A stretch of DNA of 36,135 nucleotides from a bacterium (GTDB lineage: Bacteria > Pseudomonadota > Gammaproteobacteria > Methylococcales > Methylomonadaceae), in NCBI GenBank assembly GCA_030591965.1, contig JAUVAA010000011.1:1-36135 (forward strand). Direction: 5' to 3'. Below are positions 1-36,135 of this stretch, piece by piece (position 1 is the stretch's first letter; the number at the start of each line of letters is the position of its first letter). The notes beneath the pieces are model-generated. The model ran no database searches, was not told the DNA's origin, and worked only from the letters and a program-made list of their open reading frames with translations. A program made the translations under genes and the position numbers.

Positions 1-1097
1 CGGTTAATAATGTTGTCTGGCATCGTCATACCCACTTTAATGCTACTCATTAAGCGCCCATTGTAGTAATAATCAACTATTTCAAACCAAGCATTTAAAT
101 GCTGCTTAATAGCGGTTTCATATTCAGATAAAGGCTTATCCTGAAGAATCGTATCGGCGAGCTTATTCGCGCTACCCATAGCAATCAGCATACCGCTAGA
201 AAAAACAGGGTCTACGAAGCCACCTGAGTCGCCCAACATCACCCAATTATCGCCACATAAACGCTCGGAACTAGACTGATAATTATTAAATCGAAGTGTC
301 GGCGTCACGCGCTGTGCATTTGGTGCTAACTTCCGTAAAACACTATCACTCTTTAATAAATTGTCATATTGCTCTTCGGGCGTATCCCCATGTTGTAGCG
401 CATAACTTTCTGGTACGACAAAGCCCAACGATACCTTACCTTGTAACGGTATACGCCAACACCAACCTTGATCTATTCGGTCATTATGCACATAACCCGA
501 ATCAACTAATTCAGTTTGATCTACATGCGCAAATAAAGCAACATCTTGCCTTGGCCCTTTTTGCATGGGAATATTCAGCAAACGCCCTACTAAATTGGCT
601 CGACCCGCCGCATCAACAATTAAATCAGGCTCGCTGTTATCCCAATATCCAGCCGCCTCTTGCAGCGTTTCACCATCTAACTTAATGTGCTCTGAATCAC
701 CCACCTGACTTAGCACTACTTTTCGATTAATCAGTTTTGCACCAGCGCGTAATGCCGCCTCTAGCAAAGTTGCATTAAACTTATCTCTAGGCACATTGTA
801 AGCATAAGAAGGTAAATCGCTTGGCGTCTCGTCAAACCGAAACTCAAAAACTTCATCCGCATTATAAGTAAAACAAGCGCCTGGTTTGTATACGCTGTAC
901 GCGGCAACCTCTTGTTCAACGCCAAGATCTTGTAGCATAGGAACAATCATCGGCACTAAAGACTCACCCACCAAAATCGGTGCTTGTTCCGGCGCTGCAA
1001 AAACAACAACATTACAGCCTTCTTTACATAAGCGAATCGCTAATGTACTTGAAGCAGGCCCAGCGCCTAAGATGGCAATATTTTTCTTTGCAGACAT
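1..1097 (-). CDS. FAD-dependent oxidoreductase of the flavin halogenase-like group, C-terminus cut by window edge
   Basis: The reading frame starts at the ATG at 1097 and is still open at base 1, so about 365 residues are visible. The N-terminus has a dinucleotide-binding motif, GAGPASSTLA (residues 11-20). A GES motif follows at residues 44-46. WCWRIP at 212-217 matches the WxWxIP signature of flavin-dependent halogenases, and the second FAD motif GDSGGFVDP lies near residue 290. K71 in YKPGACF is near the position of the catalytic lysine of true halogenases, but that alignment is by eye. Such proteins are common in aryl polyene, resorcinol and xanthomonadin-type clusters, where some halogenate and others act as plain monooxygenases. 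It diverges from the acyl ligase operon across a 271-base gap. Family is fairly sure; halogenase activity is inference. Confidence 0.8.
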   Translation of the reverse strand, partial: MSAKKNIAILGAGPASSTLAIRLCKEGCNVVVFAAPEQAPILVGESLVPMIVPMLQDLGVEQEVAAYSVYKPGACFTYNADEVFEFRFDETPSDLPSYAYNVPRDKFNATLLEAALRAGAKLINRKVVLSQVGDSEHIKLDGETLQEAAGYWDNSEPDLIVDAAGRANLVGRLLNIPMQKGPRQDVALFAHVDQTELVDSGYVHNDRIDQGWCWRIPLQGKVSLGFVVPESYALQHGDTPEEQYDNLLKSDSVLRKLAPNAQRVTPTLRFNNYQSSSERLCGDNWVMLGDSGGFVDPVFSSGMLIAMGSANKLADTILQDKPLSEYETAIKQHLNAWFEIVDYYYNGRLMSSIKVGMTMPDNIIN

Positions 1098-1221
1098 ATA
1101 AAATCAGTTCCTATCATTTATTTAAAATCTCAGATTCTATTTATTTAAGTACAATCAATGGCCAGAATAGGGGTAATGAAAAAACAGCTTCCTGGCATAT
1201 AATCAATCGATAACACATTAA

Positions 1222-1248
1222 TATAATGTTAGAAAAACAATGTTTTTC
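1222..1248 (+). promoter_or_regulatory. Possible -10 box and adjoining 17-bp palindrome in the divergent promoter gap
   Basis: A perfect TATAAT lies at 1222-1227. It has no convincing -35 box at the usual distance. Five bases further is GAAAAACA-A-TGTTTTTC (1232-1248), a palindrome with 8-base perfect arms around one central base. The site is in the gap between the halogenase-like gene and the acyl ligase operon. Its place just after a -10-like box would suit an operator, but this is inference. Confidence 0.3.
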
Positions 1249-1368
1249 CATGAAATCAACATTGGCAGGGGGCACTATAAACAAGCAGCAGCAAATTATA
1301 GACTGCCTCTCTATAAAAAAGAAGCTACATCACTTGAATAAGGCCGCAGCGAGCGGCTAAAATAGCTA

Positions 1369-3036
1369 TTGTCCTTCCACCTATTGATACCACTCAGCAT
1401 AACTTTGACCAGTAGAATTCCAGAGTACATTTCGCTATGCGACACACTCCAAAACACCTTAAATAGCGCTTTTTGTGTTTACTCAAAAGAGACTACTATC
1501 TGTCGCGCTGACTTATTAGCCCATGCAATCGCTTTAAGTGAAAATTTACCCGCCAAAAGCTATGCAATCAATCTTTGCCAAGATCGTTATCTTTTTATAG
1601 TCGCCTACCTAGCGGTCTGCCTACGCCAACAAACATCACTACTGCCCTCCAACCAAAGCGCTAAAACCTTAGCCGATTTAACAGCAAGTTACCCTAATAG
1701 TTACGCTCTAAGTGATGATAAACTTGGTTCAGATTTCTATCTCTCCTATGATTTATTAGAAAAAAGCACCCAGCCTTGCCCGCTAATTGATATTGATCGC
1801 CCCTTATCTATTTCTTTTACCTCAGGCAGTACAGGTAAACCCAAAGCGATTATAAAAACATGGCGCGAATTCCAAAAATCAGCCGAACTGGCATTGCAGC
1901 GATTTGAGCTACAAAACCAAGCAATAACTCTACTATCTACCGTTCCCATGCAACATATGTATGGTTTGGAAACCTCATTTTTCTGGGTGTTATTTTCTCG
2001 AATGAAATTGCATAATAGTCGGCCGTTTTACCCTGAAGATATACGCACTACACTCGCAGACCTGCCAGCAGAAAAAATTCTCGTTTCTACCCCGAGACAT
2101 TTAAAAATCTGCAGCCAAACACAAGGCCAGTGGAGCACTATAAAGTTCATTCTCTCTTCAACAGCACCTATGGATGGCACGCTTACACAACAAATAGAAA
2201 AAAACCTAAACGCACCGCTATTTGAATTATTTGGCAGTACCGAAACGCTCTCTTTTGCCTCGCGCCAAACGAGCAAGTCAGCGCATTGGCAACCTTATAC
2301 AAGCATCCAGCTAAAACAAAATAACGGCCAGTTTGTGTTGCAAGGCGGACATATTATTAAGCCTCTCATATTAGATGATACGTTTGAAATAGATGATAAA
2401 GGCGACTTCAACCTACTCGGCCGTTCTGCAGATTTAATTAAAATTGCCGGAAAAAGGGCGTCATTACATGAGCTAAACCAACAGTTAGCTAGCGTTTCCG
2501 GCATTGAAGATGGCGTGTTCTTTTTAAGCAAAAATGAACGACTTTCCGCTCTAGTCGTTAGCAAGCTACCCAAAAAAACGATTATTAAGCATTTACGCCT
2601 AGCAATAGATGAAGTCTTTTTGCCGCGCGCCCTCTATACAGTTTTTACCCTACCCCGTAATAATATGGGTAAACTACTCAAAACAGAACTCGAGCACTTG
2701 ATACAAACACAACAAATGCTAGCTACTAAACAATACTATTGCATCCCAGCGACACACCCCTGCTTTGCCGGTCATTTCCCAAATAACCCGATTGTGCCTG
2801 GCGTAGTACTGTTAACTTATGTACAACATCAGCTACTAGCCGCATTTCCCAATAACCGAATTTGCACCTTAACCCAAGCCAAATTTTTACATCCTTTACT
2901 TCCTGATCAAGAATTTAGCGTGTCCCTCACTCAATCATCAGCACACAACATCAAGTTCACCTGCATGCGTGGGTCAGAAACGCTAGTCACAGGCACCTTT
3001 ATTATTGCCGCCAAAGAGGGGCAATCTCATGACTAA
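1369..3036 (+). CDS. Acyl-CoA/acyl-ACP synthetase fused to an ApeI-type hotdog dehydratase
   Basis: Two domains in 555 residues. Residues about 1-450 form an AMP-binding ligase: P-loop TSGSTGKPK (151-159), ELFGSTET (286-293), GRSADLIKIAGKRASL (351-366) and catalytic lysine K435 in NNMGKLLK. Residues about 455-550 form a hotdog dehydratase with GHFPNNPIVPGV (468-479), H469 being the likely catalytic histidine. Aryl polyene clusters carry these two activities as ApeH and ApeI, sometimes fused. The likely role is loading a starter acid and dehydrating 3-hydroxyacyl-ACP. The start is uncertain: a stop lies two codons upstream, and the only early starts are TTG codons at 1369, 1384 and 1405, with no clear ribosome binding site. 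The TTG at 1384 gives an N-terminus IPLS that looks family-like. The stop overlaps the next gene by 8 bases. Confidence 0.85.
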   Translation: MSFHLLIPLSITLTSRIPEYISLCDTLQNTLNSAFCVYSKETTICRADLLAHAIALSENLPAKSYAINLCQDRYLFIVAYLAVCLRQQTSLLPSNQSAKTLADLTASYPNSYALSDDKLGSDFYLSYDLLEKSTQPCPLIDIDRPLSISFTSGSTGKPKAIIKTWREFQKSAELALQRFELQNQAITLLSTVPMQHMYGLETSFFWVLFSRMKLHNSRPFYPEDIRTTLADLPAEKILVSTPRHLKICSQTQGQWSTIKFILSSTAPMDGTLTQQIEKNLNAPLFELFGSTETLSFASRQTSKSAHWQPYTSIQLKQNNGQFVLQGGHIIKPLILDDTFEIDDKGDFNLLGRSADLIKIAGKRASLHELNQQLASVSGIEDGVFFLSKNERLSALVVSKLPKKTIIKHLRLAIDEVFLPRALYTVFTLPRNNMGKLLKTELEHLIQTQQMLATKQYYCIPATHPCFAGHFPNNPIVPGVVLLTYVQHQLLAAFPNNRICTLTQAKFLHPLLPDQEFSVSLTQSSAHNIKFTCMRGSETLVTGTFIIAAKEGQSHD

Positions 3037-3934
3037 GCACTGGCAAGACAATAAAGAACGCAGCACACCGCTCGCCTTAAAAGCGATACGTTGGGTTGCT
3101 TTACATCTAGGCCGCCCCGTTGCGCGCACCTTTCTTTACCCAATCACTGGCTATTATTTATTATTTGCCAAACCACAACGCCAAGCCTCACTACAGTATT
3201 TGACTCGCGTATTAAAGCGCAAAGCCACATGGCTAGATAGTGCCAAACATATACATGCGTTTGCCTCTACTATTCTCGATCGTGTTTATTTGCTAACAGG
3301 ACAATTTAACAAACTAGATATTACTTTCCCTTCGGAAAACGTCCCTCTAAGTTACAGCAAAGACGGTGTCGGCTGTCTGCTGCTCGGCAGTCATATCGGT
3401 AGTTTTGAAGTCTTACGTAGTTACGCCGTCAGTAACTACCCTTTACCCATTAAAATTTTGATGTACGAGCATCAAGCTCCGATGATGGTACAAGTACTTA
3501 ATGCGCTTAACGCTGATGTGGCCAATACACTAATTACCTTAGATGGATCACCTAGCGGTCTATTAAAAGTAAAAGAAGCCATAGATAGCGGCACAACCGT
3601 CGGTTTATTAGGCGATAGAATCCTAGGCGAAGGCAAAGACAAAACTGTTACCTGCACATTGCTAGGCGAACCCGTTAAAATGTCTACCGCCCCAATTCTT
3701 ATGGCCTCCGCATTAAAAGTGCCGCTAATTGTCTTTTTTGGTGTTTACTTAGGCGGTAATCGCTATAAAATCCACTTTGAATTACTCGCTGAAGAAGTTA
3801 TCTTGAACCGTAAAACTAGGCAACAAGATATACAAGCCTATACGCAAAAATACGTCGATATACTCGAAAAACAAATGCTAGAAACACCCTATAACTGGTT
3901 TAATTTTTATGATTATTGGCAAAAAGATGAATAA
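3029..3934 (+). CDS. LpxL/HtrB-type lysophospholipid acyltransferase
   Basis: Member of the lipid A biosynthesis acyltransferase family, which moves an acyl chain from acyl-ACP onto a lipid acceptor at the inner membrane. The catalytic HX4E motif is visible as HIGSFE, followed by GLLGDRILGEG, typical of the family. It has 301 residues, close to the family's usual length of about 300. The ATG at 3029 is chosen because AGAGGGG precedes it at good spacing; a TTG 24 bases upstream also opens the frame. It overlaps the ligase gene by 8 bases (ATGACTAA), which suggests translational coupling. In aryl polyene loci a similar enzyme (ApeK-type) is thought to attach the polyene to its lipid carrier. 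That role here is inferred from context. Confidence 0.85.
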   Translation: MTKHWQDNKERSTPLALKAIRWVALHLGRPVARTFLYPITGYYLLFAKPQRQASLQYLTRVLKRKATWLDSAKHIHAFASTILDRVYLLTGQFNKLDITFPSENVPLSYSKDGVGCLLLGSHIGSFEVLRSYAVSNYPLPIKILMYEHQAPMMVQVLNALNADVANTLITLDGSPSGLLKVKEAIDSGTTVGLLGDRILGEGKDKTVTCTLLGEPVKMSTAPILMASALKVPLIVFFGVYLGGNRYKIHFELLAEEVILNRKTRQQDIQAYTQKYVDILEKQMLETPYNWFNFYDYWQKDE

Positions 3935-4361
3935 TAAAATTCTGAACCAAACACAATTCGCACACCTAATTCCCCATGCGGGATCAATGATGCTAATTGA
4001 CCAAGTGGATTCATGGACTGATAAACAAATTCATTGTTCAACTCAATCGCATTTAGCCAGTGATAATCCATTACGCTTAAATAATAGCTTGTCAGCAATG
4101 CACCTTATCGAATATGGCGCGCAGTCTATGGCCATTCATGGCGGTTTATTATCAGGAAAATCTTCACCCGGATTTTTGGCGGCTGTGCGGGGTGCGCATT
4201 TTCATATTGATAACTTAGATACAATTACTAGCTCACTGCATATAGAAGCCAGCGCAGAACTAAAAATAGAGAATGGAGCTGTTTATTCATTCCGCATTAC
4301 CGATAGTCACAACATTTTGTTGCTTGATGCCCGAGCAACCGTTATTCATACCCAACCATGA
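3927..4361 (+). CDS. ApeP-like 3-hydroxyacyl-ACP dehydratase, hotdog fold
   Basis: Small single-domain protein of 144 residues from the ATG at 3927. The conserved IPHAGSMMLID stretch near the N-terminus is the hotdog dehydratase signature that holds the active-site histidine. A central helix-like stretch, LSAMHLIEYGAQSMAIHGG, matches the position of the hotdog helix. An ATG at 3909 would add six residues, but 3927 matches the usual family N-terminus and gives an 8-base overlap with the acyltransferase. It is the second dehydratase in the operon besides the ligase-fused domain; two distinct dehydratases working together are typical of aryl polyene synthesis. Its stop overlaps the following ketoreductase start as ATGA. 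Confidence 0.8.
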   Translation: MNNKILNQTQFAHLIPHAGSMMLIDQVDSWTDKQIHCSTQSHLASDNPLRLNNSLSAMHLIEYGAQSMAIHGGLLSGKSSPGFLAAVRGAHFHIDNLDTITSSLHIEASAELKIENGAVYSFRITDSHNILLLDARATVIHTQP

Positions 4362-5077
4362 AAAAAGCACTGATTACTGGCGGCAGCGGCGATATTGGCT
4401 CTGCTATTTGCACTCGCCTCGCGCAAGATAATATCCATGTGATTGTGCATAGCAATCATAACTTTGACAAAGCACAACAGATCGCTGATAGCATCAAACA
4501 ACAAGGTGGCTCAGCGGAAGCAATCGCCTTTGATGTCTGCGATGCAGAGGCAAGCGAATCTGCCGTCAAACAACTCTCTGAATCTGGATTGATTCAAATC
4601 ATTATCAATAATGCCGGCATCCATCGCGATGCGCCACTAGTCGGTATGAATAGAAAAAATTGGACGGATGTGATTGATGTCTCGTTGCATGGTTTTTACA
4701 ATGTCACCCAACCGTTATTAATGCCAATGATTCAAAGCCGTTGGGGGCGCATCATAAATATGTCTTCAGTGGCTGGCGTGATGGGAAATCGCGGGCAATG
4801 CAATTATTCCGCAGCAAAAGCCGCGTTAAACGGTGCGACAAAATCGCTCGCTCAAGAACTCGCCTCGCGCAAAATTACCGTGAATGCCATTGCTCCCGGC
4901 ATTATTCAAGGCAACATGACGGAAAATAGTTTTGATGCGCAGGCCATTAAAAATATCGTGCCTATGAAACGCGCGGGCAAACCCGAAGAAGTCGCTGCCC
5001 TTGCTGCCTTTTTATGTTCTGATGATGCTAGCTATATCTCAGGGCAAATCATTAATATTAATGGTGCGATGACTTAA
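4358..5077 (+). CDS. FabG/ApeQ-type 3-oxoacyl-ACP reductase
   Basis: Classical short-chain dehydrogenase/reductase, 239 residues. The NADP-binding GGSGDIGSAI is at residues 8-17, NNAG lies in the middle, and the catalytic serine and YSAAK tetrad occur as SSVAG and YSAAKAALNG. The C-terminus, YISGQIININGAMT, is typical of FabG. It reduces 3-ketoacyl-ACP to 3-hydroxyacyl-ACP in the cytoplasm, the step before the dehydratases encoded just upstream. It is the last gene of the overlapping plus-strand operon (ATGA with the dehydratase). The general FabG of fatty acid synthesis normally sits with fabD, acpP and fabF, so this looks like a dedicated copy. It converges on the FAD enzyme gene across a gap of about 35 bases. 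Confidence 0.9.
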   Translation: MKKALITGGSGDIGSAICTRLAQDNIHVIVHSNHNFDKAQQIADSIKQQGGSAEAIAFDVCDAEASESAVKQLSESGLIQIIINNAGIHRDAPLVGMNRKNWTDVIDVSLHGFYNVTQPLLMPMIQSRWGRIINMSSVAGVMGNRGQCNYSAAKAALNGATKSLAQELASRKITVNAIAPGIIQGNMTENSFDAQAIKNIVPMKRAGKPEEVAALAAFLCSDDASYISGQIININGAMT

Positions 5078-5090
5078 TAAGCAATTATTA
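5075..5090. terminator. Weak A/T hairpin in the convergent gap
   Basis: TAATAA and TTATTA can pair around a GCAA loop at 5075-5090, between the end of the ketoreductase and the convergent FAD enzyme. The stem is all A/T and no clear T-run follows, so any terminator role is weak. Confidence 0.2.
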
Positions 5091-5112
5091 GACATAAAGG
5101 TAAGCTATAACT

Positions 5113-6705
5113 CTAACGCAATAACTCAAAAACATCCTTTAAATACCTTAGTCGACTCTCCGGAACTTCAGGCGCATAAGCCTCTAGTTCTGGGAACCCT
5201 ACACATGCTTCTGCAACCACCTCAGCAGCCAACTCTCTAATCAAGGCAATATTCTGAATCAACTGTTGCTGTAATTCGGTATCATTCTGCTCTTTAAGCA
5301 AATCTTTATTTAATTGCTGCAAAAATCCAATCTTGCTGTAGTTGATAAAAATATCGCTCTTCTCAATACTTGATAAATCTATTTCTGCCCACTGCCGAAA
5401 AAAGCCCTGCATCTGCAAATTAATCTGATAAATTTGCTGTAAAGAAGTCGCAGCAATTTCCATAAATGCTAAATCACAAAACTTATCTCTAAAAAATAAT
5501 AAGGCCGCACCACTCCAATAGAGCGTGTAATCCCAAATGATTTTTATGCTCATCACTTTGGCATTCGCCATAATCGGATACTGATCTTCATAGACGGGGC
5601 AAAATGCTAAAAATAAAGTACGAAATAACTTTTCATATTGTTCTGTTCTAGCAGCAATATCCTCACCCGTATATTGCTTAACAATCAAGTCACCAATAAA
5701 GCCATTATTAAGGGCAATAAAATCGCTGCCTGGTGAATAAAAGGGATCAAGAAAAACACCGGCATCGCCTGTAATTGCCCAGCCGTCAGCCGAATACATT
5801 TTTTTGCAATTATGCGAATAATGTTTCAGCGTTAGAAAGTCCTGAAACTTATCTATGTGCTGCTCAATAATCTGTGCGCATTGAGGTTCATATTTTTTCA
5901 ACCACACTTTTGCACGTTCAAAGGTATTAATTTCTGCATATGGATGAAGTTTGGCATCGGCAACAATACCTATACTGGTTGCGCCTGATGATAAGGGAAT
6001 TAACCAAACCCAATAGCCTTTACCCAATAAATGATTGGTACTGAGTCGCCGCGGCGCATTGACTCGAGCTTGCCAGTCTGGTTTCTCACTCCAATTATCA
6101 ATACTGATTTCATGATTGATACGAAACCAAGAGGCGTTAATATCGTGATAGGCGGGTTTTGCTAATTTTAATTTACGCTTCAATAAGCTCATTCGGCCAG
6201 TTGAATCAACCAACCAGTTGGCTTGCACAACGCTTTCTTGGCCGTTATGTACCATAACGGCTTGATGTTGATTTTTACCAAGCGCAATATCTTTAATTTT
6301 ACAGTTATCTTGAAAATCTATGCCTAACTGCAGACATCGTTCAGCTAAAGCATTTTCAAAACGCCCTCGATCTAATTGATAGCTTTTAGCTGCTGGAAAA
6401 TCATTTGGCCCTAGCTCTATACGCCGGCTTATATCTAAATTATCACCCTTAGTATAAAAAAATCGTAGACCTAATTTAGGCAGCTCATTATCTAGCTGTG
6501 GCTTTAAGCCTAAGATATTTTCAAAATAGTGACTGGCAATTTCAACTGAGGATTCACCTACTTTATGTGCTGCCTCGGGCACTGGGTGCATTGATTTCTC
6601 TGCTATTAAAATACGCAGACTGGCAGCTTTCCGTTTGAGCTGTATGGCTAAGGTTAGTCCAGACAGACCGCCCCCCATAATGAGCACATCATACTGTTGG
6701 TGCAT
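5113..6705 (-). CDS. Flavin-dependent halogenase-like FAD monooxygenase
   Basis: 530 residues, the full length of the tryptophan halogenase family (about 500-540). GGGLSGLTLA (11-20) binds FAD and VGES lies at 49-52. K77 in PKLGLRFF sits very near the catalytic lysine position (79) of PrnA/RebH-type halogenases. WVWLIP at 232-237 is the exact WxWxIP signature, and GDAGVFLDPFYSPGSDF (313-329) is the second FAD motif. It is the last gene of the minus-strand operon, 83 bases after the desaturase-like gene. Halogenation or hydroxylation of an aryl or polyene product is plausible. The substrate is unknown, and many family members in similar clusters have not been shown to halogenate. It needs a flavin reductase, and none is visible here. 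Confidence 0.75.
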   Translation of the reverse strand: MHQQYDVLIMGGGLSGLTLAIQLKRKAASLRILIAEKSMHPVPEAAHKVGESSVEIASHYFENILGLKPQLDNELPKLGLRFFYTKGDNLDISRRIELGPNDFPAAKSYQLDRGRFENALAERCLQLGIDFQDNCKIKDIALGKNQHQAVMVHNGQESVVQANWLVDSTGRMSLLKRKLKLAKPAYHDINASWFRINHEISIDNWSEKPDWQARVNAPRRLSTNHLLGKGYWVWLIPLSSGATSIGIVADAKLHPYAEINTFERAKVWLKKYEPQCAQIIEQHIDKFQDFLTLKHYSHNCKKMYSADGWAITGDAGVFLDPFYSPGSDFIALNNGFIGDLIVKQYTGEDIAARTEQYEKLFRTLFLAFCPVYEDQYPIMANAKVMSIKIIWDYTLYWSGAALLFFRDKFCDLAFMEIAATSLQQIYQINLQMQGFFRQWAEIDLSSIEKSDIFINYSKIGFLQQLNKDLLKEQNDTELQQQLIQNIALIRELAAEVVAEACVGFPELEAYAPEVPESRLRYLKDVFELLR

Positions 6706-6760
6706 TAAAATTTTCCTACTTTAAAGTACCTGAGTACGATTATTTAAAAAAAATAGTACG

Positions 6761-6784
6761 TTAGCGGACTGAAGCCTGCCCTAC
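6761..6784. repeat. Half copy of the GTAGGGCGGACT palindromic repeat
   Basis: TTAGCGGACTGAAGCCTGCC followed by CTAC resembles the right arm of the complete palindrome at 12917-12970, with a few mismatches. It lies 4 bases beyond the stop codon of the desaturase-like gene. Only one arm is clearly kept. Confidence 0.5.
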
Positions 6785-6788
6785 TTGG

Positions 6789-8294
6789 CTATTGAGCACA
6801 CAAATCCCACAGTTCTTTTTGCTGCCTCAAACCTAAAACTTTTTGTGCAGCTTGCACGCCGGAATAGCTAACTCCGTACACGCCGCCACCAGGTGCCGTC
6901 CAATGCCCAGCGAAGTAAAGTCCTTCAATGGGGGCTTTATTCGCAATCCGATTTGCCCCCACTTGTTTAGGACTAACATCCCAACCATAAGCAGCTCCTT
7001 TATGATTTAGGGTATAACGCTGCAGTGTTGCTGGAGAACCCGCCTCAATAAATAAGGTATGAGCTTTTAATCCTACAATCTTTTTGTCAGCAAAATCTAG
7101 CATTTTTTCGATATATTGCGCTTTTTCTGGCGACCAATGGTTCGTCTGATCAAAATTCGCTAGGATTGTTAACATCACTAAATGTTCGCCTTTCGGCGCT
7201 AAACTATCATCGACTAAAGTAGGAATAGTAATACTCATCCACGATAAGTCGCCCTGAACGGAACAGTTAAAATTAGCCTCATGATCCAGCTCATCATAAT
7301 AAAATGCTTCATGATGTGCGCCTGCCTGCACAACATCCAAGTCCGTCGCTATATAGACCACAAAAATAGACATCGATGGCTGCATATTTTGTAAACGAGA
7401 TAAATACCGTTTGGGAAAATAGCTTTCTCCAACCAACTGTTTCACCGTCAACAGCATATCGGCATTAGAAATAACAGTATTTGCTGCGATGAATTCGCCG
7501 GAAGATAAGAGCACGCCTTGTACCTGATTATCGCTAACGGTAATGCGTTCAACATGACATTTAAAACGAATGTCTCCACCCGCTAGCTTTAAGCCAGCGA
7601 CTAAAGCATTCGCTAAGCCTTGAAAGCCACCTTTACAATAATACGCACCATCCTCAACATACCCCATCAGCATACTAGCCCAATAAACAAAAGATACTTG
7701 TTCAGGCGGTAAACCTAAGTACGGCCATAATGCGGCGAAAACACTCTGTAATTGTGGGTCGCGAATATAGTCCCCCCAAACATCGGCCAAGGTACTACGC
7801 CGATATTTAAACAATAAATTCAACTCAGAATTCATCACCGCTAAATCGTCTGACGCTATCACATCATCAGCCTTGGCAACCTGCTCTGCTAATTGCAAAC
7901 AAAGCATTAATAAATTTTGTAATCCTTGGCGCTCGTGCGGAAACAGCTTACCAAGTTGCTCGACAAGCGCATCAATAGATGTAGGTAGTTCAACCGACAC
8001 TGCCCCCACTGAAACAAAGGCAAATGGATTCACCTCAATAAATTCTAGCTGTTCATAACTATCCACAGCCTGAAGTACTTTACGTATTATTTGTCCACCG
8101 GCAAAACCCTGCATACCGCAACCGCTAGTCAGATGAACACCGGCATCAAATGTGTATTTCTTACGCTTGAACCCATGCGCGTAACCACCTGCACGATCAT
8201 GCTGCTCCAACACTAAAACTTGTCGCCCCGCTTTTGCCAATAAAGCCGCAGCCGTTAAACCTCCGATACCACTACCGATAACGACAACATTCAT
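6789..8294 (-). CDS. Phytoene desaturase/carotenoid isomerase-like FAD oxidoreductase
   Basis: 501 residues, the usual size of the CrtI/CrtISO/retinol saturase superfamily. The N-terminal motif VVIGSGIGGLTAAALLAKAG is followed by EQHDRAGGYAHGF, the signature of this group. The C-terminus has GLYFAGHWTAPGGGVYGVSYSG, the second FAD-contacting region. Members desaturate or isomerise conjugated polyenes. No carotenoid genes (crtB, crtE) are visible, so a substrate made by the neighbouring acyl-chain machinery is more likely than phytoene. A degenerate palindromic repeat (8323-8358) lies between it and the upstream secreted-protein gene. Confidence 0.8.
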   Translation of the reverse strand: MNVVVIGSGIGGLTAAALLAKAGRQVLVLEQHDRAGGYAHGFKRKKYTFDAGVHLTSGCGMQGFAGGQIIRKVLQAVDSYEQLEFIEVNPFAFVSVGAVSVELPTSIDALVEQLGKLFPHERQGLQNLLMLCLQLAEQVAKADDVIASDDLAVMNSELNLLFKYRRSTLADVWGDYIRDPQLQSVFAALWPYLGLPPEQVSFVYWASMLMGYVEDGAYYCKGGFQGLANALVAGLKLAGGDIRFKCHVERITVSDNQVQGVLLSSGEFIAANTVISNADMLLTVKQLVGESYFPKRYLSRLQNMQPSMSIFVVYIATDLDVVQAGAHHEAFYYDELDHEANFNCSVQGDLSWMSITIPTLVDDSLAPKGEHLVMLTILANFDQTNHWSPEKAQYIEKMLDFADKKIVGLKAHTLFIEAGSPATLQRYTLNHKGAAYGWDVSPKQVGANRIANKAPIEGLYFAGHWTAPGGGVYGVSYSGVQAAQKVLGLRQQKELWDLCAQ

Positions 8295-8322
8295 TTTTTT
8301 AATTTCCAGTAGCTTAAAAACT

Positions 8323-8358
8323 GTAGGGCTGACATTAGCGAACTAAAGTCCGCCCTAC
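8323..8358. repeat. Degenerate copy of the GTAGGGCGGACT palindromic repeat
   Basis: GTAGGGCTGACATTAGCGAA runs into CTAAAGTCCGCCCTAC, giving two imperfect arms of the same palindrome seen at 12917-12970 with a shorter centre. It lies in the 71-base gap between two minus-strand genes of the biosynthetic operon. Confidence 0.65.
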
Positions 8359-8365
8359 GTGCTTT

Positions 8366-8797
8366 TTAAGGTTTGCTAATTTTAAAGCTACCCATAGACC
8401 AGCCTAGGTCATAGCCTGTTCCTTTTCCTGATAATGTTACAGTTCGTGCCCCTCTTGGTATCCAGCGCCCTTCTACTGACTTACCAAACCCTGCATGCCC
8501 ACCTAGCTCAAAGGCCCCACCATAAATATCATCAATACTTTGTACGCCACGAATTTTGCCTTTCCCATCAGTAATTTCTGAAGCACCAAACGTAAAACCT
8601 CCACCTTTTAAGCTCAAACTCACATTGGCTTTTTTGCCGCTAGGACAAGTCACAACACCTGAGCCTTTATAGGTTTTATAAAAAGCTGACCAGCCTTTCA
8701 TAGTATATTTTAAATCACACTCTTCCGCTTCTGCAGCGAAAGAAAAAGACATTAAGAAAAGTGAACTTGCTAGCAAGCCTAAAGCTGATTTTTTCAT
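8366..8797 (-). CDS. Small secreted protein of unknown function
   Basis: I do not recognise this 143-residue protein. It starts MKKSALGLLASSLFLMSFSF with the basic-then-hydrophobic pattern of a Sec signal peptide, probably cut after an AxA-type site near residue 23-25. The mature part of about 120 residues has two cysteines (near residues 27 and 50) that could form a periplasmic disulphide. It is glycine-rich, with alternating polar and hydrophobic strands (VSLSLKGGGFTFG, TVTLSGKGTGYDLGW), suggesting a small beta-rich domain. It sits inside the minus-strand biosynthetic operon, 88 bases after the DUF374 acyltransferase. A role in carrying or placing the lipid product is conceivable, like the LolA-type proteins of aryl polyene loci. 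No LolA similarity is visible. Confidence 0.7.
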   Translation of the reverse strand: MKKSALGLLASSLFLMSFSFAAEAEECDLKYTMKGWSAFYKTYKGSGVVTCPSGKKANVSLSLKGGGFTFGASEITDGKGKIRGVQSIDDIYGGAFELGGHAGFGKSVEGRWIPRGARTVTLSGKGTGYDLGWSMGSFKISKP

Positions 8798-8885
8798 TAT
8801 ATATTCCTTTTATATTCATCTAAAAATTACGATACAAAAACAAAGTATCCCTCAAAAAAGTCACATACGCACTGCAACTCCCACA

Positions 8886-9581
8886 TTACTCATAAATACT
8901 AAAACTCGATACCAATCTCTCAGCCTGCTCGCTCAAGCCATTAAGTTCATCTGTTAGCTGCTGCTGACACACAGAAATCTGCTCAGGAGAAACGCGTTTT
9001 GCTACTACAATCGGCTCGCCTACCACTATCTCCACCCTACTATAAGGCAAGGGCAAAAAGAAACTATCCCAGCTTTTCAAATGAATTTTTCGGCTACAGG
9101 CATTAGCTATCGGAATAAGCGGCGCCCCACTCAGTTGCGCCAGCGTTACCACACCGACCTTAGCTTCTCGGTCTGGACCTAAAGGGCCATCTACTGCTGT
9201 GCCTACACTGCATTTATCTTTGCTGATTGCCTGATAAATATCACGCATTGCAAGCGCCCCGGTACGATGTTCCGAACCACGAATAACGCCCACGCCCAAA
9301 TTAGTTAAAACTGCGTCGCCTATATCACCATCTTTAGAAGGGCTGACTAGAACACTGGTTTTAACGCCTTGGTCGCGTAGGCCGAGCAAAAAATCTATTG
9401 AAAATGTCATTTGCTGATGCCAATAACAAGGTAACATCGGTTGCTGATCGACTATAAACACCTGCAAGTTCTCTGTGCCGGTAATATTAATTGTGCAGGT
9501 CTTATGTAGCAATTTAATATAACCGGTCAAAATCGCAGGTGCGAGTTTTTGCTTAAGTACCCTATTTAGCCAATACTTCAA
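8886..9581 (-). CDS. DUF374/LPLAT-family lysophospholipid acyltransferase
   Basis: 231 residues, as expected for the DUF374 family. Motifs in order: YWHQQMTF (the catalytic histidine region), SPSKDGDIGDAVLTNLG, VIRGSEHRTGALAMRDI, and DGPLGPDREAKVG, the typical DGPxGP block. Start choice: the frame opens with TTG at 9581, and AAGGAA lies 7 bases upstream within the end of the preceding gene, so TTG is accepted. It follows the fatty acyl-AMP ligase gene by only 4 bases. It probably transfers an acyl chain to a lipid at the inner membrane. With the LpxL-type enzyme it gives the locus two different acyltransferases, which suggests a membrane-anchored ester product. Confidence 0.8.
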   Translation of the reverse strand: MKYWLNRVLKQKLAPAILTGYIKLLHKTCTINITGTENLQVFIVDQQPMLPCYWHQQMTFSIDFLLGLRDQGVKTSVLVSPSKDGDIGDAVLTNLGVGVIRGSEHRTGALAMRDIYQAISKDKCSVGTAVDGPLGPDREAKVGVVTLAQLSGAPLIPIANACSRKIHLKSWDSFFLPLPYSRVEIVVGEPIVVAKRVSPEQISVCQQQLTDELNGLSEQAERLVSSFSIYE

Positions 9582-9585
9582 AAGT

Positions 9586-11577
9586 CTATTCCTTGTTTTG
9601 AGAATTTTGCTCCAGAAATGCTGCTAACTGGGCAATACTTGGGTAATCAAACAAATCCGTTAAATCAACCTGATCAGGAAAAAGTTGATCTAAGCGCTCA
9701 TGAATTTGTGTCAAAGAAAGTGAACTAATACCAATTTCAAATAAATCATCTTCGGGCGCAATCGTACGCTCAGGAATCACTTCCTTACAAATCTGCATTA
9801 ATTGCTGCTCTATAGAACCTTCTGCACTCGTGTCACTTGCTGCGTCTGCGCTAGATAACTGCTTAATTTTTGCCAACGTATCAGCATATTCCCCCGCAAT
9901 ATAATGGTTGGAAAGAATAAAGCGCTGCACCTTACCACTAGTGGTTTTAGGGTAAGCTGAAACGGGAATCACTTCAGCCACTTCGATACCCGCATCTTTA
10001 GCCAGCACTCCACGTATAGCATTAGCAATCGGAATAAAATCACTAAGCTCACCCTTATAAGTAACAAAAATAGCTAAAGCCTCACCGTTATTGCCTGGAA
10101 CCGTACAAGCCGCTGCTTTTTGCTGACCGATTTTAGGCAAGGCCTCGCATAATTGCTCTAAATCATGAGCATGATAATTCTGTCCATTAACAATAATTAA
10201 GTCTTTAAAGCGACCCGTTAATACCAACTGTTTTTGATAGATAAAACCTATATCTCCTGTATCTAACCAGCCTTCTTGGTTAATGGTCTCAGCATTTAAT
10301 TGCGCATTATCATAATAACCTTTAGTCACATTCTCGCCACGAATCAAAACATGCCCTAAGGTTTGCTCAGGCAATGTTTGCCCAGTCTCATCAGCAACAA
10401 CCAACTCAGTTTCGGGCACTGCCATTCCTAGCAAAACCAACTCCAAACTATCGGCATCGTCCACAGTCACTAAAGCAATTTTATCTCCTAATTGTAGCTG
10501 TTGACGGCCAACAAAAACAGATTGCACTGTTGCCGTAGGCTCAGTAAATGCAGCCGCTAAAGAAGCTTCAGCCAAACCATAAACAGGAAAAATAACGGTA
10601 TCGCGAAAACCAAAAGGCTTTAAAGTTTGGTTGAACTCTGCACATAAAGTCGCGGATATTTGCTCCGCACCATTAAAAATCAAGCGTAATGACGACAAAT
10701 CCAAATGCGCCTGCTTTTCTGCTTTAAAATATTTTAATATGTGTTGATAACCAAAATTAGGCGACGCGGAAACTGTTGCCCGTTTCTCACTGATTTTATC
10801 CAGCCATAAATTAGGTCGGCGCACAAACAGCTCGGGTGACATCAAATAAACATCGGTATTCAATACTAAAGGTGATAAATGAAAACCAATAATACCCATA
10901 TCATGCGTTAATGGCATCCAGCTTAAGCTGACATCATCCTGAGTAGCTGCACTACCGATTAAAATGGAACGGATATTAGTCATTAAATTATGATGGCTTA
11001 ACACCACACCTTTTGGCTCGCCCGTTGAGCCTGATGAGAACTGAATAAAAGCCGTGTCTTGCGGGAGAATATCAGCTGGTGCAGCTTGATTTTGATCCAC
11101 TTGAATTTGCTCAGAAATCAACGTTTGCTTTTCTAGCAAAGGCTTCATTCCAGCTAACTGATGCTCATCAGCATACTGCAATAAGTGCTGCAATGAACTC
11201 TCTGAAGCCCAAATAAACGGCTTATGTAATTTCTGCGTTACCGATAAAACACGTTTATACGCGGCATTCTGGCTAACGGCACTCAAAGGTACGGCAATAA
11301 TTCCGCCCAATAAAGCCGCCCAGAAGACATCGACAAACTGCTCATTATTATCCGCCAGCAAGATCAATTCATCCCCTTGCTGCATGCCTGATTGTTGTAA
11401 TTGATATAACAAACATAAAGCGCGCTGGTACAACTGTGCATAACTAACCGTCACTTCATCATTTTTACCTTTTATATAGGTAATGCTTTTATCACCCTTA
11501 GCAGCGTGCTGTAAGGCTTCGGTTAGCGTGAGTGGAGAAAATGTTTCGCTCATGTCGTGTTTATCTGTAAGTTGCAT
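9586..11577 (-). CDS. Fatty acyl-AMP ligase with C-terminal acyl carrier domain
   Basis: 663 residues. Residues 1 to about 570 are an adenylating enzyme: SSGSTGEPKG P-loop (181-190), WMPLTHDMGIIG (220-231, typical of FadD32-like fatty acyl-AMP ligases), YGLAEA and K549 in YPKTTSGKVQR. After a linker rich in Ala, Ser and Asp comes a carrier domain (about 585-660). Its phosphopantetheine serine is probably S619 in IGISSLSL; the usual Asp before that Ser is Ser here. The enzyme would activate a free acid as acyl-AMP and load it on its own carrier arm. The gene overlaps the P450 gene by 17 bases. A second ATG at 11553 is an equally possible start, since neither has a clear ribosome binding site. 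Confidence 0.88.
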   Translation of the reverse strand: MQLTDKHDMSETFSPLTLTEALQHAAKGDKSITYIKGKNDEVTVSYAQLYQRALCLLYQLQQSGMQQGDELILLADNNEQFVDVFWAALLGGIIAVPLSAVSQNAAYKRVLSVTQKLHKPFIWASESSLQHLLQYADEHQLAGMKPLLEKQTLISEQIQVDQNQAAPADILPQDTAFIQFSSGSTGEPKGVVLSHHNLMTNIRSILIGSAATQDDVSLSWMPLTHDMGIIGFHLSPLVLNTDVYLMSPELFVRRPNLWLDKISEKRATVSASPNFGYQHILKYFKAEKQAHLDLSSLRLIFNGAEQISATLCAEFNQTLKPFGFRDTVIFPVYGLAEASLAAAFTEPTATVQSVFVGRQQLQLGDKIALVTVDDADSLELVLLGMAVPETELVVADETGQTLPEQTLGHVLIRGENVTKGYYDNAQLNAETINQEGWLDTGDIGFIYQKQLVLTGRFKDLIIVNGQNYHAHDLEQLCEALPKIGQQKAAACTVPGNNGEALAIFVTYKGELSDFIPIANAIRGVLAKDAGIEVAEVIPVSAYPKTTSGKVQRFILSNHYIAGEYADTLAKIKQLSSADAASDTSAEGSIEQQLMQICKEVIPERTIAPEDDLFEIGISSLSLTQIHERLDQLFPDQVDLTDLFDYPSIAQLAAFLEQNSQNKE

Positions 11578-12871
11578 GTAAAAAAATGTCTTGTTTCGGT
11601 CTTAAATTGACCAAGGGCTCTAATTCAACCCTCTGCCCTGGAACCAGTTCAAAATGTATTTTTTGAATAATACGGCTGATATGCACCGCCATTTCTTGAA
11701 TAGCCATACTATCGCCTATACAACGTCTAGGGCCAATGGCAAAAGGCAAATACGCGCCGATATGATGGTTGGCTTTATTTTCTGGGCTAAAACGTTGCGG
11801 ATCAAAAACTTCAGGGTCAGCCCAAACAGCTGTATTTCGATGCATTAAATAAGGCGGAATCAAAATATCCGTTCCCGCCGGAATATCAATGCCATTATAG
11901 TGATCATCAGCCAAAGCTTGACGAGTCAGTACCCAAACGGGCGGATATAAACGCATAGACTCATCTAATACTTGCTCGGTAAATTTTAGTTGCCCAATAT
12001 CGACCATACTTGGCTCAGATGTCAGCGGCATATGCTGCTGACTTTCTGCTAAAACTTGCTGCTCAATATCGGCATGTTGCGCAAGCAAATACCAAGTCCA
12101 ATTTAGAACACTCGCGGTGGTTTCATGCCCCGCAATAATCATAGTTAGAATTTCATCAATTTGTAGTTTCTCTGGCATGGCATCACCGCTACGTTTCTCC
12201 GTTGCGTTCATAACCATGGTTAACAAATCAAAGGGCTGGCGATTTTCTGCGCGGCGGCGTTGCATCATATCGCTAACCAGATGCGTCAACTGACGAAAAC
12301 GCCGTGCAAATAATAAATCTCGCGCGGAATCATCCGTCACCATAAGAAACGGATTTTCTCCGGTTTCAGCAATAATTCGATCTAAATCTTCACTAAACAA
12401 GGCATGTAAAATAAAATCTAGTGCAGTCTGACTCATAGACTCAGTCAAATTTATCGGCTTTCCCGCCTTAATATCATCATCCCAGCTAGCTATTAACTTA
12501 TCGGCACAATGCGTCATTAAGGGCAATTGCTGCGTCAGTAACTTATTACTAAAGAGCGGCTGCATCATTTTACGTTGCCGCTTCCACAGATCACCTTCAC
12601 TAACAATAATACCGCGCCCCAATAAGACATTAATTTGCTTAATGCCAACGCCTTTTTTGTAATTTTTATAATTTGTGACCAAAATATGCTTGGCCATATC
12701 TGGATCACAAATGTTATAAACCCAACTATTCTGATCAGGAAATTTAGCTTTAAAAACATTCCCTTGGGTCGCCACCAAATCCGTGAGCTGTGGCAGAACC
12801 TGCTCAAGTTGATGGTAATCAATAATAATACCTTCTCCAGGAGGCAGGCTTAATGGTTTTGAATCAGGCAT
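11561..12871 (-). CDS. Soluble cytochrome P450
   Basis: 436 residues without an N-terminal membrane anchor. The I-helix oxygen-binding motif is AGHETTAS (247-254), the K-helix ExxR is ESMR (304-307), and the heme-binding loop FAIGPRRCIG places the cysteine ligand at C384. WKRQRKMMQPLF near residue 97 matches the C-helix WxxxR. First gene of the minus-strand operon and overlapping the fatty acyl-AMP ligase-carrier gene, so its substrate may be the carrier-bound acyl chain, as in other P450s that work on tethered substrates. That pairing is inference. No dedicated ferredoxin or reductase lies beside it; fdxA in this window is far away and of a different type. Confidence 0.92.
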   Translation of the reverse strand: MPDSKPLSLPPGEGIIIDYHQLEQVLPQLTDLVATQGNVFKAKFPDQNSWVYNICDPDMAKHILVTNYKNYKKGVGIKQINVLLGRGIIVSEGDLWKRQRKMMQPLFSNKLLTQQLPLMTHCADKLIASWDDDIKAGKPINLTESMSQTALDFILHALFSEDLDRIIAETGENPFLMVTDDSARDLLFARRFRQLTHLVSDMMQRRRAENRQPFDLLTMVMNATEKRSGDAMPEKLQIDEILTMIIAGHETTASVLNWTWYLLAQHADIEQQVLAESQQHMPLTSEPSMVDIGQLKFTEQVLDESMRLYPPVWVLTRQALADDHYNGIDIPAGTDILIPPYLMHRNTAVWADPEVFDPQRFSPENKANHHIGAYLPFAIGPRRCIGDSMAIQEMAVHISRIIQKIHFELVPGQRVELEPLVNLRPKQDIFLHATYR

Positions 12872-12916
12872 CTAAGTTCACTCTGTTAATTTGCGGCTAT
12901 CAACTTAATTAAAAAA

Positions 12917-12970
12917 GTAGGGCGGACTTTAGTCCATCATTGCTAAAAAGCGGACTAAAGTCCGCCCTAC
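12917..12970 (-). repeat. Perfect 19-bp-arm palindrome, terminator-like on the minus strand
   Basis: GTAGGGCGGACTTTAGTCC (12917-12935) and its exact reverse complement (12952-12970) flank a 16-base centre. It is the most complete copy of a repeat also found at 8323-8358 and 6761-6784. On the minus strand the hairpin is followed directly by six T residues, so it has the form of an intrinsic terminator about 45 bases before the P450 start codon. On the plus strand no T-run follows. Confidence 0.85.
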
Positions 12971-13005
12971 TATATTATTACTGTTTAGTGTTAAGTGCAC
13001 AGCCC

Positions 13006-13066
13006 GTAATTCTATTAGAAAATTAGGCAAATTTTAACACAGTACAGCAAGCCTCAATAGAATTAC
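13006..13066 (+). promoter_or_regulatory. Candidate promoter of the DUF302 gene with an overlapping inverted repeat
   Basis: TTAACA (13034-13039) and TAGAAT (13058-13063) are 18 bases apart, each one mismatch from the sigma-70 consensus. They would start a transcript about 40 bases before the ATG at 13111. An exact 11-base inverted repeat, GTAATTCTATT (13006-13016) and AATAGAATTAC (13056-13066), overlaps the -10 box. Operator or DNA-hairpin function is inference. Confidence 0.4.
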
Positions 13067-13110
13067 ATCCACTACTTTTGTTTGCCGATTGACAACTGTT
13101 AAAATGGCTT

Positions 13111-13581
13111 ATGAAATTATTAATACCCCAAGCACAGATCTTTCTTCTGCTTGCCAGCCTGCTAATCCTTAGCAGTTGCGCACAGATACCAACAGGAGAA
13201 TTTGTACCTTCCTATCAAGCAGAAACAGGCAAGCCTTATGCTGACGTACTAGCTGAACTAGAAATTGCTATTTCCGAACATAATTTCAGAATTACCGGAC
13301 ACAGTCGCGTGGGTAAAGTAATTCGTGATCGCGGTACAAAAGATTTCCCTGAATACGATACCTTACAGTTTTGCAATCTCACCCATGCAAAAACATTATT
13401 ACTTATGTCGCCTCACGCGGTACGCTACATGCCATGTAATATAGTGACTTATCAATTTCAAGGTAAAACTATAGTTCGCACGCATTTAATGCCGACTAAT
13501 ACTGACAACCCTGATCTAAACCGCTTTTCGACTAAAATGAATATCATGTTGAAAGCGATTGTTGATTTTGCCGTAGAATAA
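13111..13581 (+). CDS. DUF302-domain lipoprotein
   Basis: 156 residues. A lipoprotein signal peptide ends in the lipobox LSSC, so the mature protein would begin with a lipidated cysteine near residue 23. The rest matches the DUF302 pattern: a repeated-turn N-terminal part, then LQFCNLTHAKTLLLMSPHA and a PCNIVTYQFQGKTIV strand pair. The molecular role of DUF302 proteins is not settled. The gene stands alone, with a candidate promoter just upstream and a repeat-containing gap before lgt. Its closeness to lgt, which lipidates such proteins, may be coincidence. Confidence 0.75.
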   Translation: MKLLIPQAQIFLLLASLLILSSCAQIPTGEFVPSYQAETGKPYADVLAELEIAISEHNFRITGHSRVGKVIRDRGTKDFPEYDTLQFCNLTHAKTLLLMSPHAVRYMPCNIVTYQFQGKTIVRTHLMPTNTDNPDLNRFSTKMNIMLKAIVDFAVE

Positions 13582-13598
13582 AATAAAGACAAGATTTT

Positions 13599-13628
13599 AA
13601 CCACAGAGAGCACAGAGGGCGCAGAGAA
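13599..13628 (+). repeat. Short CACAGAG-type tandem motif
   Basis: AACCACAGAGAGCACAGAGG followed by GCGCAGAGAA holds three spaced copies of a CACAGAG-like word. Similar sequences (ACCACAGAG...CACAGAG) occur as dispersed intergenic repeats in many bacterial genomes. It lies between the DUF302 gene and lgt; no function can be read from it. Confidence 0.45.
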
Positions 13629-13694
13629 AAATACTTCCCGCCGTTTTTTCTTTTGCACTTAAATGCAAGTTAACCCAACCTTCGACATACCAAA

Positions 13695-14471
13695 ATGAAC
13701 CACTTTATCTGGGATTTTGATCCTGTTTTAGCTAGCTTTCAGTCTATCCGTATTCATTGGTACGGCCTGATGTTTGCCTTAGCGCTACTTAGTAACTATT
13801 TACTAATGCACTGGATTTACTGGCGTGAACTCGGTAGCACCGAAGATGTCGACCGCCTGCTTTGGTATTGCATCGGCGGCACAGTGCTTGGCGCTAGGTT
13901 AGGCCATGTTATTTTTTACAATCCAGCTTATTATTTAGACAATCCAGGCAAAATTTTTGCCATTTGGGAGGGAGGGCTCGCTAGTCATGGCGGAGTGCTC
14001 GGCGTTTTAGTTGCCCTGTATATTTACCAACGCAAGGCCAGCTTTAATTACTTGTGGATTTTAGATAGAGCGGCCATTGCTGCTTCTTTTAGCGGCAGTT
14101 TGATTCGTGTTGGTAATTTTCTAAATTCAGAAATTGCAGGCACGGCAAGCGACATGCCTTGGGCCGTTATTTTCACGCGTATTGACGAAATCCCAAGACA
14201 CCCAGTACAACTCTATGAAGCGATTAGTTATGCCGGCATTTCTTTTTTTCTTTTCTATTGTTATAAGCGCAGCAAATCATTTGATTTGAATGGCCGCTTA
14301 TTTGCTTGGTTCCTGATTCTTATCTTTAGCGCGCGCTTTATTCTGGAGTTTTTTAAAATCAACCTTAACAGCGACAGCAATAATTTTTGGCTAGACACAG
14401 GGCAACTACTGAGCATCCCTTTTGTCTTAATCGGCTGCTATTTTCTCTACCGGTCACGCAAAAGTTTATGA
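13695..14471 (+). CDS. lgt: Prolipoprotein diacylglyceryl transferase
   Basis: Inner-membrane enzyme that transfers diacylglycerol from phosphatidylglycerol to the lipobox cysteine of prolipoproteins. 258 residues with about seven hydrophobic segments. Family motifs in order: SIRIHWYGLMF, GARLGHVIFYNP, GGLASHGGVLG, the Lgt signature RVGNFLNSEIAG (its Arg and Asn are key residues) and RHPVQLYEA. Lgt is often paired with thyA in gammaproteobacteria; here it overlaps tsaC as ATGA instead. Confidence 0.96.
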   Translation: MNHFIWDFDPVLASFQSIRIHWYGLMFALALLSNYLLMHWIYWRELGSTEDVDRLLWYCIGGTVLGARLGHVIFYNPAYYLDNPGKIFAIWEGGLASHGGVLGVLVALYIYQRKASFNYLWILDRAAIAASFSGSLIRVGNFLNSEIAGTASDMPWAVIFTRIDEIPRHPVQLYEAISYAGISFFLFYCYKRSKSFDLNGRLFAWFLILIFSARFILEFFKINLNSDSNNFWLDTGQLLSIPFVLIGCYFLYRSRKSL

Positions 14472-15031
14472 GCCAATATCCAAACTTCAAAATTCGCATG
14501 GCGATTCATGCCTTAAAACAAGGGGGAATTATCGCCTACCCCACCGAAGCCGTTTATGGCTTAGGCTGCGACCCATTAAATGAAAATGCAGTAATGCATT
14601 TGCTGAATATTAAGCAACGCCCAATTCACAAAGGGCTAATTTTAGTTGCCTCTGACTTTGCGCAATTACTGCCTTTTCTTAAACCGACAGCCAGCATGCT
14701 TAATCAAATCATGCCTAGCTGGCCTGGCCCTGTCACTTGGGTTGTTCCTGCGCAGGCTTCGGTACCGAAATATTTAAAAGGTGAGCATGACTCCTTGGCG
14801 GTGCGTGTCAGCGCTCACCCATTAGTACAACAATTGTGCTCCACTTATGGCGGTGCGATTGTTTCCACTAGCGCAAATATTAGCAAGCAAGCTCCCGCTC
14901 GCTCAGCGTTAGCCGTGCGCCAACACTTAAATGCCGAAAGTATATTCATACTCCCTGGCGCAACGCCTAAACACGCGCAACCCACTGCTATTTATAATGC
15001 ATTAGATGGAGGTTGCCTACGCGCCTCTTAG
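14468..15031 (+). CDS. tsaC: Threonylcarbamoyl-AMP synthase (Sua5/YrdC family)
   Basis: Makes threonylcarbamoyl-AMP from threonine, bicarbonate and ATP for the universal t6A37 modification of ANN-decoding tRNAs. 187 residues from the ATG at 14468, close to the usual short TsaC length. The frame also opens at 14387, but that would run far into lgt. Motifs: GGIIAYPTEAVYGLGCDP, then KQRPIHKGLIL with the conserved K/R residues, SWPGPVTWV, and the ISTSAN-like block VSTSANIS. It lacks the C-terminal Sua5 domain, as expected for TsaC. Its start overlaps the lgt stop as ATGA. Confidence 0.93.
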   Translation: MSQYPNFKIRMAIHALKQGGIIAYPTEAVYGLGCDPLNENAVMHLLNIKQRPIHKGLILVASDFAQLLPFLKPTASMLNQIMPSWPGPVTWVVPAQASVPKYLKGEHDSLAVRVSAHPLVQQLCSTYGGAIVSTSANISKQAPARSALAVRQHLNAESIFILPGATPKHAQPTAIYNALDGGCLRAS

Positions 15032-15242
15032 ATGCCCCCTTCCATTTTAAATATTCACTAATGTTACGCATGCCCTATAAATCATTAGTATCACAAGCGC
15101 TTATGCATTTCCCAACAAGAGCGGTTGAAATAATAAAGAATATGTTGTGAGAGTAGCTTTATGCCCCTTAAACTTAGTGTCAACACCTAGCTTGACACCA
15201 AGTTAGCTGTGATGAATATTTTAAATATGCATTGAACACAGG

Positions 15243-15287
15243 TATAATAAACCGTTTTTTGCTAACGCAATAAGCGACTTTTTCGCT
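15243..15287 (+). promoter_or_regulatory. Possible -10 box and small hairpin upstream of purE
   Basis: A perfect TATAAT is at 15243-15248, but the -35 position holds only a poor TTTAAA. A short stem, AGCGA and TCGCT (15273-15287), lies in what would be the leader. A TTGACA at 15192-15197 has no good -10 partner. No PurR-like box was recognised. A start near 15255 would give a leader of about 68 bases. Confidence 0.3.
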
Positions 15288-15322
15288 ATGCCGTCAGCGT
15301 GTTATCTTTGCAGGAGCAGTTA

Positions 15323-15817
15323 ATGACCGCATTAGTGGGTATTATCATGGGTTCAACCTCAGACTGGGAAACGATGAGTTTCGCAGCTGAAAAACTAGAA
15401 CTACTCGGCATCCCTTTTGAAGTTGAGGTAGTTTCCGCTCATCGTACGCCAGATAAACTTTTTTCTTATGCTGAAAGTGCCGAAGGCAAGGGTTTAGAGG
15501 TCATTATTGCCGGTGCAGGTGGCGCAGCCCATTTACCAGGTATGGTAGCCGCAAAAACCATCATTCCTATATTAGGCGTTCCAGTGCAATCAAAAGCATT
15601 GAATGGTATGGACTCTTTATTATCTATCGCACAAATGCCGGCAGGGATCCCAGTAGGCACCTTAGCGATTGGCAAAGCAGGTGCAGCCAATGCAGCACTA
15701 TTAGCAGCTGCGATTATCGCTAATAAACATAATGAATATAAAGCCCCGTTAAATGCTTTCCGCGCGGCACAAACAGAGGCTGTTTTAGCTAAATCAGACC
15801 CTCGGGAGTTCGTTTAA
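15323..15817 (+). CDS. purE: N5-carboxyaminoimidazole ribonucleotide mutase
   Basis: Class I PurE, which converts N5-CAIR to CAIR in purine synthesis. 164 residues. The phosphate-binding GSTSDWETM is near the N-terminus, followed by [11 protein letters not shown], with the catalytic histidine region, then [11 protein letters not shown] and [15 protein letters not shown]. The ATG at 15323 is chosen because AGGAG stands 7 bases upstream; an earlier start at 15299 would bury this site. Paired with purK, as expected for bacteria that use the two-step route. The stop overlaps purK by one base. Confidence 0.96.
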
Positions 15818-16911
15818 TGGTTATTGGTATTTTAGGTGCAGGACAATTAGCGCGAATGTTAGCACTTGCCGGCAAGCCATTAGGCCTTAAATTTATCTTT
15901 TTAGACCCAACACCTGAATCTTGCGCGGCAGACTTAGGGAAGCATTTAATTGGTGACTACACAGATAAGGCTTTGCTAACTCAATTCGCAGCAGAAGCCG
16001 ACATTATCACCTATGAATTTGAAAATGTCCCCGTGGAGATCATTCACTTTCTAGCTAAAAGTACCCCTGTCTACCCACCAGAAAAAGCCTTAGCAATAGG
16101 CCAAGACCGCATCACAGAAAAACAGTTTTTCCGTGACTTAGATATTCCTACAGCACCTTTCGCTGCAGTATCCAGCTTAGCTGATTTAGAACAAGCAATG
16201 CCAACTATAGGCTATCCTGCGATACTAAAAACACGCCGCCTAGGCTACGATGGCAAAGGCCAAGTAGTTTTACGTAGCGAGCAAGATTTAGCTGCTGCAT
16301 GGGGGGCGGTACAAAATGCACCTTGTGTGGTTGAAGGCTTTGTCCCTTTTGACCGAGAAGTATCTATTATCGCTAGCCGCAGCGTCTCCGGCGAGACCGT
16401 TTATTATCCTTTGTCTGAAAACACTCATGAGAAAGGTATTTTACGTTTAGCCAGAAACACCTTAAATGACCCACTACAAGCACAGGCCGAGCAGACTATT
16501 AATACCCTGCTCACTGCGCTTGGTTATGTTGGCATTATTGCCCTAGAGTTATTTGCTGTTGGCGATCAGCTAATCGTCAATGAGTTCGCGCCACGCGTAC
16601 ACAATTCAGGTCACTGGACTATCGAAGGCTCTGAAACCAGCCAATTTGAGAATCATCTAAGAGCTATTATCGACTGGCCTTTAGGGGCAACCCATTCGAT
16701 TGGTTATGCCGCGATGCAAAATTTTATCGGGGGCGTACCTGCTAGCGAAAAATTACTGTCTTTATCTCAAGTGCACCTACACTTATACGACAAAGCCGCT
16801 AGAAAAGGACGTAAAATTGCTCATGCAACAGCTAGAACGGACTCATTAGAGAGCTTCACTGATTTAATTGCATCACTTACCGCGCTTGCTAAACAAAGTG
16901 ATGATTCATAA
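15817..16911 (+). CDS. purK: N5-carboxyaminoimidazole ribonucleotide synthase
   Basis: ATP-grasp enzyme that makes N5-CAIR from AIR, bicarbonate and ATP, supplying the PurE mutase encoded just upstream. 364 residues, as usual. The N-terminus IGILGAGQLARMLALAG is the PurK hallmark. LKTRRLGYDGKGQ and VVEGFVPFDREVSII belong to the ATP-grasp fold, and NEFAPRVHNSGHWTIEG is the conserved metal and phosphate region. TAATG coupling with purE supports a two-gene operon. Confidence 0.96.
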   Translation: MVIGILGAGQLARMLALAGKPLGLKFIFLDPTPESCAADLGKHLIGDYTDKALLTQFAAEADIITYEFENVPVEIIHFLAKSTPVYPPEKALAIGQDRITEKQFFRDLDIPTAPFAAVSSLADLEQAMPTIGYPAILKTRRLGYDGKGQVVLRSEQDLAAAWGAVQNAPCVVEGFVPFDREVSIIASRSVSGETVYYPLSENTHEKGILRLARNTLNDPLQAQAEQTINTLLTALGYVGIIALELFAVGDQLIVNEFAPRVHNSGHWTIEGSETSQFENHLRAIIDWPLGATHSIGYAAMQNFIGGVPASEKLLSLSQVHLHLYDKAARKGRKIAHATARTDSLESFTDLIASLTALAKQSDDS

Positions 16912-16960
16912 TTTATAACTTTCCCTTTCACTCAACCTTTATATCTATACTTATATACCT

Positions 16961-17443
16961 ATGAAAAACACTGAAAACCCTGTTGTTTCTATCCATTACA
17001 CTTTAACTAACAAAGCCGGCGAGCAATTAGATAGCTCTATTGGCGCTGAGCCTTTAACTTATTTACACGGTGCAGGCAACATCATTCCTGGCTTAGAAAA
17101 TGCACTTGCAGATAAAACAGTAGGCGATAAACTAACTGTGACTATCGAGCCAGAAGATGCTTACGGTGAGCGTAACGAAGAGCATATCCAAACAGTTCCA
17201 AGAGAAATGTTTCAAGGTATTGATAATATCGAAGTAGGCATGCAGTTCCAAGCAGACTCTAGCAATGGCCCTGCAGTTGTGACTATTACAGCAGTAGAAG
17301 GCGATCAAGTTTCTATTGATGGCAATCACCCTCTAGCGGGTGAGCAACTGACTTTTGATGTGGAGATTACTGAGATCCGTTCAGCCACAGAAACTGAAAT
17401 GGAACACGGCCATATTCATGGCGCAGGTTGTAACCACGACTAA
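16961..17443 (+). CDS. slyD: SlyD-type FKBP peptidyl-prolyl isomerase
   Basis: 160 residues. An FKBP fold with the SlyD arrangement: VSIHYTLTNKAGEQLDSS, then YLHGAGNIIPGLENAL, an inserted chaperone flap around VTIEPEDAYGERNEEHIQTV, and LAGEQLTFDVEI closing the FKBP domain. The metal-binding tail is reduced to HGHIHGAGCNHD, much shorter than the long His/Cys tail of the E. coli protein (196 residues). It acts in the cytoplasm as prolyl isomerase and chaperone. A role in nickel delivery to hydrogenase is less certain with so short a tail. It stands alone, with a nested repeat element after it. Confidence 0.92.
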   Translation: MKNTENPVVSIHYTLTNKAGEQLDSSIGAEPLTYLHGAGNIIPGLENALADKTVGDKLTVTIEPEDAYGERNEEHIQTVPREMFQGIDNIEVGMQFQADSSNGPAVVTITAVEGDQVSIDGNHPLAGEQLTFDVEITEIRSATETEMEHGHIHGAGCNHD

Positions 17444-17462
17444 TCTCATTTCAATAGGCAGT

Positions 17463-17675
17463 TTGGGTTATCTGCACCTTACTAGATAATACCAATCCCA
17501 ATAAATAATCACTGTAATAGCCGTCATTCCCGAAACCTTTAATCGGGAATCCATGTGTCACTATAGATTCCTGCTAAAGCTTGTGCCTACGCTTGACTGG
17601 GTAGCATGCTGGAATGACGGTTTCTCTTGGTTATATGAATTTAAGTATAAATCTATTAGGATTGGTATAACCCAA
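17463..17675. repeat. Nested inverted-repeat element (MITE-like)
   Basis: Three nested pairs of exact inverted repeats share one centre. Outer: TTGGGTTAT (17463-17471) with ATAACCCAA (17667-17675). Middle: ATACCAATCC (17489-17498) with GGATTGGTAT (17659-17668). Inner: CCGTCATTCC (17521-17530) with GGAATGACGG (17611-17620). The inner unit holds a hairpin of its own, ATTCCCGA with TCGGGAAT. The whole 213-base block is non-coding; the inner unit has a relative at 27934-28008. No transposase is present. Confidence 0.75.
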
Positions 17676-17700
17676 GCTATACTCCTTACTCAGGAATCTC

Positions 17701-18171
17701 ATGGACCAGCTACAATCAGGTATTCGCATTACTGTACGCGCAGTTATTGTTCAAGGTAACAAAATTCTTTTAATCAAAAAAGACAGCCCAGCTGATGGTA
17801 TTCGCTATACCTTACCGGGCGGAGCATTAGAATCTGGCGAAACCCTGCATGAAGCCGTCATTCGCGAGTGCCAAGAGGAAATTAATACAGCAGTGGAAGC
17901 TTTCGATATTCTGCATGTTGCTGATTTTTTTATCCCGAAGTTAGTACCTCAACCTTATACGCGCCATCAACTAGAAGTATTAATTCAATGTAAAGCGCCA
18001 ATAGATTACACCCCAAACTCCGGACCTGAACCAGACAAACACCAAGTAGGCGTAGAATGGTTAGCCTTAGATGACTTAAGCAACCATACTATTTCCCCAA
18101 ATTTCTTTGCAGAATTATTAATTAATTTACAATCTAGTGACCATCCCGTCTATGTAGGATCTGTTGCTTAG
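17701..18171 (+). CDS. Nudix hydrolase
   Basis: 156 residues. The Nudix box is clear: GGALESGETLHEAVIRECQE then EI, fitting Gx5Ex7REUxEE. The small residue after it, usually Gly, is Asn here (EEINTAV). The family hydrolyses nucleoside diphosphates linked to another group, using Mg2+ bound by the REUxEE glutamates. The substrate cannot be read from the sequence. It starts directly after the nested repeat element and has no operon partner. The gene converges on ubiD across a gap with two hairpins. Confidence 0.88.
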   Translation: MDQLQSGIRITVRAVIVQGNKILLIKKDSPADGIRYTLPGGALESGETLHEAVIRECQEEINTAVEAFDILHVADFFIPKLVPQPYTRHQLEVLIQCKAPIDYTPNSGPEPDKHQVGVEWLALDDLSNHTISPNFFAELLINLQSSDHPVYVGSVA

Positions 18172-18283
18172 AAGTGCGCACCTACCACCTGTAGTTACGA
18201 ATTTATTCGCACAGTACGGATAACCCCACACCTACAAAGATGACTTACCCAAATTATTCATACGCATTCTTTAAGGTACGTTA

Positions 18284-18324
18284 GTGCAGGATATATATCT
18301 GCACACCTTTCTATACTGAAAGGT
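18284..18324. terminator. Two adjacent hairpins in the convergent Nudix-ubiD gap
   Basis: GTGCAG (18284-18289) pairs with CTGCAC (18299-18304). Directly after it, ACCTTTC (18305-18311) pairs with GAAAGGT (18318-18324). Neither stem is followed by a clear T-run. They may help end transcription from both sides or be a decayed repeat; the nearby words GTGCGCACCTAC and TGCGCACCCTAC suggest the latter. Confidence 0.35.
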
Positions 18325-18364
18325 ATGCAATGCGCACCCTACAGATCAAAGAAACTTAACAACC

Positions 18365-19828
18365 CTATATCCCTAAACTATCCCACAGCTCATCGACTTT
18401 CTTCACGACCTCATCGGTCATAGTGATAGTTCTCCCCCACTCTCTCGTCGTTTCACCTGGCCATTTATTGGTCGCATCAAAACCGACTTTAGAGCCTAGA
18501 CCTGAAACGGGAGAAGCAAAGTCTAAATAATCAATCGGAGTATTTTCCAAAATGGTCAGATCCCGCGCAGGGTCCATACGCGTGGTAATTGCCCAGATCA
18601 CTTCTTGCCAGTCATGCACATCAACATCGTCATCGACCACAATAACGAATTTGGTGTACATAAATTGACGTAAATACGACCACGTTCCAAGCATAACTCG
18701 TTTAGCATGACCGGCATATTGCTTTTTCATGCTAATCACTGCCATCCGATAGGAACAACCTTCAGGCGGCAAATAAAAGTCGGTAATTTCGGGGAATTGC
18801 TTTTGCAGGATCGGTACAAATACTTCATTTAAAGCAACACCTAGCACTGCTGGCTCATCAGGTGGTTTTCCAGTGTAAGTGCTGTGATAAATCGGTGCTT
18901 GGCGCTGAGTAATACACTCGATGGTAAAGACAGGAAATTCACCTACTTCATTATAGTAGCCAGTATGATCACCAAACGGCCCTTCTGGTGCCATTTCATC
19001 AGGGTAAATAAAGCCTTCCAAAACAATTTCAGCACTCGCAGGAACTTGTAAATCATTGGTAATCGATTTTGCGACTTCAGTTTTAGAACCACGCAATAAT
19101 CCAGCAAAAGCATATTCTGATAAAGTATCAGGCACTGGCGTGACTGCCGCTAGAATCGTTGCAGGATCAGCACCTAAAGCAACAGATACAGGATAAGGTT
19201 TGCCTGGATTTTCATCCTGCCATTCTTTAAAATCTAAAGCCCCACCACGATGCGCTAGCCAGCGCATAATCACTTTGTTTTTTGCAATCACTTGCAAACG
19301 ATAAATACCCAGGTTCTGGCGATCTTTATACGGTCCTTTAGTAATCACTAAAGGCCAAGTAATTAAAGGTCCGACATCTTCCGGCCAACAGGTTTGAATT
19401 GGATATTGCCCCAAATCAACCTCATCACCTTTTCTAATAAGCTCCTGACAGGGCGGATTTTTCACCACTTTAGGTGCCATATGTAAGACATTTTTAAACA
19501 CGGGGATTTTATCCATCGCATCTTTCATGCCTTTCGGTGGCTCAGGCTCTTTTAACTGCGATAACAATTCACCCACGCCACGCAATGCGGTGACAGAACT
19601 TTCGCCCATGCCCATTGCCACGCGATCAGGCGTACCAAATAAATTCGCCAACACAGGAATATTATGCCCTTTCGGGTTTTCAAATAATAAGGCCGGACCT
19701 CCTTGTTTTAAGGTACGGTCACAAATTTCAGTCATTTCTAAAACCGGATCAATTTCTTGGGTGATGCGTTTTAATTCGCCCTTTTTTTCCAGTTGCGCAA
19801 TAAAGTCTCTTAAGTCTTTATACTTCAT
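18365..19828 (-). CDS. ubiD: UbiD 4-hydroxy-3-polyprenylbenzoate decarboxylase
   Basis: Decarboxylates the polyprenylated 4-hydroxybenzoate in ubiquinone synthesis with the prenylated flavin cofactor made by UbiX (not in this window). 487 residues, close to the E. coli length. The N-terminus [20 protein letters not shown] is typical. Conserved blocks include [30 protein letters not shown], the active-site stretch [17 protein letters not shown] and [17 protein letters not shown]. Its start overlaps the end of prlC by 4 bases, so it is translated from the HDOD-prlC run. Confidence 0.95.
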
Positions 19829-21861
19829 GCGGCAATACCATTATGTCTTAATAAGGCATCAATACTCGGCTCACGACCGCGGAATTTAACAAATAAGTCC
19901 ATGGCATCAGCGCTACCGCCCGTCTCTAGAATATGTGTTAAAAAAGCGATGCCAGTTTCTTGATCAAAAATACCGTTTTCTTCAAATAAAGAATAGGCAT
20001 CACTGGATAAGACTTCGGCCCATTTATAACTGTAATAACCGGCCGCATACCCGCCAGCGAAAATATGCGAAAAACTGTGTGCAAAACGATTAAAGGCAGG
20101 CGGAATCATAACGGAAACTTGCTCACGGATTTCATGCAATACCTCATAAATTCGAGCGCCTTGCGCTGGGTCATAATCTTGGTGCATACGGAAATCAAAT
20201 AAACTAAATTCCAACTGCCTGACCATTAACATCCCTGCTTGGAAATTTTTCGCAGCGAGCATTTTTTCAAATAAACTATCCGGTAATGGTGCGCCAGTTT
20301 GATAGTGCCCTGAAATTAGGTCTAAAGCTTCTTTTTCCCAACACCAATTTTCCATAAACTGGCTGGGTAATTCGACCGCATCCCATTCCACGCCATTAAT
20401 ACCCGACACTCCCAAGTAATCCACTTGGGTCATCATATGTTGTAAGCCATGACCAAATTCATGGAATAAAGTCAGCACTTCATCATGCGTTAATAGCGCA
20501 GGATCATTGCCGATCGGTGGTGTGAAATTACACACCAAATACGCAACAGGAGTTTGTATTTTGCCGTCGACTTTTTTACGCCCAACACAATCATCCATCC
20601 ATGCGCCGCCACGCTTTTTCGCTCGTGCATATAGATCAATATAAAATTTACCGCGCAACTCGCCATTCTTATCCATAATTTGGAAAAAACGTACATCTTT
20701 ATGCCAAGTATCAAACGCTGTAATTTCAGTAACTTTTAGGCCGTACAGCTTTTCTACCACAGCAAATAAGCCTTGCAATACTTTAGGTGCTGGGAAAAAT
20801 TGTTTCACTTCTTCTTGCGATAAGTCATAAGCCTGTTGACGCATTTTTTCAGAAAAATAGCCAATATCCCAAGCATGCAACTTAGCCACGCCATAATGCT
20901 CTTTAGCAAAAGCTGTTAGCTCGGCTAAATCTTTTTGTGCCTGTGGTAATGACTTTTCTGCCAATTCTTCTAGAAAATCGGTAACTTGCTTAGGTGAATC
21001 CGCCATTTTTGTCGCTAAAGACAATTCAGCATAATTTTGAAAGCCTAATAACATCGCTTTTTCATGACGCAGCGCAATGGTTTGCTCCATGATTTCAGTA
21101 TTATCCCATTCAGCATTAGCACCTTGATCTGACGCGCGCGTAGAAAAAGCTTTGTACACATCAGCACGTAATTGACGATCATCAGCATAAGTCATGACAG
21201 GCAGATAAGAAGGGAACTGCAAGGTTAGCATCCACCCTTTCTTGCCTTCCTGCTCGGCAGTTTGCTTAGCTTGCTGTAATGCAGAATCAGGTAAACCGGC
21301 TAAATCTGATTTTTTGCTAATGAGTTTCTGCCAATCATTAGTTGCATCAAGTAAATTTTCTTCATACTTACTGGATAACTGCGAGAGCTCTAAACTGATT
21401 TCTTTATAACGCGCCTGTTTTTCATCATCAAGATCAATACCTGACAAACGAAAGCCACGCAATGAATTTTGAATTATTTTTTGCTGCGCAGACTCCAATG
21501 TCGCATAAGTATCGCTTGCAGCAATTTGTTCATACGCTTTAAATAAACCTTTATGCTGCCCCATCGCTGTTGAGTACGCACTTAATTTTGGCAAACAGGC
21601 ATTATAAGCATCACGCAATTCATCGCTATTAACCGTTGAGTTCATATGACTCACTGGCGACCAAGCTTTATTAATACAATCCTCAGACTCTTCTAAAGGA
21701 GAGATCAAGTTTTCCCAAGTATAGACTTCATTCTCAGACAGTAGCGTTTCAACTAAAGTCTGCGCTTCAGTCAATAATTGCTCGATGGCAGGCTTAATAT
21801 GCTCTGCTTTGATTTGCGAAAATTGGGGGAGTTCGGTGCTATTAAGTAATGGATTGGTCAT
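19825..21861 (-). CDS. prlC: Oligopeptidase A (M3 family metallopeptidase)
   Basis: Cytoplasmic zinc peptidase that degrades signal-peptide fragments and other oligopeptides. 678 residues from the ATG at 21861, almost the same as the 680 of E. coli PrlC; a TTG three codons earlier was rejected. The zinc motif HEFGH is at about residues 465-469 in [14 protein letters not shown], and the downstream [17 protein letters not shown] supplies the third ligand region. The C-terminal [17 protein letters not shown] is typical of the family. It lies 77 bases after the third HDOD gene and overlaps ubiD. Confidence 0.95.
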
Positions 21862-21938
21862 GGAAGTCAATATTAGTTAGAAAGGTCTCGCCAAAAACAT
21901 AAGGCGCATCAATTGGAAATAGCTATATACAAAAGAAA

Positions 21939-23297
21939 TTAAGAAAAAACACTCATTACAGCTTTAACGCGCTCATTTGCTCTCTGCAATATATGCAAAG
22001 AAAAGTCAGGAGTTAACGTGCCATTTGTGAGTTTCGAATACGCAGGAATAGTATTAATATAGGGCAAATGGTTTGCTTGTTGAGAGCCAAAATAACTGTG
22101 TAATTTGGCCAAAATAACAATATCAATTAAGCTCATATCAGCGCCACTCTCATAGTGCCAGTCTTCAGAATGGTGTGGAATACCTGCCAACTCATCAGGA
22201 AAACCTAGAGTATGTAACACCAAAGTGCCTACCGGCGCACGCAAATAAGGTATTGCCTCCTCTAATTGCGTCACCTCAGGATATTCATCTGGGTATTGCC
22301 CAGCAAAATGTAATAGTGGAATCACGCCTATATCACTAATTAAACCCGCTAATAAAGCATCATCAGGGTTTATGGTGCCTACCTCTTCCGCGAGCACAAA
22401 ACTTAGGCTAGATACATATAAGCTCCGCCGCCATAAATTCTGCATTGCGCCCATCAGTTTTTTATCTTTACACTGAAATAGCTGTTTTAAACTGAGCCCC
22501 ATTACTAAATTACGTGTCGCAGTCAAGCCTAAGCGAGTTACTGCATCCTGACAATTAAGAATTGGCGTTATAGGGGCATACAAGGAACTGTTAGCAACTT
22601 GAATTAATTTTGCGACTATTGCCGAATCTATCTGAATAATTTCTACAGCGTCTTGAGTACCAATCTCATAATCCATAGCTGTTTTTAATTTAAAAGCAAC
22701 GTCTGGCAAAGAGGGTAACATCAACCTATTTTCTCGATAAGCGTCAGTGAAGCTATGAAAAAACCGGCTATTATTTAATTGTTCAGGCAGAGCAATATCA
22801 ATCAACTCTACGCAAGACACCTCTTCGATGCTTTTTGCTGTCCAAAGTTTTGTTAAATCAGCGTCAATCAACAATATTTTTACTTCAGTTTTAGCTACTG
22901 CTGTCGCACCAAAAGATTTCCCACTATTAATAGGTAAGTGAGCGCGCGTAGAATTGGCTGCGATTTCATAATTACTTTCACCTTCTGGCTGCAAGATAAG
23001 CTCACCACTCAAAAGATAATAAACATATTGTGCAGGCTGCTGGCGAATAAAAATTATAGACTGCTCTGCATAAGTTAAAATTTTGTGCGGTAAAAAAGCA
23101 ACCTCCTGCTCATCTAAACTCCGCAATGGCACTAAATGTTGTATTTGTTCGTACAATAATTTATCTAAGTCCTCTGCTATAGGTGTCGTGCAATTCTGGC
23201 ATTCAATTAGCTCTCTTTTTTCTATAGGGGCAACACCTACCTTGCCTAGAGGTTCATAGCTCGTCTTTCCTGAAAAAATATTAGTAAACCAACTCAT
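21939..23297 (-). CDS. HDOD signalling protein with degenerate cyclic-nucleotide-binding-like N-terminus (third of three)
   Basis: 452 residues. Residues about 60-170 look like a cyclic-nucleotide-binding fold (QYVYYLLSGELILQPEGE) but lack the phosphate-binding FGE..RxA cassette, so ligand binding is doubtful. The HDOD domain begins near residue 200 with LPSLPDVAFKLKTAM and continues with VEIIQIDSAIVAKLIQVANS and AVTRLGLTATRNLVMGLSLK. HDOD resembles the HD phosphohydrolase fold but usually lacks the metal-binding HD pair, and serves in signalling. It has an extra CxxC (ECQNC) near residue 35 that the paralogues lack. The gene follows the second HDOD gene by 3 bases. Confidence 0.85.
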   Translation of the reverse strand: MSWFTNIFSGKTSYEPLGKVGVAPIEKRELIECQNCTTPIAEDLDKLLYEQIQHLVPLRSLDEQEVAFLPHKILTYAEQSIIFIRQQPAQYVYYLLSGELILQPEGESNYEIAANSTRAHLPINSGKSFGATAVAKTEVKILLIDADLTKLWTAKSIEEVSCVELIDIALPEQLNNSRFFHSFTDAYRENRLMLPSLPDVAFKLKTAMDYEIGTQDAVEIIQIDSAIVAKLIQVANSSLYAPITPILNCQDAVTRLGLTATRNLVMGLSLKQLFQCKDKKLMGAMQNLWRRSLYVSSLSFVLAEEVGTINPDDALLAGLISDIGVIPLLHFAGQYPDEYPEVTQLEEAIPYLRAPVGTLVLHTLGFPDELAGIPHHSEDWHYESGADMSLIDIVILAKLHSYFGSQQANHLPYINTIPAYSKLTNGTLTPDFSLHILQRANERVKAVMSVFS

Positions 23298-23300
23298 AAT

Positions 23301-24617
23301 CTAAGCACTAAAAAGATTCATGGCATCAGCAACTTGCTGCTTTGCATCATGTAGTATTTGTAATGACATACCTGGCGTAAGTCCCTGAGTCCCCATTTTC
23401 TGAAAAGCAGGTAAGTCATGTAAAGCAGGTAAAAAAGGCATATATTCCGAACCTAATAAGCTATGGTATTTAGCCAAAATTACTATATCCACTAAACCAA
23501 AGTCAGTACCACTTTCATAAAACCAGTTATCAATTAAGTAAGGAATTTTTACTACGGTTTCAGGAAAATCCCATTGAGTTAATACTAACTGTCCTATATA
23601 GGCTTGAGATATGCGTAGACACTTCTCTAAATCATCGAAAGATAGGTTTTCTTGCTGATCAGCCAACTTAACAATTGGTAAAATTCCAATATTATGTGTC
23701 AGGCCAGCTAATAAAGCCTCTTCTGGGTCTACTTTTTTGGTAAGCAACGCTAATGTATGACATAGACTAGACACTTTTACGCTTTGCTGCCATGCCTGAT
23801 GCATTTTTTTAGTTAATAGTTTATTTTTGCTGGTAAATAATGCCTTCATGCTAAAACTAGTGACTAAATTACGTGTGGCATTCAAACCCAAGCGATTTAA
23901 GGCCGTGTCACAACTTGAAAAAGAATTTACTCCACGATATAAGGGGCTATTTGCCACTTGAATTATTTTTGCTGCAATTCTCGGATCTAGGTTAACAATT
24001 TTTACCGCTTCAGTAATACCGATATCTTTTTGCACGGCCATACGCAAACGAATAGCAACATCCGGCAAGCCAGGCACCTCAATATTATCAGCCTGTATAC
24101 TGTTTAATAATTTTTGACCAAAAGGGATTTTTTGTAAAGGCCCAACCATAGACAACTGACCAATATCAGTTTTTACTTGGCGACTAGAACTACCCAATAA
24201 TAAGTCTTTAGGTAAATAAATAACTTTTACCTTAGTTTTCGCTATAGCTGTAAACAGGCTTAAGTCGCTACTTGATAAGGGATACAAGGCTTTAAAAGTA
24301 TGTGCTGCTACTTCGTAATGAGCCCCTATTGCATTCTCACACAACACCTCGCCATCAATAGTATAGGTAAGGTAAGTTAAAGGGTCACCCTCTCTATAGA
24401 TAACCTGCCCAGGCTCGAAATCCTCACCTAACACCTCAATCTGCTGTAGCTCAGATTCAGATAGTAGTCGAATCGGATATAATTTTTGTAGAAACGGTAG
24501 GGCTATATTTAATTTCTTTACTGATATTTTTCTTGCTTCAGAACTCTGAGAGACCAAATTGTTATTTTTATACGGCTCACTCTTGACATTCTTAACAAAT
24601 AATTTTTTCCAAAACAC
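23301..24617 (-). CDS. HDOD signalling protein with degenerate cyclic-nucleotide-binding-like N-terminus (second of three)
   Basis: 438 residues from GTG at 24617. An upstream GTG at 24629 also opens the frame, but GGAGG lies just before 24617, and that start gives MFWKKLFVKN, which aligns with the starts of both neighbours. Residues about 60-160 hold the nucleotide-binding-like fold (VIYREGDPLTYLTYTIDGEV) without a full phosphate cassette. The HDOD domain follows from about residue 190: GLPDVAIRLRMAVQKDIG, KIVNLDPRIAAKIIQVANSP and ALNRLGLNATRNLVTSF. It arose by duplication with its neighbours. 55 bases separate it from the first HDOD gene. Confidence 0.85.
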   Translation of the reverse strand: MFWKKLFVKNVKSEPYKNNNLVSQSSEARKISVKKLNIALPFLQKLYPIRLLSESELQQIEVLGEDFEPGQVIYREGDPLTYLTYTIDGEVLCENAIGAHYEVAAHTFKALYPLSSSDLSLFTAIAKTKVKVIYLPKDLLLGSSSRQVKTDIGQLSMVGPLQKIPFGQKLLNSIQADNIEVPGLPDVAIRLRMAVQKDIGITEAVKIVNLDPRIAAKIIQVANSPLYRGVNSFSSCDTALNRLGLNATRNLVTSFSMKALFTSKNKLLTKKMHQAWQQSVKVSSLCHTLALLTKKVDPEEALLAGLTHNIGILPIVKLADQQENLSFDDLEKCLRISQAYIGQLVLTQWDFPETVVKIPYLIDNWFYESGTDFGLVDIVILAKYHSLLGSEYMPFLPALHDLPAFQKMGTQGLTPGMSLQILHDAKQQVADAMNLFSA

Positions 24618-24672
24618 CCTTACCTCCACAACTTAGAAATTCCATCTCCTTAATATCTCATTATTATTTTTA

Positions 24673-25959
24673 CTATGAAAAAGCCCTTAATGCGTTGTTG
24701 ATCTTACCTTTAGCATCATGCAAAATCGCCAAAGAATGTTCTGGCGATAAAGTCGCATCGTCCAGTTTACTAGCTGCCGGAATAGAAGAAATAGCCGGAT
24801 AGACTTTATTGTCTTTTTGCCCTATTTTGCTATGCAGTTGTGCCAATACCACAACATCAAGCACGGACAACTCTTCTGACCGGTGCTGATACCAATCATT
24901 AGAATACAGCGGAATATCAACCAATTCTTCAGGAAAATCCCAACGCTCTAGTACCCGCTTGCCAACCACACCACGAACAAAACCCATCGCCTCCTTGAGC
25001 TCTGCTTCAGTGTAAAAATCACTCGGCAAATTATCTGTAAAGCTTAACAAAGGAATAATACCAATATCGACGATTAAACCAGCTAATAATGCCTCTTCTG
25101 GATCAACTTTACCCGTTTCTTTCGCTAGTACATAGCTAATACTGGAAATATAAATACTGCGTTTCCACAAAGCATCCATATACTTCTTTAACACAGGATT
25201 TTTACTATTAAAAATCTGCTTTAAGCACAAGGTCGTGACTAAACTGCGCGCCCCAATTAAACCAATCCTATTAACTGCCTCCAAACATGATTTAGCGGGC
25301 TGCAGGGTAATATATAAAGGGCAATTGGCGACTTGAATCAACTTCCCTGAAACAACCGGATCTAATTGGATAATTTTAACCGCTTCATGCACGCCGATCT
25401 CTTGCTGCATCGCCTTGCGCAAGTACAATGCAGTATCAGGCATCGCTGGAATTTGCACTTCATCATTCGAGAAATTTTGCACAAATAATTGCAATAAACG
25501 ATTATTTTCATATTCAGGAGGTAATTCTAACTGCTGCCCCTGCTTATCCACTTGGTGCATCCGCATAATTTTTTGCGACACAGCCAAAATACTAACATCC
25601 GTTTTAGCAATTGCCGTCGTCGTATGCACAACCCCTGCAAAAAGCGCGAAACGAGATTTTGGCGATGCGTTATCAATAATATAACTCACACCATTTTGAT
25701 CTGTTAGCTCAACCTCACCCTGTAATAAAAAATAAATACTATCTGCTGGCGTTCCAGCTGCAAACAACGTTGCTCCTTTAGAGAAAATTTTAGCTTTATG
25801 TTCCAAAACAAAGGCCTCTAAAAACTCTGACTTTAGCTGCCGGATAGGAATTAGTTTTTTTAAATCGTCTACAGAAATAGATTCAGCTACACCAACCACT
25901 GAATCAGCCTTAGTTGCATTAGTTTTCTTTGACTTAAAAAAGTCAGGTATTAAGGCCAT
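24673..25959 (-). CDS. HDOD signalling protein with cyclic-nucleotide-binding-like N-terminus (first of three)
   Basis: 428 residues. The ATG at 25959 has GAGG upstream. The N-terminal sensor-like fold is the best kept of the three: KGATLFAAGTPADSIYFLLQ then GEVEL. It is followed by the HDOD domain from about residue 175 (IPAMPDTALYLRKAMQQEIG, IIQLDPVVSGKLIQVANCP, AVNRIGLIGARSLVTTL). First gene of the HDOD-HDOD-HDOD-prlC-ubiD run and divergent from the 582-residue protein, so it probably shares a control region with it. HDOD proteins take part in motility, c-di-GMP and stress signalling in other bacteria; which of these applies here is unknown. Confidence 0.88.
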   Translation of the reverse strand: MALIPDFFKSKKTNATKADSVVGVAESISVDDLKKLIPIRQLKSEFLEAFVLEHKAKIFSKGATLFAAGTPADSIYFLLQGEVELTDQNGVSYIIDNASPKSRFALFAGVVHTTTAIAKTDVSILAVSQKIMRMHQVDKQGQQLELPPEYENNRLLQLFVQNFSNDEVQIPAMPDTALYLRKAMQQEIGVHEAVKIIQLDPVVSGKLIQVANCPLYITLQPAKSCLEAVNRIGLIGARSLVTTLCLKQIFNSKNPVLKKYMDALWKRSIYISSISYVLAKETGKVDPEEALLAGLIVDIGIIPLLSFTDNLPSDFYTEAELKEAMGFVRGVVGKRVLERWDFPEELVDIPLYSNDWYQHRSEELSVLDVVVLAQLHSKIGQKDNKVYPAISSIPAASKLDDATLSPEHSLAILHDAKGKINNALRAFS

Positions 25960-26071
25960 TTTTTCCTCTTTGACTCTAATTCATAGATATAGTTAAGTAT
26001 AGCTTAAAAAGCGCTTAAAACACTATCATCCCTTTTTATAGTAAGCTGTAGCATCGACTTTGTTATACAAT

Positions 26072-26077
26072 TATAAT
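26072..26077 (+). promoter_or_regulatory. Possible -10 box for the 582-residue protein
   Basis: TATAAT in a very AT-rich stretch, 55 bases before the ATG at 26133. No convincing -35 box. The same 173-base gap must hold the divergent HDOD promoter. It also contains two copies of GCTTAAAA (26002-26009 and 26013-26020), 11 bases apart, about one helical turn. Confidence 0.3.
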
Positions 26078-26132
26078 AAGTTTATAAACATATAAATTGA
26101 GACTCACAACATCTAAATAGCAGGTAGCCAAA

Positions 26133-27881
26133 ATGGATATTTATAATTTTAAATCAGCGCCCGCTCATAGCAACTTTCAACTACCATTTGAATTAACTGG
26201 TAAAGCTTTTGGCACTTGGCTGCTCTCCTTAGAAAATAGCTCTGCCAGTGAAAAAGCACATCAAGTATTCCTCGCCATACAAAACATCAACACCAACAAT
26301 ACACTAGCTATAGAAAAGAAATCTCTGCTTTTAATCGGTATTTACCAAGCAATGCCTCTTTTTTTAGAGCCTCTAAAAAATAGCATTTTAAATAGCGCGC
26401 CACCACTAACACCCGAAGAAAAAAGTCATGTTGAGTATATCGTCTGGATTTATGCAGAACTAGCCAATGGCTTTGCTAGTTGCATTAACAAAAAGAGCAG
26501 CCTCGCTAACGCGCAAACTTTTTTTTACGGCTTACAATCACTCATTGCTGCCTACCTGCATATATCCGCAGCCTATAAAACGCCTTATGCTAATTTTTGG
26601 AAACAAAGTTACTTACTCTATGGCTTAGCGAGCAACTTAGAAATACACGACTTAACAATTAAGGTTCATGACCACCATAGCAATACGATTAGCAAAGCTT
26701 TCAAACACCTTATTGCGCTTTATCATTGCGATTTCCACCAATTTCGACCGCGAGCTATGCTAAGTATTTCTACTTGTATAGAAAAATACACTTCATTAAT
26801 GCTGCTAGAAAAAAAGTTTGACAAAAAAAGTCCGACGCAATACTCAGGTTTTGACTTAAATACCGATGCTCCTCCGAGTAATTTAACGCGCCTGAAAAAA
26901 ACCCAAAAAAGTGCTTTCCGTTTTTTTTCTGGCTTTAATGCAGCCATCAGCATAAACCAAAATACTAACGATGAAGCCCAAGGCAGCGGCATTCTTAAGT
27001 TGATTAATCGAGAACTCATTCAGCAGGCGTCCAACTCACTAAGCCTACAGAAAAAAAGACAGTTTACTCGCATCATTGAACAAAAAGAGCAATATGGCAT
27101 TATGGGCTTAGCTAGCATCATACAGTCATTACGCAATAACAGCTCACTACAGATTAACCCTCAAAAGGAAAAAACAGAAAACTTTGACCCACGAGTCGCA
27201 GGTGGTTGGTCTATTCCTGACTTAGAACTAGTCAGTGCAGGTTACGAATCACTAGATGTCATGAAAAACCTGCTAAATGATTCTAACTTTAAAAAGGGCA
27301 ATACAGTTCAGGCTAAGAAAATTTTTGGAGCTGACAGCAATAAACCCACCGACACTAGCATTTGGAATAACACTCCCGAGCAGGTAATTGAAAGCACTCA
27401 AGAATCACTTTTAAATATTTCTGACAGTAGCATCAAAGGCTATAAAATAATATTTAACACTGATAACAACAGCTCAAAAGTACAAATTGGCGACGTCATA
27501 GGTATTAAACATAGCGATACTATTGAAGTCGGTATTATTTGCAGAATAATGCAACTCACTGAACATGAAATAGAGCTAGGCATTAAGTTGTTTGCCTTAG
27601 AATCTGAACTTGCCTATATTTCACTACCTGATCATGATGCTATTTATACTTGGGCTTTATTTTTACCTGAGATAAAAGCACTTAACTCAAATGACAGTGT
27701 CGTTTTTAATGACACCAGATTTCAGTCAGGCGAATTCATTACTTTACACCGTGCCGATCTAAAACCACAGACCTGCCGCTTACACAATTTATTACATCTC
27801 AGCTCAGCGGCAGCGCATATTGAAGTATCTAACACCCCCATCTTAGACGAGAGTGTAGATAATAATGAACATTTCACTTAA
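26133..27881 (+). CDS. Large protein of unknown function, divergent from the HDOD genes
   Basis: I do not recognise this 582-residue protein. It has no signal peptide or membrane segment and looks cytoplasmic. Residues 1 to about 230 look alpha-helical, with many Leu/Ala-rich amphipathic stretches. A middle part (about 240-440) is polar, rich in Asn/Ser/Lys and likely flexible. The C-terminal part (about 440-570) is beta-rich: VQIGDVIGIKHSDTIEVGII then IELGIKLFALESELAYISL, a pattern that could be a small barrel of PilZ type. I do not see the standard RxxxR and (D/N)xSxxG c-di-GMP motifs. Its divergent position next to three HDOD genes suggests it belongs to the same signalling unit. That is inference from position. 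Confidence 0.75.
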   Translation: MDIYNFKSAPAHSNFQLPFELTGKAFGTWLLSLENSSASEKAHQVFLAIQNINTNNTLAIEKKSLLLIGIYQAMPLFLEPLKNSILNSAPPLTPEEKSHVEYIVWIYAELANGFASCINKKSSLANAQTFFYGLQSLIAAYLHISAAYKTPYANFWKQSYLLYGLASNLEIHDLTIKVHDHHSNTISKAFKHLIALYHCDFHQFRPRAMLSISTCIEKYTSLMLLEKKFDKKSPTQYSGFDLNTDAPPSNLTRLKKTQKSAFRFFSGFNAAISINQNTNDEAQGSGILKLINRELIQQASNSLSLQKKRQFTRIIEQKEQYGIMGLASIIQSLRNNSSLQINPQKEKTENFDPRVAGGWSIPDLELVSAGYESLDVMKNLLNDSNFKKGNTVQAKKIFGADSNKPTDTSIWNNTPEQVIESTQESLLNISDSSIKGYKIIFNTDNNSSKVQIGDVIGIKHSDTIEVGIICRIMQLTEHEIELGIKLFALESELAYISLPDHDAIYTWALFLPEIKALNSNDSVVFNDTRFQSGEFITLHRADLKPQTCRLHNLLHLSSAAAHIEVSNTPILDESVDNNEHFT

Positions 27882-27933
27882 TCAAGCTCGCTAAACCCAG
27901 TCTATATTGAAAATCGTAGTTTATGAAAACTCT

Positions 27934-28008
27934 CGTCATTCCCGAAGTTTTTTATCGGGAATCTAAACATCATCAATAGATTCCTGCCAAAAGCATACAG
28001 GAATGACG
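27934..28008. repeat. Dispersed two-hairpin repeat, relative of the inner unit at 17521-17620
   Basis: Outer arms CGTCATTCC (27934-27942) and GGAATGACG (28000-28008) are exact complements. Inside, ATTCCCGA pairs with TCGGGAAT and ATTCCTG pairs with CAGGAAT, giving a two-hairpin fold. It shares these words and their order with the inner unit of the element at 17463-17675. It lies between two convergent genes and could stop transcription from both sides. Confidence 0.75.
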
Positions 28009-28059
28009 AATACAAAAAGAATACCAACTAAAAACCACATATTTCAAAGTGGATGGGGT

Positions 28060-28719
28060 TTATAATATTTTCTTAACCACATAAGCTAAAACATCCAGTA
28101 AATCAGATTCCAAACCTATCGTTTGCTTAGGCATTGAAGACTGCCATAAGTCGAGCTCTCTACTTAACTCGACCGGCCTTTCTCGAGGTTTTTTGCGTTG
28201 CTCTCGCTCATGCAATAACTGCCCGCCCATTTTCTTCCACTCCATCAAATGGGTCACTTCTCCACTATCCAGCCATAAGCCATGGGCGCGACAGCTATCA
28301 ACAATCACGCCACTTTTCTGCGCAAAACTAGTCCTGCGCATAAACTCTCGACACACAGGGCACTTAATATACTTTACTGGCTGCTTTTTCTGATAACGAT
28401 CGATATTAACATTATCTAAATGCGCTAAATTAATAGCACGCACTTCATTAACAGCATGATTCAATAAAGTTTCGACCTCTCCTAAATCAAAAAACAAACC
28501 AAAGCAATCGGTGCAGCGCTCAATAAAAAAAGCTTCATCCAATTGCAACTGTATAGTTTGCAAAGCCTGATCACAATGAGGACAGGTCCTGTCTGACGCC
28601 TGCTTGTGCACCGAAAAATCATGTTTTGCATGCAAATCAACATCATTACGTACACCGCAATATTGACAGCGATTCGTATTTGCCAGTAAAGGCGCAGAAC
28701 AACTTTTACAACTGGCCAT
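28060..28719 (-). CDS. Double TFIIB-type zinc-ribbon protein
   Basis: 219 residues with several paired cysteines. A short N-terminal zinc ribbon (CKSC...CQYC, residues 4-20) is followed by two zf-TFIIB domains. The first has CPHC and CTDCFGLFFDLGEVE, the second CPVC and then SCRAHGLWLDSGEV, in which the fourth ligand looks like His rather than Cys. Proteins of this type are widespread but of poorly known function. The start overlaps the stop of the SPFH gene by one base (TAATG), so the two proteins are almost certainly made together. Confidence 0.8.
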   Translation of the reverse strand: MASCKSCSAPLLANTNRCQYCGVRNDVDLHAKHDFSVHKQASDRTCPHCDQALQTIQLQLDEAFFIERCTDCFGLFFDLGEVETLLNHAVNEVRAINLAHLDNVNIDRYQKKQPVKYIKCPVCREFMRRTSFAQKSGVIVDSCRAHGLWLDSGEVTHLMEWKKMGGQLLHEREQRKKPRERPVELSRELDLWQSSMPKQTIGLESDLLDVLAYVVKKIL

Positions 28720-29744
28720 TACATACTATCCAAAATCTCTTTTTTCTTAGCGCTGTATTCTTGCTCAGAAATAAGTTCAGCCTGAAACATCTTTTTAAGT
28801 TGTGCTAATTTTTGCATAGGATCTGAAGCAGCATTTGCAGTAGGCTGTGTTTCAGGCGCACCAAAACCAGCACTCATTGTATTAGCCATGCTCTGCCCCA
28901 TTCCCATGCCTGCACCTAAACCCATCCCTAAACCAGCACCACCACCTTCATTACGTGCTGCTTCACGCATTGCTTCTAATTGTTGCATATGTGCGTAATC
29001 CAAACCTACTGCTGCCGCTGCCTGCGCTTCTGCACTTAAATCAGCAATGCGGTTAATACGCTTTAAAGTCTGTTCATCAAAATTAGTGCCTTCGATTCGA
29101 AAATCGGTAATTTCAAAACCCAGTTTGTGGAATTCTTGCTGTAATTTAGCATCCATACCTGAGGCAATTTCTTCACGTTTCGCATCAATTTCAGCGTAAG
29201 AATAACGACTTTCCGCCAAGAAATCACTTAAAGGATGAACCAATCGATTGGACATAACCCTACGAAAGTCATCAATATGAAAGTCATTTTCACTGCCGAC
29301 CACATTGATAAAAAAACCTTCTGGGTCAGAAATACGGTAACTATAATTGCCGTAAGCACGCAATCCAACGGGGAACTTGTATTTAGGATCATCGTACTTA
29401 ATCGGTGAATTCGTGCCCCATTTCTGATCCAAAACTTTCGTCTGCTTATAAAAATAAATATGCGCTTTATGCTCACTTTCAAAAAATTGCATAAACTTTG
29501 TGACAGTCGTCCAAAAAGGAATATTATCGGTTTCTAAATTAATCAGGCATTGCTTATTAATGACCGCCTTTACGCGACCTTCATAAACAAAAATACAACC
29601 CTGCCCCGGCCCAACAATTAATTTTGAAGCATTCTTTAGCTCTTCAGCATTGCCATGCCATTGCTGAAATAAAACATCAGCATCGGGTGCTTCCCACTGA
29701 ATAACTGATCGTAACTGACGTTTAATACCATCAAATAATGCCAT
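28719..29744 (-). CDS. SPFH/virion-core-like protein with C-terminal SHOCT domain
   Basis: 341 residues. The N-terminal part (VIQWEAPDADVLFQQWHG, then LIVGPGQGCIFVYEG) matches the SPFH-like 'virion core' family typified by B. subtilis YdjI. Residues about 180-255 look helical, as in SPFH proteins. A glycine/methionine-rich linker (GGGAGLGMGLGAGMGMGQ) follows. The last 30 residues (MQKLAQLKKMFQAELISEQ then EYSAKKKEIL) are a SHOCT domain, common in oligomerising proteins. No transmembrane segment is seen. GAGG lies upstream of the ATG. It forms a coupled pair with the zinc-ribbon gene; in B. subtilis YdjI acts in membrane stress with zinc-ribbon partners, so a membrane-stress role is plausible. 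Confidence 0.85.
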   Translation of the reverse strand: MALFDGIKRQLRSVIQWEAPDADVLFQQWHGNAEELKNASKLIVGPGQGCIFVYEGRVKAVINKQCLINLETDNIPFWTTVTKFMQFFESEHKAHIYFYKQTKVLDQKWGTNSPIKYDDPKYKFPVGLRAYGNYSYRISDPEGFFINVVGSENDFHIDDFRRVMSNRLVHPLSDFLAESRYSYAEIDAKREEIASGMDAKLQQEFHKLGFEITDFRIEGTNFDEQTLKRINRIADLSAEAQAAAAVGLDYAHMQQLEAMREAARNEGGGAGLGMGLGAGMGMGQSMANTMSAGFGAPETQPTANAASDPMQKLAQLKKMFQAELISEQEYSAKKKEILDSM

Positions 29745-29848
29745 AGCCTATACCCCTCAAGATGCATTTTTTAAAATTTATTTATAGCTGAATAATACTA
29801 GAAATGACAGTATGATTATGTGTTTTGAACAACATAATAGAGAATCTT

Positions 29849-30379
29849 ATGCCCCTAAGAGCTTTTAAGAATATTCTGCCCCGCATTGGCGCGGCTAATT
29901 ATATCGATGATAGTGCGGTGATTATTGGTGACGTCACTTTAGCAGATAATGTGTCCGTTTGGCCTACCGTCGTGATTCGAGGCGACGTTGCTAGCATAAA
30001 TATAGGTGAAAACACCAACATTCAAGATGGTAGTGTTTTACACGTCTCTCATGCAGGCAAATACTCACCTAAAAAAGCGCCTTTAAATATCGGTAAAGGA
30101 GTCACAATTGGCCATCGAGCCGTAATACATGCTTGTACTGTGGGAAATTATTGCTTAGTCGGAATTGGCGCAATTATTATGGATAATGCGGTATTAGAAG
30201 ATTATGTGATGCTTGGAGCTGGGTCATTAGTACCTTCGGGAAAAGTACTAGAAAGTGGCTATCTATATATCGGCTCACCGGCAAAAAAGGCGCGCGAGTT
30301 AAGCACGGAGGAGAAGGAGTTTTTAGAATATTCATCTGCGCATTATGTAAAACTAAAGGATGAATATTTGGCTATGTAA
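29849..30379 (+). CDS. Gamma-class carbonic anhydrase homologue (YrdA/PaaY-type hexapeptide protein)
   Basis: 176 residues from the ATG at 29849; an upstream TTG at 29825 was rejected as start. Left-handed beta-helix hexapeptides run through the protein (VIIGDVTLADNVSVWPTVVI, IGENTNIQDGSVLH, IGKGVTIGHRAVIHACTVG). The three metal-binding histidines expected for the family occur as H53-like VLHVSH, IGHRA and VIHAC. It ends with a C-terminal helix after YIGSPAKKARELS. Family members include active carbonic anhydrases and inactive scaffolds, which cannot be told apart here. Single gene that converges on fdxA. Confidence 0.88.
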   Translation: MPLRAFKNILPRIGAANYIDDSAVIIGDVTLADNVSVWPTVVIRGDVASINIGENTNIQDGSVLHVSHAGKYSPKKAPLNIGKGVTIGHRAVIHACTVGNYCLVGIGAIIMDNAVLEDYVMLGAGSLVPSGKVLESGYLYIGSPAKKARELSTEEKEFLEYSSAHYVKLKDEYLAM

Positions 30380-30388
30380 AATCTGATA

Positions 30389-30419
30389 TTAGGTGAGCAA
30401 GATAAGCTTACTCACCTAA
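30389..30419. terminator. Bidirectional terminator-like hairpin between convergent genes
   Basis: TTAGGTGAG (30389-30397) and its exact complement CTCACCTAA (30411-30419) form a 9-bp stem with a 13-base loop. It lies in the 46-base gap where the carbonic anhydrase-like gene and fdxA meet. Only weak T-rich tails follow on either strand. Confidence 0.5.
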
Positions 30420-30425
30420 AGAATC

Positions 30426-30749
30426 TTATCTTTCTAGCAGCTCTAGTTTACCCGTTTTACCATCCCACTCTTCAGCATCATCTGCAGCAGGTTTAACCTC
30501 AGTAATAACTGGCCATACCTGAGCTAATTCAGCATTAATTTCTATAAATTCCTCTTGTCCTTCAGGCAATTCATCTTCTGCAAAAATAGCACCTGCAGGG
30601 CATTCAGGCTCACATAAAGTACAATCAATACACTCATCAGGATCGATAACTAAAAAGTTAGGACCTTCATGGAAACAATCGACAGGACAAACGTCAACAC
30701 AGTCAGTAAACTTGCATTTAATGCAATTTTCAGTAACAACAAAAGTCAT
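30426..30749 (-). CDS. fdxA: Seven-iron ferredoxin FdxA
   Basis: 107 residues. Two cysteine clusters: [18 protein letters not shown] near the N-terminus, whose spacing fits one [3Fe-4S] and the CP of the second cluster, and [14 protein letters not shown] for a [4Fe-4S]. A C-terminal extension of about 45 residues is typical of the FdxA (7Fe) ferredoxins of proteobacteria. Small soluble electron carrier; its partner is not shown. AAGG lies upstream of the ATG. It stands alone, 187 bases after the TauE/SafE gene on the same strand. Confidence 0.93.
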
Positions 30750-30936
30750 ACTAAAATACCTTTTATAAAATTCATTAAAAATATAGCCTTTTTAAGTACG
30801 CTACAGCGCACACTTTCAAACTATCCCAACATTTCATCCATAAATTGGATTAACGGTGTATTTTATCAGAAAGATTCTCAAGAATGCATATTATTCAGAT
30901 CCTGCCTTAAAAAACCTAACCATAAACACGACAACA

Positions 30937-31749
30937 CTAGCTGATTCCACGCAGCGCTAATTTCATCCCCATAGCAAAAAGCAATAACGCAATCACCCCC
31001 CTTAACCAATGATCAGGAATATACTTACCGACAAAACTCCCTAGGTAGACTGCCGGTACTCCGCCCATTAACAAACCGATTAACAAATCAAAATCAACCG
31101 TCCCTAAATGTAAATGCCCCACACCCGCAATTGCCGTTAAAGGAACGGCATGAGCAATATCAGTACCCACAATCGAGACTGGTTTTTTATTTGGGTACAG
31201 TAAAAATAAAATAGCTGAACCAATAGCACCCGCCCCCACTGAAGAGATCGTCACTAGGATACCTAAAATAACGCCGGACAAAACGGTCAAATGCGGGCGA
31301 TAAGCTTTGAGTGTATTAATGAAGTTAGATTCACCGTGATGGTGACTGACATAGGAAACCAACCGGCCTTTGATTAACACAATAATCGAGGTAAGTATCA
31401 ACATGATGCTCAAAGTGCCCATCATTAAGCTATCTGAATTAAACCCAGTATCCTTAACTTGCTCAAGCAAAACCACCGTAATCAAAGCACTAGGTACACT
31501 ACCCGCGCCCAACAAGCCAACAATTGCCCAGTCCACCGTATTATTTTTGTGGTGAAAAAGCACGCCACTGCACTTAGTCAAAGCGGCATATAATAAATCA
31601 GTACCCACCGCGATGGCAGGAGCAATGCCAAAACCTAACACTAATATCGGCGTCATTAATGACCCCCCGCCGACTCCCGTTAAGCCTATAACAAAACCAA
31701 CCAGACTACCTGCAGCAATATGGATTAACTCAAACGAAAAGAATTCCAT
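30937..31749 (-). CDS. TauE/SafE-family sulfite or sulfoacetate-type exporter
   Basis: 270 residues with about eight hydrophobic segments, an inner-membrane transporter. The two repeated halves begin with GFVIGLTGVGGGSLMTPIL and LGILVTISSVGAGAIGSAIL, the G-rich signature of the TauE/SafE (DUF81) family. Members export or import small sulfur anions such as sulfite, thiosulfate or sulfoacetate. It lies 7 bases after the second YeeE/YedE gene, so the three form one operon. The link to sulfur rests on the family and the neighbours. Confidence 0.88.
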   Translation of the reverse strand: MEFFSFELIHIAAGSLVGFVIGLTGVGGGSLMTPILVLGFGIAPAIAVGTDLLYAALTKCSGVLFHHKNNTVDWAIVGLLGAGSVPSALITVVLLEQVKDTGFNSDSLMMGTLSIMLILTSIIVLIKGRLVSYVSHHHGESNFINTLKAYRPHLTVLSGVILGILVTISSVGAGAIGSAILFLLYPNKKPVSIVGTDIAHAVPLTAIAGVGHLHLGTVDFDLLIGLLMGGVPAVYLGSFVGKYIPDHWLRGVIALLLFAMGMKLALRGIS

Positions 31750-31756
31750 GTATTTA

Positions 31757-32170
31757 TTATTTTCTCACTAAATATCGTTCGGCAAAAAAGCCAGCATAAA
31801 TAGCAACAACCATTAACACACCTTCCATTGAAAGCAAGCCTAAACTCGCGAATGCAGGACCAGGACAATAACCCGTCATTCCCCAGCCTATGCCGAACAC
31901 TGCTGCACCTATTACTAATGGTTTATTAATAATAGTTTGCTTAGAAACATGAAAACCAGACTCAAAAACAGGAGTCTCTCGCTTTAAGATAAATCGAAAA
32001 GTGACCATTGTGACCGCTAACGCCCCCATCATGACAAAGGCCAAACTCGGATCCCAGTTACCACTAACATCCAGAAAATTTAATACTTTATTCGGGTCAA
32101 TCATTTGCGATAAAGCCAAACCTAGACCAAAAATAACTCCTGCCAGTAAGGCGACTAGATTCGTCTTCAT
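31757..32170 (-). CDS. Half-size YeeE/YedE sulfur transporter, second subunit
   Basis: 137 residues with about four hydrophobic segments. The motif GMTGYCPGPAFASLG holds a cysteine that is conserved in this family and is used in thiosulfate handling by full-length YeeE. NKVLNFLDVSGNWDPSLAFV is another family block. Its start overlaps the stop of the first subunit by one base. Two half-size proteins encoded together are expected to make up one functional transporter equal to a full YeeE. Confidence 0.9.
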   Translation of the reverse strand: MKTNLVALLAGVIFGLGLALSQMIDPNKVLNFLDVSGNWDPSLAFVMMGALAVTMVTFRFILKRETPVFESGFHVSKQTIINKPLVIGAAVFGIGWGMTGYCPGPAFASLGLLSMEGVLMVVAIYAGFFAERYLVRK

Positions 32171-32598
32171 TAAACTACCCCCACAAGATACTTAAGCACG
32201 AAAACAGTGAGCATGCCGCTTGCCATAAAAGTCAATGTCGCACTAATTGAACGCATAGAAAAATTAGCGATACCACAAATGCCGTGACCACTCGTGCAAC
32301 CACTACCTAGACGCGTGCCAAAGCCAACCAAAAAACCACCGATAACAATCAGCCATAAAGGATAGCCCTCGCGCACACTCAAGCTACCCTGCGTTAAAAA
32401 CTGAAACAGTGCCGCACCAACAATTAAACCGATAAGAAATAATGCTCGCCATACCTCTTCTTTTTTAGGCGCACTAAACACGCCATTCATAATGCCACTA
32501 ATACCGGCCATACGACCATTCAATAAAAGCAACAAACTAACACTAACGCCGATTAAAGCACCGCCTAATAAAGCAGAAATAGGAGTAAAATTTTCCAA
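32170..32598 (-). CDS. Half-size YeeE/YedE sulfur transporter, first subunit
   Basis: 142 residues with four hydrophobic segments. GFGTRLGSGCTSGHGICGIA carries the conserved Cys/His signature of YeeE/YedE proteins. The frame starts with TTG at 32598; a GGTG precedes it, and no in-frame ATG lies nearby, so the start is somewhat uncertain. First gene of the three-gene cassette YeeE/YedE, YeeE/YedE, TauE/SafE. Proteins of this kind often occur near rhodanese or ArsR-type regulators, but none is seen here. Confidence 0.88.
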   Translation of the reverse strand: MENFTPISALLGGALIGVSVSLLLLLNGRMAGISGIMNGVFSAPKKEEVWRALFLIGLIVGAALFQFLTQGSLSVREGYPLWLIVIGGFLVGFGTRLGSGCTSGHGICGIANFSMRSISATLTFMASGMLTVFVLKYLVGVV

Positions 32599-32750
32599 GA
32601 ATCACCATTGAGCTTATGCAAAAAAAGGTTCATTATAAAGGTTCTGATGGGTGTGTAGCAAAATTTACATGGCGAGAGCCTTAGTCAGCTTATATCGCAA
32701 CTTAGCTATATTGCATAATCTCCTTAATCCTTAAAATAATAACTACCACT

Positions 32751-34235
32751 ATGTTTGAAATTGCCGAATTAGGACATAAAGTCAGTAAAACTGACTATCT
32801 CGAAAAAGTACCAAAACTACGCACTCAATTGTTAATGCTACAACAACAACTCCGTAGCCAAGGTTTCTCAGTCATCATTTTGATCTCTGGTGTAGATGGC
32901 GGAGGTAAAGGTGAGGTCATTAATTTACTCAACGAATGGTTAGATCCGCGCTACATGCGCACAAACGCCTATGACTCCCCTAGTGACGAAGAAAAAGAAC
33001 GCCCTAAATTCTGGCGCTTTTGGCGCACTATGCCAGCCAAAGGCACTATCGGTATTTACGTAGGATCATGGTACAGTGCGCCGATCGCTACTCGAGTTTA
33101 CGAAAAAATTAACGATGCTGAATTACAAGCTGATTTAACGCATATCAACGAGTTAGAACAAGAACTTGCTGATGATGGCACTTTAATTATTAAGTGCTGG
33201 TTACATTTAAAACAAGAGCAACAAAAAAAGCGTTTAAAACAGCTAGGAAAAGACCCTGAGACAGCATGGCAAGTGACCGAACGCGATAAAAAACACCTAA
33301 AAATGTATGACGCTTTTGTTGGTATTGCAGAAAAAATATTAACAGAAACCAGTACAGCAAAAAATCCTTGGTTAATTGTTGAAGGTAGCGATATACGCTA
33401 TAGCAGCTTAACAGTAGGGCAACATATACTAGATAAAATCAATTTACATATTGAAACACTAGAGCACAAAAAAGGCCTTCCTGCACCAGCGTATACACCA
33501 CAAATAATTCACGGTAATCAACCGAATATCCTAGACTCACTAGACCTAAGTCTATCGCTAGATAAAAAAACCTACAATGAACAACTAAATCATTATCAAG
33601 GGAAACTAAATAAACTGGCACGCCAAGCGCACGAGAAACAAACCTCTAGTGTTTTAGTTTTTGAAGGCTGGGATGCAGGCGGCAAAGGCGGCGCCATACG
33701 CCGACTCACCCACGCTCTTGATGCCAGGAATTACCAGGTTATTTCTGTTGCCGCACCTACCGATGAAGAACGTATGCAGCACTATCTGTGGCGCTTCTGG
33801 CGACATATGCCTCGCGCAGGTCGCGTCACTATCTATGATCGTAGCTGGTATGGTCGTGTTTTAGTCGAGCGCGCTGAAGGCTTTGCCACAGAAGAAGAGT
33901 GGACACGTGCTTACCCCGAAATTCGCAATTTTGAAGAATCACTAACACATCATGGCGTTGCGATATTAAAGTTTTGGCTACATATTGACCCAGACGAACA
34001 GTTACGTCGATTTAAAGAGCGCGAACAAATCAGCTACAAACAGCATAAAATCACCGAAGAAGATTACCGTAACCGGGATAAGTGGGATGCTTACTCACTT
34101 GCGGTCAACGATATGGTTGCGCGCACCAGCACTCAAGCCTCACCTTGGGTCTTAGTCGAAGGCAATGACAAACGTTATGCACGCATCAAAATACTCAAAG
34201 CCTACTGTGAAAAGCTAGAATCTATGCTCGATTAG
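32751..34235 (+). CDS. pap: Polyphosphate:AMP phosphotransferase (PPK2 class II, two domains)
   Basis: Makes ADP from AMP and polyphosphate. 494 residues with two PPK2 domains. The N-terminal domain (about 1-245) has SGVDGGGKGEVINLLNEW, but in place of the lid and catalytic block it has GSWYSAPIATRV, lacking the DRSWYGR motif. The C-terminal domain (about 270-494) keeps everything: FEGWDAGGKGGAIRRLTHAL, then WRFWRHMPRAG and DRSWYGRVLVERAEGFA. This pattern of one degenerate and one active domain is known for class II PPK2. The ATG at 32751 starts the last plus-strand operon. It is 10 bases before the next gene. Confidence 0.92.
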   Translation: MFEIAELGHKVSKTDYLEKVPKLRTQLLMLQQQLRSQGFSVIILISGVDGGGKGEVINLLNEWLDPRYMRTNAYDSPSDEEKERPKFWRFWRTMPAKGTIGIYVGSWYSAPIATRVYEKINDAELQADLTHINELEQELADDGTLIIKCWLHLKQEQQKKRLKQLGKDPETAWQVTERDKKHLKMYDAFVGIAEKILTETSTAKNPWLIVEGSDIRYSSLTVGQHILDKINLHIETLEHKKGLPAPAYTPQIIHGNQPNILDSLDLSLSLDKKTYNEQLNHYQGKLNKLARQAHEKQTSSVLVFEGWDAGGKGGAIRRLTHALDARNYQVISVAAPTDEERMQHYLWRFWRHMPRAGRVTIYDRSWYGRVLVERAEGFATEEEWTRAYPEIRNFEESLTHHGVAILKFWLHIDPDEQLRRFKEREQISYKQHKITEEDYRNRDKWDAYSLAVNDMVARTSTQASPWVLVEGNDKRYARIKILKAYCEKLESMLD

Positions 34236-34245
34236 TCTAAACACC

Positions 34246-34749
34246 ATGCACCTGAACTGGCGCACACCCGATAGGCCCATTGCAGTCGAAACTTATTATT
34301 GCAACACATCTATCGGCTCATTAAGCATTCAGATACACGCCTCTTTACTAGGTAAAATTAAATGGCTCAACGACACTCGCGAGCCATCCAGCAATACGCC
34401 TATACAGCTCGAACAAATCCTTCATTATTATTGGTATACGGCGGCGGTAGACTATACAATTCCACTACTAAAACAAGGTACGACCTTCCAACAAAAAGTA
34501 TGGCAAGCGCTTTGCGACATCCCCATAGGCCAAACGAGAACTTACGGCGAACTTGCTCAGCTTCTAAATACCAGCCCTAGAGCGCTTGCTAATGCTTGCC
34601 GTAACAACCCTTTCCCGATTATTATTCCCTGCCACCGAGTTGTTGCCAAATCAGGATCAGGGGGTTATGCAGGACAAACATCAGGCCCTATGCTGACAAT
34701 CAAACACGCTTTATTACGCCACGAAAAAACACTCATTCATGAGCTCTAA
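34246..34749 (+). CDS. ogt: Methylated-DNA--protein-cysteine methyltransferase
   Basis: Suicide repair protein that takes the methyl group from O6-methylguanine onto its own cysteine. 167 residues. The active-site motif IIIPCHRVVAKSGSGGYAG is complete (PCHRV), preceded by the helix-turn-helix block TFQQKVWQALCDIPIGQTRT and YGELA, and NACRNNPFP with the arginine finger. The symbol ogt is used because the length and layout match Ogt; a general MGMT label is equally right. No clear ribosome binding site. It overlaps xerD by 11 bases. Confidence 0.92.
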   Translation: MHLNWRTPDRPIAVETYYCNTSIGSLSIQIHASLLGKIKWLNDTREPSSNTPIQLEQILHYYWYTAAVDYTIPLLKQGTTFQQKVWQALCDIPIGQTRTYGELAQLLNTSPRALANACRNNPFPIIIPCHRVVAKSGSGGYAGQTSGPMLTIKHALLRHEKTLIHEL

Positions 34750-35620
34750 ACAATTAATCGATACCTTTGTCGATGCCTTATGGGTGGAAAATGGCTTAAG
34801 CAAAAACACCCTCAGCGCTTACGCCAGTGATTTACGTATCTTCAACAAAACTCTAAGCAACCCTATAGAGCAAGCATCTAATAATGACATTCGATTATTT
34901 TTAAGCCAGCGCTATGAACAAGGCATTAGCGCACGCTCATCAGCACGAATTTTATCTAGCCTACGTCGGTTTTATGCTTATTTATTACGCGAAAAACTAG
35001 TCGTCACCGATCCCACTGCATTAATTGACCAACCACAGCTTGGCCGACCTTTACCTGACACACTAACTGAGTACGACGTAGAATTATTGCTTGAAGCCCC
35101 AGAACCCAGCTCCATTTTAGGCGCTAGAGATAAAGCCATGTTAGAAATGCTCTACGCAACAGGTTTGCGCGTATCAGAGCTGGTTAACTTAAGTAATGAC
35201 CAAATTAACCTACGCATGGGCGTACTGCGTGTAACAGGAAAAGGCAATAAAGAGCGCTTAGTACCTGTCGGCGAGCAAGCCCTAAGCTGCTTAGAAGACT
35301 ATATGCAACACAGCCGTAAAGCGCTATTATCTGAGCGCCAATGCAACACCATTTTTGTTACTAATAGGGGCTCAGGTATGACACGCCAAGCTTTTTGGCA
35401 TATTATTAAGCGCTATGCGAAAAAAGCAGGCATTACAAAAGAATTATCACCGCATACACTACGCCATGCCTTTGCGACCCATTTATTAAATCATGGCGCT
35501 GATTTGCGCGTCGTGCAACTATTATTAGGCCACAGCGACTTATCCACTACGCAAATTTATACCCATGTCGCTAACGAGCGCTTAAAAGAATTACATTCCC
35601 AATATCACCCACGAGGCTAA
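34739..35620 (+). CDS. xerD: Tyrosine recombinase XerD
   Basis: 293 residues, close to the E. coli XerD length of 298. The SAM-like N-terminal core-binding domain runs to about residue 90. The catalytic domain has the full set: R in ATGLRVSELVNL, K in VTGKGNKERLVPVG, HTLRHAFATHLLNHG (H and R), H in LLGHSDLSTTQIY, and the tyrosine nucleophile in IYTHV. XerC/XerD resolve chromosome dimers at dif. The sequence fits XerD better than XerC (IYTHV, GADLRVVQLLLGHSDLSTTQ). The gene overlaps the upstream repair gene and is probably chromosomal, not part of an integron or phage. Confidence 0.94.
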   Translation: MSSKQLIDTFVDALWVENGLSKNTLSAYASDLRIFNKTLSNPIEQASNNDIRLFLSQRYEQGISARSSARILSSLRRFYAYLLREKLVVTDPTALIDQPQLGRPLPDTLTEYDVELLLEAPEPSSILGARDKAMLEMLYATGLRVSELVNLSNDQINLRMGVLRVTGKGNKERLVPVGEQALSCLEDYMQHSRKALLSERQCNTIFVTNRGSGMTRQAFWHIIKRYAKKAGITKELSPHTLRHAFATHLLNHGADLRVVQLLLGHSDLSTTQIYTHVANERLKELHSQYHPRG

Positions 35621-35627
35621 TGCTTAT

Positions 35628-36135
35628 ATGACCCAAAACATTCACCCAACCGCCTATATCGCTGAGCAAGCTGTACTAGGAAAAAACATCACTGTCGGCC
35701 CTTTTGCTGTGATCGAAAACCATGTACAGATAGGCGATAACTGCAAAATTGGCGCGCATGCCGTGGTTATGCCTTACACCAAAATGGGTTCTGGTAATAT
35801 ATTACATCCGCACACTGTTTTAGGTGACTTGCCTCAAGATACTTCATTTAAAGAAGAAACCGTTTCATGGCTAGTTTGTGGTAATGATAATGTTTTCAGA
35901 GAAGGCTTTACCGCCCATAGAGCTTCAGAAGAAAATGGCACAACACTAATCGGCTCTAACTGTTTTTTTATGAATAACAGCCATGTCGCGCATGATTGCC
36001 GAATCGGAAATCACACTATTTTCGCCAACAATGTTGCTGTGGGCGGTTTTGTTCAAATTGATGATCGCGTATTTATGGGCGGCAGTGTAGTTGCTCACCA
36101 ATTTTGCCGCATCGGCTCTTATGCAATTGTCCAAG
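35628..36135 (+). CDS. LpxA-like acyltransferase, left-handed beta helix, cut by window edge
   Basis: Starts at the ATG at 35628, 7 bases after the xerD stop, and is still open at base 36135, so 169 residues are visible. Isoleucine/valine-rich hexapeptides (IHPTAYIAEQAVLG, ITVGPFAVIENHVQIG) begin like LpxA. LGDLPQD and NVFREGFTAHRAS correspond to LpxA's GDxPQD and NxIRExxTxHRG, and SHVAHDC holds the catalytic histidine (AHIAHDC in LpxA). It would transfer a hydroxyacyl chain to UDP-GlcNAc. It is not in the usual lpxD-fabZ-lpxA-lpxB setting, so it may be a second, divergent copy. The sugar or acyl specificity is not known. Confidence 0.8.
   Translation, partial: MTQNIHPTAYIAEQAVLGKNITVGPFAVIENHVQIGDNCKIGAHAVVMPYTKMGSGNILHPHTVLGDLPQDTSFKEETVSWLVCGNDNVFREGFTAHRASEENGTTLIGSNCFFMNNSHVAHDCRIGNHTIFANNVAVGGFVQIDDRVFMGGSVVAHQFCRIGSYAIVQ

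Follow-up and report, generated by a model that had tools for sequence, protein, structure and literature searches.

The DNA analyzed here, referred to as the window, is the entire contig C219 (36,135 bases) of a MAG of 2.93 Mb in 223 contigs that is ~91% complete. The host is probably a Methyloprofundus-like methanotroph, judging from the source labels of the close relatives of hal2, one of the genes described below. These relatives comprise 11 named loci in 10 assemblies labelled methanotroph or Methylococcaceae, and the labels of the 11 loci include 6 for Methyloprofundus and 2 for mussel symbionts. Eleven genes occupy positions 1–12,871 (Table 1). Ten of them had been listed in an earlier note on this DNA, and all ten were recovered as open reading frames at the same place, with support from profile searches for all but the second dehydratase; the eleventh, which encodes a small secreted protein, had been missed. 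Domains were assigned by Pfam/NCBIfam profile searches of the ORFs of the window, and the gene starts are the first start codons given by the ORF tool.

Table 1. Genes at the left end of the window and the genes that follow them
Feature	Positions	Strand	Evidence and remarks
hal1, FAD halogenase-like	3..1097	-	Trp_halogenase 1e-28; truncated by contig end, resumes on contig C96 of the same MAG
AMP ligase fused with ApeI-like dehydratase, predicted APE starter activation	1369..3036	+	AMP-binding 5e-20
LpxL-like acyltransferase of the APE cluster	3005..3934	+	Lip_A_acyltrans 4e-8
Probable second (ApeP-like) hotdog dehydratase	3909..4361	+	position and motif only
FabG-type ketoreductase	4358..5077	+	short-chain dehydrogenase 5e-53; FabG 352 bits
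hal2, second FAD halogenase/monooxygenase-like, APE-associated	5113..6705	-	Trp_halogenase 7e-11
CrtI/CrtISO-like FAD enzyme, APE-associated	6789..8294	-	Amino_oxidase 6e-30
Small secreted all-beta protein, family unassigned	8366..8797	-	usually next to CrtI in relatives read
DUF374 (LpxJ-like) acyltransferase, cassette	8886..9581	-	DUF374 3e-16; PF04028 59 bits, cut-off 26.8
FAAL-ACP didomain, cassette	9586..11577	-	FAAL model 1e-118; PP-binding 4e-11, over cut-off
Cytochrome P450, cassette	11561..12871	-	P450 8e-76
DUF302 protein, lgt, sua5-like gene	13111..15031	+	lgt and sua5 named from sequence; neighbor site of the cassette in the genus

Several of these assignments were examined beyond the first profile match. 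In the fusion with the ligase, the dehydratase portion scores 20.1 bits against the ApeI cut-off of 28.5, a weaker match than the earlier note implies. The second dehydratase claimed in that note gave no match in Pfam and PDB searches; it carries what we take to be a hotdog-like motif, and a counterpart lies beside FabG in relatives as well. In locus L032 the ligase and the dehydratase are two separate genes, unlike the fusion in the window. The ketoreductase also scores 287 bits against the flexirubin FlxB model, under the cut-off of that model, and the CrtI-like enzyme scores 186 bits with the CrtI-family model and 193 bits with the carotenoid-isomerase model, both under the curated cut-offs. 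For the fatty acyl-AMP ligase (FAAL), the best model is NF006624 (397 bits, under the cut-off of 600) and the best solved matches are FAALs, that of the whole FAAL-ACP didomain being McyG chain 4r0m. A fold search with the small secreted protein returned a best E value of 0.003 and no match at ≤0.001.

The start of the window is joined to contig C96, and C96 in turn to contig C108, by an exact overlap of 127 bases in each case. The joined stretch C108–C96–window adds a ketosynthase (KS), a CLF-like partner, an ACP, and MMPL, LolA-like, COG4648-like, GT2, and LPLAT genes to those of Table 1. Leftward past hal1, C96 encodes a 90-aa carrier protein, a C-like protein, an FAD oxidoreductase, and an aryl/acyl ligase, and then a TauE-like protein, the LPLAT, GT2, ACP, COG4648-like, LolA-like, and MMPL proteins; C108 carries the KS, the CLF-like fragment of a ketosynthase, and additional FAD enzymes. 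The Ketoacyl-synt_2 protein of C108 matches 7f28 and 6qsp_B, both of which we take to be ApeC proteins. The ACP was named through its 94% identity to a gene of locus L051 that was itself named from sequence, the MMPL protein was named as an L051 homologue, and GT2 and LPLAT exceed their Pfam cut-offs. The LolA-like protein has an E value of only 0.15 and the COG4648-like protein has no Pfam match; both were named by sequence and gene order. In the PDB, no match was returned for either the C-like or the FAD protein of C96, and the homologue of the C-like protein in genome G009 has a weak condensation-domain match.

The gene order of C96 agrees with that of G004 (where TauE is absent), of G010, and of G009 over the part read. 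The block of aryl ligase, FAD enzyme, C-like protein, carrier, and hal1 was read in G000, G004, G009, and G010, and the C-like gene is present in 5 of the 18 genomes of the genus. The order is not fixed throughout, since the 20 kb past MMPL in G010 yielded no KS. By its gene content, the stretch that runs from C108 through C96 to position 8797 of the window is a predicted, largely complete aryl polyene (APE) cluster, which would make a membrane-bound polyene pigment. The aryl polyene type of logic that the earlier note had read from the window is thus borne out by the joined contigs. That note had also proposed a search to the left for a ketosynthase, an ACP, and an exporter, and had named a lack of ketosynthase or carrier genes in the flanks as grounds for rejecting its reading; all three were found on C96/C108.

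APE clusters are already on record from methanotrophs in the excerpt of PMC11964084. Like E. coli APEEc and the xanthomonadin type of Lysobacter/Xanthomonas, the cluster contains a KS with a CLF-like partner, an ACP, a ligase, a ketoreductase, and probable dehydratases, and the LPLAT, GT2, MMPL/RND exporter, LolA-like, and COG4648 genes of those clusters are present here also. The E. coli gene list, as given in part of PMC8253772, agrees for KS, CLF-like protein, ACP, ligase, ketoreductase, LPLAT, GT2, exporter, LolA-like protein, and COG4648. In contrast to the E. coli cluster, no methyltransferase, thioesterase, or third KS was recognized in the joined stretch. Unlike known APE clusters, this one adds the CrtI-like enzyme, hal2, and the block from aryl ligase to hal1. 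Halogenase genes do occur in some APE loci, according to a section of PMC3691225.

The best solved matches of hal1 are ChlB4, halogenase 8zop, 5buk, and PltA; ChlB4 and PltA presumably act on carrier-bound aryl groups. The WxWxIP motif and the KxG lysine are kept in all 13 aligned hal2 and all 4 aligned hal1 sequences. These motifs are not diagnostic for halogenation, and hal1 and hal2 were not accepted as proven halogenases. A hal2 gene was found in 16 of 201 genomes of the family.

The earlier note had joined its ten genes into a single pathway, and this grouping is not borne out by comparison with relatives, in which the CrtI-like enzyme and hal2 follow the APE genes where the P450–FAAL-ACP–DUF374 cassette is missing. 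The two occur with APE genes and with no adjoining P450 or FAAL in L032 and in L115/L116. In L032, from a Bathymodiolus platifrons symbiont, CrtI, hal2, an FAD enzyme, FabG, a dehydratase, an LpxL-like gene, a second dehydratase, and the ligase lie together and are continued by TauE, LPLAT, GT2, and ACP, and the 14.5 kb read there contains neither a P450 nor a FAAL. In G010, the APE set of the CrtI/hal2 type is on contig C2, and the P450 and FAAL are on C1. By hand tally, a CrtI homologue is present in 39 of 44 ligase-bearing versus 28 of 157 ligase-less genomes of the family (201 in total). Ligase and CrtI share a contig in 14 genomes and are ≤10 kb apart in 12 of these, also by hand tally, the exceptions being G009 (390 kb) and G168 (33 kb). 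Membership of the CrtI-like enzyme and hal2 in the FAAL/P450 half was therefore rejected. Because relatives pair them with APE genes where P450 and FAAL are lacking, both are assigned, from these gene neighborhoods, to the APE cluster.

The three genes of the cassette are tightly packed: those for the P450 and the FAAL-ACP overlap by 17 bases, and DUF374 begins 4 bases after the FAAL. The cassette was found in 8 of 18 Methyloprofundus genomes (presence in the family and the genus was tallied by hand as raw counts, with kinship ignored). DUF302 and lgt lie beside the P450 in 7 of these 8 carriers, and the contig of the eighth ends there. With a threshold of E 1e-140 or better, a FAAL orthologue was found in 23 of 369 sampled genomes of the class, the genome of the window included. 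Within 6 kb of the FAAL in the other 22, a P450 was counted in 17, DUF374 in 18, an LpxL-type enzyme instead in 3, and a PPTase in 9, the queries including family members drawn from those same loci. When the window's own proteins were the sole queries on called ORFs, the P450 was found in 15 and DUF374 in 16 of the 22. Five of the 22 orthologues have no P450 neighbor. A lipid-type acyltransferase lies beside the FAAL in 21 of the 22; in the remaining locus, that of G489, the contig ends just past the FAAL, and the 8 kb on the other side contains none.

For all 30 loci (22 of the class, 7 from order/family genomes, and one plasmid), the counts are 21 for P450, 22 for DUF374, 5 for LpxL-type enzymes, and 15 for PPTase, with the order-level orthologues of G048 and G059 read over small loci only. 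The LpxL-type enzymes replace DUF374 in G042, G053, G056, G241, and G379. At the same score cut, none of 15 non-orthologous FAALs of the order had a P450, a lipid-type acyltransferase, or a PPTase beside it; these controls were taken from the 21 weaker FAAL matches, with some stretches short on one side, and one of them (L140) has an LpxL-like match under the 55-bit cut. The conserved neighborhood suggests that the P450, FAAL-ACP, and DUF374 genes constitute a cassette separate from the APE cluster.

On the Diaphorobacter plasmid pDCB2, a set of PPTase, P450, and FAAL-ACP directly adjoins what resembles a proteobacterial sphingolipid cluster (serine palmitoyltransferase, ACP, and acyl synthetase): an ACP, a second FAAL, and a serine palmitoyltransferase that scores over its curated cut-off. 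These neighbors appear to place the set in a lipid context again. In the window, profile searches identified no serine palmitoyltransferase among the genes of positions 1–12,871. The one annotated plasmid carries the label "non-ribosomal peptide synthetase" on its FAAL-ACP. A search of plasmids with the P450 returned 32 records; among the 20 listed, all but one have <35% identity.

The order of domains in the FAAL-ACP is the same as in the McyG-type didomains of PKS/NRPS lipids. Unlike the McyG-type FAALs, this one is partnered by a P450 and an acyltransferase of lipid type, and no KS match was found in 21 of the 22 class loci, with 10–19 kb read for each. A PKS or PKS/NRPS context is described as universal for typical bacterial FAALs in the excerpt of PMC8460268, which also mentions a few FAALs that are fused to lysophospholipid acyltransferases or found among other enzymes. 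The cassette is unusual among FAALs because 21 of 22 class loci contain no ketosynthase; in the window, the neighbor of the FAAL is the type II PKS-like APE cluster. The company that FAALs are described as keeping (PMC8460268, same excerpt) would suit a small secreted natural product, such as an oxidized fatty acid or amide, in place of a membrane lipid. The ketosynthase-free loci speak against such a product, no recurrent exporter was recognized among the gene families common to at least 3 loci, and we consider it improbable.

In the P450, the heme cysteine and the ExxR motif are kept in 19 of 19 aligned members. The nearest solved P450s are LUTEIN DEFICIENT 5, CYP3A4, and carotene epsilon-monooxygenase, with CYP4B1 and the fatty acid hydroxylases of the BM3 type further down. 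A P450 next to a fatty acyl carrier protein is reminiscent of BioI, and the enzyme might by analogy cleave an acyl-ACP to pimeloyl-ACP for biotin. This route is very improbable, given that a lipid-type acyltransferase accompanies the FAAL in nearly every class locus and that 10 of 18 congeners manage without the cassette.

The DUF374 proteins retain H55 and D131 in 23 of 23 members. LpxJ is a DUF374 enzyme whose catalytic dyad in Rickettsia is given as H61 and D132 in part of PMC6148475, and the two pairs were matched by motif and spacing, not by alignment. Unlike LpxJ, the DUF374 protein of the cassette is encoded in an operon with a P450 and a FAAL, and acylation of lipid A is putative here. 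Structure prediction for this protein gave no usable model (pLDDT 32). If it were a true LpxJ, the cassette could place an oxidized secondary acyl chain on lipid A. The LpxJ-type His/Asp residues are consistent with this role, as are the LpxL-type enzymes that stand in for DUF374 in the five genomes named above and the content of the MAG itself, which shows no other DUF374 gene and a single Lip_A_acyltrans gene, that of the APE cluster, a single-copy count limited by the ~91% completeness. However, the cassette is missing from 10 of the 18 genomes of the genus, and the carriers G001, G005, G008, and G010 possess another LpxL-like gene (none was found in G000, G006, G012, and G014). A dedicated role in lipid A is thus conceivable, and we regard it as less than probable.

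The cassette and the APE genes are linked in some genomes only. Among the 8 carriers in the genus, the cassette touches APE genes in 3 (G000, G008, and G012), is ~10 kb from them in one, is apart in 2, and cannot be judged in 2 (G006, with 3.4 kb read past the cassette, and G014, where the contig ends). In G001 the APE core (FAD, CLF, KS, and MMPL to TauE) starts ~10 kb beyond DUF374 on one contig. In G010 the APE genes are on another contig, and the 85 kb read from the start of the cassette contig hold no APE core gene; in G005 none occurs on the 89-kb contig of the cassette, where the small secreted gene alone lies beside DUF374. The separation in G005 may be secondary, as this APE-associated gene has stayed by its cassette. 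In G008, CrtI and hal2 are on other contigs, and the P450 and hal2 genes carry in-frame stops. The neighbors of hal2 there are helicase and mobA/fdhD genes like those found by the cassette in G010 and partly in G001 and G006, and therefore pieces of both systems seem to have been reshuffled around a single chromosomal region. In the window, the cassette and the run of small secreted gene, CrtI, and hal2 are co-directional with gaps of 71–88 bases and could lie on a shared transcript. Promoter-like sites were about as frequent as chance predicts (31 versus 32.4), and terminator-like sites numbered 18 versus 13.2 by chance (sd 4.0).

Genome G480, of another family, is judged from its genes to be a second case of adjacency between cassette and APE genes in a distant lineage. 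Its P450–FAAL pair lies head to head with a run of DUF374, GT2, LpxL, DH, and KS, in which DUF374 overlaps GT2 by 4 bases if the latter starts at its GTG, and LPLAT, ACP, ligase, hal2 (40%), CLF, KS, FabG, PPTase, and COG4648-like genes lie within ~20 kb. The other 21 of the 22 class-sample cassettes, for which 10–19 kb each was read, showed no APE core gene nearby; among them are that of G575, a congener of G480, and those of G379 and G489, where only a 23–24% AMP-ligase match lies near the cassette. The APE ligase is present in all 8 genus carriers of the cassette and also in 8 of the 10 genomes of the genus without it.

These data bear directly on the single hybrid pathway, in which the acyl chain oxidized by the P450 would become part of the APE lipid itself. 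The linkage in four carriers and in G480, together with the APE ligase in every genus carrier, speaks for such a pathway, and it shows that the two halves do not always occur apart, which the earlier note had named as a result that would refute its reading. Against it stand the separations in G005 and G010, the APE ligase of most genus genomes that lack the cassette, and the 21 class cassettes with no APE core gene in the stretches read, which likewise count against the note's assembly of all ten genes into one pathway. A single pathway is accordingly possible but doubtful. A functional link between cassette and APE pathway is possible and no stronger than that, because the adjacency in the genus and in G480 stands against the 21 class cassettes with no APE core nearby. 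The note's remark that a FAAL and a P450 beside an APE cluster are unusual agrees with our search, in which no open-licence paper was found that combines aryl polyene, cytochrome P450, and fatty acyl-AMP ligase. Overall, the interpretation given in that note is partly supported.

We favor two neighboring systems, an APE cluster and an acyl-oxidizing cassette, with the mechanism that follows, at a probability of roughly 0.55; the two may possibly cooperate. In the APE system, an aryl acid would be activated and loaded on the ACP, and the KS/CLF pair would extend the chain with FabG and the two dehydratases. The FAD enzymes (the halogenase-like hal1 and hal2 and the CrtI-like oxidoreductase) would tailor the product, the LPLAT/LpxL-type acyltransferases and GT2 would link it to a lipid, and the MMPL/LolA-like proteins would export it. 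In the cassette, the FAAL would activate a free fatty acid and attach it to the ACP domain of the same protein, the P450 would oxidize the carrier-bound chain (probably by hydroxylation), and the DUF374/LpxJ-type enzyme would hand the oxidized chain over to a lipid of the membrane, for which lipid A and the APE lipid are candidates. Gene content, linkage, conservation, and the LpxJ-type residues are observations, and the catalytic steps, substrates, and acceptor are predictions from them. This sequence of loading, oxidation, and transfer is proposed because the FAAL-ACP is paired with a lipid-type acyltransferase, usually with a P450, and often with a PPTase. A bolder proposal, which we hold to be rather unlikely as a whole, is that a mobile, previously undescribed cassette of PPTase, P450, FAAL-ACP, and LpxJ-type enzyme oxidizes fatty acyl chains with its P450 on a carrier of its own, puts them on outer-membrane lipids, and has on separate occasions been built into lipid A-type, sphingolipid, and APE lipid pathways, here giving an APE lipid with an oxidized acyl chain.

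The most interesting part of the locus is the cassette, of which no description was found in the open-licence literature searched and whose genes are at present annotated piecemeal. The locus also illustrates how reading a cluster from raw sequence can fuse two adjoining systems, which comparison across relatives then separates. If the proposed function is correct, an appreciable number of Gammaproteobacteria (the FAAL orthologue is present in 23 of the 369 sampled) would oxidize acyl chains and install them on membrane lipids in a manner that has gone unrecognized; for methanotrophs, including the symbionts of mussels, the locus would be a testable origin of unusual pigments and membrane lipids.

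The cluster for aryl polyene (APE) biosynthesis is split in the genus genome G001. The core genes are found on contig C4, within a locus (L043, about 107-124 kb) where they lie approximately 10 kb from the cassette of P450, FAAL-ACP and DUF374 acyltransferase, and the APE ligase and the CrtI-hal2 pair are located on other contigs. In the genome under study, the only gene of the Lip_A_acyltrans family detected is the copy within the APE cluster, and no such gene was found in 3 of the 18 Methyloprofundus genomes sampled.

The small protein encoded beside CrtI was not assigned to any Pfam family, and the matches from a fold search were weak (E values of 0.003 to 0.03, to Vap proteins of Rhodococcus and COG5400 of Brucella). 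Genes of this type are duplicated in tandem in the genus genome G010 (locus L116) and in the Bathymodiolus platifrons symbiont (L032). The three successive genes further to the right (Table) look like tandem paralogues, putatively of the HDOD type.

Features on the window and on contig C96 of the same genome
Feature	Position	Strand	Remark
Small secreted all-beta protein	8366-8797	-	structure model, pLDDT 77
Three similar genes in succession	21939-25959	-	428-452 aa each
End of hal1, 90-aa carrier protein, C-like protein, FAD oxidoreductase, aryl ligase	C96 (L124) 1-4570		one block

FAAL-ACP is accompanied by a PPTase and an LpxL-type acyltransferase, without a P450, in three genomes of the same order (L044, L045 and L046). 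This set is adjoined in each by a protein of 761-765 aa; the L044 copy of this protein carries a hydrolase domain, and its match to an acyltransferase is under the cut-off. Separately, the Diaphorobacter plasmid pDCB2 (L108) is a conjugative IncP plasmid bearing a sphingolipid-like gene cluster that includes LptF/LptG-like permeases and a phosphocholine cytidylyltransferase.

The block on C96 sits within the APE cluster, and its C-like gene is present in 5 of the 18 genus genomes. The product of this block is possibly a carrier-bound, halogenated aryl unit.
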